From Kordiimonas sp. SCSIO 12603 (GTDB taxonomy: Bacteria; Pseudomonadota; Alphaproteobacteria; Sphingomonadales; Kordiimonadaceae): 64,000 nt of DNA. The stretch spans positions 363,501 through 427,500 of the forward strand of contig NZ_CP073748.1 of assembly GCF_024398035.1 (NCBI RefSeq), read 5' to 3'. Made by a program: the position numbers and the translations under genes. The notes under the pieces are model-generated. The model was not told the origin of the DNA. It did not search any database and saw only the letters and a program-made list of their open reading frames with translations. Numbering within the stretch: position 1 is the first letter of the stretch; every line of letters begins with the position of its first letter. Of this stretch, positions 1 to 64,000 are shown one piece after another.

Positions 1-409
1 CCTGATTAATGTTATCGAGGCAGAGAATTTCGAGTTTTTCGTGAAGACGATACCATTTTTTATATTGCATCACTTCAACTTCGAAGCCGTCATTCTTCAG
101 GCCTTCGGAAATTTCATCATGATAGTGGTTCGGGATAAGAACCTTCTTACCCTTTGGCAACAGCTCCAGAGATTCATGGTGTAAATGATCAGGATGGCCG
201 TGCGATATCCAGAGATATTCGCTATCCTTTACCGACTGGATTTCTTCTTCAGAGAAGGGATGATGCAGCGCCCAGCTATCAAAATAAGCGCGCCCAGTAA
301 GCCAAGGGTCTGTTGTTAGCAATACTTCATCATTCAGGCGCAACTGAATAGTTGCATTCCCCATAGTTTTAAAACGTAAAGTATCTGAACCATTCATTTC
401 CGTAGGCAT
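1..409 (-). CDS. MBL-fold metallo-hydrolase, C-terminus beyond window
   Basis: The leftward reading frame opens at ATG 409 and runs off the window start, giving 136 codons of an N-terminal part. It carries the metallo-beta-lactamase-fold zinc motif HGHPDH at residues 70-75, preceded by a TTDPWLTG segment typical of UlaG/CmaH-like members of this superfamily, in which an early Asp-Pro follows the first strands. The family hydrolyses or oxidises varied substrates, so a specific reaction cannot be read from this fragment. A second ATG five codons in is an alternative start. It lies 81 bp downstream of the glycosyltransferase on the same strand and may share its transcript, hinting at a role in surface glycan or nucleotide-sugar metabolism (inference). 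Confidence 0.75.
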   Translation of the reverse strand, partial: MPTEMNGSDTLRFKTMGNATIQLRLNDEVLLTTDPWLTGRAYFDSWALHHPFSEEEIQSVKDSEYLWISHGHPDHLHHESLELLPKGKKVLIPNHYHDEISEGLKNDGFEVEVMQYKKWYRLHEKLEILCLDNINQ

Positions 410-490
410 ACAAAATCTCTAGTTAGCGCGGCATTATTAAAATTAGACATATCGTCAAAGATTATCAAAGCAAAGCATTCTTATCACAGA

Positions 491-1531
491 TTACATGCGC
501 GATTTAATAGCCGCTTTTCCCCAAGCGGTAATATAAGCGCCCAATCCGGGTTTGTATTTACCAAAAGCTGATATGCGGTCAAACAGCTGCAATTGCTTTG
601 GCCCCTTCACACTGGCCGAAAGACGAACCATTTGCCACCAAATCTCACTTGCTGATCGGTAGATATTTTCAGCGTCTGGCAATGAAACTGTATTTCTTTC
701 AATGTAACGAGCTGTGATAGTCGCAAGCATTTCCCCGGCTTCAATCAATTTGCTCATATCTTCTTGCGGAACGCCAATAACAACCGCATCAAAATATAGC
801 CGTGCTGTCGCCACAGAAATTTCCTGCCCGAGTAGCTTTTCTATCGCGTTTTTTAAAACACTGGCACCACTGGCATGCATTTCTTCGCGAGCCTTAATGC
901 TCCAGTTATCCCCGTGGAGGGTATATTTTACCAAACTTTCCGGAACAACACCCACTTCACCAGCATTCGCAAAATCAAGACACAGTTTCCAATCATCACC
1001 GAAAGTGACATCCGAGGAATATTCAATGTCACACGCTTCAACAACCGAACGACGGAACAACAAGCCTGAATGTAACAAGCAATTCCGGTAATATAGATAC
1101 CAGCCAATATAAGCTGAACTGTGGTAGGAGATTGAAGCTGTACTGTCATATTGCTCATTTTTGTACCGGTCCCAAAAACAACCAACCAGACCACATTCTT
1201 CGTGAGCTTGCATATACGCTATCTGAAGCGCCAGTTTCTCCGGCTTCCAGTGATCATCATGATCACATGTGGCGATAAAATCAGCCTCCGCGAGCGCTAA
1301 CCCTTTATTGCGGGATGCAACTACCCCCATGTTAACTTCATTTTCCACCAGCTGAACGCGTTGGTCTTCATACTCTCTGATGATATCCACTGTGTCATCA
1401 CCAGACGCATCATCAATGATCAAAAGCCTGAAGTTTTCATACGTTTGCGCTAAAATAGCATCAATAGTAGCACGAATTCTTTCGCCTGTTTGATACGCGC
1501 AAATAATAATATCAATATCGGGAGAAGACAT
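491..1531 (-). CDS. Family 2 glycosyltransferase (GT-A fold)
   Basis: A 346-residue protein with a complete N-terminal GT2 domain. Residues 6-12 form the first Rossmann strand, IIDDAS is at 38-43, the NxGxxxxRNKG stretch is at 67-77, and the metal-binding DHDD (DXD-type) motif is at 90-93. The family transfers a sugar from a nucleotide-sugar donor to a glycan or lipid acceptor at the cytoplasmic face of the membrane. No transmembrane helix is evident. The C-terminal ~130 residues are the variable acceptor region. It is not embedded in a recognisable O-antigen or capsule cluster, so donor and acceptor are unknown. A 283-bp non-coding gap separates it from the next gene upstream; that gap holds only a short CCTATA/TATAGG dyad near 1570. 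Confidence 0.85.
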   Translation of the reverse strand: MSSPDIDIIICAYQTGERIRATIDAILAQTYENFRLLIIDDASGDDTVDIIREYEDQRVQLVENEVNMGVVASRNKGLALAEADFIATCDHDDHWKPEKLALQIAYMQAHEECGLVGCFWDRYKNEQYDSTASISYHSSAYIGWYLYYRNCLLHSGLLFRRSVVEACDIEYSSDVTFGDDWKLCLDFANAGEVGVVPESLVKYTLHGDNWSIKAREEMHASGASVLKNAIEKLLGQEISVATARLYFDAVVIGVPQEDMSKLIEAGEMLATITARYIERNTVSLPDAENIYRSASEIWWQMVRLSASVKGPKQLQLFDRISAFGKYKPGLGAYITAWGKAAIKSRM

Positions 1532-1814
1532 AGCTTAACACATCATTCCAAAATAACGTCACTCAGCCCCTATAAACTATAGGGAACACTAATCCACCTA
1601 CATTGGTTTTACTAATGTTTTATAGGCTTTATGGAACAAACGTCTTTGAGCAAGGTCAAACCAGCAGTTTTTTCAGCTATCACTCTAATCATACCCCTTG
1701 ATGGTATAATCCCACTGCCATCGCTGCTGAAATAGTAATCGTTGGTATAAAAGATTTATCACTACACAGGAAAGAAGCCAGCACATTCCCTATACTGGCC
1801 CCTCGGGCTATATT

Positions 1815-2780
1815 TTATTTACTGAAATAGATGCTTGAGATTTCCTCTGGATCAATATTATCCAGATCAAGGAGTTGTTTGAGCACAGCCTCTTTATCTT
1901 CTGCCTGATTAAAATAATCAGTCCATATCTGGCGCCCAACCCAATAACCAAGCTCTCCAGGCCAACCTTCATCAGGCACTTGGGTGCTATTACGAACCCA
2001 TCGGTAAAGAGGCGAACCCGCTTTCTGAATTTCTTCGGTCGTCATTCCCCTGGCTTTTTCCAAGTCTTTCAGGAATTCAGCTTTGATATAACCCTCTCGC
2101 TCAACGGCCCAAGCATCTCTGGCTCTCTCAGGCGGCTGTCCTGTTACAAGGGAAGCGACAAAATCAGCGCCGCCTTCCGCGAGAGCTGAGAGTATCAGAT
2201 ACTCTTCACCCCGTTCGGGAAGTTTGCTTGGGAAGTTTTGCAGGGTATGCACAGTTTCATGAGCAAAGAAGCGACGGAAAATTCCCCTGATATCTTCTTC
2301 ATCTTTCCCGATACGGCAAATCACCTCAAGCCCTAGCACTTGCGCACCCGGCCCCGCTGTACCGCCTGAATTACCTGCACCAAAAAGAACAAAAAGTTCA
2401 GGGAGTTCTGGACTGTTCAGCAAACCATTCAACCCGAGGTACACGCTCCTAAGCTCTGCTGTCATGTCTTTAGCAATTGGCAGGCACACATCAATAGCTC
2501 TGCGGTAACTATCCGGGTTAGCGGCAATCTTCTGAGCCAGATTTTCAGCATTTACAATACGCCCCGGCGTGAATACCTGCACCCCCTTTGACCCCGGCTC
2601 CAGATACCCTTTAAGGAGATCTTCAGCTGTTGGCTTACCGTCTGTGCGTTCAAATACAGCTACAAAACGGTCCGCATCTTCTGAATTTACCTTTGCTGAG
2701 AGAGCGTCAACACCTTGCGCAAAAACCGCTCCGCTCAAGCAGGTTGCTGCTACACTGGCTGCTACTATTAGTTTCTTCAT
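1815..2780 (-). CDS. Secreted HEXXH zinc-peptidase-like protein
   Basis: The start was set at ATG 2780 because GAGGA lies just upstream and the resulting protein begins with a clean signal peptide (MKKLIVAAS...AVFAQG, cleavage near residue 22). An in-frame ATG at 2798 would add six residues ahead of it. The 321-residue product has HETVH at 174-178 and a downstream LAEGGADF block with Glu202, the arrangement of a gluzincin zinc site as in DUF2268-type putative peptidases. It should therefore be a periplasmic or exported metallopeptidase. The substrate is unknown. A weak hairpin (GCCAG...CTGGC, 1777-1799) followed by a short T-rich run on the minus strand may end the transcript. The gene stands alone, divergent from the his operon. 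Confidence 0.7.
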   Translation of the reverse strand: MKKLIVAASVAATCLSGAVFAQGVDALSAKVNSEDADRFVAVFERTDGKPTAEDLLKGYLEPGSKGVQVFTPGRIVNAENLAQKIAANPDSYRRAIDVCLPIAKDMTAELRSVYLGLNGLLNSPELPELFVLFGAGNSGGTAGPGAQVLGLEVICRIGKDEEDIRGIFRRFFAHETVHTLQNFPSKLPERGEEYLILSALAEGGADFVASLVTGQPPERARDAWAVEREGYIKAEFLKDLEKARGMTTEEIQKAGSPLYRWVRNSTQVPDEGWPGELGYWVGRQIWTDYFNQAEDKEAVLKQLLDLDNIDPEEISSIYFSK

Positions 2781-3022
2781 ATTATCCTCGCTGGCCATAT
2801 TAAGTTATTGTTATTTAGTGTATTTAAGCAATGTGTACAGTCAAACAACCATTTGAATTGATTAATTTCCTCACGGCTTCAATCGCCCTATCTTCAAGAT
2901 TTGTTTACGATGGCAGCAAAAGAAATTGCTCGTTTACGAAGGCAATTAACAGTATTAGCATTGCATCCGGCTTCTATGGCCGCCCGTATATAGGCAGAAT
3001 TCTGCACTGAAGGAGTGAAAAA

Positions 3023-3622
3023 ATGCGCACAGCATCTGTGGCAAGAAAAACCAATGAGACAGACATCACCATTGAGCTGAACCTTGACGGCACTGGTGTG
3101 TATGATGTCCATACAGGCATTGGTTTCCTTGATCATATGCTCGAGCAGCTCTCAAGGCATTCACTGATGGACCTTAAGGTCCGCACAGAAGGTGATCTGC
3201 ATATCGACGGCCACCATACAACAGAAGATACCGGTATTGCGATCGGTACGGCGGTGAAGAAAGCCCTTGGCGATATGAAAGGCATTACCCGTTATGCCAC
3301 TGCTTATATCCCGATGGATGAAACGCTTTCCCGTGCTGCAATGGATATTTCTGGCAGGCCTTTCCTTGTTTGGAATGTGGATTTCCGCCGCGATAAAATT
3401 GGTGAGATGGACACAGAGCTTTTTGAAGAATTCTTCCGTGCTTTCGCATTCGCCGCCGGCATGACCCTGCACGTGGAAAATCTATACGGCACGAATAACC
3501 ACCATATTATTGAAAGCTGCTTCAAAGCTGTTGCCCGCGCTCTGCGTGAAGCAGCAACTATTGATCCGCGTAAAGCCGATGCTGTGCCTTCTACCAAAGG
3601 TACGCTAGGCGGTAGCCTCTAA
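3023..3622 (+). CDS. hisB: Imidazoleglycerol-phosphate dehydratase
   Basis: This 199-residue enzyme dehydrates imidazole-glycerol phosphate to imidazole-acetol phosphate in histidine biosynthesis. The two manganese-binding signatures of the family are present: GHHTTED at residues 63-69 and NNHHIIE at 158-164. The length is that of the stand-alone (monofunctional) HisB, not the enterobacterial fusion with histidinol-phosphatase. A good GGAG lies eight bases before the ATG. It opens a five-gene operon hisB-hisH-hisA-hisF-hisE whose later members overlap or abut. hisG, hisD, hisC and hisI are not in this window, as is usual in Alphaproteobacteria, where his genes are scattered. Confidence 0.97.
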
Positions 3623-3645
3623 CCCCGCAGCCGGAGATTTTTAAA

Positions 3646-4302
3646 ATGAGTGAAACCGCCGCTATCATTGATTACGGCTCTGGTAACCTGCGCTCTGCTG
3701 AAAAAGCACTGGCGCGGGCCGCAAAGGAAGCAGGGCTCAACACCAACGTAATCGTAACAGACAGCCCGGAAGCTGTTCTGCAAGCTGACCGTATTATCCT
3801 GCCTGGCGTTGGCGCCTTTGCTGATTGCCGCAGAGGCCTTCTGGCGATTGATGGTCTGAAAGATGCTATCCGCGAACAGGTTCGTGAAAATGGGAAACCA
3901 TTCCTTGGTATCTGCGTAGGCATGCAGTTAATGGCTGAAGAAGGCCATGAGCACGGCATCCATAAAGGGATGGGCTGGGTGAACGGTACAGTAAAACCAA
4001 TGCAGCCCACTGACAAAAGCCTGAAAATTCCGCACATGGGCTGGAACAAAGTTTCAGTAACAGAAGCTGGTAAAACGCATCCGGTGGCAAGCGTGCTAAA
4101 CGCGGATGATCATGCCTATTTCGTGCACAGTTTCCATATGGAACTGGCTGACGAAAGTGCTTTGCTTGCTACCACTGAGTATGGTGGGCAGGTAACCGCC
4201 ATTGTCGGCAAAGATAATATGATCGGAACTCAGTTCCACCCTGAGAAAAGCCAGACAGTTGGCCTCAAATTCCTCAAAGCCTTTTTGGAGTGGCAACCAT
4301 GA
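3646..4302 (+). CDS. hisH: Imidazole glycerol phosphate synthase, glutaminase subunit
   Basis: This 218-residue class I glutamine amidotransferase releases ammonia from glutamine for the HisF cyclase. The nucleophile is Cys90 in GICVGMQ, and the His198/Glu200 pair of the triad lies in QFHPEKS. The N-terminal [11 protein letters not shown] signature is intact. It follows hisB by 23 bp, and its TGA overlaps the ATG of hisA (ATGA). HisH works as a heterodimer with HisF two genes downstream. Confidence 0.97.
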
Positions 4303-5027
4303 TTACCCTTTATCCTGCAATTGATCTTAAGGACGGTAACTGCGTGCGCCTTTATAAAGGGGCCATGGAAGAAGCCACTGTTTTTAATGATGATCCAGCA
4401 GCACAGGCAAAACAGTTTGTGGATGCTGGCTGTAAGTGGCTGCACCTTGTAGACCTGAACGGTGCCTTCGCAGGCGAACCTGTGAACGCGGCCGCTGTTG
4501 AAGCCATCCTGAAAGCTACCAATGTTCCAACACAGCTTGGCGGCGGTATCCGCGATATCGCAACAATGGAACGCTGGCTGGATGCGGGCCTTTCCCGCCT
4601 CATCCTCGGCACACTGGCTGTGAAAGACCCTGCTCTTGTAAAAGAAGCCTGTAAACTATTCCCCGGTAAAATCGCCGTTGGAATTGATGCCAAAGCAGGC
4701 ATGGTTGCCGTTGAAGGTTGGGCAGAAGTAAGTACGCTCGAAGTAACCACACTTGCAAAAAAATTCGAAGACGCGGGCGTTGCCGCCATCATCCACACGG
4801 ATATTGACCGAGACGGCACACTAACAGGTGTGAACGCGGAAGCTTCTTCTGAACTTGCAGATGCTGTTTCCATTCCAGTTATCGCATCAGGTGGCGTGAA
4901 AGACCTGAATGATATCCGCCGTGTCGCGGATGTTGGCAACCTTGAAGGGGTGATCACTGGCCGCGCGATCTATGATGGCGGTATGGACCTCAAGGAAGCG
5001 CTTAAAATTTCTGCGGGAGAGGTGTAA
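4299..5027 (+). CDS. hisA: ProFAR isomerase
   Basis: 1-(5-phosphoribosyl)-5-[(5-phosphoribosylamino)methylideneamino]imidazole-4-carboxamide isomerase, a (beta/alpha)8 barrel. The start was taken at ATG 4299, which overlaps the hisH stop and has GGAG eight bases upstream; an upstream GTG at 4290 is possible but less likely. The protein is then 242 residues. The catalytic acid Asp9 sits in AIDLKDG, and the second catalytic Asp lies in HTDIDRDGT. Two phosphate-binding glycine loops (LGGGIRD and ASGGVKD) are visible. Its stop overlaps the hisF start by one base, indicating translational coupling. Confidence 0.96.
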
Positions 5028-5791
5028 TGCTGAAATCCCGTATTATTCCGTGCCTTGATGTGAAGGACGGACGCGTTGTGAAAGGCGTGAATTTCGTTGA
5101 TCTGATCGACGCTGGCGACCCTGTAGAGCAAGCCCGTGTTTATGACGGAATGGGCGCAGATGAGCTGACCTTCCTTGATATTACTGCTTCAAGTGACCGC
5201 AGGGATATCCTACTGGATGTAGTTCAGCGCACAGCGGAAGAATGCTTTATGCCCCTTACAGTAGGTGGCGGTGTCCGCACAGAGGAAGATGTTCGCAAGC
5301 TCCTGCTCGCTGGCGCTGATAAGGTTTCCCTGATGACAGCTGCGGTAAACAACCCGGCAGTTATTGGTGAGCTTTCCACAAAATTTGGCGCCCAGTGTAT
5401 TGTGGTGGCTGTAGACGCAAAAAAGGTTGGGCACGACAAATGGGAAGTGTTCACCCACGGTGGACGCACACCAACAGGCCTTGATGCGGTTGAATATGCT
5501 AAGGAGGCCGCACGTCTCGGTGCTGGTGAAATTCTCCTGACCAGTATGGACAGGGACGGTACCCGTGAAGGCTTTGATCTTGATCTTACACGGAAGATAT
5601 CGGACAGCGTAAACGTGCCCGTTATTGCATCAGGGGGCGTAGGCAATCTTGACCATTTGGTTGACGGTGTTAAAGAAGGACATGCATCGGCAGTTCTTGC
5701 AGCTTCCATTTTCCACTTCGGCGAATATACAATCGCGGAAGCCAAAGCACATATGAAAGCTGGCGGCATTGCAGTGCGGGAGACAATCTAA
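5027..5791 (+). CDS. hisF: Imidazole glycerol phosphate synthase, cyclase subunit
   Basis: A 254-residue (beta/alpha)8 barrel that uses ammonia channelled from HisH to close the imidazole ring, yielding IGP and AICAR. The catalytic pair Asp11 (CLDVKDG) and Asp130 (VAVDAKK) is present, as are the phosphate loops VGGGVRT and ASGGVGN. It is paralogous to hisA just upstream. One-base overlaps with both neighbours (hisA stop and hisE start) show tight coupling in the operon. Confidence 0.97.
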
Positions 5792-6120
5792 TGATGAAGG
5801 CAGATTGGCAAACCTTGGAACAGTTGGAACTCTTACTTGAAGAGCGCAAAAACGCTGACCCTGATCACAGCTATGTAGCCAAGCTTTACAAAAAGGGCGA
5901 CAAGAAAATCGCTCAGAAGGTGGGTGAAGAGGCTGTTGAAACCGCTATGGCTGTAGCGGCAGGGGACGATGCTGAGCTTATCAAAGAATCCGCTGACCTA
6001 CTCTTTCATCTGATGATCCTTCTCAAAGCACGCGGCAAAGGCCTTGCCCACGTAATGGCAGAACTAGAGCGCCGCGAAGGTCTCTCCGGCCTTGTTGAGA
6101 AGGCCTCTAGAGACCAGTGA
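5791..6120 (+). CDS. hisE: Phosphoribosyl-ATP pyrophosphatase
   Basis: A 109-residue MazG-like all-alpha pyrophosphohydrolase that converts phosphoribosyl-ATP to phosphoribosyl-AMP. The KVGEEAVETAMA helix with its metal-binding glutamates and the following ESADLLFH helix are characteristic. It is separate from HisI, as in most Alphaproteobacteria. It is the last gene of the his operon. Its 3' end overlaps the convergent TauE/SafE gene by 14 bp, and no terminator hairpin is visible between them. Confidence 0.95.
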   Translation: MMKADWQTLEQLELLLEERKNADPDHSYVAKLYKKGDKKIAQKVGEEAVETAMAVAAGDDAELIKESADLLFHLMILLKARGKGLAHVMAELERREGLSGLVEKASRDQ

Positions 6121-6856
6121 TACCCACATAGAGAAGGCGTAGCGCGAGAAGAGTAAGCACCAGATTGAGGAGTTTTGTGAAAAGCTCCTCACTTGTTTTC
6201 AGAAGTAAATGCCTTCCTGCTAACGTGCCCAGCAGCCCCGAGCCAATAATCATGGCAAGAAGCGGGATATAAGGCCCAAAAGCAAAACCAAGCAATCCAA
6301 AAATTACCAGCTTCAGGCTATGCTGCACCACCATACCAGCAGACATGGTTGCCACCTGTGTTTCCCGCTTGAACCCTTGAGGCTTGAAAAGTGCCGCTAC
6401 AAACGGTCCAGTAGCCCCAACAAACATGGTAAGCAGGGTAGAGAGTGTGCCGCCGATACCAACAGCATATTTGGATGATGCTTTCGCTGACGGCTTCGGC
6501 CCCCATGTAGCATAGAGAATAAACGCCGCCAGAATAATCTGCAGAATACCTGCTTCGATAGAGACAACCAGTTGCCCGCCAATTGCTGCACCAATCAGGC
6601 TGCCAATAAGGAAATATCCTATCACCCGGAAATCAATATGCTTCCGCATTAGTGTAGAACGGCTGATGTTTGAGCCAAGCTGCGCCACACCATGCACAGG
6701 CACAATATGAGACGCTGGCAGAATTTGCGCCATCACCGCTAGAAGCGTAACCCCGCCACCAAGGCCTATAGCTGCTGAGAGAAAGGATGTGAAAAAACTG
6801 CTTACAATTAAAATACCTGCATCAAATAAACTTAAAAACTCAGGTATCAACTGCAT
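6107..6856 (-). CDS. TauE/SafE family membrane permease
   Basis: A 249-residue polytopic protein with seven to eight predicted hydrophobic helices and the duplicated glycine-rich TauE/SafE/YfcA signature (SAAIGLGGGVTLLA near residue 30 and TLLTMFVGATGPF in the second half). Family members are thought to export or import sulfonates, sulfoacetate or other small organic anions. No substrate gene lies nearby. The start is backed by GAGG about 10 bases upstream. It is convergent with hisE (14-bp overlap) and divergent from the M23 peptidase. Confidence 0.85.
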   Translation of the reverse strand: MQLIPEFLSLFDAGILIVSSFFTSFLSAAIGLGGGVTLLAVMAQILPASHIVPVHGVAQLGSNISRSTLMRKHIDFRVIGYFLIGSLIGAAIGGQLVVSIEAGILQIILAAFILYATWGPKPSAKASSKYAVGIGGTLSTLLTMFVGATGPFVAALFKPQGFKRETQVATMSAGMVVQHSLKLVIFGLLGFAFGPYIPLLAMIIGSGLLGTLAGRHLLLKTSEELFTKLLNLVLTLLALRLLYVGITGL

Positions 6857-6966
6857 AAAATCGCCTCATTATTCAGGTGCTATTCGCGTGCGAAAACGTA
6901 TAACGCTTGCTATCACGGTATAGATTGCTAGTTGTATATAGCGCCACTTAATAATGGAATCCATAG

Positions 6967-7959
6967 ATGCGACTAATATTTGCCTTAGCCACTTTTCTTA
7001 GTTCGACACCTGTATTTGCACAGGAACAAGCCTCTTTTCCTGAGCTATCATTTCCCCTGAAATGTGAACTGGGAGAAAACTGCTGGATCGCACGCTATGT
7101 AGACCGGGCACCGGGTAAAGAACGCGCTGATTACACCTGTGGTGACCGCAGCCAACATAATCATAAAGGCACTGACTTTACATTGGCAAACCTTGGTGAA
7201 ATGGCCAAAGGTGTAGCCGTGCTTGCAGCAGCAGACGGTGTGGTTGATGTAACACGAGACGGCATCAAAGATGAATTTGCTAACAAAAGTAACTACGCAG
7301 AAAAAACCAAGGTAGGGCTTGGCAATGTAGTCGGCATTAAACACGCTGGTGGCATGATCAGCTATTATGGCCATATGAAAGAAGGCAGCATTCTAGTGAA
7401 AAAGGGCCAGCAGGTAAAAGCTGGTGAGAAAATTGGCGAGGTTGGGCTTTCTGGCCTGACGGCATACCCGCATATGCATTTTGCCCTGAGGCAAGGTAAT
7501 ATCTGGTATGATCCATTCGATAAAAAACCCATGCAGGCGGCCTGTTCCAATGGTGGCTCTGAAAGTGCATGGTCTACTAATCTGGCATATAGAGGGTTAA
7601 CACTTCTGCCAGCATCGTTTTCTACAGAACCACTTTCATCTGAAAGCCAGTGGCAAACACCTTTGGCACAAATTTCTAAGGATTCTAAACTACTATTCCT
7701 GAATGGACGAACATTCGGCACTCTCAAAGGGGACCGCTGGCTAATGAAAATAACACGGCCTGATGGTTCTATCGCTAAAGAATATTCCACAGCTATCGAA
7801 AAAACGCAGCAGCATCATCGCCGCTATACCGGACTCCGTCGTCCTGCTGGTGGTTTTATGCCTGGCATATGGACCGGGGAAATCCTTATCATCCGCCAAG
7901 CAAAAGACGGTACAATTGAAAAATTTGAAGATACGGTACAAGTGGAACTGGTTGGATAG
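6967..7959 (+). CDS. M23-family (LytM) peptidase, exported
   Basis: A 330-residue protein with a signal peptide (residues 1-19, cleavage after VFAQ) and an M23 peptidase domain. Zinc ligands are seen as HxxxD in NHKGTDF (His66, Asp70) and HMH in YPHMHFAL (His169, His171). A complete ligand set predicts an active peptidoglycan endopeptidase, unlike the degenerate EnvC-type activators. The C-terminal ~120 residues are an accessory beta-rich domain of unknown role. The ribosome-binding site is weak. The adjacent gene 100 bp downstream also encodes an exported protein; a functional link is not established. Confidence 0.85.
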   Translation: MRLIFALATFLSSTPVFAQEQASFPELSFPLKCELGENCWIARYVDRAPGKERADYTCGDRSQHNHKGTDFTLANLGEMAKGVAVLAAADGVVDVTRDGIKDEFANKSNYAEKTKVGLGNVVGIKHAGGMISYYGHMKEGSILVKKGQQVKAGEKIGEVGLSGLTAYPHMHFALRQGNIWYDPFDKKPMQAACSNGGSESAWSTNLAYRGLTLLPASFSTEPLSSESQWQTPLAQISKDSKLLFLNGRTFGTLKGDRWLMKITRPDGSIAKEYSTAIEKTQQHHRRYTGLRRPAGGFMPGIWTGEILIIRQAKDGTIEKFEDTVQVELVG

Positions 7960-8058
7960 AAAAACAATCTACTAATACTTGTTTTTCACACTTATTTTAT
8001 TAGCCAACACTGGCTAAAAAATCATAGCCTTCTTGATGGTAAACGAGGGGGAAATAAA

Positions 8059-8928
8059 ATGATTAGAATACTTATTATTTGCATATTGGTTTGGTGCTCA
8101 TTTCCAGCACAAGCCAACGATACAGCCCTTAAACTTATAGAACAGGTTAAATCAAAATCCACCAATCCGGATACTGTAGATTTATCACCTTTGAAATTTG
8201 ATGTTCAAAACAAAAGCCTGAGAATTGAGCTTTACGATTGGGCTGCGGACGCCACCAATAATCAAACCAGTCTTCTCAAAGGCCTTCAACATGAAAGCCA
8301 CCCTACATATTGCCAGAAAGCTAGTTACACCAAAAGGCTGATAAACCACCTTCGTTTACTAGGGAACTCTGAAACAGCAGAAGCCTATCAGGCTAATAAA
8401 AAAATGGCACAAGAAGCCATTGCTCTAACGCTTGAAGAAATGAAAAAGCACTCAGAAGACGTTGCAGCATCAGCTAATAATAAGATAACAAAAGAAGTAG
8501 CTTACCGTTGGTCTATGGGGCAATTAAGCAAAGGCAAGTCGCAGTTTCTGTTTCAACTGGGCCTTGATGAAAAGCTGAATGAAGCCACTTGGTATTACGT
8601 GCAGGATCAGATGAAAATGGTAATGTGTGAGCACGATCTGGAAACAGCAAATTGGTTAACCAATTTATTAAACAAAGAAGATTGGTTAAACCGTACTGAG
8701 TATAGTGAAGAAACTGATGACCGTTTAGCAGAGCTGGTATCCAGGCACTATGATCATGATTTTGTTGAAGCAATAAGCTGGCGCATGGAAAGGCTTTCTC
8801 TTTCCGGTAAAACATCCACGGAAAACCTTGCGCTTGTGAAACAACACCTATCCTTCACTAATGCGCAAACAACTGCAATCCTTGAACAATTCGGGCAGAA
8901 CGTCGGTGCATTCTTTATGTGTCATTAA
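8059..8928 (+). CDS. Exported protein of unknown function
   Basis: Not recognised. The 289-residue product has an N-terminal signal peptide (hydrophobic residues 3-14, cleavage after PAQA) and is otherwise largely alpha-helical with many charged residues. Cysteines at the end of the long N-terminal helical part (SHPTYCQK), in the middle (VMCEHD) and at the C-terminus (FFMCH) could form disulfides in the periplasm. AGGGGG upstream makes a strong ribosome-binding site. The 3' end overlaps the last four bases of the convergent comM remnant. A TTAGCCA/TGGCTAA hairpin (8000-8017) precedes it and may terminate the M23 gene. Confidence 0.6.
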   Translation: MIRILIICILVWCSFPAQANDTALKLIEQVKSKSTNPDTVDLSPLKFDVQNKSLRIELYDWAADATNNQTSLLKGLQHESHPTYCQKASYTKRLINHLRLLGNSETAEAYQANKKMAQEAIALTLEEMKKHSEDVAASANNKITKEVAYRWSMGQLSKGKSQFLFQLGLDEKLNEATWYYVQDQMKMVMCEHDLETANWLTNLLNKEDWLNRTEYSEETDDRLAELVSRHYDHDFVEAISWRMERLSLSGKTSTENLALVKQHLSFTNAQTTAILEQFGQNVGAFFMCH

Positions 8929-9625
8929 ACAGCTGCCTTATGCGCAATATGCGGATCCATACGGCGGTAAGAAAGTGCTTCAGCAATATGAGCATTTTGA
9001 ATAGCTTCACTACCAGCAAGATCAGCGATAGTGCGGGATACCCGAAGCACACGGTGATACCCTCGGGCTGATAACCTTAACTGCCCTACTGCTCTTTCAA
9101 GCAGCGCTTTGCCTTCAGCATCAGGTGTCGCAATTTTTTCCAGAAGCTTACCATCCGCATGAGCATTACATGTAGGTGGCCGTTCCCCCTCTATATGGGC
9201 AAATCGCTCCAACTGCACCTGACGTGCCGTGGCAACCCGTTCAGCGACATCCACTGAACTCTCAGAAGAAGGTGGTAAAGTAAGATCGCTTGCGGAAACC
9301 GCAGGCACATCAATAAACAGGTCCATACGATCATAAAGAGGGCCAGATATTTTTGATTGGTAATCAAGAGCACACCTGGGCGCGCGGGAACACGCCAGCC
9401 CGGCATCATCCAGATAACCGCAGCGGCAGGGGTTCATAGCAGCAATCAGCTGGAAACGGGCAGGGTAGGTTACATGAGCCTGTGCACGAGCAATTACGGC
9501 TTCACCGCTTTCTATAGGCTGTCTTAGCGCTTCAAGTGTAGAGCGGTTAAATTCAGGCAGTTCATCAAGGAAAAGGACTCCACCATTAGCCAGCGACACT
9601 TCCCCCGGCATTGCTTTAGCACCGC
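8925..9625 (-). pseudogene. comM: comM, 3' part, disconnected by transposon
   Basis: This encodes the C-terminal half of the YifB/ComM Mg-chelatase-like AAA+ helicase. It starts at AKAMPGEVSLANGG, includes Walker B (VLFLDELPEF) and the arginine-finger and C-terminal domain (SARGYHRVLRVSRTIADL). Its 5' part is at 28188-29030. Removing the element and one copy of the 5-bp repeat ACCGC restores an in-frame 512-residue protein (GGG-GAKAMPGEV). ComM promotes branch migration during natural transformation. As it stands this fragment has no start of its own; an open frame continues about 184 bp into the transposon end but is antisense to tnsA and probably meaningless. Confidence 0.93.
9621..9625. 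repeat. Target-site duplication ACCGC, left copy
   Basis: Five bases, identical to 28188-28192, directly flank the two ends of the element. Five-base duplication is the hallmark of Tn7-family transposition. Joining the flanks through one copy repairs the comM reading frame exactly. Confidence 0.93.
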
Positions 9626-9634
9626 TGACAATAT

Positions 9635-9729
9635 CAAAAGAAAATAAGAATATACCTTGAGAAAATTGAGGGAAACCTGATGAAGCACACATCAAAAGCA
9701 AACAAGAATAATCAATACAAAACAAGAAT
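9635..9729 (+). repeat. Left-end TnsB-type binding repeats (three)
   Basis: Three 17-bp copies of a CAAAAGNAAANAAGAAT-like motif occur at 9635-9651 (CAAAAGAAAATAAGAAT), 9693-9709 (CAAAAGCAAACAAGAAT) and 9713-9729 (CAATACAAAACAAGAAT). The last two are exactly 20 bp apart, the same step as at the right end. The inner two lie inside the first codons of tnsA. No convincing fourth copy fills the 9652-9692 interval. Confidence 0.75.
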
Positions 9730-10540
9730 ATTGAACGATGCGCAAAACTATGGTGGACTTCAATACTTTCCTTGCTCAACAACTCGTGAAAATGCCTATA
9801 CGATTTCAAGCATGTTTAATGACTTAATTAAAAGTACCCACTCATCAGATGATACACGAACCATCAAGCGAACTACTCGTAGTGTTTCCGGTGTACTAAA
9901 TTGGAGCCAACAAAAAGGACAACCATTACCCTTTGAATCTTCATTGGAAAGGGACTTTTCAATACTTTGTCTAGCCGCAGGAAATGTCCATAGGATCATA
10001 TCGCAACCTATCAAAATTCTATATGAAACTTTAGAGGGACATACAGGCGAATATACGCCTGATTTCCAGCTAGAATATTCTAAAAAAGGCAAAAATTATA
10101 AGTCATTAGTTGAGATAAAGTATCATGACGATCTAATGCGGAATAAGGAAAAAGGCGACATAAAATACAATGCTGCAAGACAATGGTGTTTTCAGAACAA
10201 CTTCAACTTTCGTATTGTAACAGAAAAAGACATTCGCTCAGTCAGATTGGAAAACATTAAAACACTAATGCGTTTCAGCAATGCACCATCATCCAATTTT
10301 ATTGACCTGTTTTTAGAACAAGACATCCGTAAACATCTCCCTTGTTCAATACATGACATTTTAGATAAATTTTCAACGAACCGTGAAGAACGAGCAGAAC
10401 TTCAATATAGTCTCTGGCAATATATCTTTGAAGGTAACTTTGGAATAGATTTCAACAACCCTATTAAGCCAACCTCAACAATGTACCCTAAATATAGAGC
10501 GCCAAAATCTAGCCTTTTCTTTGATGAAGAAACCGTATGA
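9680..10540 (+). CDS. tnsA: TnsA-like transposon endonuclease
   Basis: A 286-residue protein close in length to Tn7 TnsA (273). The restriction-endonuclease-like core shows Glu90 in SSLERDF, Asp128 in YTPDF and Glu145-x-Lys147 in VEIKYHD, the catalytic set that cuts the 5' ends of the transposon so that it leaves the donor cleanly. The winged-helix C-terminal part that contacts TnsC follows. ATG 9680 was chosen because GAGGG lies seven bases upstream; it is only 54 bp from the transposon tip, so TnsB sites overlap the first codons. Met45 (9812) is an alternative start but has no good ribosome site. The stop overlaps the tnsB start (ATGA). Confidence 0.9.
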   Translation: MKHTSKANKNNQYKTRILNDAQNYGGLQYFPCSTTRENAYTISSMFNDLIKSTHSSDDTRTIKRTTRSVSGVLNWSQQKGQPLPFESSLERDFSILCLAAGNVHRIISQPIKILYETLEGHTGEYTPDFQLEYSKKGKNYKSLVEIKYHDDLMRNKEKGDIKYNAARQWCFQNNFNFRIVTEKDIRSVRLENIKTLMRFSNAPSSNFIDLFLEQDIRKHLPCSIHDILDKFSTNREERAELQYSLWQYIFEGNFGIDFNNPIKPTSTMYPKYRAPKSSLFFDEETV

Positions 10541-12252
10541 TTAAACAACAGGATACTGAAATTGATATTTCACAAATTCAGCAACCCGTTTGGGAGTATT
10601 GGAGGAAGGTTGCATCCGAATTAGACGAATTACTCTCTCACAAGAATAGATCAAAAAACGACGTCATACGCTCCGGTAAAAAGGTAGGGTTATCATGCAG
10701 TCGCATGTACGCTCTGCTTAAAATATACGCTGAAAGCCCTAAAGTTTCTTCAATTATGCCTCAACCTAAAAATGGAGGAAAAGGTAAGAGCCGTATTGAC
10801 CGCAGGGTGGAAGAGATAATTCAACACACAATAGAAGAAAGTTACCTTACCCACCAAAAACTAATTCCAGCAGCCATAGTAAGGCGTGTCAAAAGGCAGT
10901 GTTTTCGTGAAAACCTGAAGGTAAGTGAAAACACTGTGAGATCGCGTCTATCTAGTACCCCAAAACGTAAATCACTATTATTTCGAGAAGGTCGCAGAGT
11001 AGCAGACGATCAGACGAGACCTGCTCCGGACACATATCTTGAGGCGAAATACCCTTTAGATATCGTACAAATTGATCACACGTCAGCTGATATTTTACTA
11101 GTCGACGAAGACGATAGGGAAACAATTGGACGCCCAAACCTAACCATAGCTATAGATCTTTACAGCCGTGCAATTACAGGCTTTCACGTTGATCTAGAAA
11201 AGCCGTCAGCAACCGTTGTGGGGCTTTGCCTAATAAATTCAATTTTTCCAAAAGCAGAATGGTTAAGAAGGCGCCAAATAGATGTAGACTGGCCTATTTG
11301 GGGGTTACCTACTCGGATAGCCGTAGATAATGGGAAAGACTTTAGAAGCAATGCTCTACAGAGAGGTTGTGAAGAACACAACATAAGCATCGAATACCGG
11401 CCACTAACAAAGACTGAATATGGTGGTATTGTAGAACGAGTAATAGGTACTTTAATGCGTAGAGTGCACGAGTTACCAGGGACCACATATTCAAACATCC
11501 AAATACGAGGTAAAACTAAACCTGAACAATACGCTTGCCTCACATTATTGGAATTAGAAAAATGTTTAACTCTCACCATTTGCGAAGACTACAATAAAAG
11601 TATCCATCCGCACACAAACCTTCCCCCACTGCATGCTTTTGAAAAAGGGGTATATGGCGACAAAAACGCGCTTGGAACAGGCTTACCTCCGGTCGCAAGC
11701 TTGGGTGACGCACAAAGAATGCTGATTGATTTTTTACCCACAGAACAAAGGCGTATTACAAAAAAAGGATTTAGATGGAACTACGTAACCTATTGGCATG
11801 ATATATTAAAACCTTACTTAGAATCTGGCGACAAACGGCTCTTTACCATTAGGCGCGATCCCAGAGACATCTCAAAAATTTTCTTCTTTTGCCCAGAAAG
11901 ATTAGAATACCACGAGATACCTGCCAGAAATCTATCAACCCCCTCATTGTCAGAATGGCAATTTAAGTGGGCTAAGAAAAAGCTTACAGACCTTGGCAAC
12001 TCCTTAGTTGATGAGGAAGCAATCTTTCGAGCTTGGGATGAGATTCAAATTACTGTCGAACAAGCACAACAGAAAACAAAAGCTGTTCGACGACAAAAAG
12101 CTAGGGCTAAAGCAAATATACGGTCGCGCTCGCTCTTATCTCCAAAACTTGAAAACTCAAAATTCTCAGCAGATGAGCAAATCAAAGCTCAAGAGGATAA
12201 TAAGTCAGAGGAAGAAGTTAGCTTTAATCCAGAGGATATCGAGTTTTGGTAG
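10537..12252 (+). CDS. tnsB: TnsB-like DDE transposase
   Basis: A 571-residue retroviral-integrase-fold transposase that binds the ends and performs strand transfer. An N-terminal helix-turn-helix region (residues ~35-145, for end recognition) is followed by the rve catalytic core with Asp180 (QIDHT), Asp264 (IAVDNGKDF) and Glu300 (YGGIVERVIGT). A beta-barrel and a basic, coiled C-terminal tail follow, the part that in Tn7-family proteins contacts TnsC. The QIDHT motif is shared with the Tn5053/Tn6022 TniA branch. It overlaps tnsA by four bases and tnsC by seven, so the three are translationally coupled. Confidence 0.93.
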   Translation: MIKQQDTEIDISQIQQPVWEYWRKVASELDELLSHKNRSKNDVIRSGKKVGLSCSRMYALLKIYAESPKVSSIMPQPKNGGKGKSRIDRRVEEIIQHTIEESYLTHQKLIPAAIVRRVKRQCFRENLKVSENTVRSRLSSTPKRKSLLFREGRRVADDQTRPAPDTYLEAKYPLDIVQIDHTSADILLVDEDDRETIGRPNLTIAIDLYSRAITGFHVDLEKPSATVVGLCLINSIFPKAEWLRRRQIDVDWPIWGLPTRIAVDNGKDFRSNALQRGCEEHNISIEYRPLTKTEYGGIVERVIGTLMRRVHELPGTTYSNIQIRGKTKPEQYACLTLLELEKCLTLTICEDYNKSIHPHTNLPPLHAFEKGVYGDKNALGTGLPPVASLGDAQRMLIDFLPTEQRRITKKGFRWNYVTYWHDILKPYLESGDKRLFTIRRDPRDISKIFFFCPERLEYHEIPARNLSTPSLSEWQFKWAKKKLTDLGNSLVDEEAIFRAWDEIQITVEQAQQKTKAVRRQKARAKANIRSRSLLSPKLENSKFSADEQIKAQEDNKSEEEVSFNPEDIEFW

Positions 12253-13148
12253 AATCGGAAAAACATACACATTTACACCCAAAAATCAGACACCTGGCAA
12301 CTGCTGGATATCTAGATAGAGAAACAGCTATTGAAAATGATCACTGGCTAGGATACCCGATAGCTAAAAAAGCCATCGAAAAAATGCAGGCATTATTACG
12401 TCACCCAGACACTCATAGAATGCCTAATTTAATCATTTATGGTCCTAGTAATAACGGCAAGACTAAAATCCTCGAAAAATTTCTTCGAGACCACCCTCCC
12501 TCAGATAATGTTGAAGGAGATAGTGCTAGTTATCCGGTAATGTACATACAAATGCCAATAGTCGCTGACCCAAAACGTTTTTACATAGCCATATTAGAAA
12601 AGTTATTCGCCCCCTATAGACCAACCGACAATACAATTCGTCTAGAAACTCAAGCAATACGGCTATTGAAAGCGTGTGGCCTTAAGATGCTAATTATCGA
12701 CGAGTTCCATAACATGTTAGGTAGTCGTCTAGACATTCAGAGACAGTTTTTGAACCTAATTAGATATCTCGGCAATGAACTGAAAGTACCCATTGTGGCA
12801 GCAGGGACTAAATCGGCTGTTAGGGCCCTTCAAATCGATGAACAACTCGCAAATAGGTTTGAGCCGCTCTCCCTACCTTATTGGAGTTTTGATAAAAACT
12901 ACCGAACACTTTTAGCCGGTATCGAAGCTATAATACCTCTAAAATTAAGCTCAAAAATTAGCAGCGAAAGCTTATCAAAAGTTATCTTATCGATGTCAGA
13001 AGGAACAATTGGAGAAACCTTCGACTTAGTTCGACTCGCAGCAATCCATGCAATCAATACTAATCGTGAAAAAATCGATGAAACGATATTAAAATCCTGC
13101 GGATATATTCCACCTTCAGAACGCCGTAAAGCTGCCGAAAAAATCTAG
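12246..13148 (+). CDS. tnsC: TnsC/TniB-like AAA+ target-selection ATPase
   Basis: A 300-residue ATPase with Walker A GPSNNGKT (66-73) and Walker B LIIDEFHN (Asp152, Glu153). It is far shorter than Tn7 TnsC (about 555 residues) and matches the compact TniB-type regulators, whose P-loop also reads NNGKT. It links the TniQ-marked target to the TnsAB transposase and mediates target immunity. The best start is TTG 12246, inside the end of tnsB; no earlier in-frame ATG exists and the conserved N-terminus (HLHPKIRHLATAGYL) begins here. The next in-frame ATG (Met48) would remove it. Confidence 0.9.
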   Translation: MVESEKHTHLHPKIRHLATAGYLDRETAIENDHWLGYPIAKKAIEKMQALLRHPDTHRMPNLIIYGPSNNGKTKILEKFLRDHPPSDNVEGDSASYPVMYIQMPIVADPKRFYIAILEKLFAPYRPTDNTIRLETQAIRLLKACGLKMLIIDEFHNMLGSRLDIQRQFLNLIRYLGNELKVPIVAAGTKSAVRALQIDEQLANRFEPLSLPYWSFDKNYRTLLAGIEAIIPLKLSSKISSESLSKVILSMSEGTIGETFDLVRLAAIHAINTNREKIDETILKSCGYIPPSERRKAAEKI

Positions 13149-13150
13149 TA

Positions 13151-14140
13151 ATGATGAGAGGGTTATCTGGAAACCTATGGCCTCATCACCCTTCTCCGTT
13201 ACCTGATGAAGTCTTCTCTTCCTGGTTAATAAGAACTGCGGAAGTAAACGCCCCTCGCTTACATACTTTTTGTAAATTACATTGGGGTAACACACAGATA
13301 TGGACACGGGACATTGATGTACATGGAGGCAAAAACCTCTTGCAGATAATGTCTGAGAAAACAGGAACCAATTTAGAACTGGCCCGAAACACACTTATTC
13401 AATCTTACGAAGGTACAGTGTTTGAAAAGTTAAATCCTTACGGTACTACAAGATGGGTCTTACCAATTGGAATTCGACATAGAATTCGATATAAATTTGG
13501 GCAACAAATGTGCCCTCTTTGTTTAAAAGAAGACCATATTCCATATTACCGAAAACACTGGCGGTTAGCATTCAATAGCTCGTGCTTACGTCATGGAATT
13601 ATCTTGAACGATCGATGTTGGAAATGTAATTCACCTATTATTCCAAGTCGTAATGGTCTCATCAGCTGCCATGAATGTAAAAGCGCTCATGCAGACGCGC
13701 CAGTAATAATGGGAAACCCACTTGCTCTACAGTTTGAATATCAAATACATCGGTATTTGCATGGAGCCCCCACTAAGCTTGGCATGAAATACATACACCC
13801 AATCATATACTTCGATATTGTTCGGCAACTTTGTAAAGTAATGTCAACTGGCCCTAGATCCCCCGATCTACGAAATAGTATTAATTCAATATTCCATTGC
13901 ACCAGTAACTTCAATAGCAGTGAGAAAGTGTTTGAAAAAATGGACGTCCAAAACCGTCATATCATACTTAGCCTAGTTTATACGGTTATAGAGGGTTGGC
14001 CATTCAAGCTAATTGCAGCATCAATTGCATCTCGAAATTGGTCTTCATGGCTGTTGAAAGATCACAAACCTGGAAGGTTTGATTTGGTTGACCCATCAAA
14101 TAGATATCTTTCTCCTCCACCAACACATAACACTAGATAA
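13151..14140 (+). CDS. tniQ: TniQ/TnsD-like target-site selector
   Basis: This 329-residue TniQ-domain protein starts two bases after tnsC. The N-terminal LWPHHPSPLPDEVFSSWLIR block is the classical TniQ signature. Zinc-ligand cysteines and histidine are at C121, C124, C145, H148, C156, C159, C173 and C176, giving two zinc modules. The C-terminal half lacks the long DNA-binding extension of Tn7 TnsD, so it is intermediate in size between TniQ and TnsD. As the only such protein in the element it is the natural candidate for recognising comM (inference from known TnsD-attTn7 logic). Its last eight bases overlap the end of the convergent TnsE-like gene. Confidence 0.88.
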   Translation: MMRGLSGNLWPHHPSPLPDEVFSSWLIRTAEVNAPRLHTFCKLHWGNTQIWTRDIDVHGGKNLLQIMSEKTGTNLELARNTLIQSYEGTVFEKLNPYGTTRWVLPIGIRHRIRYKFGQQMCPLCLKEDHIPYYRKHWRLAFNSSCLRHGIILNDRCWKCNSPIIPSRNGLISCHECKSAHADAPVIMGNPLALQFEYQIHRYLHGAPTKLGMKYIHPIIYFDIVRQLCKVMSTGPRSPDLRNSINSIFHCTSNFNSSEKVFEKMDVQNRHIILSLVYTVIEGWPFKLIAASIASRNWSSWLLKDHKPGRFDLVDPSNRYLSPPPTHNTR

Positions 14141-15974
14141 CTCTGACGGTACCCAGCATCAAACTAATATGCTCAGCCATATTTCTTGGTTTAGGTTTGT
14201 TTTGGGTAAGGTTTTTTTCAACAGTATAAAAGTCACCATTGAATAGAGTACGATTTGGCCATTTTCCTTTTTTAATTTTCTGATACAGAATCCACGAAAC
14301 ATGTCCCAGCGACAGCCGCTCTAAATCTTTTAAGGAAATTGCAAAATACCTGGGATGAGAGCCACTTTTTTCTTCCAATGCAAAAAAGAAAGCCTTCTGA
14401 GCATGACTTAGCTTAAATTCAAAAAAGACGGCACTTCTTGATCGTTTCTTTACTGTAGCATTAACTCCCCATTCTTCCGGCAAATCAAAAACAACACACT
14501 CTTCATTCCAGTTTGGACCTATGCTTGGCTGATAGATCCCATATTCTCCTCCCAATCTATTTCTAAAATAAGAGACGCCAGACACCATTGTTCTAAGCCG
14601 TTGAGGAAGAGTAATAACATGGGCCGTTCTAATATGTATCAAATGATTGGGTATATCCTCGAAGATCCTAGGAAGCCCATCTCTACTTGAATTCTTATCC
14701 TCTTCATTTTCATCAATATCATTCTTTTTTGAGTTTTTACCCCCTCCCTTAATATGTCCATGGCCAGTATCTCCGCGCCCAGAGGTAGATGTAAAATCAT
14801 TACATTCCTCAATATTATCAACATCGTATCCATGGTGCCCCCCAGAAGAAACTCTAGTAATGGCTTGTTTTTTCTTAATTTTCGCTAATCCAGGACGTCG
14901 TAGCGACATATCCCCACGGTTTAAATTGATCTTAGGCGCATTATTGTCAGCCGGAATATCATCTGTTACGGCAGGAAAGTTCGAGGGCTTGACGATATCT
15001 GTAGGTATACTTCCCACTGAGACAGTAGGGTTATCAATTTTTCTCACTTTCTTACGGGATCTATTTATATAAAGAGTTTTCGCAGCCGCTTCAGATGAGC
15101 AACTTAACAGTTGCGAAACGATATAAGCATCGGTTTCAGTTATCTCATTAGAATTAGCCGCTTGGCCCGACGGGTTCTTTATTCTAATTGCTGCCTTCTT
15201 ACCTCTGATAAGCCAATTAGATCGACCAGAAAAAGGCAACCTAACTATTGGGCAAATATCGTAAGGTGAACGAACTAAAGCTCGAACGCTCTGTGTTAAC
15301 TTAATCAATGATTGTAAGCTAGTTTTGGTAGAAAGGATCGCTCCTAATTCAAACGCACTTGCATCATCTAAAATGGTCTTTGGTGAAATCACGAAGCCTG
15401 GTTTCGGTGATAAATCTTCAGGGTCATCCGCCTTCCAACCAGTCAATTCAGGAATAAATAAATCTTCATTTATCCCATTATCATCAAACCCAAATAGATT
15501 TTGAGCTATCGAAGAAAAACAGCAAAAATAGAATCTAAGTAATTCGCTACATTTGATGATGACTGCCTTATTTTTGCTTCCAAAACCAATACAAAGGTAA
15601 GGGTGTGAATAGCTTTCCACTTCATAACCAACAAAAGAAAGCTGTCCATTTCCCTTGTCTTCCAAGCTTAAAATTCTTTGATCCCAAGAATCGATAGAAA
15701 CTGTTAACTTTTGAATGTATTTACCAACATCTATTCGCTTCCCATTTTTCCATAATGACCCAATAGGTACGTCAAATATCAGCCCGGAACCAATATAAAT
15801 TATCTTATAATAGTTGTTATCACGGACAACGCGCTTACGACTTCGTTTTGCAACTTTATGGATATGAACTTCCCAAGCGACTTCTTCAGGACGATACACT
15901 AATCGCCCTAGCTGAGTTACTTGCCAAATATTATCGTCAACCGGTAACTGCTTTAATCTAAAGTTCTCGGACAT
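14133..15974 (-). CDS. Candidate TnsE-like transposition protein
   Basis: A 613-residue protein not matching any housekeeping family. The N-terminus (W-x-V-T-x-L-G-R-L-V-Y then a W-E-V-H-I strand), a middle helix rich in F and C (ELLRFYFCCFSS), a polar low-complexity linker with acidic and Gly/His/Lys runs (~360-435), and a C-terminal domain ending in a basic helix plus KKGKWPNRTLF (WPN at 572-574) follow the same order as I recall for Tn7 TnsE. TnsE directs Tn7 to lagging-strand DNA of conjugating plasmids by binding the sliding clamp. In Tn7 the gene lies co-directional after tnsD; here it is convergent with tniQ, overlapping by 8 bp. The identity is an inference from remembered pattern, not from a search. 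A strong GAGAG lies upstream of the ATG. Confidence 0.5.
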   Translation of the reverse strand: MSENFRLKQLPVDDNIWQVTQLGRLVYRPEEVAWEVHIHKVAKRSRKRVVRDNNYYKIIYIGSGLIFDVPIGSLWKNGKRIDVGKYIQKLTVSIDSWDQRILSLEDKGNGQLSFVGYEVESYSHPYLCIGFGSKNKAVIIKCSELLRFYFCCFSSIAQNLFGFDDNGINEDLFIPELTGWKADDPEDLSPKPGFVISPKTILDDASAFELGAILSTKTSLQSLIKLTQSVRALVRSPYDICPIVRLPFSGRSNWLIRGKKAAIRIKNPSGQAANSNEITETDAYIVSQLLSCSSEAAAKTLYINRSRKKVRKIDNPTVSVGSIPTDIVKPSNFPAVTDDIPADNNAPKINLNRGDMSLRRPGLAKIKKKQAITRVSSGGHHGYDVDNIEECNDFTSTSGRGDTGHGHIKGGGKNSKKNDIDENEEDKNSSRDGLPRIFEDIPNHLIHIRTAHVITLPQRLRTMVSGVSYFRNRLGGEYGIYQPSIGPNWNEECVVFDLPEEWGVNATVKKRSRSAVFFEFKLSHAQKAFFFALEEKSGSHPRYFAISLKDLERLSLGHVSWILYQKIKKGKWPNRTLFNGDFYTVEKNLTQNKPKPRNMAEHISLMLGTVRVI

Positions 15975-16186
15975 AAATCTCTCAATAAATCCATCATAGA
16001 GAGAATAAATTAAAACCTATAATCGATTACTAACTATTGTTTAAAATTGAAACCATTGAAAGATGTACCCTGAAGGCGAAAAAGTCGTATAAATCTATTA
16101 GATCTATATATGATTAGTTTGGAGAACTAGGTTACTTCGAGTTTTAAAAGAGCTATAGCTTCAATGGTTACAAACCTCATAAACAC

Positions 16187-16216
16187 ACCATCGACGCCCT
16201 AATCTAAACCGATGGT
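16187..16216 (-). terminator. Possible terminator after ImmA/IrrE operon
   Basis: ACCATCG (16187-16193) and CGATGGT (16210-16216) form a 7-bp stem with a 16-base loop, 14 bases past the end of the ImmA/IrrE gene. The T-run on the minus strand is poor, so this is a weak call. The remaining non-coding DNA from 15975 to 16186 shows no clear signal. Confidence 0.3.
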
Positions 16217-16230
16217 ATTTTTCTCAAAAC

Positions 16231-17172
16231 CTACCCCTCAAAGCCAACTAGAGACTTATGAAGTTCTAGAAAATAACCAAAGGTTAAGAGATCATAACCA
16301 TTTGAAAAGGAGTACATATAAAATACACAAGACTCACCATTTAAGTCCGTAAGGATAAGCTCAGTTTCACCAATAGGACCCTTTTTATTTCTGCTTGCAT
16401 ACGTAGAAATTACATTAAAGAGGTCTTCACTTGAAACATGAGAAAATCGCTCTCGGAACGCCTTCGAACGTGGGAAATAAGCTACATTTGAATTGCTCTT
16501 CCTACTGCCAATATCAGAGTGGTAAGGATGTTTGCCAATCAAACCAAATGCGGGATGATCAGGATCCCGTTCACAAACCATATGCCAGAGCGTTGTGGTA
16601 TATGTGTTTCCATACCTATGTTTCAAAGCCTTAATGCTATTCCAACTAAATTTGCAATCCAAAGCTTCTCTTTGAAACAAGTCACCATGAAATATTAGTT
16701 TTCGAGCAGTATAATTTGCTTCCGCTTCCATCATCTGATGACAACCAGGATTAAGTGTATGCTCGTTATCTCCCATCAGTAGAGATCTATGCCATGGCAA
16801 CAAGTCATGGGATATTTCATGTGCAATCAAAAACCGGCGTTTAAGTTGGACAACTTCATCATCGATAAATATTTTTTTATCGTTTTCTTTGAGTAAAAGA
16901 AGACCCCTGAGGCCCGCCTTTTCCACCACTTCAGTCATTTTGCGAGCAGTACCTAATATGGTAGCCCCAGCTAGTTTTGTTTTATGAGCTATCTCATCAA
17001 GTAAATTTAAATCAGTTTTACTATAATATGTTAAATCTAATTTCTGGATTGCTCGAGCTTCCTCCAACTTAATTGGAGGCTCTGGCCAACCTAAATCTCT
17101 AAGCAGTCTATTTACATGTTCTCGAATGTCTTTAGATTCAAACTCGCCAATTTCTGGCTCTAGCATAGTCAT
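16231..17172 (-). CDS. ImmA/IrrE-family metallopeptidase
   Basis: A 313-residue protein with the DUF955/ImmA-IrrE zinc motif: HEISH at 118-122 in RRFLIAHEISHDLLPW and the third ligand Glu149 in MMEAEANYTARKLI. Members cleave their partner XRE-type repressor in response to stress or phage signals (ImmA cutting ImmR, IrrE cutting DdrO). The C-terminal ~110 residues are an added domain that may sense the signal. The gene follows an XRE gene by six bases and is the last member of a four-gene operon starting at 18549. Its expected substrate is the XRE protein next door; a role in processing the ubiquitin-like protein encoded by the divergent operon is also conceivable, since no JAB peptidase is present. 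Confidence 0.85.
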   Translation of the reverse strand: MTMLEPEIGEFESKDIREHVNRLLRDLGWPEPPIKLEEARAIQKLDLTYYSKTDLNLLDEIAHKTKLAGATILGTARKMTEVVEKAGLRGLLLLKENDKKIFIDDEVVQLKRRFLIAHEISHDLLPWHRSLLMGDNEHTLNPGCHQMMEAEANYTARKLIFHGDLFQREALDCKFSWNSIKALKHRYGNTYTTTLWHMVCERDPDHPAFGLIGKHPYHSDIGSRKSNSNVAYFPRSKAFRERFSHVSSEDLFNVISTYASRNKKGPIGETELILTDLNGESCVFYMYSFSNGYDLLTFGYFLELHKSLVGFEG

Positions 17173-17178
17173 ACATTA

Positions 17179-17700
17179 TCAATCTTCAGTATAATTTGAT
17201 AACACCTTTACAAAATCATTCAAACTTCGTCTGTCTTCTGTGGAGAGGCTGGATAAATCATCAGAGCTAGCTGCAAACTGTATGGCAGCTTCAGAAATAT
17301 CATCATGCAAGGTCTTATCATTTAGTGTTAATCTTTGAATTGCTTTCGTAGAAACTTTTAAATAGCTAGCCAACTGATGCATTGTTCTAGGTTTAGGTAT
17401 AAAATTACTATCTTCTTCTATACTTTGTAATTCTACAACATCAACTCGTATTTTTTCAGCAAACTCTTCTCTTGAACTAAAATCTCTTCTGCGAATTTGA
17501 GTTACCAAGACCTTTAAAGCCTTAATTACAGAAGGCTTTTTAACGGATCCTTTTTGATCTTTTTTACAATTACCAATAGAATATAAGAAATCGGCAGAGA
17601 AAACAGGTAGGCCAGCGTCGTTTTCAACGTCTGCATCCTCTCTAATTTTCTTCCTTAACCAGTCTTCTGTAAAATGTAACTTCACTTTAGACCTCCTCAT
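17179..17700 (-). CDS. XRE-type helix-turn-helix regulator
   Basis: A 173-residue protein. A Cro/C1-like helix-turn-helix is visible at about residues 77-122: FSSREEFAEKIRVDVVELQSIEE, then PRTMHQLASYLKVSTKAIQRL. Flanking helices are charged. It overlaps the upstream GNAT gene by 14 bp and precedes an ImmA/IrrE peptidase gene by six bases. The XRE plus ImmA/IrrE arrangement is the standard repressor-protease switch, so this is probably the repressor of one or both operons that share the 18550-18684 promoter region. Confidence 0.75.
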   Translation of the reverse strand: MRRSKVKLHFTEDWLRKKIREDADVENDAGLPVFSADFLYSIGNCKKDQKGSVKKPSVIKALKVLVTQIRRRDFSSREEFAEKIRVDVVELQSIEEDSNFIPKPRTMHQLASYLKVSTKAIQRLTLNDKTLHDDISEAAIQFAASSDDLSSLSTEDRRSLNDFVKVLSNYTED

Positions 17701-18346
17701 TCTGGGTATTGTTAGAATTTAGAAACTCGCTAGCTAACGCCTCAGTAAATTCGAAGTATCTCATTCCGTAATAATTTTTGTCTTCGCCCAAGTCCTCCAT
17801 TTTTAGAACATCTCTATAAAATGTCTCTGCTCCGGACAAAGAATGTAGCCCAATACGGCCTTGGAGTTCTTCCTCTAAACTTAAACTAACAGCAACACCA
17901 ATCAACGCCTGACCAGCCCCCTTAAGAATAGGATTATTAGAAATCATTGGTCTATTCCATGGTGCTGTAGCAAGTAGGTCCACATAGACTTGCGGCATAC
18001 CTTTATGAGCAATGCTACGGCAGAAACAATTTATTCCGCCTTTTTGGACCAGCATTAAAGCTTCGGTCTGTTTCTGGTGCTCTAAAACAAATATATCGTA
18101 CACTAAGGGATTTTGCTCGGCACGTTCGGCTTTACTAACCCACTCCCAATGAGCATCCTGTGCATTAATTTGTTCTCGCGATAACCCATGCTTTTCAGCA
18201 AGGTCCGTCTTTTTCTGAAACTCTGGTTTCCATTTGCTTTCGATATCAGAACGGTTTCCCTCGTCAAACCCGCGGAAAATATCTACATTTACAAACTTAT
18301 TAGTTATTCGATTTAATAATGGAACGACCCCCAAAGGTTCCTTCAT
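17687..18346 (-). CDS. GNAT acetyltransferase, candidate toxin of RHH-GNAT pair
   Basis: A 219-residue protein whose C-terminal ~130 residues have the GNAT pattern: a beta-strand (YDIFVLEHQ), a strand plus WNR (VDLLATAPWNR), the acetyl-CoA loop and helix (GAGQALIGVAVSLSLEE), then GRIGLHSLSGAETFYRDVL and a final strand MRYFEF. The N-terminal ~75 residues are unassigned. Its ATG overlaps the stop of a small ribbon-helix-helix gene (ATGA), the organisation of TacAT-type toxin-antitoxin modules, in which a GNAT toxin acetylates charged tRNA and the RHH protein represses the operon. The extra N-terminal part is atypical for those toxins, so a protein-modifying role with the neighbouring ubiquitin-like operon is an alternative. 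Confidence 0.65.
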   Translation of the reverse strand: MKEPLGVVPLLNRITNKFVNVDIFRGFDEGNRSDIESKWKPEFQKKTDLAEKHGLSREQINAQDAHWEWVSKAERAEQNPLVYDIFVLEHQKQTEALMLVQKGGINCFCRSIAHKGMPQVYVDLLATAPWNRPMISNNPILKGAGQALIGVAVSLSLEEELQGRIGLHSLSGAETFYRDVLKMEDLGEDKNYYGMRYFEFTEALASEFLNSNNTQNEEV

Positions 18347-18549
18347 AAAACCATTAACTCCGCTTTTTCTTTTTTATCTGCACTTTCAATGAACACCTTA
18401 TCTCCTCGGGTAAGGCGGTCATCAACCGATTTATACAGGCGTAGTGATTGGCGAACCAGTGCGGTTTTCGAGAGTCCTTTTGCATCACACAGCGACTCTA
18501 AAACCTTCATCTCAACATCTGTGAGATTCAACGTCATCGTACGTTTCAT
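18343..18549 (-). CDS. Ribbon-helix-helix DNA-binding protein
   Basis: A 68-residue protein. The start MKRTMTLNLTDVEMKVLESLCDAKGLSKTALVRQSL (described as two pieces: beta-strand residues 3-9 and two helices 11-22 and 26-37) is a MetJ/Arc-type RHH fold. The KKEKAELMVL tail resembles antitoxins placed before GNAT genes. GGAG lies ten bases before the ATG. It is the first gene of the leftward RHH-GNAT-XRE-ImmA operon and probably binds the dyad at 18637-18662, thereby also touching the ubiquitin-like operon. Confidence 0.8.
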   Translation of the reverse strand: MKRTMTLNLTDVEMKVLESLCDAKGLSKTALVRQSLRLYKSVDDRLTRGDKVFIESADKKEKAELMVL

Positions 18550-18636
18550 CGGGAATATCTCCTAGCTCACAGCTTACATAATTATCATTTTTTTCAATGT
18601 CAATCAAAAAAAAATGTAAAAATAGCTTGTTTATGG

Positions 18637-18662
18637 CTAATTAATAGCTAATTATTAATTAG
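18637..18662. promoter_or_regulatory. Palindromic operator candidate between divergent operons
   Basis: CTAATTAAT (18637-18645) and ATTAATTAG (18654-18662) are perfect inverted repeats around an 8-base spacer that contains another CTAATT. The site lies 22 bp before the multiubiquitin start and 87 bp before the RHH start, in the only intergenic space serving both operons. Either the RHH or the XRE protein is the likely binder. Confidence 0.5.
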
Positions 18663-18684
18663 AAATTAAAGAAAGGAGAGAGAT

Positions 18685-19347
18685 ATGCCATCTCAAAACC
18701 AATACCAATACCGACTAAATAACCAACTCGTAAACTGTAGCGACCCGATCTTATCCGGGCGCGAAATTCGTTCTTCAGCGGGACTGAACCCCGCGAGCGA
18801 CTATGTTTTAATCGAATTGCTTGACCGTCATTCCAGATCAATTGGCCTTGAAGAGAAATTGGATCTATCCGAGACAGACACGCCAGAGTTACTCTGGTTC
18901 AAAAGCGACCGTGTTTACTCTTACACAGTGAATGAACGAGGCTTTGAATGGGGAGCAAGTAAGATTTCGGTACAGGACATTCGAAAGTATGCTTCCATAC
19001 CAGATACGGAAGATCTAATTTTCGATAGTAAAAAAGATAAGGTTCTGGAACTTGATCAGGAGATCAACCTAAATCGTAAAGGTGTGGAACGTTTTTCATC
19101 TCGAGAACCTGAACAGATTTGTATCTACATAAATACACGCCCTACACTTATTGAACGCGGAAAAGTCGCATTCAAAGCATTGGTAGGCCTAGCCTTTCCT
19201 GACATGCAAGATGGCCCGAACACTTCATATACTGTTAGCTATAGAAAAGGCCACGGAGAGACACCAGAAGGAACAATTATCGAAGGTGAGTTTGTTCGAG
19301 TTAAAAAAGGGATGATTTTCAATGTCACTGCAACTGATAAATCATAG
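18685..19347 (+). CDS. Multiubiquitin protein (three ubiquitin-like domains)
   Basis: A 220-residue protein built of three tandem ubiquitin-like folds: about 6-65 (YQYRLNNQLV...), 68-140 (FKSDRVYSYTV...INLNRKGVERF) and 144-220 (ICIYINTRPTL...GMIFNVTATDKS). This is the prokaryotic Multiubiquitin architecture. The C-terminus ends TATDKS without the diglycine of ubiquitin; that ending recurs in the family as I remember it, so either the E1 adenylates a non-glycine end or processing is needed. A strong AAGGAG precedes the ATG. The E1 gene starts within its 3' end (26-bp overlap). Function in these bacterial systems is thought to be conjugation of the Ubl to targets, probably in antiviral or stress responses. 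Confidence 0.85.
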   Translation: MPSQNQYQYRLNNQLVNCSDPILSGREIRSSAGLNPASDYVLIELLDRHSRSIGLEEKLDLSETDTPELLWFKSDRVYSYTVNERGFEWGASKISVQDIRKYASIPDTEDLIFDSKKDKVLELDQEINLNRKGVERFSSREPEQICIYINTRPTLIERGKVAFKALVGLAFPDMQDGPNTSYTVSYRKGHGETPEGTIIEGEFVRVKKGMIFNVTATDKS

Positions 19348-20500
19348 CCCTGATTTAAAAAAACTGAAAGAAGAAGGGTACGAGGTAACTATTGAGTATG
19401 GGCATCTAGTTATAAGGAACATCCCTTATGTGAATACTCAAAAACAAGTTTGCTTCGGGGCACTTGTCTCCACCCTTAATGTCTCAGGTGATCAAACTAA
19501 TCAACCTGAGACGCATGTTGCCATGTTCTGCGGCGATTATCCATGTGACCCAAAGGGGGCTCCCCTGGATCGTATACGACATACAAGCGCGAAACAAACT
19601 ATCGGCGGTGATATAATCGTCGATCATAGTTTCTCTAGTAAACCAAGAGCAGGGTATAGAGATTATTATGAAAAAATGTCGACGTATGCTTCAATTATAA
19701 GTAATCCTGCCACGGCATTATCACCCAATGTTACGCCCAAAACGCATCGAGTTATTGAAGCTTGTTCGAGAACACCTTTTCAATATTTCGATAACGCATC
19801 AGGACGAGCGGGCATTAGTAATCTATCCCAAAAGCTTGAACTACAATCTGTTGCGATCGTTGGTCTGGGTGGTACGGGGAGTTACGTCTTGGATCTTATC
19901 TCTAAAACACCTGTACAAAACATATACCTTTATGACGGGGATATATTTGAACAGCATAACGCCTTTCGAGCACCAGGCGCTGCTCCTAAAGAGCAGTTGC
20001 TTGAGCGTCCTTACAAAACAGACTACTTCGCTCAAATATACGGGAACATGCATAAAAACATAAAAACAAAAAATGCCTTCATTACTGATCAAAATGTTGA
20101 TGAGCTAATCCAACATGATTTCGTCTTTATTTGTATGGATAGCCGCACAGAAAAGCCCAAGATTATTAAGGTCCTTGAAAACAACAACATCCCCTTCATC
20201 GATGTTGGCATGGGCCTGGAATTAGTTGAAAACGCGTTAGTTGGCACGTTAAGGACCACGATGAGTACACCTCATAAACGGGAACATGTTCATGCTCGAA
20301 ACCGCATCCCCTTAAACAAGGCCGATCATAAGGATGTTTACAGTCAAAATATTCAAGTAGCTGACCTAAATGCACTTAACGCTTGTCTAGCGGTAATTCG
20401 TTGGAAGAAGCTTTATGGCTTTTATCAAGATACTGAAGGTGAGCACTTCAGTCTCTATCATGTAGACGGAAACCATATACTTAATGAGGATTCAAAATGA
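19322..20500 (+). CDS. ThiF/E1-like ubiquitin-activating enzyme, DUF6791 N-terminus
   Basis: A 392-residue protein in two parts. Residues 1-165 match a DUF6791-type domain (HVAMFCGDYPCDPKG, then HSFSSKPRAGYRDYYEKM). Residues 172-390 form an E1/ThiF Rossmann domain: nucleotide loop GLGGTGS (181-187), Asp205 in YDGD, the HNAFR stretch (212-216) and ICMDS (270-274). E1-like enzymes adenylate the C-terminus of a Ubl with ATP. I see no separate E2 catalytic domain in the operon, so Cys70 or Cys75 of the N-terminal domain or Cys271 might carry the thioester (inference). The ATG lies inside multiubiquitin and the stop overlaps the DUF6527 gene, indicating a stoichiometric complex. Confidence 0.85.
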   Translation: MSLQLINHSPDLKKLKEEGYEVTIEYGHLVIRNIPYVNTQKQVCFGALVSTLNVSGDQTNQPETHVAMFCGDYPCDPKGAPLDRIRHTSAKQTIGGDIIVDHSFSSKPRAGYRDYYEKMSTYASIISNPATALSPNVTPKTHRVIEACSRTPFQYFDNASGRAGISNLSQKLELQSVAIVGLGGTGSYVLDLISKTPVQNIYLYDGDIFEQHNAFRAPGAAPKEQLLERPYKTDYFAQIYGNMHKNIKTKNAFITDQNVDELIQHDFVFICMDSRTEKPKIIKVLENNNIPFIDVGMGLELVENALVGTLRTTMSTPHKREHVHARNRIPLNKADHKDVYSQNIQVADLNALNACLAVIRWKKLYGFYQDTEGEHFSLYHVDGNHILNEDSK

Positions 20501-20940
20501 AAAAATCTTCATCTATTACACACTGCTTTGTCGAGAACTTCCCGTCCAAACTAGAAAAAAATACTCTCTATATTTCTTTAGAGTTCGCATCTATGTCTCA
20601 TTTGTGTTGCTGCGGTTGCGGCAACGAAATTGTGACCCCCCTAGATCCCAACGACTGGAGATTAACCTTCGACGGAAAAGCAATTTCAGTGCACCCATCT
20701 ATTGGTAATTGGTCATTAGCATGCCGATCTCATTATATAATTCGTAACAACCAAATTATATGGGCAGAAAATTGGAGTGACGCACAAGTTAAAGCAGGTA
20801 GACAACACGACTTGAAGGTAAAGCGCCAAAAACAGTACGACAACAGTCCCTCATTGAGCAAAGATTCTAACTCGGCAGCTAAAGAATCTGTAAATTCTGA
20901 AAATTGGTTAGTTAAAATCAAGAGGTTCTTAGGCATCTAA
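20497..20940 (+). CDS. DUF6527 small zinc protein of the Ubl operon
   Basis: A 147-residue protein with the DUF6527 core HLCCCGCGNE (Cys37, Cys39, Cys41), a DWRLTFDG strand pair, PSIGNWS and CRSHY (Cys76, His79). The cysteines and histidine suggest one structural zinc, as in a treble-clef or rubredoxin-like knuckle. Such genes regularly follow multiubiquitin and ThiF-type E1 genes. It may act as an E2- or RING-like ligase component; that role is unproven. The basic C-terminal tail (~95-147) is variable. GAGG is seven bases upstream and the ATG overlaps the E1 stop. Confidence 0.75.
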   Translation: MKKSSSITHCFVENFPSKLEKNTLYISLEFASMSHLCCCGCGNEIVTPLDPNDWRLTFDGKAISVHPSIGNWSLACRSHYIIRNNQIIWAENWSDAQVKAGRQHDLKVKRQKQYDNSPSLSKDSNSAAKESVNSENWLVKIKRFLGI

Positions 20941-21062
20941 AAATCGTCTAGCTCGCCCCACAAGAACAAAAAAAGAACATTGACTCACTTATAGCTCCCA
21001 AGTAGCCTAACTAAAGGTGGTTTTTTTAGGCATTATAGTAGCATTTATAGAAAGGCTTTATT

Positions 21063-21932
21063 ATGAAACATATAGCATTAACAGGCTTCCTCATAATTTC
21101 TGCTACATATCTCTCTGAAACATTACAAGCGGAAGATTGTCCTGCTCTCACGGCCAGCCAAAAAGCTAAGTTAATTGATGAACACCTAAACGGGCTGAAG
21201 CCGAGTGATGATGAAATCATTGTACATCGTGGCCATGTTTTTGCATTCGATTATCAGAACAATGTTCCAAGATGGACTGCTTGGCATGTTAAACCTTCTT
21301 ATACAGACACTCCTAAGCGAGAAAAACACTGGTACAAGATGGCTCAAGACAAATCTTTGCCTAAAGCAAATAGAGTAACGAGCAGCGATTATACCGGCAG
21401 CGGATATCACCGAGGGCATCTTGCACCTTACTTCACGTCAGGCGGCGACAGAGACAACGATGGCATGGATGCTGAGTTTGAAAATCTTGATACATTTCCA
21501 ATCGAAGATATAGATGATGCATGCACTGTCTTCGAAATAAATTATATGTCAAACATGGCTCCTCAACTGCCAGAATTAAACAGTCAAAATGGCTCTTGGT
21601 ACCAACTAGAAACTCTAAATCGAATTGCTGCACGCGAGCACGGTAAAGAATTTCATATTATCTCCGGCCCTATTTTCACTTCCTCAAAGCCCAAAACTAT
21701 CTGCAGGAAAAAAAATACAGACGGATCCTGCAAAAGTCGCGAAATCGCTGTTCCAAATGCATTTTTTAAAGTTGTAGACGATGGAGTTACATCCAAAGGG
21801 TATGTCTTTTATCAGCATCAAAAAACAAGTGATTATGGATGTTTACCAAAACAGAATCCTGAGGAATGTATCGTACCCATTTCAGTTATTGAAGACTTAA
21901 CCACTCTTACATTGAAACAGTCCAATAGATAG
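21063..21932 (+). CDS. Exported DNA/RNA non-specific endonuclease (His-Me finger)
   Basis: A 289-residue protein with a signal peptide (1-23, cleavage near LQA-ED). The catalytic motif is YHRGHLAP (His116-Arg-Gly-His119; DRGH in the classical NUC1/EndoG family), with the metal-site region NMAPQ and Asn176 in LNSQNGSWYQLE. Paired cysteines (CRKK...SCKS and CLPK...ECIV) imply disulfide bonds and an oxidising compartment. It should degrade DNA and RNA in the periplasm or outside the cell. It is 11 bp ahead of a lipase gene, forming a two-gene transcript. No immunity protein is recognised next to it. The 122-bp gap before it contains a GCCTAA...TTAGGC dyad near 21008. Confidence 0.88.
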   Translation: MKHIALTGFLIISATYLSETLQAEDCPALTASQKAKLIDEHLNGLKPSDDEIIVHRGHVFAFDYQNNVPRWTAWHVKPSYTDTPKREKHWYKMAQDKSLPKANRVTSSDYTGSGYHRGHLAPYFTSGGDRDNDGMDAEFENLDTFPIEDIDDACTVFEINYMSNMAPQLPELNSQNGSWYQLETLNRIAAREHGKEFHIISGPIFTSSKPKTICRKKNTDGSCKSREIAVPNAFFKVVDDGVTSKGYVFYQHQKTSDYGCLPKQNPEECIVPISVIEDLTTLTLKQSNR

Positions 21933-21943
21933 AGAGTAGTATA

Positions 21944-23047
21944 ATGCCCCAGACCTATTTTGATGCAAAAAACTTGATGACCGCTCCAATCGAAAGAGCT
22001 GCCTTTAGCGATCGCATGGCATATTTGTGTGCCGAACTATCCAAACTAGCGTATTTTAAATTTGAGGGCGGTCACCCATTAGCGCAAGCAACCGAGTTAA
22101 TCGATACCTTTATTACAGACCAAGATAGTGCCGCAAAACTTAAGGAGGGTCTTGCTCTTATCATTACACAAATGCCTGGCACTCAAGAACAGAGCAAAGC
22201 AGTGTTAAAAGAGATCTTGCAAGCAGAGGATTTTACACTGGAAGAAACGTTTTCAATAGGTGGTACACAAGCTTTTATATGTACTCGCTTAGTAAATTAC
22301 CCCAGTGGTAGTACAAAAAAAGTCGCATACCTTGCCTTTAGAGGAACTGAACCGAAAGAGTTTCAAGATATAAAAACCGACATTAACGCCCGACTAAAAC
22401 CTGTTGAATTAGGGAAAGAGACTGTTGAGTTTCATAAAGGGTTTTATGAAGCATATAAATTGGTTGAAAAAGAAATTATCAACACACTCGACAATCTAAA
22501 ATATGACCAACTTTTCATCACAGGTCACTCGCTAGGCGGCGCTTTAGCAATGATGGCAACACGTATATTACCATATGAAATAAGGGGAGCTTGTTACACA
22601 TTTGGTGCTCCTCCTATAGGAACTATTCAAGTCCAAAATGGCCTCAAAACACCTGTGTATGAAATTGTCAATGAAACCGATATTGTACCTTGTCTGCCAA
22701 ATCCTTGGGCAGCTTGGGGTACGATCATAATTTTACACTTAGTTAAATTGCTATTGCGCCCAATTACAGGATTTAATCAATTTGTGTTCGGAGGTAACTG
22801 GGACGAGCGTTTAGTTGAATACATGAAGCAAATGACTAAATACGAACACCCTGGATACTTAAGTTATCTTCAAGGATCTGGAAAAGAAGCTCGGCTGCGG
22901 TATCAAATGAGTTTCTTTAGAAGAGCAAAAATTCGCCTAGGTATATTGTGGAAACAAAAGTTCGGTGGTTTCAAAAAGATGGCGCAAGATCATTCAATTG
23001 ATTTATATGTAGAGAAATTAAGAAATCACGGCGATAGACGTAACTAA
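21944..23047 (+). CDS. Class 3 lipase (alpha/beta-hydrolase)
   Basis: A 367-residue protein of the Lipase_3 family. The nucleophile Ser196 lies in TGHSLGGA, the acid Asp246 in VNETDIVP, and the likely base His350 in QDHSIDLY; the oxyanion region is LAFRGTE. There is no signal peptide. A hydrophobic stretch near 253-270 (WGTIIILHLVKLLL) may associate with membrane. It lies immediately downstream of an exported nuclease. A nuclease plus lipase pair could attack nucleic acid and membrane together, as in abortive defence or interbacterial antagonism, but this is inference. Confidence 0.85.
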   Translation: MPQTYFDAKNLMTAPIERAAFSDRMAYLCAELSKLAYFKFEGGHPLAQATELIDTFITDQDSAAKLKEGLALIITQMPGTQEQSKAVLKEILQAEDFTLEETFSIGGTQAFICTRLVNYPSGSTKKVAYLAFRGTEPKEFQDIKTDINARLKPVELGKETVEFHKGFYEAYKLVEKEIINTLDNLKYDQLFITGHSLGGALAMMATRILPYEIRGACYTFGAPPIGTIQVQNGLKTPVYEIVNETDIVPCLPNPWAAWGTIIILHLVKLLLRPITGFNQFVFGGNWDERLVEYMKQMTKYEHPGYLSYLQGSGKEARLRYQMSFFRRAKIRLGILWKQKFGGFKKMAQDHSIDLYVEKLRNHGDRRN

Positions 23048-23213
23048 TCTCGAAATATTCCATCAAATGGAAACCACATAGATGGTTTTCATTTATTAAA
23101 AAAACGACCAGAGACTAGAAGCATAACAAGTCAGGAATATCGACTTTTTCTAGTCTCGTCTGTGCATTCCTTCATATCTCTCGAGCAGGTAATAGGCTGA
23201 TAACTCAACCAGT
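23048..23213. other. Structured non-coding stretch after the lipase gene
   Basis: Two strong dyads fill this gap. ATGGAAACCA (23067-23076) and TGGTTTTCAT (23083-23092) form a 10-bp stem with one G-U, perhaps the lipase terminator. GAGACTAGAA (23111-23120) and TTCTAGTCTC (23148-23157) are a perfect 10-bp inverted repeat with a 27-base loop, extended by GAC/GTC beyond a small bulge. Function unknown; a small RNA is possible. Confidence 0.45.
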
Positions 23214-23429
23214 TTAATCTGAAGTTTGGTTATTTTTTTGTGTTTCGGCCTGTGTTTCTGGTTGCGATGCTTCGATTTTTACCCCAAATAGTTGTGATGT
23301 GAATTCAATTTTTGCCACACCACCGAAAAGCAAAAGCAATATGCCGCCACCTAAAAAGAAAATGATGGCTGAAACTTTAGGGTGCCGTATAAGCACCTTA
23401 AAAAACTCCTTCGCTAGTTCTTTTTTCAT
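23214..23429 (-). CDS. Small single-pass membrane protein
   Basis: Not recognised. ATG 23429 is preferred over a GTG two codons upstream because AAGGAG is spaced correctly for the ATG. The 71-residue product has a basic N-terminus (MKKELAKEFFKVLIRHPK), one transmembrane helix (~22-40, Gly/Leu/Ile-rich), then a soluble tail rich in Gln, Thr and Glu. Positive-inside rules put the N-terminus in the cytoplasm and the tail in the periplasm. It lies convergent to the lipase gene across a structured gap. It could be an immunity or anchoring partner, or simply a hypothetical. Confidence 0.5.
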   Translation of the reverse strand: MKKELAKEFFKVLIRHPKVSAIIFFLGGGILLLLFGGVAKIEFTSQLFGVKIEASQPETQAETQKNNQTSD

Positions 23430-23708
23430 TACCACTCTCCTTCACTCTTGACTCCTGTATTTGTCCTCCGATATACAGCAGTGCCCTTAGTATACAGGTG
23501 GTTTGAGGCTCTTAAGCGCCTCATTACTAATTAAATCTCCGCGTCACCTTTTCTCATCACACCTACCTGCTCAGGCAAATTTTTTTTTCTGCCATATGCT
23601 AGCCTTTTCTCTCTTTTTCTAAAAAGGTTGCCCAGTATTTTGTTTTTTGGAAAGGTGTATTAAATACAATTTATAGGTCAAATATAGATTCTGCGGGAGA
23701 ATCAATTT
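23430..23708. other. Intergenic region with near-palindrome
   Basis: A divergent promoter region between the small membrane protein and the 493-residue protein. It holds an 18-bp near-perfect palindrome at 23505-23522 (GAGGCTCTTAAGCGCCTC, one mispaired position) and two TATACAG repeats close by (around 23473 and 23491). The rest is A/T-rich without a clear signal. Confidence 0.4.
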
Positions 23709-25190
23709 ATGTATCTGGTTCAAAACGACATTTTAAACGATGAAAAGATTAAATCGGCTCAAAGGATCGAAGCGCTTACAATAGCGGAAGCTATCTTACA
23801 GCAATCATTTGCCATAGTTAGAGCCCTTTGTGAAAAGTGCCCACCAACACTTGACCACACCAATTCCGATTGGAGTGATGACTTTGTATTTTGGAACAAT
23901 CTTTTCCCTACAGAAGAAGAAACCTTTGACAAGATCTATGGAAAGAAAGTCGAGGCCGGCAGAGCTATAAGCCAGCGTAAAACATCTAAATTTAGCGGTA
24001 ACTTCCCAAAAAACTTACATACTAAACTTGTCAAGAAATATGGAAGTGATTGGTCTGAATCAATTGAGTCTGCGTTCGCAGATACAATCGATTCTATTGA
24101 ACAACTCCATAAAATATACCGGAGTCTATCACAGAACAAATTTCTAAAAGATGAGAAAATTCCTGCGCTAGTCGCTAGCTTGCAGGAAATACATAGTGAT
24201 CTTTGCGAAACCGAGCATAAATATATTTTTCCTAATATAAAAACTACCCTGATGGGTTTTGGGGATCTTATCCACGGCGCATTAAGCGAAATGCAAAATA
24301 CTAATGGAGGGTTTTCCCGTAATTTTGATGAAAACGATAAAGGGAGCAGCTTCAATACTGGAGAAATAGGTATAGCCCTTTACACGTGGGAACAATTGAC
24401 TAACCCCACATTATCAAGTCACTGGAATATAGATAAAGCCCAACACTATATCTGGGAAAACCAAGATAAACGATCGTTAATATGGCGTAGCAATCGTTTC
24501 AAAAAAGCAACCGCTCATCCATATAGAACCGCGACAGTATTAAGATTTCTACTACTTGTAAATTCCAACTCTACCACCGAGCTTCAAAAGGCTTTGTCAT
24601 GGAAAGCTTCAGATATAGATGCTTACAGCCATACTGAGGAAATAGTGAACATCTTAAATCTACGTTGTTTAGCTTTGCTATGCGCGGAAGCAAAGAGAGC
24701 CGGAATTCATAAGAAAAGTTATACCGATATATTGCATATCGCTTCTGAGATCGTGGAGAGAGTCGAGGAATTTTGTAAAGAGCGACCAGTTGTTGCCCAT
24801 GAATATGAAAAAAAGCAAAGGGAAAAGCGTCTCGCTGCCGCATATCTATTAGAAGTGGAAGCCGTCGGTATACTCCCAAATTCTATCAGCATCGATAAAG
24901 AATATCTACTTAGATTAATTCACGAACCCGCCGGGAAAAAAAATTATGGCATTTTAACTCTATGGGATGACAAGTCTGAATTTAGACTATGGACTTCTGT
25001 TTTCACAGTTAAAGCTAGAGGCTATGGCAGTAGAGCACTTAAACTCAAAGCTCTTGAAAGCCTTCTCGAACTTGCCCGAAATTGCGTATCACATAATGGG
25101 TTAGTTAAGCCTAACAGAGATCATGGTGCTTGGAACTGGGCAGCAGCCTATCTACTAGAAGCACTCGCAGAGGGCGTATCTTCAATATAA
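23709..25190 (+). CDS. Unknown 493-residue helical-repeat protein
   Basis: Not assigned to a family. The sequence is almost entirely helical. From about residue 200 on, helices pair with aromatic-rich turns (TGEIGIALYTWEQL, KATAHPYRTATVLRFLL, GILTLWDDKSEFRLWTSVFTVKARG, HGAWNWAAAYLLEALAEG), a pattern reminiscent of alpha/alpha-toroid proteins such as terpene cyclases or prenyltransferases, but without a DxDD or QW repeat motif that I can see. No signal peptide or membrane helix. GGGAGA is upstream. A methyltransferase gene follows after 24 bp, suggesting a two-protein unit. Confidence 0.6.
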   Translation: MYLVQNDILNDEKIKSAQRIEALTIAEAILQQSFAIVRALCEKCPPTLDHTNSDWSDDFVFWNNLFPTEEETFDKIYGKKVEAGRAISQRKTSKFSGNFPKNLHTKLVKKYGSDWSESIESAFADTIDSIEQLHKIYRSLSQNKFLKDEKIPALVASLQEIHSDLCETEHKYIFPNIKTTLMGFGDLIHGALSEMQNTNGGFSRNFDENDKGSSFNTGEIGIALYTWEQLTNPTLSSHWNIDKAQHYIWENQDKRSLIWRSNRFKKATAHPYRTATVLRFLLLVNSNSTTELQKALSWKASDIDAYSHTEEIVNILNLRCLALLCAEAKRAGIHKKSYTDILHIASEIVERVEEFCKERPVVAHEYEKKQREKRLAAAYLLEVEAVGILPNSISIDKEYLLRLIHEPAGKKNYGILTLWDDKSEFRLWTSVFTVKARGYGSRALKLKALESLLELARNCVSHNGLVKPNRDHGAWNWAAAYLLEALAEGVSSI

Positions 25191-25214
25191 TGACCCAAAC
25201 TTAAGGACATATAC

Positions 25215-25886
25215 ATGCCTGATCCCGGAAAGACCTGGAAGCTATTTGAAGGTTCAGAAATTCCCTCAAGCGTCAAAAGCTACCCATTGCTTATCCAAAC
25301 CTGTATCAACCGTTCTATTATTGATTTTGGATGCGGGTTTGGCAAAACATGCTTTGAGGTTGCCACGGCAGGAGCAAAGTCTGTTTTAGGTGTCGATATC
25401 AATCAGAATGGCATTAACTTCGCCAAAAGCCATCAACAACAATACAAAGAAAATCTCCCTATTGAATTTTTATGTAAAGATGCAACTAACACCGAGCTGG
25501 CGAACGATCAATTTGACCTAGGAATAATGCAAGCTTTCCTGACAACGTTACCCTCTCACAACATCAGAATCCAAGCCCTTACAGAGGCGAGAAGGCTAAT
25601 AAAATCAGATGGCGGTCTATATTTGGCAGTTTTCATGCAAACCTGGCACAGTAAAACATATAGAGAAAGATACGAAAAAGGTTTGATAGAAACCGGCGAG
25701 GAAGGCTCTTTCTGGGCAACCGATACCAACACAAACAAAAAAGTCTATCAAGCCCATCACTTTAGCGAAAAAGAACTTATCTACTTACTAAATACGACAG
25801 GATTTGAAGTAAAAAGTTTTACTTACGAAAAATTCCAAACTCGAACTGGAAACTATGTAAATGGCGCTGTAATTTGGGCAGAATGA
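25215..25886 (+). CDS. SAM-dependent methyltransferase
   Basis: A 223-residue class I methyltransferase. Motif I is DFGCGFGKT (37-45), the SAM-ribose acid lies in GVDINQNG, motif II is KDATNTELANDQFDLGIMQAFL, and a post-core HFSEKELIYLLNTTGFEV segment is typical of small-molecule or protein methyltransferases of the Methyltransf_11/25 type. There is no target-recognition or NPPY motif, so it is unlikely to be a DNA methyltransferase. It follows the unknown 493-residue protein closely and probably acts in the same process. It is convergent with the DUF2971 gene, eight bases apart. Confidence 0.85.
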   Translation: MPDPGKTWKLFEGSEIPSSVKSYPLLIQTCINRSIIDFGCGFGKTCFEVATAGAKSVLGVDINQNGINFAKSHQQQYKENLPIEFLCKDATNTELANDQFDLGIMQAFLTTLPSHNIRIQALTEARRLIKSDGGLYLAVFMQTWHSKTYRERYEKGLIETGEEGSFWATDTNTNKKVYQAHHFSEKELIYLLNTTGFEVKSFTYEKFQTRTGNYVNGAVIWAE

Positions 25887-25894
25887 ACCATGCA

Positions 25895-26533
25895 TTAAAG
25901 CTTGCGTGTATCTAGCTGCTTTACCGCACTTTTCCATCTTTCATTTTCGACCAGTGTTGATCTATTTAGCCTGATGTCAGTATCACTAGGTATCAGACTA
26001 GCCAATACATCCTTTATACAATCTGACAAGCTTTCTGGCATCCAAGGACTAATATGAATCCTTTTTATAGTCGATAATTCGAAGGGCACGTCATAAACGG
26101 GTTTATCACCATTTGAACAACCATAGATTAATCTAAATTCACCTTCGTCTCGATACGGGAAGCGCTTTAAAAAAGGTAAGTCATCTCTATGTCTGGCAGC
26201 CTCAGTGATATCTTCTATTTTCTTATAAAGAACAGGCCTCGCTATAACGCCTTGCTTTTCAACAGATTTTATAAGTTTTTGTTTATCAAATTCGATACAA
26301 ATACCGTCTGTCCCTCGCGCAAAAATACTCCAATGATGATATGTTTCTGCTTCTGTAGTCATACACAAAGCAAACACTTTGTTTAAACGATTTAACTCAG
26401 CATATCGTTCCAAGAAATATGTATCATTCCGATCATCCCATGAGCCAGGATCTAATAAAGTGATCTTGCGATGCTTCAGAATATGTATAATTGATGCAAG
26501 GTTCGTATAACGCTTTAAAAAACCGCCTGTCAT
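25895..26533 (-). CDS. DUF2971-family protein
   Basis: A 212-residue protein with the DUF2971 layout: an N-terminal YTNLASIIHILKHRKITLLDPGSWDD block (read as two adjoining parts), FALCMTTEAETYHHWSIFARGTDGICIEFD split by the HHWS turn, and a late RDEGEFRLIYG segment. The biochemical function of DUF2971 is unknown. Members are common in mobile elements and defence islands. It is divergent from a small orphan gene. Confidence 0.72.
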   Translation of the reverse strand: MTGGFLKRYTNLASIIHILKHRKITLLDPGSWDDRNDTYFLERYAELNRLNKVFALCMTTEAETYHHWSIFARGTDGICIEFDKQKLIKSVEKQGVIARPVLYKKIEDITEAARHRDDLPFLKRFPYRDEGEFRLIYGCSNGDKPVYDVPFELSTIKRIHISPWMPESLSDCIKDVLASLIPSDTDIRLNRSTLVENERWKSAVKQLDTRKL

Positions 26534-26619
26534 ATTATTCCTTTTGCAAACTTATTGCTGCTCTGTTTCGCTTTTACCAGCTTCAGAGCGTAGTAAAATA
26601 TAGCTCCAACGAGGCCCCC

Positions 26620-27027
26620 ATGGTGGACGAAAATAAATCGATTATAAAAATTGCATCCGACTACAATGAAAAAGATCTTATCAATAACATTGATAGATAT
26701 ACGGATGATTGTGACAAATGGTACATTCTAGGAGCGATTTGCCAAGTACTATGCTTCTGTGCGTTCGATGAAGAAAACCCTCCCTACAAATTACACGCCG
26801 AGACAGCCAAGGCCTTCAATTTAGGTCTTAAATCGCATCATGGAATAAAAATTATTTCAGCTTTGATAAAAACCAAAAGAACTAGTCAATTATCTCAATT
26901 TATAGAATTGCTGCCAATAGCGTTGCAAAATAACGCTTCTCAAGAACTTACAAAGATTATTGACCAAAAATCCTGTGCCGCTAGCGCAGATAAATTTCTG
27001 TATGGAGAGGATGGTTTACCGAAATAG
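26620..27027 (+). CDS. Small protein of unknown function
   Basis: Not recognised. ATG 26620 (MVDENKSIIKIAS...) was chosen because GAGG lies six bases upstream and earlier in-frame starts would overlap the divergent DUF2971 gene. The 135-residue product is helical, with several cysteines in ICQVLCFCAF and a KSCAAS near the end, and no membrane helix. It may be co-regulated with DUF2971 through the 86-bp gap. Confidence 0.5.
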   Translation: MVDENKSIIKIASDYNEKDLINNIDRYTDDCDKWYILGAICQVLCFCAFDEENPPYKLHAETAKAFNLGLKSHHGIKIISALIKTKRTSQLSQFIELLPIALQNNASQELTKIIDQKSCAASADKFLYGEDGLPK

Positions 27028-27123
27028 CTGACCTCTCCATACTCAGGTAGTGCAAGTTGTTTCACTGTCCAGGCAAATCAAATGCGTTATTCACATATAA
27101 CAACAGGTATACTGTTTTCAAGA

Positions 27124-28068
27124 TCAGTTAACTGAATCCCAGAAAATAAAATTTCCTTTGGGAATTTCAAAAGTTTTATCTGGGTATTCTTGAAATCTAA
27201 CAGCTATTGTATCACCAATTCCCATCCTAATAATCGTAACATTTTGATATATTTTTTGTTCACTAGTAAACGTTTCAGCAGCCTCTATTTTTTTTCCTTT
27301 CAGAAGACTTGTGTATGGATCTGTGACAATTATAGAAACCCCCTCATGTCTAATTTTCATACCTAACATCGTTAGGTTCAAAACACCTTTGGTTGGAGCG
27401 TTCGAAATGATCAAAGAAAATATTACACCCAAAAGCACTACAGCAATTTGGTTCTTTTCCAGCTCCTTCAAATCCAATAAATCTTTGTCACTTTTTTCTT
27501 TTTTATTCTGAATATGAGTGATTGCTTTAACAAACCTCATCGACGAGGAAATAATTACAAATCCAATAAAACACACAAGCAACAGCGGCATCATTTCTAG
27601 AATAGCATCTAAAAGACCAAGCTCCGATCCGAGAAATATTTTAAAGGCAAATACAACCATCAAAAACAATCCAACTGCCGCGCCCACTAGTAACCAGTAT
27701 GAATTTTCTTTCAGAAGCTTTTTTGAGGTACTAACCAGGATTGCAAACCTCAAATACTTGCTAGAAGCGTAAATGGAATAAGTTTTTGCCTGTAAGAATA
27801 TATAAAATGGCCTCCAGAATAGAGAAACAAAATAGCCTAATGAAAAAAGAGATCCAAAAATTAATAGATAAACAAAACTAAATAATATCCCAATTAAAAG
27901 GAATAAAAAACCATCACCTAGACTTAAACCTATAGGGAAAGCTGAGTTATACATTAAATAAACAACAAACACTAAAAAACCTGTGAAAGAAGTAAACTTA
28001 AAAAAGAATACAAACAACTTCTCCATATTCTCTAATGCTTGAAGTCTATAAGTAGTTTCTTTGGTCAT
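27124..28068 (-). CDS. Polytopic membrane protein, unknown function
   Basis: A 314-residue protein with about six hydrophobic helices: two in residues 17-45, one or two in 50-85, then near 122-145, 155-178 and 212-228. A C-terminal soluble domain (~230-314, beta-rich) follows. No family recognised. It is the rightmost cargo gene, 119 bp from the transposon tip, and points the same way as the interrupted comM, so transcription from the comM promoter could run into it. GGAGGC upstream gives a good ribosome site. Confidence 0.6.
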   Translation of the reverse strand: MTKETTYRLQALENMEKLFVFFFKFTSFTGFLVFVVYLMYNSAFPIGLSLGDGFLFLLIGILFSFVYLLIFGSLFSLGYFVSLFWRPFYIFLQAKTYSIYASSKYLRFAILVSTSKKLLKENSYWLLVGAAVGLFLMVVFAFKIFLGSELGLLDAILEMMPLLLVCFIGFVIISSSMRFVKAITHIQNKKEKSDKDLLDLKELEKNQIAVVLLGVIFSLIISNAPTKGVLNLTMLGMKIRHEGVSIIVTDPYTSLLKGKKIEAAETFTSEQKIYQNVTIIRMGIGDTIAVRFQEYPDKTFEIPKGNFIFWDSVN

Positions 28069-28141
28069 ATTGCCTCCATTTATGGCATCATTAAATTCTC
28101 AAATAAAATTCGTGAAAAAGAAAAGCTCAGACATTAGAATG

Positions 28142-28178
28142 ATTCCTGTCTACTTTTGATCATTCTTTTTTACTTTTG
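28142..28178 (-). repeat. Right-end TnsB-type binding repeats (two)
   Basis: Read inward on the minus strand, CAAAAGTAAAAAAGAAT (28178-28162) and CAAAAGTAGACAGGAAT (28158-28142) repeat with a 20-bp step, matching the left-end motif. The terminal trinucleotide of the element on the plus strand is ACA (28185-28187), as in Tn7. Confidence 0.75.
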
Positions 28179-28187
28179 GAATTCACA

Positions 28188-28192
28188 ACCGC
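28188..28192. repeat. Target-site duplication ACCGC, right copy
   Basis: Identical to 9621-9625, immediately outside the ACA end of the element. Confidence 0.93.
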
Positions 28193-29030
28193 CGCCAATA
28201 AGCGCTGGTTGGCTGGCACTATGATGAGGGGCACGAAATGGGCGAGCGCGGTTAATCCGGCCTTCTGTGAGCATCCCAGAGACAGACATCACCATACTGG
28301 TCTCCAATGCTTCCTCTGGTGTCATTGGCGGAAGAATAGAAGGCAAGCGTGAGGCCAACATGGATTTACCAGAACCCGGTGGCCCAACCATAAGAAGAGT
28401 ATGCCCACCAGCTGCAGCAATTTCCAGTGCTCGTTTAGCCGCCTCCTGACCCTTGATATCTGAAAGATCAGGTTGCTCGAGTGTTTCCTCAACCATCTGC
28501 GGTTCAGGAGTCTGCAGTATCTGTGTACCCCGCAAGTGGTTAATAAGGGCTAGCAAGTGTGGTGCTGCGATAATATCATTACCGCCTGCCCATGCGGCTT
28601 CAGCACCACTCGCCTTTGAGCAAATAAATGGTGCCTCAAGACTGTTGGCAAAAATAGCCGCAGGCAACACACCCGCCACGGCCCTTATGCTGGCATCAAG
28701 CCCAAGCTCCCCCATCACTACAGCATCTGCAACACTATCAGTATCAACCACCTTCATAGCCATAAGAAGCGCCAAAATGATAGGTAAATCAAAGTGGCTG
28801 CCAACTTTGGGCATATCAGCAGGGGACAGGTTCACAGTGATCCGTTCCGCAGGTAACGCCATACCAATAGCAGCAAGTGCTGCCCGCACCCGCTCCCTAG
28901 CCTCGTTCACGGCTTTATCAGGCAAACCAACAATCGTGAAAGTGGGTAAGCCGCTTGAAATCTGAACCTGCACTTCTACAGGCTTTGCTGCTATGCCTTC
29001 AAAGGCAACTGTCTGAACAATGGCAACCAT
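28188..29030 (-). pseudogene. comM: comM, 5' part, disconnected by transposon
   Basis: This encodes the first 281 residues of ComM/YifB: the N-terminal Lon-protease-like ChlI domain (SSGLPTFTIVGLPDKAVNEA...VNLSPADMPKVGSHFDLP in separate parts) and the Walker A segment LLMVGPPGSGKSMLA. It ends at ALIGGG, in the loop before the Walker B strand. The frame runs a few codons into the transposon (CEFQK) and stops at 28170. The truncated product lacks Walker B and cannot be an active ATPase. Its own promoter region (29031-29196) is intact. Confidence 0.93.
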
Positions 29031-29196
29031 AAACCCCTCACCGAATCACTCTTAATAAGAGTATTTAACAGCCATAGCATAAACCACACCTTATGTGAAC
29101 AAATCATGAACGAAAGAATAAGTTAAAACCATAAAAAGGAATGCTGTTTTGCAGGAAACTGGTCACTCAGGCATTGTTTCCCTAAAGGAGACACAT

Positions 29197-29733
29197 ATGA
29201 ACGCCCATATCAGAGATATTGAGCCACAAGACTTTCAGTTGGTTATTGATTATTTCCTGAAAGCGACGGATGCTCATTTGCTGAAAATGGGTGTTGATAA
29301 ATCAAAGCTGCCTAAGCAAGAAGAGTGGCTTGATTTACTTATGGCTGACTATCACCGGCCTTCCTCAGAAAAGCAGGCTCATTACCTTATGTGGGAGCTG
29401 GATGGCACCCCTATCGGCCATTCAAGCATTAACAAGCTTACATATGGAGAAGAGGGGTATATCCACCTTCATGTGTGGAACCCTTTAAGCCGAAAATCTG
29501 GGCTAGGCAGCTATTTTATCAGCGAAAGTATCAGCCGCTATTTCGCGCAGTTCAACCTGAAACAGATACGCTGCGAACCTAACGCACAAAATGAAAGCCC
29601 CAACAAAACACTGGCCAAAACTGGTTTTGAATTTAAAGGCAGCCGAGAGACCATTCCCGGATGGATTAATTTCCACCAGAAAGTAAATAGCTGGCTGCTT
29701 AGCAAGGAAAAATGGAAGCCCGAAACCAGTTAA
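29197..29733 (+). CDS. GNAT-family acetyltransferase
   Basis: A 178-residue protein. Start at ATG 29197, which has AAAGGAG seven bases upstream; a TTG 16 codons earlier is unlikely. GNAT features: MWELDGTPIGHSSINKL (strand 3-4 region), LHVWNPLSRKSGLGSYFISESI (acetyl-CoA loop, read in two parts) and RCEPNAQNESPNKTLAKTGFEFKG, the RimJ-like ending in which an N-A-S/N-stretch precedes the last helix. It resembles ribosomal-protein or small-molecule N-acetyltransferases. It stands alone between comM and the PEBP-like gene. Confidence 0.8.
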   Translation: MNAHIRDIEPQDFQLVIDYFLKATDAHLLKMGVDKSKLPKQEEWLDLLMADYHRPSSEKQAHYLMWELDGTPIGHSSINKLTYGEEGYIHLHVWNPLSRKSGLGSYFISESISRYFAQFNLKQIRCEPNAQNESPNKTLAKTGFEFKGSRETIPGWINFHQKVNSWLLSKEKWKPETS

Positions 29734-29775
29734 CTTTGGCGGCCTGCACTTGGGAAGCAAGCCGCCACCAGTTAC

Positions 29776-30327
29776 CTAGTAAATCCCCATTTCAAGACGG
29801 CTTTCACCAAGCAAACGGTAACTGTTTTTTTCCATATCACTCACCGCTTTCACAGTGACATAATAGTTGTGACCGTTACCCCCGGAACATGGCGGCATAT
29901 AAGCTCCCTCTTTATCCCAACCTTTACCTCGATGTTTTTCAACAAGGAAAAAACCTTCCGGTAAATCAAACGTATGTCCCTCAATAGAGGGTACAGTGAT
30001 GCTGTATGTATTTGCTTCGGTAAGTGTATAACCAATCTTGCCGTGCCCTCCATGATCATTAGGGCGGTAATTATGATCACTATACTCAAAAATCAGTACA
30101 TCTGTTCCTTTCGGAATATCCCGCACCTCGATCCGAGGCGTTCGTCCACTACCGCCAAACTTCAAACACTGCTGGCCTTCGGGCACTTTCTTTCCGTCCC
30201 AACCCGGATCAGAAAGAGTTAGGGTAAGAGCAGCAATTTTAGGGACTTCACTCCCAGTATAGGCCAGAGCACTACCAGAGATACAAAGCGTCAAAATTGC
30301 CGTCGTTGTCGCAGTAAACTTGTTCAT
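29776..30327 (-). CDS. Exported PEBP (YbhB/YbcL)-like protein
   Basis: A 183-residue product from ATG 30327 (GGAAG upstream; an ATG 54 bp earlier would bury the signal peptide). Signal peptide 1-22 (ISGSALA). The mature part has LTLSDPGWDGKKVP, a GGSGRTPRIEVRDIPKGTDV block, HNYRPNDHGGHG and YMPPCSGGNGHNYYVTVKAV, the order of phosphatidylethanolamine-binding-protein-like domains, though the canonical D-P-D is altered to YSDHNY. Ligand unknown. Confidence 0.6.
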   Translation of the reverse strand: MNKFTATTTAILTLCISGSALAYTGSEVPKIAALTLTLSDPGWDGKKVPEGQQCLKFGGSGRTPRIEVRDIPKGTDVLIFEYSDHNYRPNDHGGHGKIGYTLTEANTYSITVPSIEGHTFDLPEGFFLVEKHRGKGWDKEGAYMPPCSGGNGHNYYVTVKAVSDMEKNSYRLLGESRLEMGIY

Positions 30328-30460
30328 GGATTTTCTTCCGTGTTTATTCAAATGACATACGGAAACATCTGTATTTTCCAAGCAGTGACAACCAGCCTAT
30401 CGCTGAAGTGGGGCATGATGCGGTGAAATGGATATTCCTACGACAAGGCGGACAGTTTCG

Positions 30461-30829
30461 TTACTGGCCGCGGCTTGGACGTTCACCAAGAAGAGCAAGT
30501 AATTGATCAAGCGCACGACTATCAAGACGGCCAATGCGCTGGGAAAGTAGATTAACGGCACGTGTTGCTCTGGGATCAAGGCCCGCCGTATCGATTGTTA
30601 CTTTTGGTTTTGAGAGATGTGCCAAATCAGTTAGTTCCTCAGCATCATCCCAGATAAGCTCGAAATACTGGATGATCTTCTGAATAAAAGCCCAGGAAGG
30701 CGCGCCACGTTTACCGTGTTCAAGCGCTGAAAGATAAGCAGGTGTTACCCCAAGATCAGCAGCCATCTCTGCCTGCTTCACGCCTTTTTGCGCTCTCAAC
30801 TCTCGCATTTTCACACCAAACGGAGTCAT
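30461..30829 (-). CDS. XRE-family transcriptional regulator
   Basis: A 122-residue protein with a textbook helix-turn-helix at 6-62 (MRELRAQKGVKQAEMAADLG, then VTPAYLSALEHGKRG). The C-terminal half is helical. It overlaps the smr gene by four bases. The smr-XRE pair downstream of mltA and tim44 is a recurring alphaproteobacterial arrangement. Confidence 0.85.
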   Translation of the reverse strand: MTPFGVKMRELRAQKGVKQAEMAADLGVTPAYLSALEHGKRGAPSWAFIQKIIQYFELIWDDAEELTDLAHLSKPKVTIDTAGLDPRATRAVNLLSQRIGRLDSRALDQLLALLGERPSRGQ

Positions 30830-31431
30830 GTCTTCTTCCGCACAAACCGTTTGCGAAGCAACACATAAAGTGCACCATCGCCACCATGATGCTTTGCAGC
30901 AGGCCCAAAACTTTCAACAAATGGCCGCATTTCATGACCTCGAAGCCATTCCGGCACCGCTTGCTTTAAGATACCACCATGCTGGTCGAAATCGTCTCGG
31001 GTTCGGTATGCTGTGGGTGTATCTGGCGCAAGCTGCGCAAACCGTTTGCCGCCCTTACCCGTTACGACAAGAAGCACCTTATCACCACGCCTGATGCCGC
31101 CCTCAATCGCAGAACGGAGCACACCATAAGCCTGTTCTTTATTCATGCCGTGCAGATCAATAGAACGGTCAACATCTTTGTTGCCTGTCGCAATCTTTCG
31201 CTGCGTACGTTTTTCAACAAAGTTGTTTGGTACCGGGGCATTATGGCGCCGCCATTCATCAGGAATAGGGGCTGCATCTTCCTTGCGCCGCACCATGGTT
31301 CTTGGTTTCATTTCAGGCGCATTTGGACGTTCCTTAAGGGGCGTTATGGTTTTAGCAACCTGGTCCCACAAGGCTTTGTCCTGCTCAGAAAGCAGATTCT
31401 TCTTTTTCTTGTCGCCCATTGGCGGCATCAA
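30826..31431 (-). CDS. Smr-domain (MutS2-like) protein
   Basis: A 201-residue protein with a disordered basic N-terminus and a C-terminal Smr domain from about 95 on: the DLHG motif in RSIDLHGMNKEQA, VTGKGGKR, and HHGGDGALYVLLRK at the end. Smr domains are nicking endonucleases or RNA-binding modules; stand-alone Smr proteins such as SmrB rescue collided ribosomes in E. coli. It overlaps mltA upstream and the XRE gene downstream by four bases each. Confidence 0.88.
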   Translation of the reverse strand: MMPPMGDKKKKNLLSEQDKALWDQVAKTITPLKERPNAPEMKPRTMVRRKEDAAPIPDEWRRHNAPVPNNFVEKRTQRKIATGNKDVDRSIDLHGMNKEQAYGVLRSAIEGGIRRGDKVLLVVTGKGGKRFAQLAPDTPTAYRTRDDFDQHGGILKQAVPEWLRGHEMRPFVESFGPAAKHHGGDGALYVLLRKRFVRKKT

Positions 31432-32630
31432 TCCTGCTCCAGCAGTTTATCTGCAAGCCTGTTGGGAAGCAGTAACCAGTAGCGCCCACGATTTGCCATA
31501 CGACCTGCGATTTCTTCTGCATCATCACCAAATCCCCAGAAAACATCACCGCGGATTTCACCACTGATAGCACCGCCTGTATCCTGCGCCACCATAAGTC
31601 GGTTGAGCGGCACCTCTGCAACAGTGGGATCAGTTGGATCAGGGTGTGACGCAGATAGCCACACAGGTGCGTGAAGCGGCAGATGTTTGCGGTCTACAGC
31701 CAGCGACCGGCCCGGCGTTAACACAACATTAGCTGAACCATAAGGTCCATCACCATTCTTTAGTGGACGGAAAAACACAAAAGATGGATCGGTTTTCAAA
31801 ACATCCATCATCTGATCCGGATTATCCGCGAGCCACTGTCTGATTGCCTGACCAGACATGTCCTTACGCGCAATTGCACCCATTTCTATAAGACGGCGAC
31901 CAATAAGCCGGTTTGCGTGGCCATTTTGCGCAGCATATCCGATACCGTAAAAGCTACCGTCCGGCATTAACACACGGCCAGAACCCTGCACATGAAGGAA
32001 ATAAGCATCCACCGCACTATCCACCCACAGGATTTCAAGCCCACGGTTACCAAGCGCGCCCTCTTCAATATTTTTCCGGCTGGAATAAGGTTCAAGCCTG
32101 CCATTCTTAACAGACCCAGCAATACGCTGGCCTTTAAGGCTGGGGCGGAATTTGCCAAGGTCCACCATCACCAACTCTGGCGGACGGCTATATAATGGCA
32201 CATTGAAGCGCTCTGTTTCCTGAAGGCTGCCTTTCAAAAGGGCTTCATAGTAGCCCGTGAACACCCCATCAGGGTTGCTGCCTGCAGAAACTGAAAGCGG
32301 CGTAAAATGTGTGGTTAGTACCTGTTCAAGCGAAGCTCTGTCGGTAACTTTTTCAACTGCACCACACGCCTCTCGCCAATCACCATAAGTGCCAGCGATA
32401 GACGCGCCCGGCATACGGCGACCTGCTGGAATAATCTTGATTTTCTCACAGCTTTTCAGTAGCGCGGGTAATGCCTCCATAAGCGCATCATCCTGCCATC
32501 CGGGGAGATCAACAAAGGCCGCGCGGTTGAAATTGAGGCCTTCTGGCTTTCTTTCAAGCATAAAAAGCGCCGCCAACAGGGGCAGCGCTAGAATGACAAG
32601 GATCAAAATAAATAGGTTTAGCGTCCGCAT
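31428..32630 (-). CDS. mltA: Membrane-bound lytic murein transglycosylase A
   Basis: This 400-residue enzyme cleaves peptidoglycan glycan strands to 1,6-anhydromuropeptides. An N-terminal hydrophobic anchor (6-24) precedes the MltA domain (FTGYYEALLKGSLQE, then YSSRKNIEEGAL) and the 3D domain ending in VAQDTGGAISGEIRGDVFWG, which holds the catalytic aspartate. There is no lipobox, so it is anchored by the helix or exported. It overlaps smr by four bases and follows tim44 by three bases, forming one operon. Confidence 0.93.
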   Translation of the reverse strand: MRTLNLFILILVILALPLLAALFMLERKPEGLNFNRAAFVDLPGWQDDALMEALPALLKSCEKIKIIPAGRRMPGASIAGTYGDWREACGAVEKVTDRASLEQVLTTHFTPLSVSAGSNPDGVFTGYYEALLKGSLQETERFNVPLYSRPPELVMVDLGKFRPSLKGQRIAGSVKNGRLEPYSSRKNIEEGALGNRGLEILWVDSAVDAYFLHVQGSGRVLMPDGSFYGIGYAAQNGHANRLIGRRLIEMGAIARKDMSGQAIRQWLADNPDQMMDVLKTDPSFVFFRPLKNGDGPYGSANVVLTPGRSLAVDRKHLPLHAPVWLSASHPDPTDPTVAEVPLNRLMVAQDTGGAISGEIRGDVFWGFGDDAEEIAGRMANRGRYWLLLPNRLADKLLEQD

Positions 32631-32633
32631 GAT

Positions 32634-33281
32634 CTACCCTGCGCGTGTAGCGACCAGCGTCCAGCGAGGATCTCGCGATTTCACATTGCGAGAAAAGGTC
32701 CAGCTATCGTTCATTTCAACAACGTCGCTTACATCGCCTTCAATAACATTGCCGTCTTTATCACGGGTAACAGCGACAATTTCAGATTTAAACTGAACGG
32801 TGAGCTCTGCCACTTTATTGGCAAGCTCGGCAGCCACGACCTTGGCACTATCAATATCAACAATGCGGTTCTCAAGGGTTAGTTCACCCTCTTCACGAGA
32901 GGTGATAGCTGCTTCAAACTGCCCATAAACGGAATCATCAAGGAAATTCCTTAGTGTTTCACGGTCTCCAGCCCAGAAAGCTTCAAGGATCATGCCGTAA
33001 GCTTGTTGCGCACCATCAAGGAATTGGTTCACATCAAAACTACTATCCTGACGGCGAATATCCGTGAACGTATGACGCAGTGCCGGATCACCTTCAAGAT
33101 CAATCACGGTGTTTTCATTTTGCACGGGCTCAGCATCATAGGTGCTATTTCGCTGCCCCATCGAACCGCCGTTCGCAGCCGGAGGCGGAAAACGATCCTG
33201 TTCAGAATGTTCACCCAGCTTGGAACGCAATCTCAACAATATGAAGGCCGCAACCATTGCAAGCAGAATTATATCCATCAT
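32634..33281 (-). CDS. Tim44-like domain inner-membrane protein
   Basis: A 215-residue protein with one N-terminal membrane helix (MMDIILLAMVAAFILLRL) and a Tim44 domain (residues ~75-215, FDVNQFLDGAQQAYGMILEAFWAGD onward and WTLVATRAG at the end). This is the bacterial relative of mitochondrial Tim44 (TimA). It sits directly before mltA and is divergent from fxsA-secB, the usual alphaproteobacterial order. Confidence 0.9.
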   Translation of the reverse strand: MMDIILLAMVAAFILLRLRSKLGEHSEQDRFPPPAANGGSMGQRNSTYDAEPVQNENTVIDLEGDPALRHTFTDIRRQDSSFDVNQFLDGAQQAYGMILEAFWAGDRETLRNFLDDSVYGQFEAAITSREEGELTLENRIVDIDSAKVVAAELANKVAELTVQFKSEIVAVTRDKDGNVIEGDVSDVVEMNDSWTFSRNVKSRDPRWTLVATRAG

Positions 33282-33393
33282 AGCTTTACACGCACTCTTT
33301 CATTCGCTTTTTGTATATTTACATACGCTGCCTATTGAACCTGGACCAGATTCATCCTTTATAAATAAGAGGAATCGAACGAAAGAACAAGAA

Positions 33394-33891
33394 ATGGCGT
33401 TAATCATATTACTTTTTGTTATCAGTATCCCGGTAATAGAGCTGAGTGTACTCATTGATGTGGGCGGCGAAATCGGCGCTTTCTCTACCGTTCTTCTCTG
33501 TCTTTTAACTGCGGCAGTGGGCCTTTCCATTGTTCGGTTCCAGGGGATGCAGGTGTTTGCCAACATGCAATCAGCCTCAAGGGAAGGTAAACCCGTTGGT
33601 GAAAACCTGATCCACGGTTTCTTCCTGCTCATTGCAGGCTTGTTTCTGCTCATCCCGGGTTTTGTAACAGATACACTAGGTGCCTTACTTCTTATCCCGC
33701 CACTGCGCCTACTACTTGGGAAAGCGGGGCTCGCGCACGTGGTAGTTCGCTCAAGCACACATACATCACACACCCGCAGAGACAACACAGTTGTTGATGG
33801 TGAATACTGGGAAGAACAGAGCGAGAAAGAAGATAGCCACGTTCAGATCATCACTCAGCATGATTTTGATAAAAATCCAGATAAAAAATAG
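33394..33891 (+). CDS. fxsA: FxsA-family membrane protein
   Basis: A 165-residue product from ATG 33394; longer upstream reading would overlap the divergent tim44 gene. Four hydrophobic helices are in the first 105 residues: ALIILLFVISIPVIELSVLI, the STVLLCLLTAAVGLSIV helix, and the paired FFLLIAGLFLLIPGFVTDTLG and LLLIPPLRLLL segments, which are the FxsA signature. A polar tail follows. Its function is unclear (suppresses phage T7 exclusion by F when overproduced in E. coli). It lies upstream of secB. Confidence 0.88.
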   Translation: MALIILLFVISIPVIELSVLIDVGGEIGAFSTVLLCLLTAAVGLSIVRFQGMQVFANMQSASREGKPVGENLIHGFFLLIAGLFLLIPGFVTDTLGALLLIPPLRLLLGKAGLAHVVVRSSTHTSHTRRDNTVVDGEYWEEQSEKEDSHVQIITQHDFDKNPDKK

Positions 33892-33973
33892 AGAATCCTA
33901 GGCCTTTGGCGCATTTCCATGTTGTTCGAGGCCTAAAACCATGCTAGCCGTTTTCCCCAGATACGCCTGTCCG

Positions 33974-34000
33974 TTTTGTCTCGGGGGGCGGGAGACAAAA
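33974..34000. promoter_or_regulatory. Hairpin in the secB leader
   Basis: TTTTGTCTC (33974-33982) and GAGACAAAA (33992-34000) are perfect 9-bp inverted repeats around a G-rich loop (GGGGGGCGG), 19 bases ahead of the secB start codon. With an A-run rather than a T-run after it on the plus strand it is not a normal rightward terminator. It could regulate secB translation or end fxsA transcripts poorly. Confidence 0.4.
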
Positions 34001-34019
34001 AACATTAAGAGTTATTACA

Positions 34020-34574
34020 ATGGCTGAAGAACATAAAAATGAACAAACACCAGTAGGTGGCGCGGCTGATACAGCACCACAAGCAGGTGTTCTGGCACAA
34101 TATATTCGCGATCTTTCTTTTGAAAATCCAAATGCTCCAGCAAGCCTTCAAGCTGCTGCGACTACAAAGCCAGCAATTGATGTAAATGTTAACGTTGGTG
34201 TTCGCCAAGTTAACGAAGAAGTTTTTGAAGTAGATCTAAAGATCACTGCTAAAGCTACACACAAAACAGAAACAGGCGAAGAGCATGTAGCATTCGTTGT
34301 AGAGCTTTCTTACGGTTCTATGTTCGGTATGCGCAACATCCCTGAAGAGCACGCTAAGCCATTCCTGCTTATCCAGGCTCCTACACTGATGTTCCCATTT
34401 GCTCGTCGCATTATTGCAGATGCTACTCGTGACGGTGGTTTCCCACCACTGCTTCTCGAGCCAATCAACTTCGAAGCTCTTTACCGTGCACAACTTGCAC
34501 AGGAAGCGCAAAACGCTGACGCGGCCCCAGCTGCGGAAGGCGGCGAAGAACCTGCGCCAATCAATCTTAACTAA
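34020..34574 (+). CDS. secB: Protein-export chaperone SecB
   Basis: A 184-residue SecB. It keeps preproteins unfolded and hands them to SecA. Core segments LAQYIRDLSFENPNAP, FEVDLKITAKATH, AFVVELSYGSMF, FPFARRIIADATRDGGFPPL and EPINFEALY are all present. The acidic, alanine-rich tail is usual in Alphaproteobacteria. A strong terminator follows. Confidence 0.97.
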   Translation: MAEEHKNEQTPVGGAADTAPQAGVLAQYIRDLSFENPNAPASLQAAATTKPAIDVNVNVGVRQVNEEVFEVDLKITAKATHKTETGEEHVAFVVELSYGSMFGMRNIPEEHAKPFLLIQAPTLMFPFARRIIADATRDGGFPPLLLEPINFEALYRAQLAQEAQNADAAPAAEGGEEPAPINLN

Positions 34575-34604
34575 GATTGTAGCGCACAAACTTTCCGAAA
34601 TGTA

Positions 34605-34645
34605 CCAGCCTCAGAGACGCAAGTCTTTGAGGCTGGTTCTTTTTT
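34605..34645 (+). terminator. Rho-independent terminator of secB
   Basis: CCAGCCTCAGAGAC and GTCTTTGAGGCTGG form a 14-bp stem (one G-U pair) closed by a GCAA tetraloop, followed by a T-rich run to 34645. Placed 30 bases after the secB stop. Confidence 0.88.
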
Positions 34646-34647
34646 AA

Positions 34648-35358
34648 TTAAGCACTGGCTTTGTTATTTACGAGCCTGCAGATAAGATTACTGTTCAGGT
34701 CAATAGCGATATGCAAGATAATCGCAGGTAAAAGTGAGCCCGACAGAATTGTTATAAGGGTTAAGGCTGCCCCTGTTAGCACAACACCCATCAATGCCTT
34801 GGATATCCCCTGATAAGCATGCGCTGCCACAAAAGACACCAGCGATAGTACCGCAGCAGCCCAAATAGGCATCACAAGGCTTAACGCCCAGAGAATATAC
34901 CCCCTGAAGATAATCTCTTCCGTAATCCCTGCCGTGATAGAAACCAGATTAAAACGGCTATATTCAGTTTCATTCCTCGGCATAAACCTGCGAATACCCT
35001 CGCTGCCAGTGAAAGTGGCCTCGACATCAGCCATTGCCTCCGGTGATTTCAGGAGATGTAGATGCTGCATAACCATCACCACAAGCAGTATAACCGTGAC
35101 GCCAAGTCCTATCAGTACAGATTGACTAAAGGAAAAGTGCAAACCTATAGCAGCGAACGGGATATTAGAAACAAACAGGCCAGCAAGAACGACCGCGGTC
35201 ATACTCCAAAGAAAAATCATTACATCCTTATAGGACATTAAGCGCGCATCAGCGTTACCCGCCTCCAGATTTCGTTCAAACCGCCTATCAAGCCACAAAC
35301 TGATAAGAGGGATACCCACTGCGGTAACCAATAATACGAGAAGAATGAGTGCTGTCAT
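34648..35358 (-). CDS. CPBP-family (CAAX/ABI) intramembrane metalloprotease
   Basis: A 236-residue polytopic protein with the three CPBP motifs: EEIIFRGY (the EExxxR motif), a second His in FVAAHAYQG, and a third in LHIAIDLNSN. Family members are intramembrane peptidases related to Rce1; bacterial ones are linked to bacteriocin immunity or maturation. It is divergent from the TetR gene, across a gap that holds a palindromic operator, so it is probably a TetR target. Confidence 0.88.
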   Translation of the reverse strand: MTALILLVLLVTAVGIPLISLWLDRRFERNLEAGNADARLMSYKDVMIFLWSMTAVVLAGLFVSNIPFAAIGLHFSFSQSVLIGLGVTVILLVVMVMQHLHLLKSPEAMADVEATFTGSEGIRRFMPRNETEYSRFNLVSITAGITEEIIFRGYILWALSLVMPIWAAAVLSLVSFVAAHAYQGISKALMGVVLTGAALTLITILSGSLLPAIILHIAIDLNSNLICRLVNNKASA

Positions 35359-35429
35359 AACCCGGGCCTTTCTTTTTGATGCCTGTTACCCATAATAAAG
35401 TGTTGTTTTTATTAATATTTCACTTTATA

Positions 35430-35454
35430 ATGTAAATGTAATTTACTTTTACAT
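35430..35454. promoter_or_regulatory. TetR-type palindromic operator candidate
   Basis: ATGTAAATGTAA (35430-35441) and TTACTTTTACAT (35443-35454) are inverted repeats matching at 11 of 12 positions around a single T. The site is 16 bp upstream of the TetR start and 71 bp upstream of the CPBP protease start, so it could control both. Confidence 0.6.
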
Positions 35455-35470
35455 ATATGGATTTCTATCG

Positions 35471-36109
35471 ATGAGTCAAGGTGTTCGCAAAACCCATCAA
35501 ACCCGTTCTCGGCTAACCCGCGATAAGCTTTTGAATGCGCTTGAAAAATTACTTAAGGAAAAAGATTTTGCTGACATCACAACAGCTGAGATCGCAAAAG
35601 AAGCTGGGGTTTCCGCTGCCTCAATCTATCGCCGATTCGATAAAAAACAGGGTTTTATTCAGGTACTGTTTGATCTTTATATCGCGCGCATTGAAGAATG
35701 GTCAGCGTCCCCTGAAGCACGCCCGAACCTTGATGGTGTAACGCTAAAAGGCGCACTGGAACAAATTGCTCTCGTTGCATGGGACCAACTAACAGACCAG
35801 CGCCATATTATGCGCGCTGTAGCCCTTCACGGCAGACAACACCTATCGCTTGTAAGCGAAAGCGCAGCACGTTTTGAAGCAATGACCCTCGCCAGTATGG
35901 AAACTGTGCTGAACCTTTACAGGGAAGAAGTAAAGCGACCTGATTTGAAACGAACAGCAAAAATGCTCGCCTATTTCCTCAATAACATCTTTATTGAACG
36001 CTGCATGTTCGAAGGCCAGCTTGCGGCTTTCAGTAATGATTTATCAAAAGAGGAGTTTTGTCGGGAAGTCGCTCTGTTTGGCTATGGCTACCTGATCCTT
36101 GAAGACTAA
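35471..36109 (+). CDS. TetR-family regulator
   Basis: A 212-residue protein. The N-terminal helix-turn-helix spans about 12-58 (LTRDKLLNALEKLL, ITTAEIAKEAGVSAASIYRRFDKK). The C-terminal helical part would bind a ligand that is not identifiable. It lies beside a perfect-looking palindrome and divergent from a CPBP protease gene. Convergent with the GDSL hydrolase gene (four-base overlap). Confidence 0.9.
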   Translation: MSQGVRKTHQTRSRLTRDKLLNALEKLLKEKDFADITTAEIAKEAGVSAASIYRRFDKKQGFIQVLFDLYIARIEEWSASPEARPNLDGVTLKGALEQIALVAWDQLTDQRHIMRAVALHGRQHLSLVSESAARFEAMTLASMETVLNLYREEVKRPDLKRTAKMLAYFLNNIFIERCMFEGQLAAFSNDLSKEEFCREVALFGYGYLILED

Positions 36110-36669
36110 ACCTTCAGGAAATCCTGCCACACCGAATGCTCAGTGATGCGCTTTGCCGCTTCTGCATACCCACCCGCACCCGGATGAGCACCATCACCAG
36201 CTAGTGCTTCACTATGCCAAGCCTTAGCACCTTTCACCGCATCAAAGATGTTTACATAAGGCACTTTATTCATCTTCGCTACCACGCTTAGCTGCCGTGC
36301 GGTATCTGCAATACATTTGGTTGCAATCTCATTTTCCACAATAGGAAACGGGCTGATAAAAAGCGTAGGCGCCATACGGGAAGCTGCCATCATAATAGCT
36401 TTAGCGTTCTTTAGCCGCTCAACTTTGCCCACCCGCACACGGCGGTGTTCATTAAGAAGGCAGTCGTTGGCACCAAAACAAAACACCAGCTTATCAGCAC
36501 CTGCTGCAGCACCTTTCCAGCGCTCAGAGATATCATCGCTGGTATCACCCTGCACACCCGCGTTCTTATAAGAAACACCAGCTTCCTCACACACGCGGCC
36601 AACCCAGCCTTTATCTTCGTTGTCGCCAACACCCAGAGTGAAGCTATCGCCAATGAATGTGATGGTCAT
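36106..36669 (-). CDS. GDSL/SGNH-family hydrolase
   Basis: A 187-residue cytosolic esterase-like protein. Block I GDSFT holds the nucleophile Ser9, block II the Gly in GVQGDTS, block III FGANDC with Asn, and block V DGAHPGAGGY with Asp and His. This is the full SGNH set. Substrate unknown. It is downstream of holA by 13 bp and may be co-transcribed with it. Confidence 0.88.
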   Translation of the reverse strand: MTITFIGDSFTLGVGDNEDKGWVGRVCEEAGVSYKNAGVQGDTSDDISERWKGAAAGADKLVFCFGANDCLLNEHRRVRVGKVERLKNAKAIMMAASRMAPTLFISPFPIVENEIATKCIADTARQLSVVAKMNKVPYVNIFDAVKGAKAWHSEALAGDGAHPGAGGYAEAAKRITEHSVWQDFLKV

Positions 36670-36682
36670 GAAATATCCTTAC

Positions 36683-37702
36683 TTAACGTGCGGCTTTAGC
36701 AATACTAAGAAGCGCTCGGGCACAAATCACATCTGCTGGGTTACCTGTTGTCTTGCAGTCAAGCTCTGCTTCCATCAGGATTTCAAGCGCGCGCTCAAGC
36801 TTCTTCGTAGGCCAGCGGGAAAGCTCCTGCTGAAACCTTGGTTTTTCAGAGAAAAACACAGGAGGGCGCAACTTACCAACAGCCTCACCAACTGACATGC
36901 CCTGGTCCATAAAACCTCGGGCTAAATGCAGGCGCATCACCCGGTTTTGCAGTGTACGTAGAATGGCAATGGCATTTTCACCTGATGTACGGGCACGTTC
37001 CATAAGCTTCTCAAGCCGCACCAGATCACCACCAGTTACGGCCTCAGCAATCTGGTTAATACCAAGGGCAGCCGTATCCCCTACACAGGCTTCCGCGTCT
37101 GCAAGTGTTACCTGCCCTGTGCCTGTGCCTTTGTAGATAATCAGTTTTTCAATTTCTCCACGGGAAACCATACGGTCACTACCCAGATTTTCCACGAGAT
37201 AAGAAACTGCATCCTGCGTAGCACCAAGCCCCACTTCTGACAGCATGGTATGGATAAGCCCCATCAAATCCTGAGTGCTATCTTCATAGCAAGGGATCGC
37301 AAGGCCGTTTTTTGCCCCTTCCAGCAATTTCCTGAGGCTTGATGTACCTTTCAGGTCACCGCCAGTCATAACGAGAAGACCATCACCCATCTCGCTTTCA
37401 AGCACCAGTTTCGCAGCAGGCGTAGTTTCATTGCCTGCACCATCCACACGCACAAGCCTACGGCCGCCCATCATGGAAATGGCCGATACTTCATCCAGGA
37501 GAAGTGAGGGGGTGTCCTTGATTTCAGCCGTGCTTGGTTTCGCAACCTGAAATGGGTCAGAAAGATCAGGGGCAACCTGCTTACTAATGATATCAGCCCG
37601 TTCCCGCGCCAAACCTTCATCACGTCCAAAGACAAGCACCGCCCGTATGTTTGGTGACAGCGACTTCAGGATAGAAGGTATTTCAGCTGGTTTAACCTTC
37701 AC
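36683..37702 (-). CDS. holA: DNA polymerase III, delta subunit
   Basis: A 339-residue AAA+-fold subunit of the clamp loader that opens the sliding clamp. The N-terminal VFGRDEGLARERADII segment, the LVRVDGAGNETTPAA stretch and the middle LVENLGSDRMVSRGEIEKLI block are typical of HolA. As in the family, no functional Walker A is present. It follows lptE by 12 bp in the leuS-lptE-holA order. Confidence 0.93.
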   Translation of the reverse strand: MKVKPAEIPSILKSLSPNIRAVLVFGRDEGLARERADIISKQVAPDLSDPFQVAKPSTAEIKDTPSLLLDEVSAISMMGGRRLVRVDGAGNETTPAAKLVLESEMGDGLLVMTGGDLKGTSSLRKLLEGAKNGLAIPCYEDSTQDLMGLIHTMLSEVGLGATQDAVSYLVENLGSDRMVSRGEIEKLIIYKGTGTGQVTLADAEACVGDTAALGINQIAEAVTGGDLVRLEKLMERARTSGENAIAILRTLQNRVMRLHLARGFMDQGMSVGEAVGKLRPPVFFSEKPRFQQELSRWPTKKLERALEILMEAELDCKTTGNPADVICARALLSIAKAAR

Positions 37703-37714
37703 CGGCGTTCGCCC

Positions 37715-38203
37715 CTAGTTTACCTGAGAAAAATAAAGAGCCAGACGGCGCTGGATACGCTCTGCCATCTCAAGCGCCAAGCGTTCAGCGCTATCTTCCC
37801 GCTGCGCCACCGCCGCAAAATCAGACTGAACAACATCAAAAGAAGTGCGAGCACGCATACGCTCTTCAATCACTACCTTAGGCTCAGCCCCCTCGAAGGA
37901 AATGAGCTTCACGTTCGCAAACATAGTAAGCTGTTCCTGCGTTTTCGCGGTATCCGGCCGTGTTCCATACTGTTCAGAAGACTGTTCAAGCACCACTTCC
38001 AAACGGTATTTGTTACCCGATGAATTAAGCCTATCCAACAAACGGTTACGCATAACTTGACCAAGACGATCAGGGATAGGCGCAACCTCTACCTGAGAAA
38101 ACTGCGCCTGAAGCGCTGCACTCGAACCGCCTACCTCATAAAGCGGCTTGAACCCACAAGCCGTGAGCAGGAAGAGCGAAAATACAGCAATCAAACGCGT
38201 CAT
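37715..38203 (-). CDS. lptE: LPS-assembly lipoprotein LptE
   Basis: A 162-residue lipoprotein with lipobox LTACGFKPLY (Cys16 lipidated; the GFKPLY motif is diagnostic). It plugs the LptD barrel and assists insertion of lipopolysaccharide into the outer membrane. Located between leuS (nine bases upstream) and holA. Confidence 0.9.
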   Translation of the reverse strand: MTRLIAVFSLFLLTACGFKPLYEVGGSSAALQAQFSQVEVAPIPDRLGQVMRNRLLDRLNSSGNKYRLEVVLEQSSEQYGTRPDTAKTQEQLTMFANVKLISFEGAEPKVVIEERMRARTSFDVVQSDFAAVAQREDSAERLALEMAERIQRRLALYFSQVN

Positions 38204-38212
38204 GTTTTTTCC

Positions 38213-40777
38213 TTAGTTAGCAACGATGTTAACGATACGGCCCGGTACCACAATCACTTTACGGATTGTTTTATCATCGATGAAGTTTTTCACCTTCTCG
38301 CTTGTAAGCGCAACAGCTTCAACTTCATCCTTTGGCATATCTTTCACTACTTCGATAGTATCGCGCACCTTACCGTTCACCTGAACCGCCATTTTCACTG
38401 TGTTATCCACGGTGAATTCTTCAATGGCTTTTGGCCAATCTGCTTCAGATACCAGGCTATCGTGGCCTAATTCTTTCCACATTTCTTCCGCTAAATGCGG
38501 CATCATAGGGCTGATAAGGAGGATAAGCGTTTCAAGTGCTTCACGTTTCACCTCAGCGCTACCAGCACCACCTGATTTCGCGCTAACAGCATTTGCATAT
38601 TCATAAATACGCGCCACTGCTTTGTTGAAATGCAGGTTCTCGATATCAGAGGTAATACCTTTGATCGTTTTATGCACTGCCTTACGCATTTGAAGCGCAC
38701 TATCAGATAGATCAGCAGGTACAGCTGTGCCTGCAGCAGGCAAATCTTTCGCTGTTTCAAGCACCATACGGTGAACGCGCTGGGTAAAGCGCCACGCGCC
38801 TTCAATACCAGATTCTGTCCAAAGAAGATCACGCTCTGGAGGACTATCCGAAAGCACAAACCAACGGGCTGTGTCTGCGCCGTACTGATCGATGATATCG
38901 TCCGGATCCACCACGTTTTTCTTGGACTTGGACATTTTCTCAATGCGGCCTTCAGTTACCTCAAGACCATTGTCAGAGCGGAAGAGAGTGCCGTCTTCAC
39001 GGTTACGAACAAGTTCAGGGAAAACCCAATCACCGTTTGTATCTTTATATGTAGCGTGGTTCACCATGCCCTGTGTGAATAAGCCTTCAAACGGTTCTTT
39101 AATATCTGTGCGGCCTACATGGTTAAGCGCACGAGTAAAGAAACGAGCATAAAGAAGGTGGAGAATAGCGTGCTCAACACCACCAATATACTGGTTTACA
39201 GGCAACCATTCGTTCACTGCACCTGACTCAAATGGTGCTTCAGCGTCTGGTGTTACGAAGCGAAGGAAATACCACGAACTGTCCATAAAGGTATCCATAG
39301 TATCGGTTTCGCGCACTGCATCCTTGCCGCATGACGGACATTTAGTGTGCTTCCATGTTGGATGGTGTTCAAGCGGGTTACCAGGCTTTTCAAAAGAAAC
39401 ATCTTCTGGCAGTTTAACTGGCAGGTCTTCCGAATTTACTGGCACCACACCACAATCATCACAGTGTACGAACGGGATTGGTGTCCCCCAATAGCGCTGA
39501 CGGGAAACACCCCAGTCACGCAAGCGGAAGTTCACTGTACGCTCACCCCAGCCTTCGCTTTCGGCGCGATCAATCATCGCTGCTTTTGCGTCAGTATGCG
39601 CCATACCGTCCATAAAGCGGCTGTTAATCATCTTGCCTGGACCGGTATAGGCCTCATCACCGATAGTGAAGCCTGCTTCTTCTTCTCCTTCAGGAAGTAC
39701 AACAGGAATTACTGGCAAATCATACTTGCGTGCAAAATCAAGGTCACGTTGATCGCCAGCAGGGCAAGCGAAAATCGCGCCTGTGCCGTAATCCATCAGA
39801 ACAAAGTTTGCGATATAGATCGGCAGCTTCCATTCAGGGTCAAACGGATGCTGCACATGAAGGCCTGTGTTAAAGCCTTTCTTCTCCGCTTTCTCGATCG
39901 CTTCCTCTGTAGTTCCGCCCGCGCGGCACTCTTCCATGAAAGCAGCCATTTCTACATTATCTTCCGCAAGCTTAAGCGCAAGCGGGTGATCGGCAGAAAT
40001 CGCACAGAAACTAGCGCCAAAGATCGTATCGGGACGTGTTGTATAAACTGGAAGCTTCTCGCCTGTTTCATCAACAGTGAAATCAAACTTCAACCCCTCA
40101 GAGCGGCCAATCCAGTTTTCCTGCATCAAGCGTACTTTATCAGGCCAGCGGTCCAGCGTCTTAAGGCCACCCAACAGATCATCAGCAAAGTCTGTAATTT
40201 TCAGGAACCACTGGGAAAGCTTGCGGCGTTCAACATCCGCACCAGAACGCCAGCCTTTGCCGTCAATCACCTGCTCGTTCGCAAGTACTGTGTTATCAAC
40301 CGGGTCCCAGTTCACCCAGCTTTCCTTGCGGTAAACAAGATCGTTCTTAAAGAAATCAATAAATAGCTGCTGTTCTTTACCATAATATTCAGCATCACAG
40401 GTTGCGAACTCACGGTCCCAATCAATCGCAAAGCCTACCTGCTTCAACTGATCACGCATGTTGGCGATATTATCATATGTCCAGTCCGCTGGGTGTACCT
40501 TGCGCTCCATCGCAGCATTTTCAGCTGGCATACCAAACGCATCCCAACCCATTGGGTGTAACACTTCAAAACCATTAGCACGGCGGTAACGCGCCACAAC
40601 ATCACCAAGTGTATAGTTCCGCACGTGGCCCATATGGATACGACCAGACGGGTATGGGAACATCTCAAGCACATAATATTTTTGCTTGTCAGAATTTGTA
40701 TCTGTTTTGAAAGTTTTGGCGTCTGCCCAAACCTTTTGCCACTTGGCTTCAGTTGCCTTTGCGTTATAGCGCGACAT
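38213..40777 (-). CDS. leuS: Leucyl-tRNA synthetase
   Basis: An 854-residue class I synthetase. The HIGH-type motif HMGH is at 48-51 and KMSKS at 614-618. The large CP1 editing domain lies between them, with a zinc-type CPSCGKD segment; the anticodon-binding and C-terminal domains are complete. First gene of leuS-lptE-holA. Confidence 0.98.
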
Positions 40778-40885
40778 GGTATTTTCTCTTAACCTTGTAA
40801 CGGCTCCGGAAAACGGGGGCCTTAATCGGAAACGGCCGCGCTAACAGCCCGGCCAAACACATATTCATTTTTTAAAGCACTGAAC

Positions 40886-41320
40886 CTAGTTTTCAGTGTT
40901 TTCAATTCTCATTTGGCGAGCAGCAGTAAGGATTGCTTCTTCAACTCTCAACGCAGTTCCCGCCTGTACTGGTACATTGATCCATTCGCCGTTCTGCTTT
41001 TCCTGACGAATTACAGAAACCTTAAGACCATCAGAACGCAAATCCAGGCTAAGGAAACGAATTGTCAATTTAACACGCTCATTTGGCGCTTCCGGTGTTG
41101 AATGCCATCCAGTTAGAATAACGCCAGCAGAAGGCTGGAGCTGATCAAACGGCATAAAGGAAAGCGTATCGAGTGTTGCCTGCCATAGATAACCGTTCAC
41201 ACCAATCGCCGTGACCTTTGGCCCCGCATCTGATCCGCTTTTATTGCCGCCGAATATGCTGCAGGCACCAAGCGCTACAGTCATTGAAACTATCATCAGC
41301 GAACGGGCAAATTTATACAT
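40886..41320 (-). CDS. DUF3576 lipoprotein
   Basis: A 144-residue protein with a lipoprotein signal (VALGACSIFGG, Cys20) and the conserved DUF3576 core: IGVNGYLWQATLDTLSFMP, then GVILTGWHSTPEAPNERVKL and the closing RVEEAILTAARQMR helix. Presumed outer-membrane lipoprotein. The gene precedes leuS in many Alphaproteobacteria, which supports the assignment. Function not established. Confidence 0.88.
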   Translation of the reverse strand: MYKFARSLMIVSMTVALGACSIFGGNKSGSDAGPKVTAIGVNGYLWQATLDTLSFMPFDQLQPSAGVILTGWHSTPEAPNERVKLTIRFLSLDLRSDGLKVSVIRQEKQNGEWINVPVQAGTALRVEEAILTAARQMRIENTEN

Positions 41321-41567
41321 ACTTAAACCCCGTAGATTCGTTTTTTATGTGCTTTTCCGGCTGTTTATACCGCAAACTTACTGATTCCAGAAAGAGCCTT
41401 ATGCGGTTTATAACGACCCATTGCCTCAGTTACTAGCCAGAAATGCGTTCAAATAGTGGCAAGGGAGCAACAACTCACCGCATTTTTGCCTCAACCTATT
41501 GCAAAATAGGGGTATAAGCCCATACCATGTAAGGAATTTGTAATCTTTTTTTGGAATCTTCCAAAGT

Positions 41568-42443
41568 ATGAAACGCGTAGTAAAATATAGCTTCGTTGCT
41601 CTTGCAGCAATGACATCAACGGCAACAGCTTTTGCCGCCGATGCTGATATTTCTGCGCAATCTGGGGATTTCGAGCCTAATCTTGCGTCCTATGTTGTGC
41701 AGCAAGCACTTAACACTCACAGTGTAAAATCACCATCTGCACCCAGAACTCTTAAAGAACTTCAGTTAAGTTTAAGGGGTAAAAGCGGGCAAGAAAGCTC
41801 ACCATTTAAACTGAGTGATTCGCGCTCTAGCCATAAATGGAAGAAGCAGGATTATGAATTACGTCCATCTTTTTCTTCACTTTTATCTCCAACAGGCTCG
41901 CTAAATAACGAATTTGGCGAAGAACTGGTAGATAGTAGTAGCCGTATCGGCTTAACGCTCGGCGCGAAAGATGGTGAAGCAAAAAGCGGCCTAAATATTG
42001 AAGTTCAAAGCAGTTTTAAACTTTCCTTGGATGGTGTTCAGTCCCTTACCGCCTTTGCTGACAGTAGCATTGCCAATCGTGAAGAAAACTTCGGTGTTGC
42101 TCTCGGATATTCCGGTTTTGGTGTTGATGCTTCTATCACACGCCATACAAACCTGTTTACAAGTGATGCAATCGGTTTTGACGTAGGACTTTCCTATCAG
42201 GATGATGCTTTCGGCGCGCGCCTTTCTCTCAGCGAATATACAGAAGGTGCTGACCTAAACGGCCTTGAGAACGAGGCTCGTAACGTGATCTCAGTTGAAC
42301 TTGGCGCAAGTTACCGTCTTACAAATACGCTGGGCCTTACAGGTGGTGTACGTTACTATGATTATGGTGAACACTGGTTGGTAAATCCTGGGCAAGCTGA
42401 TAATGCCCAAGCGATCTTCCTTGGCGGCCGTCTGAAATTCTAA
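41568..42443 (+). CDS. Probable outer-membrane beta-barrel protein
   Basis: A 291-residue protein with a signal peptide (1-23, TAFA-AD). A polar 100-residue leader is followed by alternating hydrophobic strands, many ending in aromatic residues (RIGLTLGA, FGVALGYSGFGVDASITRH, IGFDVGLSYQDDAFGARLSLSEY, ISVELGASYRL, LTGGVRYYDY), and a terminal Phe (GGRLKF), the signal for BAM-mediated insertion. It resembles small porin-like proteins; no family named. Confidence 0.6.
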   Translation: MKRVVKYSFVALAAMTSTATAFAADADISAQSGDFEPNLASYVVQQALNTHSVKSPSAPRTLKELQLSLRGKSGQESSPFKLSDSRSSHKWKKQDYELRPSFSSLLSPTGSLNNEFGEELVDSSSRIGLTLGAKDGEAKSGLNIEVQSSFKLSLDGVQSLTAFADSSIANREENFGVALGYSGFGVDASITRHTNLFTSDAIGFDVGLSYQDDAFGARLSLSEYTEGADLNGLENEARNVISVELGASYRLTNTLGLTGGVRYYDYGEHWLVNPGQADNAQAIFLGGRLKF

Positions 42444-42446
42444 TAT

Positions 42447-43049
42447 CTATTCTCTTGAAAAAGCATCAATAGCCGCAATACCGATAAGTGGTAACCCCTT
42501 AAGTGCGCCTACAGTATTTCTATTCACACCGCCAAGGGCAACAACGGGCACCTTTACACCTTCAATTATACGTTTGAGTCTGTGAACACCGATATGCTGG
42601 ATGCCCGGATGGCTGGCTGTTGGAAACACCGGCGACATCAAGGCAAAATCCACCGCAAGCCTTTCGGCTTTTTTCAAACTCTGCCTTGTATGACATGCTG
42701 CGCTTACTAGACCAAGATCAGCCAGGTTTGGTGGTTTTTTCAACTGGTACTCAGGCATATGATAACCATCTGCCCCCACATAATGCGCCAGTTCTATATC
42801 ACCCGCCACCATTAGAAACTGATTGTTTTCACGGGTAATAGCTCTGAGTTCCGCCGCAAAACCACGACGATCAACATGGTGATAATCCCTGCATATAATA
42901 ATGCTGCCAGCTGGAAGTCTTGAACAGGCACTAACAATATCCGGCACGCGTTCGCTATCGGTCATAAAGATAAGATTGGGCACACCAGCCTTCCTGCCTA
43001 AAGCAAGTGCGCTGCTGATTGATCTTTTATGAAGGAGTGACTTGACCAT
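42447..43049 (-). CDS. ThiE-like (thiamine-phosphate synthase/TenI) protein
   Basis: A 200-residue (beta/alpha)8 protein. The ThiE/TenI features are HxxG-type VGADGYHMPEYQL, SAACHTRQSLKKAE, FALMSPVFPTASHPG (the SPVFxTxSHPG loop) and VVALGGVNRNTV. The N-terminus is shorter in the pyrophosphate-binding region and there is no nearby thiamine gene, so it may be a TenI-like regulator or alternative enzyme rather than a classical ThiE. Divergent from yggS. Confidence 0.75.
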   Translation of the reverse strand: MVKSLLHKRSISSALALGRKAGVPNLIFMTDSERVPDIVSACSRLPAGSIIICRDYHHVDRRGFAAELRAITRENNQFLMVAGDIELAHYVGADGYHMPEYQLKKPPNLADLGLVSAACHTRQSLKKAERLAVDFALMSPVFPTASHPGIQHIGVHRLKRIIEGVKVPVVALGGVNRNTVGALKGLPLIGIAAIDAFSRE

Positions 43050-43111
43050 ACTCTTTCCCTAGCACATACCATGAGCCACGAAAAAGCGCTTTCACGGGTA
43101 AGGACAATAAA

Positions 43112-43804
43112 ATGAGCACTAAACTCAAAGAGCAAATTGCCGCAAACATTGAAACCATCAAGGATGAAGTTGAAGCAATGTGCAGACATGCTGATATGCC
43201 AAACCCGAACCCGCGCCTTATTGCGGTTTCAAAAGTTCAGCCACAAGAACGTATTATAGCGGCTCTTGAAGCTGGCCAACGTATCTTCGGAGAGAACCGT
43301 GTACAGGAAGCTGAAGAACGCTGGGGCGAGTTAAAGCCAAAGTACGACGGTGTTGAGCTTCATCTGATCGGTAGCCTACAGACAAACAAAGCTGCAAATG
43401 CTGTAGCACTGTTTGATGAAATCCAAACCGTTGACCGCATCAAACTTGCCCGTGCTTTAGCGAGCGAAATGGAAAAACAAAACCGCCAGCTACCAATTTA
43501 TGTTCAAGTAAACACAGGCAAAGAAGAGCAAAAAGGCGGCTGTATGGTGGAAGATCTAGAAGCCTTACTTGCTGAATGCAAAACCCTTGGTCTTGAGATT
43601 AAAGGCCTGATGTGTATTCCGCCCGTTGGCGATGACCCATCCCTTCATTTCGCCCTTCTTAGAAAGCTTGGCCGCCAGCACGGCATTACAAAGCTATCAA
43701 TGGGCATGAGCAAGGATTACGCACTAGCCGCCAGCATGGGTGCGACAGATATTCGTGTAGGTACCAGTATTTTCGGAGAACGGGATTATTCTTCCCGGGC
43801 TTAA
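43112..43804 (+). CDS. yggS: PLP homeostasis protein (YggS/PROSC)
   Basis: A 230-residue alanine-racemase-fold PLP protein. Lys41 in LIAVSKVQP binds PLP. FGENRVQEA, HLIGSLQTNKA and LSMGMSKDYALAASMGATDIRVGTSIFG (in two parts) are the conserved blocks. It buffers pyridoxal phosphate and affects amino-acid homeostasis. Confidence 0.96.
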   Translation: MSTKLKEQIAANIETIKDEVEAMCRHADMPNPNPRLIAVSKVQPQERIIAALEAGQRIFGENRVQEAEERWGELKPKYDGVELHLIGSLQTNKAANAVALFDEIQTVDRIKLARALASEMEKQNRQLPIYVQVNTGKEEQKGGCMVEDLEALLAECKTLGLEIKGLMCIPPVGDDPSLHFALLRKLGRQHGITKLSMGMSKDYALAASMGATDIRVGTSIFGERDYSSRA

Positions 43805-44323
43805 TCAGCCAATTTTGATCAGGTCCTCAGGCTTTACCAGCCTGAGAAACGCAAGCATATCTTCAAGTTTCAGCGCTACACAGCCTTCTGTCGGTGTATA
43901 ACCCTCACGAGCAATATGCATAAAAATAGCACTGCCCTTCCCAGCTACAGGCGGTGCATCATTGTGGCCCAATTCAACAATCACATCGTAAACATCATCG
44001 TCCCGCCACAGCTTTTCATGGCTGGGGCCATAAGGCAGACGTACCAGTTTGTTATAAGCTTTATCTTCCGGGTCATCACACCAACCAAGATCAGCAGAAA
44101 GCGGCTGCACATTAAGAAGTGTGATAGGTTCTTCGATTTTATCAGGGCGGAAAAAAACACGGCGGAACGGATATGTGCCAGCAGGCGACATACCATCCCC
44201 TTCTTCTTTGCTATCTTCAGGGATAATCCCTGATCTCCCTAACGCACATTTGGCAGAAACCAGAGGGCCTTCCAACATGCCCTGCCTGCTATCCTGCGCT
44301 AATGCTGTAACCTGCCAAATCAT
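43805..44323 (-). CDS. L,D-transpeptidase (YkuD)-family protein
   Basis: A 172-residue protein. The catalytic region IFMHIAREGYTPTEGCVALKLEDM carries the His and the Cys (in T-x-GCVAL) of YkuD domains. No clear signal peptide is seen, which is unusual for a peptidoglycan cross-linking enzyme; the true start could be upstream but would overlap ribA, whose stop shares its first base. It probably belongs to the ErfK-like group of unknown substrate. Confidence 0.8.
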   Translation of the reverse strand: MIWQVTALAQDSRQGMLEGPLVSAKCALGRSGIIPEDSKEEGDGMSPAGTYPFRRVFFRPDKIEEPITLLNVQPLSADLGWCDDPEDKAYNKLVRLPYGPSHEKLWRDDDVYDVIVELGHNDAPPVAGKGSAIFMHIAREGYTPTEGCVALKLEDMLAFLRLVKPEDLIKIG

Positions 44324-45417
44324 TAAAGAAGATGCCCTGTGCGGTCCTTCTTAACGGCAAGATATCTTACGTTATGTGGGTTTGGTGGGAACTTATGCTC
44401 CACACGCTCAGCTACCTTTACGCCGTAACTTTCCAGCCCTTCAACCTTATTGGGGTTGTTAGTCATCAGCCTTACGCTTTCAAAGCCAAGCGCCTTCAGC
44501 ATTTCAGCGGCAGGTGCGAAAATCCGCTCATCCACATCAAAGCCTAGGCGGGTGTTGGCATCCACCGTATCATATCCCTGATCCTGAAGGGCATATGCCT
44601 TCAACTTGGAGATCAAGCCAATACCCCGGCCTTCCTGCGCCAGATACAGCACAATGCCACCACCTGCTTCTGCAATAGCCTTAATAGCGCCTTTAAGCTG
44701 CTCACCACAGTCGCATTTAAGGGACGCAAGCAAATCACCAGTGAAACATTCACTGTGGATACGCATCAATACGGGTTCTGATGGGGATGGGTCACCCACC
44801 AAAATAGCAATATGCTCAATGCCTCCTGCAATAGGACGGAAGGAAACAAGCCTTGTGTTCTCTGACCCTTCAAGCGGCACACGCGCGGAGGCAACTTGGG
44901 TAAGGGCGCTTGCCTGTGTGTAATCCACCTTCAATACATCATCCGCTTCCACAACATAAAAACCATGCTGTTCAGCAAATGTAGCCGCACCCTCAATTTC
45001 AGCAGCAATAACGGCTGGTAGCAAGTGAGCCCACTTCACCATTTTAATAGCGGCTTTATCAATCGCTTCGTCAGGATGCTCGAGGCGTTTGTACGGGCCT
45101 TTCAGCGGCGTGGATAGATCAAGTGTAGGGTCCGCAAGGGCTGTCATATCTTCGGCTGTCATCCAAGCAGGACGCGCAACCCGTACCACAGCCCAACCTT
45201 TACCCGCCACTTTCAAGGAAAGCGCCCGATTGTTTGTTAGCATAACAAAACTACCGGATACCAAATCATCGAAATTCTTAAGAGCTGGCATGTTCGCCAT
45301 TTCCGCAGGAAAAACCAACAGCGCGCGAGCACCATCTTTTACGACAACAGGGATACCGCGCCGCAAATCATCAGCTGCACGTTCTAATCTCAACAAGGTA
45401 TGGTCTAAGGTCTTCAT
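44323..45417 (-). CDS. ribA: GTP cyclohydrolase II with degenerate N-terminal domain
   Basis: A 364-residue protein. The C-terminal ~200 residues are a complete GTP cyclohydrolase II: zinc ligands in HSECFTGDLLASLKCDCG, the catalytic LAQEGRGIGL, and RLMTNNPNKVEGLE. It opens GTP for riboflavin synthesis. The N-terminal ~150 residues resemble RibB (DHBP synthase) but lack its acidic DxxRE active-site motif, reading KDGARALLVF instead, so that half is probably inactive. No FMN riboswitch is evident upstream (45418-45636). Confidence 0.92.
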   Translation of the reverse strand: MKTLDHTLLRLERAADDLRRGIPVVVKDGARALLVFPAEMANMPALKNFDDLVSGSFVMLTNNRALSLKVAGKGWAVVRVARPAWMTAEDMTALADPTLDLSTPLKGPYKRLEHPDEAIDKAAIKMVKWAHLLPAVIAAEIEGAATFAEQHGFYVVEADDVLKVDYTQASALTQVASARVPLEGSENTRLVSFRPIAGGIEHIAILVGDPSPSEPVLMRIHSECFTGDLLASLKCDCGEQLKGAIKAIAEAGGGIVLYLAQEGRGIGLISKLKAYALQDQGYDTVDANTRLGFDVDERIFAPAAEMLKALGFESVRLMTNNPNKVEGLESYGVKVAERVEHKFPPNPHNVRYLAVKKDRTGHLL

Positions 45418-45636
45418 GTGCCCACATATAGGCTATTTTTTTCAATTGTCAGTAGGGCATTTACATTTTTATGTTACGTCGTAACTATATAGTAATAACT
45501 TGCCGTTCAAACAAATGTGAGCGGAGTTGATATCACTTTCTAGATTCAACGCCTATATAGGCCAGAGTATTTAAAACTAATAGAGCTTCATGCTATTATA
45601 ATGAAGAATAATAGAATTTAACTGAAGGATAGACGA

Positions 45637-46332
45637 ATGGCGGTAAGAAAACTTCTCCTTGTTGATGATGACGTAGATTTACGTGAGGGTTTGGCTGATC
45701 AGCTTGCTCTTTATGAGGAGTTTGCTGTTGAGCAACATGGTTGTGCCGCTGATGCACTTGAGTTCCTTAAAGACAATCAAGTGGACATGATGCTTCTTGA
45801 TGTTGGCCTGCCTGATATGGATGGCCGTGAACTTTGTAAGCGTATTCGCAAAAATGGTGTTTCTGTACCGATCCTGATGCTTACAGGTAACGTATCTGAT
45901 GCAGATACAGTGCTTGGTCTTGATGCTGGTGCAAACGACTATATCACCAAGCCGTTCAACATCACTGTATTGATGGCGCGTATCCGTGCTCACTTCCGCC
46001 AGTATGAGCAAAGCGAAGACGCAACCTTCGATATTGGCCCTTACCAGTTCCGTCCTTCTGGTAAAATGCTTGAAGAAAAAGCATCTGGCAAAAAAGTACG
46101 CCTGACCGAAAAAGAAACATCTATCCTGAAGTATCTATACCGCGCTGGCGGCAATGCTGTTGCCCGCGAAGAGCTTCTTGCTGAGGTATGGGGTTATAAT
46201 TCCGGTGTGACAACACACACACTTGAAACGCACGTTTACCGCCTACGCCAGAAGATTGAAAGCGAGCCAGGCATGGCACGCCTTCTGGTAACAGAACCAG
46301 GTGGCTATAGCCTGCAAGGCCTCGCACACTAA
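45637..46332 (+). CDS. OmpR-type response regulator
   Basis: A 231-residue two-component regulator. Receiver domain 4-118 with acidic pocket Asp10-Asp11, phospho-acceptor Asp55 (MMLLDVGLPD), Thr in LMLTGN and Lys in YITKPFN. The winged-helix domain (about 130-231) has LTEKETSILKYLYRAGG and the recognition helix THTLETHVYRLRQKIE. No histidine kinase is adjacent, so it is an orphan in this window. A strong terminator follows. Confidence 0.93.
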   Translation: MAVRKLLLVDDDVDLREGLADQLALYEEFAVEQHGCAADALEFLKDNQVDMMLLDVGLPDMDGRELCKRIRKNGVSVPILMLTGNVSDADTVLGLDAGANDYITKPFNITVLMARIRAHFRQYEQSEDATFDIGPYQFRPSGKMLEEKASGKKVRLTEKETSILKYLYRAGGNAVAREELLAEVWGYNSGVTTHTLETHVYRLRQKIESEPGMARLLVTEPGGYSLQGLAH

Positions 46333-46356
46333 GCAGATTTGAGAGTTTTAAAGAAG

Positions 46357-46382
46357 AGGGCGCTTTCAGCGCCCTTTTTTGT
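46357..46382 (+). terminator. Rho-independent terminator of response regulator
   Basis: AGGGCGCT and AGCGCCCT form an 8-bp stem around TTC, then six Ts. It lies 24 bases after the stop codon. Confidence 0.9.
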
Positions 46383-46394
46383 ATTCTCAAATTG

Positions 46395-46721
46395 TTAAAT
46401 CAGGCCTGAGATATCCAGTACATTGAAATAGATATAACCACCCATAAAGAACGAAACTACAAGCAGGATCGCGCCAAAGGAAAACGTGCCTGTAAAGGCC
46501 TTTACCCAACCTTTCCTTAAAAACCGGTGCATAAGTATATCTATCAGCATATAAGGCAGAGAACTCACCAAACTAACAGGTAATCCAATCCTGTGGGTAA
46601 CATTCCAGACTTGTTCAAAAGTTGGGTCATCCAGCACCAGCAGCGAAATATAAGAAACAATAATAGCCAAATAAGCGGCAAAAACCGCCAGTGTTTTAGC
46701 TAATATTTTCCTTATCTTCAT
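46395..46721 (-). CDS. Small membrane protein, unknown function
   Basis: Not recognised. A 108-residue protein with three hydrophobic helices (about 8-30, 47-63, 76-100) and a basic cytoplasmic N-terminus. It follows xthA by six bases on the same strand and is probably transcribed with it. Confidence 0.65.
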   Translation of the reverse strand: MKIRKILAKTLAVFAAYLAIIVSYISLLVLDDPTFEQVWNVTHRIGLPVSLVSSLPYMLIDILMHRFLRKGWVKAFTGTFSFGAILLVVSFFMGGYIYFNVLDISGLI

Positions 46722-46727
46722 ACGCCT

Positions 46728-47510
46728 CTAAAATTCAAAATCCACAAGCACTGGTGCATGATCTGATGGTTTTTCCCAGCCACGTGCATTCCTGAGTACT
46801 TCCATCTTCACGGCTTTGCCCTTAAGGCTTGGGCTGGTCCAGACATGATCAAGCCTGCGGCCTTTATCTGCTTTTGACCAATCCCTCGCGCGGTATGACC
46901 ACCAGCTATAGAGTTTCTCGTTTTCTGGTACGAACTCACGCATTACATCATGCCAACTATGGGCTTCCATCAGCTTCAGCATAGCTTCCACCTCAACAGG
47001 TGTGTGCGACACCACCTTAAGAAGCTTTTTATGGTCCCATACATCTTCTTCAAGAGGCGCAATATTAAGATCACCCACCAGAATGCTTGGCTCGTCGAGC
47101 TGTGCTGACCACTCTGTCATTTCCTCAAGGAACTCAAGCTTGTGGGCGAATTTATCATTCACTTCCGGGTTTGGCTCATCACCACCAGCGGGCACATAGA
47201 AGTTATGTACGGTCGGGCCTTCATTCAGTTTGATTGCCACATGGCGGGCATCACCTTTTTCGCACCAATCAATCTTGAAACTATCGGCGAACTCGCCTTT
47301 GGCTGCAATCGCAACACCGTGGTGGCTTTTCTGGCCGTGGATTGCCAGATGCGGCATACCATTTTCAGCGAAGAATTTTTCAGGGAACATATGGTCCTGC
47401 ACCTTGGTTTCCTGCAGGCAGAGAACATCTGGCTGATATTCTTCAATAAGCTGCTTCACGATATCAAGGCGTGCGCGAACCGAGTTAATGTTCCATGTAA
47501 TGAGCCGCAT
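46728..47510 (-). CDS. xthA: Exodeoxyribonuclease III
   Basis: A 260-residue AP endonuclease/3'-5' exonuclease for base-excision repair. LQETKVQD holds the metal-binding Glu, YVPAGGDEPNP, VGDLNIAP (catalytic Asp and Asn), RLDHVWTS and the closing SDHAPVLVDF complete the EEP-fold active site. Confidence 0.95.
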   Translation of the reverse strand: MRLITWNINSVRARLDIVKQLIEEYQPDVLCLQETKVQDHMFPEKFFAENGMPHLAIHGQKSHHGVAIAAKGEFADSFKIDWCEKGDARHVAIKLNEGPTVHNFYVPAGGDEPNPEVNDKFAHKLEFLEEMTEWSAQLDEPSILVGDLNIAPLEEDVWDHKKLLKVVSHTPVEVEAMLKLMEAHSWHDVMREFVPENEKLYSWWSYRARDWSKADKGRRLDHVWTSPSLKGKAVKMEVLRNARGWEKPSDHAPVLVDFEF

Positions 47511-47532
47511 AAAAAATCTCTTCGCTTAAAAA

Positions 47533-48120
47533 TTAGAAAATCAGGAAACTGCTTCCAATGATAGTAATAGGCCAGTGCCCCTGCTCAAACAACTGGAAGC
47601 GCTTCACAAACGGATGATCATCCTCCGGGTTTGCCATACTTACAAGCGCTGCCTGATAACAGGCCTGTGCCGCAGCGCCAGAGATTGCCTGCACAAACTC
47701 TTCATCATCAATGCGCAGATATTCTGCCGCTTCCCGTGCGCTTTCCTCAATCACTGTTGAGATAGATTTCGCAACATGAGCCATCACCATCTCAAGTACG
47801 TTTTCATCAATCACATCAAGCACATCAGTAGTTAGAGAAGCACGGAGCTGTTCTTCTGCTTCCCATGCCATACTGTTAAGTTCTGGGTTTTCAGCGGCAG
47901 CAGCTGCATCTTCCCATTCAGGCAGAAACACAGGATCAGCTTCCGGAAAACCGAGTAAATCTGCATAATCACGGGAAATCTGGCGGGAATAATCGCTTGG
48001 CGGATCACCAACGCTTCTGAACCAGCGCACATTCTGGGCTACTTCAATGAAAGGGGCGACAGATTTCAGACTTGGGAAATCTTCAAATAACTCGTCAATG
48101 TCGCTATCAATATCTTGCAA
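47533..48120 (-). CDS. Acidic protein of unknown function
   Basis: Not recognised. A 195-residue protein, very acidic (Asp/Glu-rich N-terminus MQDIDSDIDELFEDF), with long helices (AEEQLRASLTTDVLDVIDENVL) and a hydrophobic C-terminus (WPITIIGSSFLIF). No signal peptide. Same strand as xthA, 22 bp upstream of it. Possibly a regulator or chaperone-like protein, but nothing supports a specific role. Confidence 0.6.
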   Translation of the reverse strand: MQDIDSDIDELFEDFPSLKSVAPFIEVAQNVRWFRSVGDPPSDYSRQISRDYADLLGFPEADPVFLPEWEDAAAAAENPELNSMAWEAEEQLRASLTTDVLDVIDENVLEMVMAHVAKSISTVIEESAREAAEYLRIDDEEFVQAISGAAAQACYQAALVSMANPEDDHPFVKRFQLFEQGHWPITIIGSSFLIF

Positions 48121-48271
48121 TGAACAATCCTATATATCGGTCAGACTATATCTGTTGTTTGTAACCTAATTTGTATTTTATTGTAGAATAATTTCTATAA
48201 ATCATTCTTGTTGCTCATATGATTTTCCCAACAGGAAATTCAATTCCATTTCTATAACGACTGGATAAATT

Positions 48272-48808
48272 ATGTTTCTTAAAAAGGTTACAGCATTCCT
48301 TAGTATTCTAGTGGTTGCCGCTACTGCTCATGCCTATGCTTCCGGCGAAGTAATGCCGGACATAATATCCAAGCGCTTGAATTTAATGAAAGCCGTCGCG
48401 CAGTATAAATATGTTAATAAACTGCCTGTTGAAGATAAGAAACGGGAAGCCATTATTTTCAAACGCATTATGGAAAAAGCAAAGACTGTGGGTATCCCTC
48501 AGGAGCGAGCAAGCCGAGCTTTGAAAGCTCAAATTACAGCCGCTAAACAACTGCAAACATCCTATATAAAAGGATGGGCTGAGAACAACATCAAGTTTGA
48601 AACCGCCCCTGATCTCGGCAAAGATATCCGTCCACAAATTGATGTTATCACTCAGGAATTTCTAATTGCTCTAAAAGACGGCGACATTAGCTGTAAACAA
48701 CTTCAAAATGCCGCGGAAAAACTGCGCGTAAGCACCGAGATAAAATTGGCTTGGGTTATTGCAGCCCAAGGCGTTTTACCCAAAAGCTCTGAACACTGTT
48801 CTCTCTAG
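48272..48808 (+). CDS. Exported chorismate mutase, AroQ-gamma type
   Basis: A 178-residue protein with a signal peptide (1-22, AHAYA). The AroQ helices are recognisable: RLNLMKAVAQYKYVNKLPVEDKKRE, then ITAAKQLQTSYIKGW, with the N-terminal catalytic Arg and the later Lys/Gln. The gamma class is periplasmic and converts chorismate to prephenate outside the cytosol; its physiological role is often unclear. Confidence 0.78.
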   Translation: MFLKKVTAFLSILVVAATAHAYASGEVMPDIISKRLNLMKAVAQYKYVNKLPVEDKKREAIIFKRIMEKAKTVGIPQERASRALKAQITAAKQLQTSYIKGWAENNIKFETAPDLGKDIRPQIDVITQEFLIALKDGDISCKQLQNAAEKLRVSTEIKLAWVIAAQGVLPKSSEHCSL

Positions 48809-48816
48809 AACACACC

Positions 48817-49491
48817 CTATCTACGATTTCTACGGCGTTTGTTTACGCCCCGTGGATCATCAAAACTCCAGCGCTTATCAGCGATCGGTAGATTGGCTTC
48901 CTGTTTTGATAGCTCAACAGTGGTAAGTTGGCCTTGAGCATCCACCACACCCCAACTAAGAAGCTTCAAACCTCCCGGCACATCCGCTTCTTCAAAATAT
49001 ACGGTGATACGCCCTATCTCCGGCTTATCAGGATCTTGGGCAGTAAGTGCCACAAGGCCTTCAATACCAGATGGTTCATATTCAATATGGGCGTTGATAG
49101 AGGCAAGATCAGTGGAGTCCCCAAGAAGGGCTCTAAGCGGTGTATCTTTCACGGGCCATTTGGTTACCTGCCCAATCTCATAATCAATGAAATTTACGGT
49201 TTTACCATCAGCCACTACAAGAAACGGGATATCACCATCATAATCGAAACGTACTTTACCGGGCCGCGCCATATAAAGTGTACCTTCTGAACGGTTACCA
49301 CCCGGTGCCATTTGTACAAAATGCGCTTTCAGGCTCTTCACCTCATCCATAAAGGTTTGCACAAGCTTAAGCGCCTTAAGGGTCGGGGCTTCCACCACCG
49401 TTTCTTCCTTAAGTGGCGGCAAGCTGTTGTGCTGCGCCGCGGCGGGCACAGCAGACAGTGCAATAACTCCAAACATCAATGCTTTCAGCAT
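48817..49491 (-). CDS. lolA: Outer-membrane lipoprotein carrier protein
   Basis: A 224-residue product from ATG 49491 with AAGGA upstream; longer frames would lose the signal peptide (MLKALMFGVIALSAVPAAAQ). The LolA fold shows SLKAHFVQMAPGGNRSEGTLYMARPGKVRFDYD in segments, then the DGKTVNFIDYEIGQVTKWP strand set. It ferries lipoproteins from LolCDE to the outer membrane. It follows ftsK by 28 bp, the usual alphaproteobacterial order. Confidence 0.92.
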   Translation of the reverse strand: MLKALMFGVIALSAVPAAAQHNSLPPLKEETVVEAPTLKALKLVQTFMDEVKSLKAHFVQMAPGGNRSEGTLYMARPGKVRFDYDGDIPFLVVADGKTVNFIDYEIGQVTKWPVKDTPLRALLGDSTDLASINAHIEYEPSGIEGLVALTAQDPDKPEIGRITVYFEEADVPGGLKLLSWGVVDAQGQLTTVELSKQEANLPIADKRWSFDDPRGVNKRRRNRR

Positions 49492-49519
49492 TAGCTTATC
49501 CTTCGTGTCGTTCTTCTTT

Positions 49520-52036
49520 TTAGCCGCCAAATTCTTCTTCACGCTCAGGCACAAGAATTTCCCGCTGCCCCTTATGGTTTGGTGCACTGATAACACCTTG
49601 TTCTTCCATTTCTTCAATAAGCGTTGCGGCTTTATTATAGCCAATTTTCAGGCGGCGCTGAATATAACTTGTGGAAGCCCTGCGGTCCCTAAGTACAATA
49701 TTCACGGCCTGATCATAAAGGCTGTTGGCTTTATCTTCGTCTGACTGAGCTGGACCTGGGATGAACGGGCTGTCAAAACCTTCTTCAGGTTCTTCTGTCA
49801 CGCTATCCAGATATTCAGGCGCGCCCTGCTTCTTCAGGTGATTTACAATATCTTCTACTTCACTGTCAGAAACAAAGGCACCATGCACACGCTGGATACG
49901 GCCACCGCCCGCCATAAAGAGCATATCACCCATACCGAGAAGCTGTTCAGCCCCCTGTTCACCAAGGATAGTTCGGCTATCGATCTTCGAAGTAACCTGG
50001 AAACTGATCCGGGTTGGGAAATTGGCCTTAATGGTACCGGTGATTACGTCCACGCTAGGGCGCTGGGTTGCCATCACAACATGAATACCAGCAGCACGAG
50101 CCATCTGGGCAAGGCGCTGCACGGTAGCTTCCACATCCTTACCCGCCACAAGCATCAGATCAGCCATCTCATCAATCACGATTACGATAAATGGTAGTGG
50201 CTCGAAATCAAACTCCTGGCTTTCCATAATTGGTTGGCCGGTTTCTTTATCAAAACCTGTTTGTACTTCACGCGCCAGTACTTCACCGTTTTCTTTGGCT
50301 TCCTGAATACGTTTGTTAAACGCTGCCAAGTTCCGCACACCAAGCTTGGACATATTGCGGTAGCGTTCTTCCATTTCCCGCACCGCCCATTTAAGCGCAA
50401 CAACCGCTTTCTTCGGTTCTGTTACAACAGGTGTCAATAGATGCGGGATACCGTCATAGACGGAAAGTTCCAGCATTTTCGGGTCAACCATGATGAAACG
50501 GAGCGTTTCAGGGCTGTGACGGTAAAGAAGCGACAGGATCATGGTGTTGATACCAACCGATTTACCGGAACCTGTTGTACCCGCAACAAGCAAGTGAGGC
50601 ATGGAAACAAGATCTGCCACCACAGGCGCACCGCCAATATCTTTACCTAGCACCACAGGAAGACGGGCTTTAGTGGCTTCATAATCTTTGGAGGCTAGAA
50701 GCTCTCTGAGGAATACTGTTTGCCTGTCCACATTCGGGAGTTCGATACCAATGGCATTACGGCCCGGCACCACCGCCACACGAGCGGAAATAGCGCTCAT
50801 AGAGCGGGCAATATCGTCCGCAAGACCAATCACGCGGGCAGATTTCACACCGCGTGCTGGTTCAAGCTCATAAAGCGTTACCACAGGGCCTGGGCGCACA
50901 TCCTGAATTTCACCCTGAACACCAAAGTCTTCCAACACACCTTCAAGCATACGGGCATTTTGCTCAAGCGCATCCGCGCTCATACGGTTCAATTTCTCAG
51001 GCGGCGGTGAAGGCGCAAGAAGATCAAGAGCAGGGAGCATAAAGTCACCTGTATCGCCGAAATCAAGGGTTACCTGTGCTTCACGGGCTTCTCGCCTGCC
51101 TCGCTTCGGCTCAGCTGGTGCTTTTACCCGCTTCTCGGCTTTTGGTGTTGCCACCTCTTTTTCACGTTTCTTACGTTCTGTGCGCGTGGCTGCAGGCTCT
51201 ATCCGTTCATATTCTTCGTATGTATCTTCGGCAGTATCACTCTTACGGAACATCACACGTGCCGTAAGTGCCAGTCCGCGGCCAATAGCACGTAAACCTG
51301 CCCAGATATTGGAACCAATCCAAACGCTGGTGTTTTTAATAGTCCGCCCAACGGCAACCCATTCGCCTTTGTTAAGGCCTAGCGAGAAGGCATAAACTGG
51401 CAGGCCAATAATAGTGAAAACAACACCATATACCCACACCGGGATCACTATGACGCCATCAAACATTTCATTCAGAAGCTGATAGAACTGCTGCCCAAGT
51501 GAACCGCCATACCCTGTTTGAATAGTAAATGAGGGATCAGGCGCCACAGGGCTCGCTGCAATTGCGAATAGAACAAGCGCAATCGGCACCATCGCAATGT
51601 TCAGGGCGAACATAGGCAGCCAACGAAGGCGCATCACTTTGATGCCCCATACAAGGAAAGGAAGGACAAGCATATAGCTGATAAGTGCCAGCGTTTGCAT
51701 TAACACATCAGCGATATTGGCCCCAACACTTCCAAGGAGGTTGGTAATTTCTGCTGATGTCTGATTATTAATGCTTGGATCACTTGGATTATAGGTCGCT
51801 AGCGACAAAACAATTGCCACTCCAATGAGGAACAGCGCCGCACCAAACAGCCGCCAACTGCTACTTTTTAGAAACAGCATAAAGGCTGGGGGCAATAAAG
51901 GCGCTTTGTCCTTTTTGGCCACTACCGCTTTTTTCGGTGCCTTTTTCGCTTTTGCCGCAGCGCCTGCCGCTGGCTTTTTCCGTGCTGCCACCAGTGATGC
52001 TCCCTTCCCCGAGTGAAGAATGTTTTGTTTATCCAA
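49520..52036 (-). CDS. ftsK: DNA translocase FtsK
   Basis: An 838-residue protein. A basic Ala/Lys-rich N-terminus is followed by four to five membrane helices (55-215), a short linker and the motor: Walker A GTTGSGKS (Lys492), Walker B FIVIVIDEMADLM, and the gamma winged-helix at the C-terminus (YIQRRLKIGYNKAATLIEEME, read in two parts) that reads KOPS-like polarity sites. It coordinates chromosome segregation with division. Confidence 0.97.
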   Translation of the reverse strand: MDKQNILHSGKGASLVAARKKPAAGAAAKAKKAPKKAVVAKKDKAPLLPPAFMLFLKSSSWRLFGAALFLIGVAIVLSLATYNPSDPSINNQTSAEITNLLGSVGANIADVLMQTLALISYMLVLPFLVWGIKVMRLRWLPMFALNIAMVPIALVLFAIAASPVAPDPSFTIQTGYGGSLGQQFYQLLNEMFDGVIVIPVWVYGVVFTIIGLPVYAFSLGLNKGEWVAVGRTIKNTSVWIGSNIWAGLRAIGRGLALTARVMFRKSDTAEDTYEEYERIEPAATRTERKKREKEVATPKAEKRVKAPAEPKRGRREAREAQVTLDFGDTGDFMLPALDLLAPSPPPEKLNRMSADALEQNARMLEGVLEDFGVQGEIQDVRPGPVVTLYELEPARGVKSARVIGLADDIARSMSAISARVAVVPGRNAIGIELPNVDRQTVFLRELLASKDYEATKARLPVVLGKDIGGAPVVADLVSMPHLLVAGTTGSGKSVGINTMILSLLYRHSPETLRFIMVDPKMLELSVYDGIPHLLTPVVTEPKKAVVALKWAVREMEERYRNMSKLGVRNLAAFNKRIQEAKENGEVLAREVQTGFDKETGQPIMESQEFDFEPLPFIVIVIDEMADLMLVAGKDVEATVQRLAQMARAAGIHVVMATQRPSVDVITGTIKANFPTRISFQVTSKIDSRTILGEQGAEQLLGMGDMLFMAGGGRIQRVHGAFVSDSEVEDIVNHLKKQGAPEYLDSVTEEPEEGFDSPFIPGPAQSDEDKANSLYDQAVNIVLRDRRASTSYIQRRLKIGYNKAATLIEEMEEQGVISAPNHKGQREILVPEREEEFGG

Positions 52037-52191
52037 TCAGTACTTTAGTGCGTAAACATGCTAGGGGACAAGAGCGGCGATAAAGTGGCGGGCTTTTTCT
52101 GCTATAATCGCTCTCTGCGGCAACCTGCCTCTGGACAGCTAGAGGGAATAGGCTTAGACCAAACAGACAGTATTTTTCAGGTGGCAATAGA

Positions 52192-53418
52192 ATGGCTGAA
52201 ACAACAGAACTTACAAGTGATATCACCATCATTGGCGGCGGTTTAGCTGGCCTTACGGCAGCGATCGGCTTGGCTGATCACGGCTTTGATGTAACCGTTG
52301 TTGATAGAGCAGCCCAAGAAGCCCTTACGGATGTTTCTTATGATGGCCGTTCAAGCGCGCTTGCTTTTGCTTCCTGCCAGCTTTTTGAAGCTATTGGCGT
52401 TTGGCAGTATATGGAGCCGTATGCACAGCCGATCCTTGAGATCAGAGTATCTGACGGACCGTCCCTTCTACATCTGCATTTTGATAATGAAACACTGGGC
52501 GACGGCCCTCTTGGTCATCTGGTTGAAAACCGCCATACCCAAATCGCCCTTTTCGAGCGTATGAAAGAGCTTGATAACCTTACCTTTCTGGCGCCAACAA
52601 AAGTAGCTGATATAAAACGAGATAAAGCATCTGCCACAGTCAATCTGGAAGATGGCCGTGTAATCACTTCAAAACTGCTGCTCGGGATTGATGGTCGCGG
52701 CAGTATGGTACGCGCGCATGCTGGCATTCCAACATCCAAGATCGATTACAAACAGCACGGTATTGTATGTTCTATAGAACATGAATTCGGCCACTGCGGT
52801 ATTGCCCACGAACGCTTCTTACCTTCTGGTCCATTTGCGATCCTGCCGCTTACCGGCAACCGTTCTTCTCTTGTATGGACTGAAAAGAGCCACCTGACAG
52901 AAACAATCATGAGCCTTTCAGACCGCGCCTTCCAATCGGAAGTACAGCGCCGGGTTGGTGATTTCCTTGGTGACGTAAAAATTATTGGTGGCCGCTGGGC
53001 TTACCCTATTTCTCTTCAGTATGCACATGATTATGTGGCTGAACGGCTCGCGCTTCTTGGTGATGCTGCCCACGGTATCCACCCAATATCTGGCCAAGGG
53101 CTTAACCTGGGCCTTAAGGATGTGGCAGCTCTTATTGAAGTGCTCGTTGACGCCAGAAAAGTTGGCCTTGATATTGGCTCGACACAAGTGCTCAACCGCT
53201 ACGCACAGTGGCGCACCACAGATAACGCCTCTATCTATGCCATCACGGATATTTTCAACCGCCTGTTCTCTAACGATATCGAACCACTAATGCTCGCGAG
53301 AGATCTCGGTATGGCAGCCGTTGATAAAATAGTGCCGCTGAAGAATTTCTTCATGTCCCATGCCCGTGGTACAGTGGGTGATCTACCAAAACTGCTACGA
53401 GGCGAAAAAGCGCTTTAA
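52192..53418 (+). CDS. UbiH/UbiF-family ubiquinone hydroxylase
   Basis: A 408-residue FAD monooxygenase: dinucleotide motif GGGLAG (15-20), DGRSSALAFASC (the family's D-x-R-xxA motif), LLGIDGRGSMVR and LLGDAAHGIHPISGQGLNLGL (FAD/ribityl-binding GD motif, in two parts). It hydroxylates the quinone ring in ubiquinone biosynthesis. Divergent from ftsK across a 155-bp promoter region. Confidence 0.92.
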   Translation: MAETTELTSDITIIGGGLAGLTAAIGLADHGFDVTVVDRAAQEALTDVSYDGRSSALAFASCQLFEAIGVWQYMEPYAQPILEIRVSDGPSLLHLHFDNETLGDGPLGHLVENRHTQIALFERMKELDNLTFLAPTKVADIKRDKASATVNLEDGRVITSKLLLGIDGRGSMVRAHAGIPTSKIDYKQHGIVCSIEHEFGHCGIAHERFLPSGPFAILPLTGNRSSLVWTEKSHLTETIMSLSDRAFQSEVQRRVGDFLGDVKIIGGRWAYPISLQYAHDYVAERLALLGDAAHGIHPISGQGLNLGLKDVAALIEVLVDARKVGLDIGSTQVLNRYAQWRTTDNASIYAITDIFNRLFSNDIEPLMLARDLGMAAVDKIVPLKNFFMSHARGTVGDLPKLLRGEKAL

Positions 53419-53467
53419 TCCAAACGCTACCCCGTGCTCGTATAACGCGCTATCAAGGGAAGCAGTT

Positions 53468-53977
53468 GTGAGCGCATTAGGTACAGATACCCAGCTTGAT
53501 CTGGTGCTTTATCCGCACCGTTCTTTAAAGCCTGAGCATTTTTCCATATTGCTCAGGATATTGATGGTTTTGTGTATTCTCGGCAGTATCCGGTTCTATA
53601 TCGTTGGCGCCTGGCCTGTTGTGATTTTTCTGGTGCTTGACCTTCTGGCCTTGTGGTTTGCTTTCTACCTGAATTACCGCCGTGCCCGCGTAAGAGAAGT
53701 AATCAAACTGACAGAAGCTTCGCTGATTGTTGAGCGCTATGCCGCAAACGGGAAGATGGAAAGCTGGCAGTTTGAACCCTACTGGACCAAAGTGAATATC
53801 AGGAAAATTGACCGCTACAGGAATGAGCTTAGCCTCAGCTTACATCAGCAAACTGTGGTGATCGGCAGTTTCCTGTTACCGGGTGAAAAGCGAAAGCTGA
53901 AGGAAAAGCTGGAGACAGAGCTATACATCTGGAAAAATCGCAGCCCTAACCAGCCCGGCAGTACACCTGAGAAATAA
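53468..53977 (+). CDS. DUF2244 membrane protein
   Basis: A 169-residue product from GTG 53468, preceded by GGGAAG; an upstream in-frame start would lie in ubiH. Two adjacent membrane helices are at about 31-70 (LRILMVLCILGSIRFYIV, VVIFLVLDLLALWFAFYL). The remaining part is the DUF2244 core (LTEASLIVERY, WTKVNIRKIDR, VVIGSFLLPGEKRKL). Widespread in Alphaproteobacteria; function unknown. It overlaps the convergent protease gene by 32 bp. Confidence 0.85.
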   Translation: MSALGTDTQLDLVLYPHRSLKPEHFSILLRILMVLCILGSIRFYIVGAWPVVIFLVLDLLALWFAFYLNYRRARVREVIKLTEASLIVERYAANGKMESWQFEPYWTKVNIRKIDRYRNELSLSLHQQTVVIGSFLLPGEKRKLKEKLETELYIWKNRSPNQPGSTPEK

Positions 53978-54803
53978 GCCTTCCTGCCCGAAGCCTCCGG
54001 CCAATAAGATCATAGTTTGAATATGATATACCTTCTTCAAACTTGGCAATTCTGCCTCTGTGGCTTTCATCAAGCAGGTCTGTTTCTTCAAAAACATGAG
54101 GGTTGGTCGTATAAACACGGCCCCTACGCGGAGAGCCTGCCACAACAGTACCGATCACTACACCATCTTCATTGAAAACCGGGCCGCCAGAAATACCACC
54201 GAGCGATCCACTAAAGCCCGGGCGCCTGTCGCGTTCAACCCATGCTACAACAGGCTCTCGCATACGGTAACGCCCTGATGAGCGCATTACAGTAGTGCCG
54301 ATAACCGCTGCGCGTACATCTGCGGGTTTCCCTTGCGGATAGCCCATCATAAAGCCTTCCTGCCCGCGTTTTGGTACACTGTCTGTGAGATCAAAATGAA
54401 CTGCTGGGCCCTTCACAGCTTTAATAATCGCGAAATCTCTGGTTTTCAGGCTAAATGCTGATTTTACGGGATAAAGCCTGTTTTTTTCATCAATGAAAAA
54501 CACCCCTGCACAGCCGTCCACCACATGTCGGGCTGTTACATAGGTACCGTTTCCGTCTACTGCAAACGCGGTACCAACGCCGTTTGTTGTTTTTTCCTCA
54601 AGCTCAACCTGAACTGCGCTCGCCACATCTGTTGGAAGCGGAAGGTTTACCGCTGGCTTGGAACCATAATCAGGCCGGGGCTCTATAACTGGCTTAGGGT
54701 CAAACTCAGGGCGACGTTCAATACCCCCCTCACTTCCCGCATAACGGAAAATAAAGAAGACAATAACAACGAAATAGATCGCTAATTCAAACTTACGCCG
54801 CAT
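53946..54803 (-). CDS. Membrane-anchored trypsin-like serine protease
   Basis: A 285-residue protein with an N-terminal membrane anchor (7-22). The triad is clear: His in VTARHVVDGC, Asp in KTRDFAII and Ser in GGISGGPVFNEDG. A proline-rich linker (34-60) separates anchor and catalytic domain. It is DegP-like in fold but lacks a PDZ domain. Faces the periplasm by topology. Convergent with the DUF2244 gene. Confidence 0.85.
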   Translation of the reverse strand: MRRKFELAIYFVVIVFFIFRYAGSEGGIERRPEFDPKPVIEPRPDYGSKPAVNLPLPTDVASAVQVELEEKTTNGVGTAFAVDGNGTYVTARHVVDGCAGVFFIDEKNRLYPVKSAFSLKTRDFAIIKAVKGPAVHFDLTDSVPKRGQEGFMMGYPQGKPADVRAAVIGTTVMRSSGRYRMREPVVAWVERDRRPGFSGSLGGISGGPVFNEDGVVIGTVVAGSPRRGRVYTTNPHVFEETDLLDESHRGRIAKFEEGISYSNYDLIGRRLRAGRLISQVYCRAG

Positions 54804-54815
54804 GAGAGCCTGTCT

Positions 54816-55229
54816 CTACCCGCTGATTGCTGCCGAATTAATAAAGGCCGTAGAAAGCTTCACGCTGATAAGGCAGATCGACGCACCCAGTTCACCAGCT
54901 TCAATTCGTTTTGAAAGGTCTTTCACAAACATATCTACGATACGAAACGCAACAAGTTGGAGGATAAGCGCAATAATCCCCCAGAAGACAATATCCCAAA
55001 GGGAAACAGAAGCTGCGAGTGAGAAAGCCAGCGGCAGTGCAAGGCCGATTGTAGCCCCAGAAAAAGAAAGGGCTGCTGCAATATTCCCTTCTTTGATCAA
55101 GGAAATCTCATCATGATTGGTAATGCGAGTATAGATAAACATACCCATGATCAGCATCAAAAGCGTTGTACCGGAATGGATCAAAAAAAACGGCAGGCCG
55201 TCCAGTAATGAATTAAGTGCGAGTTCCAT
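54816..55229 (-). CDS. DUF350-family membrane protein
   Basis: A 137-residue product from ATG 55229, chosen for the GGGGGAAG seven bases upstream. Four membrane helices; GNIAAALSFSGATIGLALPLAFS and LWDIVFWGIIALILQL (read in parts) are DUF350 (UPF0719) hallmarks. Function unknown. It is downstream of dapB by ten bases. Confidence 0.88.
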   Translation of the reverse strand: MELALNSLLDGLPFFLIHSGTTLLMLIMGMFIYTRITNHDEISLIKEGNIAAALSFSGATIGLALPLAFSLAASVSLWDIVFWGIIALILQLVAFRIVDMFVKDLSKRIEAGELGASICLISVKLSTAFINSAAISG

Positions 55230-55239
55230 TTTCTTCCCC

Positions 55240-56016
55240 CTAAAGCCCCAGAACATCCATCATGGAATATCTGCCATAGTTTTGGCCTTTTGTCCAAAGG
55301 GCTGCACGCACAGCACCGTCAGCAAAGAGAGTTCTGTTTTCTGCTTTGTGAGAGAGCGTGATACGTTCGCTACCACTTGCGAAAATAACATCATGCTCAC
55401 CAATTACAGAACCACCACGAAGAGTCGCGAACCCGATTGAGCCTTCTTCACGCTCTCCTGTCATGCCGTCACGTACATCAGCGCGCAGATCAGAAAGTGG
55501 CTTACCGCGCCCCTCTGCTGCCGCTTCCCCAAGCATAAGCGCTGTGCCTGAAGGTGCATCTACTTTGTGCTTATGGTGCATTTCCACCACTTCGATATCC
55601 CAATCAGTGCCCAGTTTTGCTGCAGCCTGACGGGTTAGCCCCATAAGCAGGTTCACCCCTAAAGAATAGTTTCCAGCCTGAATAATCACCGCTTTTTCGC
55701 CTGCCGCATCAAGAGCGGCATGGTCTTCTTCTGTAAGGCCTGTTGTTCCAACCACAAAAGCAACACCGGTGTCTGCCGCCATTTTAGCGTGCTTTGCTGT
55801 GTTACCGGGCGGCGTGAAATCAATCACAACATCAGAGGATGCAAATACACTGGCCGTATTATCTGATAGGGTAACACCGTATACTTCAGTGCCAATTTTG
55901 CTATGGCTCGCCATTTCAGAAACTGCGGTTATTTCTGCCTCTTTGTTTCCAATAAGCACAGCGGCAATTGCCTGTCCCATTCGGCCCAAACCGCCAATGA
56001 TTCCAACTTTCAGCAT
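55240..56016 (-). CDS. dapB: 4-hydroxy-tetrahydrodipicolinate reductase
   Basis: A 258-residue enzyme of lysine/diaminopimelate synthesis. Start ATG 56016 has AAAGGG upstream and gives MLKVGIIGGLGRMGQ with the nucleotide loop at 6-14. The catalytic region is EMHHKHKVDAPSGTAL (His, Lys). GTTGL and the final YGRYSMMDVLGL match the family. Confidence 0.95.
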   Translation of the reverse strand: MLKVGIIGGLGRMGQAIAAVLIGNKEAEITAVSEMASHSKIGTEVYGVTLSDNTASVFASSDVVIDFTPPGNTAKHAKMAADTGVAFVVGTTGLTEEDHAALDAAGEKAVIIQAGNYSLGVNLLMGLTRQAAAKLGTDWDIEVVEMHHKHKVDAPSGTALMLGEAAAEGRGKPLSDLRADVRDGMTGEREEGSIGFATLRGGSVIGEHDVIFASGSERITLSHKAENRTLFADGAVRAALWTKGQNYGRYSMMDVLGL

Positions 56017-56065
56017 GATGCATCCCTTTAATCTGTCTGCCTTCTGCCTACCATGACATTTGCCC

Positions 56066-56094
56066 AAAAGAAAAGGCTGGCGAAGAACCAGCCT
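56066..56094 (-). terminator. Rho-independent terminator of the TonB receptor gene
   Basis: Read on the minus strand, AGGCTGG and CCAGCCT form a 7-bp stem (56094-56074) around a 7-base loop, followed by TTTCTTTT. It lies between the receptor stop and the dapB start. Confidence 0.82.
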
Positions 56095-56123
56095 CATCAA
56101 TTTTTCTAATGGAGTGCTTTAGC

Positions 56124-58832
56124 CTAGAAATTGAAAATCAGATCAAAGCCCCATGTGGTTGGTTCTGTAAGCCTTGATACAGGCGTACCAAAGGTATCAC
56201 GGGTTAGGCCTCCAGCACCGCCCGCATAGCGATTATTAAAGATATTACGCGCAAAGAAAGAGAAGCTGATATCTTCATCCGCATTGGTCCATCCCACACG
56301 AACATTGGTGAAATGCTGGGCAAGCCCTGTTTCCCAGATCACATTTCCAACGGAAACGATACCACATGTGTTTACGGCCCGGCATTCGCCATTTTCGCGG
56401 CGAGCGCTTGTGTAGCTATGATCAGCATGGAAATTAAGTGAACCACTGTCCCCAAGTGGATAAATATAATCACCACCAAAACTTATCCGGTATTTAGGTT
56501 CTCCCGTTGGATCTCCCACCGCGGAACGGCCACAGTTTTCCGAACAGGTAATATCCTGATAGCCGCCGTTAGCAAAGAAACGCAGGTTCCCGGTTGGTGC
56601 CCATAGAAGCTCTAGATCAATGCCTTTACCGGAAATGTCTTCTGTTTGGGTGAGATACTGCGGAACGCTGCTGCTATCTACCTCAAGAAGCCTGATCGAC
56701 TGACGATCGTTATATTTATATTTCCAGAAGGACATATTGAACCGGAGGCTGTCTTCAAACCACTGGGATTTAAAGCCGGTTTCAATGTTCCACACAGTTT
56801 CATTATCGAAGAAGCTGTTGATCTGCACAGTATTGAAACCACCAGCCTTATACCCCCGCGCCCAGGATGCATAAATAAGCGCATCATCAGTGATTTTATA
56901 ATCTACCGCGATCCTTGGACTAAAATTATTCCAACTGTCTTTGCGCTCAAACGCTATGCCTTCAAGGCCCCCAACATCAAAGACAAAATCACCACTGCCG
57001 CCTGTAACATTCGCAAGGATACCCTGCATAATATCTGCAAGGTTACCAATACCCGGGATTTCAAGCCTTTCTCTGCCCTCAATCGTGCGCGTATCATTGA
57101 ACCATTCCCATGATTTCTTATCGTGGGTGTAGCGAAGGCCTGCATTAATATTCAAGTGGTCTGTCACCGCATAGGTTACATCTGCAAACGCGGCAAAGGC
57201 ATTGAATGTACCTTCACCAAACATGGTTTCTTCCCAAAGCCGCCCGCTGAGTGATGTAAGCGCTAAATTGGAAATCGCCTCAAGTGATAAGGCTGGCAGA
57301 CTGGGGTCCACACAGTTAAGCGGCAGGTTGTTAAAGCTGATAAAACCACTGAAACTATCAAGGAAGATACTTTCGCAGGCGTTGATACCGTCTGCTGGAT
57401 TAAAGGACTGCGCCAGAATACCCGGTGTAGCCCCCACATTATAGAGAAGCGTATCGATTGAATCGAGCGTAGCATGGGTTTCAGAGCGCTGTTTGGCATT
57501 CTCCCAATAATAGCTGGCACCCGCGGTCCATGTAAGCCTGTCTGTTACTCCGTTCAGACGCAGTTCTTGATAGAAATGCTTGTTGCTTTCAACATTATCT
57601 GTATCAAAATAAAAATTTACATCCGCAGTACCATCTTCATCCTGCAAATTATTGGTATTAAAGGCTTTATAAGCAGAAATTGACGTGAATGTCGCCCAAT
57701 CAAGCTCATGCGTAACTGTAAGGGTAATACCGTCCAAGTTCCGGCGTTCTTCCCCATTTGCAATATCGGATGATAACGGCCCAAACGGATCAGCACCGCC
57801 CACACTGTTGCCAGACCGGAAAAAAGTCCAATCCGGGTTTCCTGATGGCGGCACGTAACCGGCCGCAGCAAAATTTGCATAAAAAGCTGCAAGCGGAATA
57901 TCTGTAACCGTATTGATCGGCAGTGCCCCAAACTGCTCACGCGTTAGGCCCTGGGGCGCACCAAGCACGGCATGGAGGAAATCTACATGCCCCGGAAGAT
58001 CATTCAACTCAGAAGCATCTGGCGCTGTTCTATACTGGCCGTTTGCCACACCAACAATTGGTCGTTCTTCATCCTGATCAGTATGATCAAATTCATAAGC
58101 AAGATTGAAGGCCGTTCTCTCGCTTGGCTCCCAGCGAAGCTGTACGCGGCCTGTCACATTATCCTGCCTGCCGTAATCTTCCCCTGTAAGGGCATCATCC
58201 TCATACCCATTCTGCTTGTTCACAAGCAGGTTTGCCCTGAGAGCAACAGTTTCTGAGAACGGGATATTAATCATTCCGTCTATCAGCTTTTTATCATATT
58301 TGCCGTATCTGGCTCTTACACGGGCACTAAATTCTTCAAGGTCTGGCTTCTGGGTGATGATGGAAACTGCCCCTGCTGCTGTGTTCCGGCCAAAAAGCGT
58401 ACCTTGCGGCCCTTTAAGAACCTCGATCCGTTCAATATCACTAAAGAAAATAACCCCAGCACCGGAACGCGACGCATAAACACCATCAATGAAAATACCT
58501 ACCGCAGGGTCAGTCCCCACACCAAAATCACTGGTTTCAACACCGCGAATTCTGAAATTTGGCTGGGTAACCCCTGAGATTTCAAGACCCGGTGTGTAAG
58601 TACTGATATCTGTCAGGTTTTCCGCGGCAATTGTCTGCAGAAAGTTTGCAGAAAACGCATTAATAGAAATAGGGACATCCTGCTGGTTCTGCGCCCTTTT
58701 TTGCGCAGTTACCGTAATTTCTTCAAGTTGCAGGGCCCCACCATCACTTGTATCCTGTGCCTGAGCCCCTACAGCTCCAGCTAAAGCGGATACGCTCACT
58801 CCGGCTAATAATACAGCACGGTTTAAACTCAT
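56124..58832 (-). CDS. TonB-dependent outer-membrane receptor
   Basis: A 902-residue receptor. A signal peptide (1-26) is followed by a TonB-box-like stretch (LQLEEITVTAQ), the plug domain (~40-165: GVETSDFGVGTDPAVGIFIDGVYASR in parts, RIEVLKGPQGTLFGRNTAAGAVSI) and a 22-strand barrel ending in an aromatic residue (WGFDLIFNF). The plug motif and the long extracellular loops place it in the large alphaproteobacterial/sphingomonad-type family for complex carbon substrates rather than a siderophore-specific group. It heads a locus with a di-haem cytochrome, a beta-helix protein and a TetR regulator. Confidence 0.93.
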   Translation of the reverse strand: MSLNRAVLLAGVSVSALAGAVGAQAQDTSDGGALQLEEITVTAQKRAQNQQDVPISINAFSANFLQTIAAENLTDISTYTPGLEISGVTQPNFRIRGVETSDFGVGTDPAVGIFIDGVYASRSGAGVIFFSDIERIEVLKGPQGTLFGRNTAAGAVSIITQKPDLEEFSARVRARYGKYDKKLIDGMINIPFSETVALRANLLVNKQNGYEDDALTGEDYGRQDNVTGRVQLRWEPSERTAFNLAYEFDHTDQDEERPIVGVANGQYRTAPDASELNDLPGHVDFLHAVLGAPQGLTREQFGALPINTVTDIPLAAFYANFAAAGYVPPSGNPDWTFFRSGNSVGGADPFGPLSSDIANGEERRNLDGITLTVTHELDWATFTSISAYKAFNTNNLQDEDGTADVNFYFDTDNVESNKHFYQELRLNGVTDRLTWTAGASYYWENAKQRSETHATLDSIDTLLYNVGATPGILAQSFNPADGINACESIFLDSFSGFISFNNLPLNCVDPSLPALSLEAISNLALTSLSGRLWEETMFGEGTFNAFAAFADVTYAVTDHLNINAGLRYTHDKKSWEWFNDTRTIEGRERLEIPGIGNLADIMQGILANVTGGSGDFVFDVGGLEGIAFERKDSWNNFSPRIAVDYKITDDALIYASWARGYKAGGFNTVQINSFFDNETVWNIETGFKSQWFEDSLRFNMSFWKYKYNDRQSIRLLEVDSSSVPQYLTQTEDISGKGIDLELLWAPTGNLRFFANGGYQDITCSENCGRSAVGDPTGEPKYRISFGGDYIYPLGDSGSLNFHADHSYTSARRENGECRAVNTCGIVSVGNVIWETGLAQHFTNVRVGWTNADEDISFSFFARNIFNNRYAGGAGGLTRDTFGTPVSRLTEPTTWGFDLIFNF

Positions 58833-58965
58833 AACCCCCTCCTATGATATTTCTTCCCGGTAGTAATGGTTGCTACGAATTTGCTTTCTTCCCCAAAAAC
58901 AATCATAGCCCGCCCCATTTTTGAGGCGAGCTTGCAGCAACCTTTTAAACTTTTACAGCATCCTT

Positions 58966-60024
58966 TTATTCAAGCTTCTTGATCCATTCTTTAAGTAAGT
59001 CCACCCCCTCAGTGTGGATTGTCGTTCTGCCAACCTCTGGCATCATTACGCCAGGATCCACAGAATTTACCCGGTACAGTAAAATCGATTTTTCTGGCTG
59101 CCCAGGTTCGATATCAACAGAAAATCCGCCTGATCCTCTGCCTGCAGCAACGGGCGTTTTTTTATACCCCCATGTAACTTTATTTGTTTCTCCGTACGTT
59201 AAAAACAAACCTGATGTAGAAGCTGGCCCTTCACTTCGGTGACAATGGGCACAGTTGATATCCAGATAAGCTCTGGCACGGCGATCCAGGCTTGCCGTTA
59301 AATCATCAAACTCTGGAACCGTAGGCGCTTTATCAGGTGTTGGTGCACCGCTAAGTTTACCAGTTTCAACCCATTTTGTGATCTGGTTTTTCTTTTCGTC
59401 GTCATATTCATAACTAAAGTTCAGATATCTGGCTTTGGGGCCAATAGGGGTGAATTCTCGCCCAAGGGTATGACAGCCTTTACACTGGTTTTTGTTTGGC
59501 ACAACATAATCAATAGAGCGGCTTTCACCTGTTTCATCAATCCAGCTTACCGGCAGTGTTTTACCCGCTACTTTGAGAACGGCGTCGCTTTGATCCTCAT
59601 TCCAGACATAAGCCCACGCATTCCACCCTGCTTCCTGACGGATCAAAAGCCGGGTTTCAATACGCCGAATATTTTCACCTGGTTTTCTGAAATCAGCTGG
59701 ATACGCAAAGGTTTTAATAAGCGTGGTTCCAACAGGGAATTCCATCACTTCATGTTCTGAATATGTGGCTGACATACCTTCAGGTATATAAACGAAACGG
59801 TATTTATGGGCGTAATCTGTAAACAGCGGCATTTTCATACTGTAAGGCAACACACCATCAGCAGGCGTATGAGCCGAGACATCAGAAAACAACCCATAAT
59901 CAGAAAGCAATTTTGCCGGGCGCTTTTTCATCAGCGCTGCATCATTAACCTCTGCCCCTGCTTGCTCTGCAAAGAAGGCAGCAATCATACTCAGGAAAAC
60001 AAAAAAGCGCACAGCAACCACCAT
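58966..60024 (-). CDS. SO2930/HNE_0200-family di-haem c-type cytochrome
   Basis: A 352-residue exported protein (signal peptide 1-24). Two haem c-binding motifs: NQCKGCHTLG and NCAHCHRSEG. The N-terminal LLSDYGLF and YSMKMPLFTDYAHKYRFVYIPEG region (in parts) is diagnostic for the family found next to a parallel beta-helix protein. Periplasmic electron carrier or oxidase; substrate unknown. Two bases separate it from the beta-helix gene, so the two are translationally coupled. Confidence 0.88.
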   Translation of the reverse strand: MVVAVRFFVFLSMIAAFFAEQAGAEVNDAALMKKRPAKLLSDYGLFSDVSAHTPADGVLPYSMKMPLFTDYAHKYRFVYIPEGMSATYSEHEVMEFPVGTTLIKTFAYPADFRKPGENIRRIETRLLIRQEAGWNAWAYVWNEDQSDAVLKVAGKTLPVSWIDETGESRSIDYVVPNKNQCKGCHTLGREFTPIGPKARYLNFSYEYDDEKKNQITKWVETGKLSGAPTPDKAPTVPEFDDLTASLDRRARAYLDINCAHCHRSEGPASTSGLFLTYGETNKVTWGYKKTPVAAGRGSGGFSVDIEPGQPEKSILLYRVNSVDPGVMMPEVGRTTIHTEGVDLLKEWIKKLE

Positions 60025-60026
60025 GT

Positions 60027-61271
60027 TTACTTCCCAGCCTTATCTTGCGGCAACACAATAGGATCTCGCGGTGGGATTGAACCATTATAATCTTCAATAT
60101 CCCGGTCAATACCAGCATTCCACGGCACAATCATATCGTAGACAAAATCAAGGTTAGCGAAGGTGGTCCCATCTTTTTCCTTGATATGGATAGCATCTTC
60201 ATCATCCGGTCCAAAGAAGGCTGCCCAAACACCACCAACAGCACCGTCCCAAACAATGTCTGGGATTGGAAGGCCCGTTTTCGGCTCAATCATTTCCTTC
60301 GCTACACCATCTGGTGCCCAACCACCACGACCGTATGTGTTGTCATGCACGTAAATATTACGCGGCAACGGATTAAATTCAGGATCATTATATTCACGCG
60401 GGTAAGCGGCAATCAGCATATTCACCGATGCATTTTCAGCCATTTCATTACCAAACACTTCAACATCCCGGTTCGACATCACCATAATGCCTGTACCCAT
60501 TGGAACTGTACCAACAATGTTACCGGGAGGTGCGAAATTTGCTGTATCATTATTCACTGCTTTATTATTGTAAACGCGAATAGAATGGCCGCCTTTTTGA
60601 GGCAGGTTAGGCATATCGAAAATCAGGATGCCGCCAGTATTATGGGTGGCTACATTATCGTACACATCAGCGAAATAGCAGTTTTCGATTTCAATACCCG
60701 CCACATTATATTCCGCACGGCTGTTGCGCACGATGATATTCTGGCTTTGCCCTACATAGATGCCTGCGTCAGACGCGCCGATCACTACATTGCCATCGAT
60801 AAGCACATTTTTTGATTCAACTGGATAAAGGCCATAAGACCCGTTTTCAGCTTTTGGGCCCCCTGTCCACTCAACCCGCACATTGATAAAGGAAATTGTG
60901 TCCACGCCTTTGGCTTTAATGCCGTCACCCGGGGTATCTTCAATCGCCAGCCCTTCAATCCAGACATTATCTGAGGTGATCAACAAACCCTCAGAACCTG
61001 TTTTTTGCTCCGCAAAGGAAAGGATAGTTTTATCCATACCCGCACCGCGCAGCGTAATGTTAGGTACATCAAGTGATAAAGCACCAGTGAAGCTGAATTT
61101 ACCCGCGGGCAGTTCTATTGTTGAACCAGGCTCCGCGAGAATAAGCGCTTCCTGCAAGCTTTCCTGAATATTTTCACCCGCTTCAATTTGAATTATCTCT
61201 TGAGCATAGGCATAAGGGCTTGTTGCCATAAGAAGCATACTGGCAGCCGCTACCTTAAATAGTTTGTTCAT
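60027..61271 (-). CDS. Parallel beta-helix repeat protein, partner of the di-haem cytochrome
   Basis: A 414-residue product from ATG 61271 (AGGGGAAG upstream); signal peptide 1-23. Right-handed beta-helix repeats run through the middle (ITLRGAGMDKTILSF, VWIEGLAIEDTPGDGIKAKG, NVLIDGNVVIGASDAGIYVGQ, NIIVRNSRAEYNVAGIEIEN, GILIFDMPNLP in successive coils). Such proteins bind or cleave polysaccharide or hydrophobic ligands. It is encoded with a di-haem cytochrome, the pairing known from Shewanella SO2930-type loci. Reaction unknown. Confidence 0.85.
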   Translation of the reverse strand: MNKLFKVAAASMLLMATSPYAYAQEIIQIEAGENIQESLQEALILAEPGSTIELPAGKFSFTGALSLDVPNITLRGAGMDKTILSFAEQKTGSEGLLITSDNVWIEGLAIEDTPGDGIKAKGVDTISFINVRVEWTGGPKAENGSYGLYPVESKNVLIDGNVVIGASDAGIYVGQSQNIIVRNSRAEYNVAGIEIENCYFADVYDNVATHNTGGILIFDMPNLPQKGGHSIRVYNNKAVNNDTANFAPPGNIVGTVPMGTGIMVMSNRDVEVFGNEMAENASVNMLIAAYPREYNDPEFNPLPRNIYVHDNTYGRGGWAPDGVAKEMIEPKTGLPIPDIVWDGAVGGVWAAFFGPDDEDAIHIKEKDGTTFANLDFVYDMIVPWNAGIDRDIEDYNGSIPPRDPIVLPQDKAGK

Positions 61272-61461
61272 TATTCTTCCCCTTGTCTGGAAGCCCCAAC
61301 TTCCAGCACGTTCCATTCCGCCTATATTAGGGTGCATAAAAACACCTGTAGTGTCAACAAAATATGAAACAATTTCACTTTTCTTTATTTGCAATCAGAC
61401 GGCCCTTATGGCACTTCATGGTTTGCAGTAAGGGGGGAGACAGCGTACAGCTGGTGTAAAT

Positions 61462-62055
61462 ATGAAAAAATTACCAAAGCAGGCGCGTGCAAAAGCACGG
61501 GTACAAACTATTTTGCAGGTAACACAGGACCTGCTTCTTCTTCACGGTGTTGAAGGCGTTACCACTACGGCTATTTCAAAAAAAGCAGGTATTCCTGTTG
61601 GTTCCGTTTACCAATATTTCGAAGACAAGGAAGAAATTCTCAGCACCCTCTACACACAAGCCTTCAATGATGTTCGTCTTGTTATTGAAGATACAGTAAA
61701 AGACTTATCTTCTGATGCTGATCTTGCAGAAATCGTAAATTCACTGCTGCAAACTTTCTGGAAACAAGCCTGGAATCACCCATCCTACCGAGCGCTTACC
61801 CGGTGGGCGAACGCTAAACTTGGTTTTTATGATGTAACGCCAAGCGAAGAAAGCGATGTAACGGAATTAATGCAACTCGCCTTTAGCGCGACAGGTATTA
61901 ATTTCCCTGCAGACAGGTATAATACCATCCTCAAACTTTGTACCACGGTGATATCCATGATTATTGATATTGCTATTGAACAGGAAACTGAAGAAGACGC
62001 TCAGAAACTGGTTGATGAGCTTGAGATCATGGTACTTCGCTATATCAGCAGTTAA
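61462..62055 (+). CDS. TetR-family regulator of the adjacent locus
   Basis: A 197-residue protein with a helix-turn-helix at about 28-60 (VTTTAISKKAGIPVGSVYQYFEDKEE, in two parts). The ligand domain is helical. Divergent from the beta-helix/cytochrome/TonB-receptor genes across 190 bp; an ACAC-N5-GTGT element at 61342-61354 is a weak operator candidate. It probably represses that locus. Confidence 0.88.
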   Translation: MKKLPKQARAKARVQTILQVTQDLLLLHGVEGVTTTAISKKAGIPVGSVYQYFEDKEEILSTLYTQAFNDVRLVIEDTVKDLSSDADLAEIVNSLLQTFWKQAWNHPSYRALTRWANAKLGFYDVTPSEESDVTELMQLAFSATGINFPADRYNTILKLCTTVISMIIDIAIEQETEEDAQKLVDELEIMVLRYISS

Positions 62056-62058
62056 AGG

Positions 62059-62084
62059 AAGGCGCCCTGAGGCGCCTTTTCTTT
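62059..62084 (+). terminator. Terminator of TetR gene, possibly bidirectional
   Basis: AAGGCGCC and GGCGCCTT pair around a CTGA tetraloop (62059-62078), followed by TTCTTTT. It lies between two convergent genes. Confidence 0.82.
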
Positions 62085-62089
62085 TATTT

Positions 62090-62992
62090 TCAAAAGAATA
62101 GAAAAGCTGCATAGCCTGCTATTATCGCCATTGAAAAGATCACTGTTACAAAAGCTATCAGCAGCTTGGAGGTGAAAAGCGACCTGAGAAGAATGAGTTC
62201 AGTCAAACTTGCACCAGCACTCCCGATAATAAGTGACAGAATGGTGCCAGCACCTACCCCTTTTGAAAGTAGCGCACCAGCAAGAGGAATTACCGCTTCA
62301 GCCCGAATATAAAGCGGTACACCGATAACAGCGGCAACCGGAATAGCGAGCGGGTTATCAGCGCTGGCATACTTGCTTACAAGCTCTGTTGGCATATACC
62401 CGTAAATCACACTACCTATCGCAATACCTGTTAGAAGATACGGCAAAACCCCAACAAAATCCTTCCAGGCATCTTTCCAAACACCCGCATACTTGCCTTT
62501 GGTCTTTACGGCATCACCACAATTTGTTGCTCCACATGCCATTTTCTCCTCTGCTTCTACCGGGCGAATAAACCGGCTGAAATTCAAGGCTTCCAGAAGC
62601 CAACCAGCAAATAGAGACACAAGAAGCGCCGCAAGCACATAGGTGAGCGTGAGAGATGCGCCAAAAGTTGCTGCAAGCAGTACAACAATAACCGGATTAA
62701 GAAGCGGAGAAGCAAAAAGGAATACCATCATAGGCCCAAAACCAGCCTTGGCACGGATCAAACCTTTGAGCATGGGGATAGTCGAGCAACTACAGAAGGG
62801 TGTGATAGCACCGAGACCTGCCGCAATGAAATAACCATACCTGCTATGGCCGCTTAAAAGGCTTTCAATGCGTTCAGATGGAATATGTCGCTGCAAAACA
62901 CCCACGAGCATACTGATACCAAGAAACAAAACTGATAGTTCCACGGCCAGAAACAAAAACATGTCCAATACGTCATACATTTGCTGGGACAT
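62090..62992 (-). CDS. SO0444/ArsP-type permease (DUF318)
   Basis: A 300-residue protein with eight or more membrane helices. The conserved TPFCSCSTIPMLKG motif near 80-93 holds the paired cysteines. A cytoplasmic loop (~147-165) carries ACGATNCGD. The halves repeat the same fold (RAEAVIPLAGALLSKG in the second). Family members export copper, zinc, organoarsenicals or related soft metals. It is divergent from an ArsR-type gene, which strengthens a metal(loid) role. Confidence 0.88.
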   Translation of the reverse strand: MSQQMYDVLDMFLFLAVELSVLFLGISMLVGVLQRHIPSERIESLLSGHSRYGYFIAAGLGAITPFCSCSTIPMLKGLIRAKAGFGPMMVFLFASPLLNPVIVVLLAATFGASLTLTYVLAALLVSLFAGWLLEALNFSRFIRPVEAEEKMACGATNCGDAVKTKGKYAGVWKDAWKDFVGVLPYLLTGIAIGSVIYGYMPTELVSKYASADNPLAIPVAAVIGVPLYIRAEAVIPLAGALLSKGVGAGTILSLIIGSAGASLTELILLRSLFTSKLLIAFVTVIFSMAIIAGYAAFLFF

Positions 62993-63003
62993 TTTAAACT
63001 CCT

Positions 63004-63019
63004 ATATTTCTAGAAATAT
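63004..63019. promoter_or_regulatory. Perfect palindrome, operator for ArsR candidate
   Basis: ATATTTCTAGAAATAT is a perfect 16-bp palindrome between the divergent permease and ArsR genes, 12 bp from the permease start. Confidence 0.65.
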
Positions 63020-63063
63020 CGAAATAATGATTAGCTATATTGATTTCAAGAGCTATGTCAATT

Positions 63064-63087
63064 ATATTTCCATAAACTTCGAAATAT
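63064..63087. promoter_or_regulatory. Second ATATTTC/GAAATAT operator candidate
   Basis: The same heptamers ATATTTC (63064-63070) and GAAATAT (63081-63087) recur as an inverted repeat with a 10-base spacer, 17 bp before the ArsR start. Two sites, one near each gene, fit divergent repression by an ArsR dimer. Confidence 0.6.
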
Positions 63088-63103
63088 TATCGAGTAGATC
63101 ACA

Positions 63104-63409
63104 ATGATGGATGACAGTAATGTAGCGGCGAGCCTCGCTGAACTTGGCAATATACACCGACTTTCAATCTTCCGCTTTCTCGTGAAAGCTGGCCATGAGG
63201 GTGCACCTGTAGGCGATATTCAAAAGGCGCTGGAAATCCCAAACTCTACCCTTTCCCATCATCTGAGCCGTATGGCAAAGGTAGGATTAATCACTCAAAA
63301 CAAGAAAAGCCGCACAATCTTCTGCCTACCAAACTTTGAGCATTTAGAAGGGCTTATCAGTTTTTTGCAGGAAGAATGCTGTATGGGACATGAAAAAAGC
63401 GCCAGCTGA
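63104..63409 (+). CDS. ArsR-family metal(loid)-responsive repressor
   Basis: A 101-residue winged-helix protein: LGNIHRLSIFRFLVKAG, VGDIQKALEIPNSTLSHHLSRM with the recognition helix, AKVGLITQNKKSRT wing. A C-terminal ECCMGHE could bind metal. It starts MMDDSN; the second Met (63107) is equally possible. It should repress itself and the divergent permease. Confidence 0.9.
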   Translation: MMDDSNVAASLAELGNIHRLSIFRFLVKAGHEGAPVGDIQKALEIPNSTLSHHLSRMAKVGLITQNKKSRTIFCLPNFEHLEGLISFLQEECCMGHEKSAS

Positions 63410-63424
63410 TAAGCTGACGCTTTT
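63394..63424. terminator. Bidirectional terminator between arsR-type gene and dnaJ
   Basis: AAAAGCG/CGCTTTT and CAGCT/AGCTG stack around a GATA tetraloop, with one C-A mismatch between the stem segments. A-run and T-run flanks suit both strands; the stem begins within the last codons of the ArsR gene. Confidence 0.75.
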
Positions 63425-63449
63425 ATTATCTCTGTAAATGTACCGAAAT

Positions 63450-64000
63450 CTATTCGGTCAGGTCTTCCCAGAAATCCTTAACTTTTGAGAAGAAACCTTC
63501 AGAACGTGGTGAAACATTATCTCCACCTTCTGCGGCAAACTCTTCCAACAACTCACGCTGACGTTTGGTAAGGTTCACTGGTGTTTCCACACTGGTTTCG
63601 ATGATCATATCACCAACATAGCCGCCATTTAGCTCAGGCATACCCTTGCCGCGCAAGCGGAACTGACGGCCCGATTGTGTGCCTTCAGGAATTTTGATCC
63701 GAGCACGTTTACCTTCAATCGTTGGTACTTCAATCTGCCCACCAAGTGTAGCGGTAGACATCGGAATTGGTACCTGACAGAAGAGCAAATCACCATCACG
63801 CTTGAAAATTGGATGCGGTTTGATGGAAAGGAAGATATAGAGATCACCCGCCGGCGCACCGCGCTGGCCTGCTTCACCCTCGCCTGCAAGGCGAATACGT
63901 GTGCCCTCTTCAACGCCTTTAGGGATTTTCACCTGAAGGGTTTTTTCCTTATTTACCCGGCCCGCACCGCGACATGATTTACATGGGTTCTTGATAACAC
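63450..64000 (-). CDS. dnaJ: Chaperone DnaJ, N-terminus beyond window
   Basis: The C-terminal ~183 codons of DnaJ. The last zinc repeat CKSCRGAGR is seen at the window edge, followed by [41 protein letters not shown] in parts, the substrate-binding beta-domains and the dimerisation end. The frame stays open to base 64000. The J-domain and most of the zinc finger lie outside. Confidence 0.95.

Follow-up and report, generated by a model that had tools for sequence, protein, structure and literature searches.

The locus described here raises the question of whether a ubiquitin-like (Ubl) protein that ends in serine can be conjugated by an E1-like enzyme that lacks a separate E2. It lies in a 64,000-nucleotide stretch of Kordiimonas sp. 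SCSIO 12603 (NZ_CP073748.1), the whole of which is called the window below. The first-pass annotation had described three genes overlapping end to start by 26 and 4 nt, and both the open reading frames and the Pfam matches agreed with this. The first gene (18685..19347), on the forward strand like the other two, encodes a Ubl protein that matches Multi_ubiq (PF14452; E 1.9e-33) in three stretches (about 18706-18873, 18919-19101 and 19123-19338) and has the C-terminus FNVTATDKS. The second (19322..20500) encodes an E1-like protein with an N-terminal DUF6791 (residues 10-157; E 8.9e-57) and a ThiF adenylation domain (residues 169-297; E 5.8e-15), and the third (20497..20940) a putative zinc protein of the DUF6527 family (E 2.5e-25), in which C37, C39, C41, C76 and H79 are invariant across 12 aligned sequences. 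The 26-nt overlap (19322..19347, forward strand) is read out of frame, serving both as the end of the Ubl gene and as the N-terminal codons of the E1; relative to the Ubl gene, the E1 uses the +1 frame, and no obvious slippery motif for a Ubl-E1 frameshift fusion was seen by eye. The E1 and DUF6527 genes share 4 nt. E1 substrates seldom end in Ser. Such a tail, together with an E1 without an E2, predicts a native C-terminus as substrate and a transfer step that resides within the E1 or the DUF6527 protein; if true, this would be Gly-free, E2-free ubiquitin-like conjugation, informative on the origins of such systems.

The operon is cargo of a Tn7-like element inserted in comM, as had been proposed when it was called a mobile module. 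The element spans 18,562 bp (9626..28187), has the ends TGACAATATCAAAAG and TGTGAATTCCAAAAG with CAAAAG-type motifs repeated inside, and is flanked by a 5-bp target-site duplication, ACCGC, at 9621..9625 on the left and 28188..28192 on the right. On the reverse strand, the 5' (N-terminal) part of the interrupted comM occupies 28193..29030, within an open reading frame (28170-29030) that runs into the element, and the 3' (C-terminal) part occupies about 8925..9625, as judged by its match to an uninterrupted comM relative. It was noted that the uninterrupted comM of a genome of the same genus (G395, locus L046) matches both element flanks. Genes for a TnsA-like endonuclease (9680..10540; PF08722, E 4e-15), a TnsB-like transposase (10537..12252; PF09299, E 1.1e-9, with an rve match below cut-off), a TnsC/TniB-like ATPase (12246..13148; PF05621, E 4.1e-69) and a TniQ/TnsD-like target selector (13151..14140; PF06527, E 2.7e-24) follow one another on the forward strand. 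All of the features by which an element is called Tn7-like, namely TnsA, TnsB, TnsC, TniQ, the 5-bp duplication and an empty site, are thus present. A second clear Tn7-like carrier of the operon, of the kind the annotation suggested searching for, was found in a Klebsiella plasmid (L035).

The operon is of a known kind, the "domain X" variant of operon type 6e described in 2006 (Iyer, Burroughs and Aravind; PMC1779556), and is kin to the Bub pathway. Its likeness to the variant, as set out in the type 6e passages of that paper, includes a tandem-repeat polyUbl (one to three repeats in the type and three here), an E1 whose uncharacterised N-terminal domain replaces the JAB (DUF6791 here), a predicted zinc protein and a sporadic distribution. 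The JAB-less version, which had been taken as a departure from the usual, is therefore not unexpected, since this form was already described in 2006. That DUF6791 is domain X is our inference, as those passages give no sequence of the latter. They hold neither the 26-nt overlap, nor the Ser tail, nor an experimentally assigned function, and no biochemistry or mechanism of the variant was found in the accessible literature. The names DUF6791 and DUF6527 were not found in the open literature searched, an absence that is weakly supported as subscription papers lay outside its scope.

The Bub pathway was compared from Gong 2025 and Ye 2026 as cited in PMC13373217, and from the titles of PDB entries 9ea4, 9ea5, 9ea8, 9eae and 9eav. 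The Multi_ubiq Ubl, the E1 adenylation domain (hhalign 98.8 for the E1) and DUF6527 (hhalign 96.6 against the Bub-type Synechocystis and Citrobacter proteins) are all homologous between the two. Regulators also adjoin Bub loci, with HTH and ImmA/IrrE genes at L064 and a winged-helix gene and an unnamed gene at L063. However, Bub has the E2-like BubB, and the passages on type 6e list an inactive E2/RWD-like domain for the type as a whole though not for every member, whereas an E2_E profile that matches both Bub control loci, themselves among its seven sequences, matched 0 of 42 loci here. Pfam models for E2 or JAB likewise matched neither the three genes nor the scanned neighbours, which upholds the reported absence of both from the operon. 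The N-terminal region of the Bub E1 is JAB-like, whereas DUF6791 is found here; the JAB absence concerns the E1-fused domain and not the rest of the flanks, as a JAB HMM built for this analysis failed to recover the Bub controls. The Ubl tail is TTTEG in Synechocystis Bub and TDKS here, and the Ubl-E2 and E1 genes of Bub-type L063 overlap by 4 nt rather than by the 26 nt of Ubl and E1 here. Bil systems comprise a full E1-E2-DUB set. The Ubl protein is homologous to BilA (PDB 8u38, E 6e-10), whereas only three genes are present here. The multi-ubiquitin domain protein of PDB 9cd2 aligns over residues 9-220 and also ends in TDKS, although it is a solved structure of another protein.

A search with the E1 alone as query fetched 41 homologous loci, and all three genes occur together at all 42 loci including the window (handles L001-L003 denote the window itself). 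As the Ubl gene lies upstream and the DUF6527 gene downstream at every one of the 41, the trio goes beyond chance. The non-redundant sets used below omit the near-duplicates L009, L011, L025 and L030. New here are the constancy of the three genes, the 26-nt overlap, the Ser end without Gly-Gly and the apparent selection on the tail. Phage relatives gave no tblastn match at E 1e-5 among 50,697 phage records, and a scan of viral contigs, sensitive to close relatives only, was also without match.

On balance, we lean towards a mobile, stress-regulated, Bub-like Ubl conjugation cassette that works without a separate E2-like protein and uses the native Ubl C-terminus. The ThiF part of the E1 would adenylate the Ser of the T-[D/G]-[K/R/Q]-S tail, with both Ubl processing and Gly-Gly dispensable. 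The acyl group would then move on inside the E1 itself, DUF6791 being the most likely transfer domain or partner, and the DUF6527 protein would select or retain the targets. The divergent ImmA/IrrE and HTH/RHH genes may silence the operon in the absence of DNA damage or a comparable stimulus, and the cassette would presumably benefit the host. A narrower version, in which a single DUF6791-E1 both activates the Ubl on its C-terminal Ser and transfers it with neither E2 nor Gly-Gly, and in which evolution has fixed the exact Ubl C-terminus and the E1 start in one dual-coding segment of 26 nt, is doubtful. Points against the proposed cassette mechanism are the variation at C75 of the E1, the Ser end and the loci at which no regulator was found; further such points are a DUF6791 that matches neither Prok-E2_E nor Prok-JAB, the alignment of Y340 and the weakness of the regulator matches.

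The regulators lie upstream on the reverse strand, where HTH and ImmA/IrrE genes (16231-17700), with weak or partial matches, diverge from the operon with two genes between. They encode an ImmA/IrrE (CapP-like) metallopeptidase with a HEISH motif (16231..17172; PF06114 E 0.0017, below the Pfam cut-off; PADLOC capP E 1.6e-12 over part of the model) and a candidate CapH-like HTH repressor (17179..17700; HTH_19 E 1.6e-4, below cut-off) that is 31% identical to its pCAR3 counterpart. Between them and the operon are genes for a 219-aa protein without family assignment (17687..18346), 35% identical to the counterpart adjoining the pCAR3 operon (L044), and a ribbon-helix-helix protein (18343..18549; RHH_1 E 5e-4, just below cut-off), 63% identical to that of L044 and 75% to that of L023. 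The 135-bp divergent promoter region contains an inverted repeat (18641..18669; 14-nt arms, 86%) that is a candidate operator. In CapH+CapP regulation, an HTH repressor and an ImmA/IrrE protease accompany an immune operon, and ssDNA activates cleavage of the repressor; the present operon is not known to be an immune one. A DNA-damage-type immune regulator adjoins 20 of the 42 loci, the window included, with many matches below Pfam cut-offs; at L018, counted for ImmA/IrrE, a WYL gene lying some 6 kb upstream was left out of this count. Such a regulator was not found at the other 22 loci, at two of which (L005, L015) the sequence extends no more than about 1 kb beyond the Ubl gene on its upstream side. 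This association suggests the conditions under which activity might be sought.

The same chemistry could serve a stress or DNA-repair response rather than anti-phage defence, with conjugation or Ubl filaments altering DNA-repair or stress proteins, and we regard this as a serious contender of somewhat less than even probability. The surrounding genes tend towards DNA repair. Eight loci (L017, L026, L029, L030, L032, L033, L035 and L036) have a sigma-like gene, a gene for a 190-aa protein and a UvrD-type helicase gene next to the operon; the seven of them included in the tree make up one clade (100/99) with L019, which has the UvrD match only. An SMC/Rad50-like neighbour was found in L007. However, the same regulator types have been reported beside CBASS, BREX, Pycsar and DISARM, and Tn7-like elements are reported to be rich in defence cargo in the parts of PMC8649781 consulted, the main text of which lacks the words ubiquitin, ThiF and comM. 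An anti-phage defence role of the cassette is unproven.

We then consider the E1, in which D205, D207, R216, K232 and D273 are invariant (42/42); D205 is the residue that the first-pass annotation proposed to mutate, and R216 and D273 are adenylation residues by analogy with MoeB. The adenylation residues are thus intact. DUF6791 was present at the N-terminus in all 37 scanned E1 regions, and no E2 or JAB Pfam model matched these N-termini at E up to 5 with HMMER filters applying. Compared with Prok-E2_E (seven sequences, the fragment L070 being dropped), DUF6791 gave an hhalign score of 13.0, lower than the reversed alignment (20.9) and than the top score among 60 shuffles (19.5). By eye, its H65-x9-C75 is in register with BubB-type E2-like sequences, with an H-to-C spacing that we take to equal that of eukaryotic E2s. 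Position 75 is Cys at just 38 of 42 loci (His in L020, L043 and L044; Tyr in L021), and a universal C75 thioester is therefore impossible. A JAB reading of DUF6791 was rejected, its score of 16.3 against 24 Prok-JAB sequences being at noise level, with BubD against Prok-JAB as positive control scoring 36.6 (prob 78). Bub uses oxyester-type transfer chemistry. Y340 of the E1 (42/42) aligns with BubCD Y362 and not with Y370, mutated in 9eav, with the gap placement unsure. The annotation had offered the E1, its N-terminal domain or DUF6527 as supplier of the transfer step; DUF6791 may be the better candidate to substitute for the missing E2 step, and DUF6527 is a poor E2 stand-in because two Bub-type loci with an E2-like protein (L063, L064) also carry it.

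MccB is an E1-like enzyme whose substrate is a peptide without Gly-Gly, and such peptide-modifying enzymes act on non-Gly C-termini; to our knowledge, they have no Ubl partner and no DUF6527. The E1 here shares their adenylation fold. An MccB-like E1 that adenylates the Ubl and alters or caps its C-terminal residue, with no target conjugated, would agree with the conserved exact terminal Ubl residue, with the absent E2_E match and with MccB being among the first non-Bub structural matches of the E1 (Foldseek 3h9q, E 1.2e-8). It is nonetheless unlikely, as BubCD outranks MccB in fold and DUF6527 is common to Bub loci.

Overlapping gene ends are common in operons, and an overlap constrains both frames, so the 26 nt could be mere translational coupling frozen by common descent, with a tail that is not functionally special. 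The exact 26-nt overlap was found at 41 of 42 loci and is conserved in eight phyla; the exception, L044, has a shifted E1 start (annotated overlap 41 nt, same frame) and was for this reason omitted from the dual-coding test. Frozen coupling appears improbable, however, as loci whose E1 is as little as 34% identical to the window E1 still have the overlap. In agreement with the annotated TDKS end without Gly-Gly, the Ubl ends in Ser at 37 of 38 non-redundant loci and in Gly-Gly at none. At the Ser codon, the third position varies (A 15, G 15, T 7; n = 37), which freely alters E1 residue 8 while Ser is retained, and mean entropy is 1.24 bits over the last ten Ubl columns vs 2.00 elsewhere in the C-terminal domain. 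These base changes suggest that the Ubl tail itself is under selection.

It is very improbable that this genome carries the operon as decaying or silent cargo, since all three frames are open and the window E1 keeps the residues invariant in the other 41 loci, even though one genome among 29 from the family has the operon and the promoter region is without a sigma-70-like match. The interval 18500-21100 has two such matches against 6.7 expected, and each lies within a gene on the opposite strand.

The zinc-protein signature of type 6e is given as C-x3-C-x35-38-H-x2-C in the passages on it in PMC1779556. The window DUF6527 protein fits C37-x3-C41-x37-H79; it has no Cys at H+3, and C76-x2-H79 is present instead.

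The three overlapping reading frames proposed in the first-pass annotation were all found on the forward strand, namely the ubiquitin-like (Ubl) gene (18685-19347), the E1 gene (19322-20500) and the DUF6527 gene (20497-20940), with end-to-start overlaps of 26 nt (Ubl/E1) and 4 nt (E1/DUF6527). Its domain content was reproduced with Pfam, which gave three Multi_ubiq stretches in Ubl, DUF6791 ahead of ThiF in E1, and DUF6527 in the third protein. The window E1 is a member of the NCBIfam group PRK06153, named only 'hypothetical protein' (E 3e-157). Using E1 alone, we retrieved 41 homologous loci (13 genome contigs, six non-window class matches and 22 picked for diversity from 115 plasmid records). 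All 42 loci, window included, carried Ubl upstream of E1 and a DUF6527 match downstream, the DUF6527 gene of L040 apparently being broken by an annotated IS256-family insertion. Record titles and taxonomy assign the loci to eight phyla: Pseudomonadota, Actinomycetota, Bacteroidota, Bacillota, Cyanobacteriota, Verrucomicrobiota, Myxococcota and Chloroflexota. It was noted that L026, a Rhizobium beringeri plasmid locus, has a second multiubiquitin gene (1-608), about 6 kb off in opposite orientation and truncated where the retrieved sequence stops.

In 41 of the 42 loci, the start codon of E1 sits out of frame, exactly 26 nt upstream of the Ubl gene end; the pCAR3 locus (L044) has lost this start, and one farther upstream gives a 41-nt overlap in the same frame. 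Across 37 loci, accepted changes in the overlap were commoner when Ubl-silent and E1-changing (1879 of 10768 opportunities, 0.174) than when E1-silent and Ubl-changing (1081 of 8866, 0.122) or altering both (1695 of 16784, 0.101), a difference that is descriptive and carries no tested probability, as the sequences counted in pairs are related to one another. The pattern is plainest at the last Ubl sense codon, where the terminal serine is kept while the overlapping E1 residue varies: the first two bases are fixed as TC (T in 36/37, C in 37/37), and the third is A in 15, G in 15 and T in 7, swapping the E1 residue among His, Arg and Leu.

Among 38 non-redundant loci, the Ubl tail has a consensus of roughly F-N-V-T-x-T-[D/G]-[K/Q/R]-S, ending in Ser in 37 and in Ala in L021, with a variable residue third from the end (D 16, G 9, V 5, others 8). 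The lack of Gly-Gly first seen in the window extends to all 38, none having it in the last 12 residues. Within the C-terminal domain, the last ten columns are more conserved (1.24 bits) than the remainder (2.00 bits), and the solved multi-ubiquitin protein 9cd2 likewise ends in TDKS. Conservation to the last residue argues for a terminus that would serve in its native form, with no cutting back to an inner glycine. In the accessible literature, which did not extend to the two most relevant recent papers, the exact overlap and serine tail were not found described. In a deep E1 branch of L020, L021, L043 and L044 (support 100/99), C75 is replaced by His, or by Tyr in L021; the Ubl tails there are TGQS (L020, L043), TGQA (L021) and TGES (L044).

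The operon belongs to a kind known since 2006. We file it as the domain-X variant of type 6e (Iyer 2006, PMC1779556) and say of it only that it works like the kin pathway Bub. Two Bub-type loci, from Citrobacter (L063; E1 segment 88% identical to solved BubCD) and Synechocystis pSYSX (L064), combine Multi_ubiq and DUF6527 with an E2-like domain or gene and with an E1 whose N-terminal region is JAB-like (both regions together against Prok-JAB, hhalign probability 78). The window operon has three of the five Bub parts present in these two loci. The result agrees with the reported lack of an E2: the E2_E profile, made of seven sequences with L063 and L064 among them, matched both of these and none of the 42 loci. 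The transfer step had been assigned to E1, its N-terminal domain or DUF6527. On comparison with the two Bub-type loci, DUF6527 is an unlikely replacement of the E2-like protein, because it occurs both with and without one; DUF6791, found where both E2 and JAB are absent, is the better candidate.

Divergent from the operon are RHH, 219-aa protein, HTH and ImmA/IrrE genes (16231-18549), and the pCAR3 operon has the same neighbours in the same order (63%, 35%, 31% and 35% identity, respectively). An ImmA/IrrE gene adjoins 15/42 loci, a WYL gene 2/42 and HATPase (CapK-like) genes 3/42, two of the three with a winged-helix partner. Regulators of these types total 20/42 loci (19/38 non-redundant), with short upstream flanks in L005 and L015; the weakest calls are L006, with nothing but an HATPase_c match at E 0.0068, and L019, L020 and L021, where phmmer gave 27-37 bits and an HExxH motif was spotted by eye, while L016 was called from the motif and likeness to L014, and L040 from annotation and the motif. 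In a 2016 Synechocystis study, 70% of PF14452 proteins are reported to adjoin a COG2856/DUF955 'toxin', an adjacency interpreted as a toxin-antitoxin module (PMC4963859). According to a 2026 study, CapW or CapH+CapP accompanies 219 of 544 Bub operons, and CapK+CapS another 59, in the role of controllers that respond to DNA damage (PMC13373217). For the ImmA/IrrE-type neighbours a toxin-antitoxin role is possible, but in the window a DNA-damage-responsive controller is favoured, given that the ImmA/IrrE and HTH genes are divergent to the operon and show likeness to the PADLOC capP model (partial match, E 1.6e-12). The 135-bp divergent region holds an inverted repeat and no sigma-70-like match.

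A sigma-70-region-4-like gene, a protein of about 190 aa and a UvrD-type helicase adjoin the operon in L017, L026, L029, L030, L032, L033, L035 and L036. These loci fall in one supported E1 clade, in which L019 has the UvrD match only; the tree omits L030, a near-duplicate. The L026 set is divergent, heading towards the second multiubiquitin gene. In L022 and L042 a divergent RES-Xre pair occupies the ImmA/IrrE position of other loci.

The account to which we give slightly better than even chances, and the likeliest, is that stress would lift repression of the operon, E1 would adenylate the terminal serine of Ubl, DUF6791 would assist transfer and DUF6527 would assist target choice or binding; beyond gene content, conservation and homology, we infer each step. 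As a rival, the cassette may serve stress or repair instead of defence. An MccB-like modification of free Ubl is a second rival, and a frozen coupling without special significance a third.

Of 29 genomes in the family, DUF6791 was found in one, that of the window; in the class it was found in 7 of 385, again counting that genome. The operon is thus patchily distributed and has probably arrived recently. The E1 tree groups the window with L023, from a Rhizobium plasmid (62% identical; support 100/99), and intersperses rows from alpha- and gammaproteobacteria, as expected from horizontal spread. Related E1 genes occur in 115 records of the plasmid collection, of which 83 are typed as conjugative or mobilizable, although Acinetobacter accounts for 45 of the 115, many of them nearly identical. 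The search for other Tn7-like elements with the operon gave a second clear carrier, a Klebsiella plasmid (L035), where TnsD (E 1.5e-16) and a TniB-like ATPase adjoin the operon; its TnsA and integrase are known from record annotation only, the integrase being without a Pfam match. A Streptomyces locus (L039), with a TnsB-like integrase and an ATPase but no TniQ match, is a candidate third.

The window operon is, as first described, cargo of a Tn7-like element in comM, here 18.6 kb. This follows from TnsA, TnsB, TniB/TnsC and TniQ genes (9680-14140), an uninterrupted comM in the same-genus genome G395 (locus L046; 6-2343 matching window 30526-28188 at 94.6%, 2331-3849 matching 9633-8115 at 97.0%) and a 5-bp target duplication, ACCGC, flanking 9626-28187 in the sequence of the two joints. 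A script also listed three further 5-bp identities close to the joints; ACCGC was preferred as the sole option leaving TG/CA ends and fitting the homology break. In G402, another genus member, the comM match on contig 4 is split at about residue 195-198 into halves 17.6 kb apart (10070-10663, L061; 28261-28524, L062), so comM may be a target more than once, at differing sites. Convergent with tniQ, a reverse-strand gene (14133-15974) encodes a 613-aa protein without a match at E up to 0.1 in Pfam, PADLOC or NCBIfam; the gene may be TnsE-like or have an accessory role. The cargo also includes a DNA/RNA non-specific endonuclease (21063-21932; PF01223 E 7e-30), whose start resembles a signal peptide by eye, and, 11 nt past it, a class 3 lipase gene (21944-23047; PF01764 E 3.7e-23).
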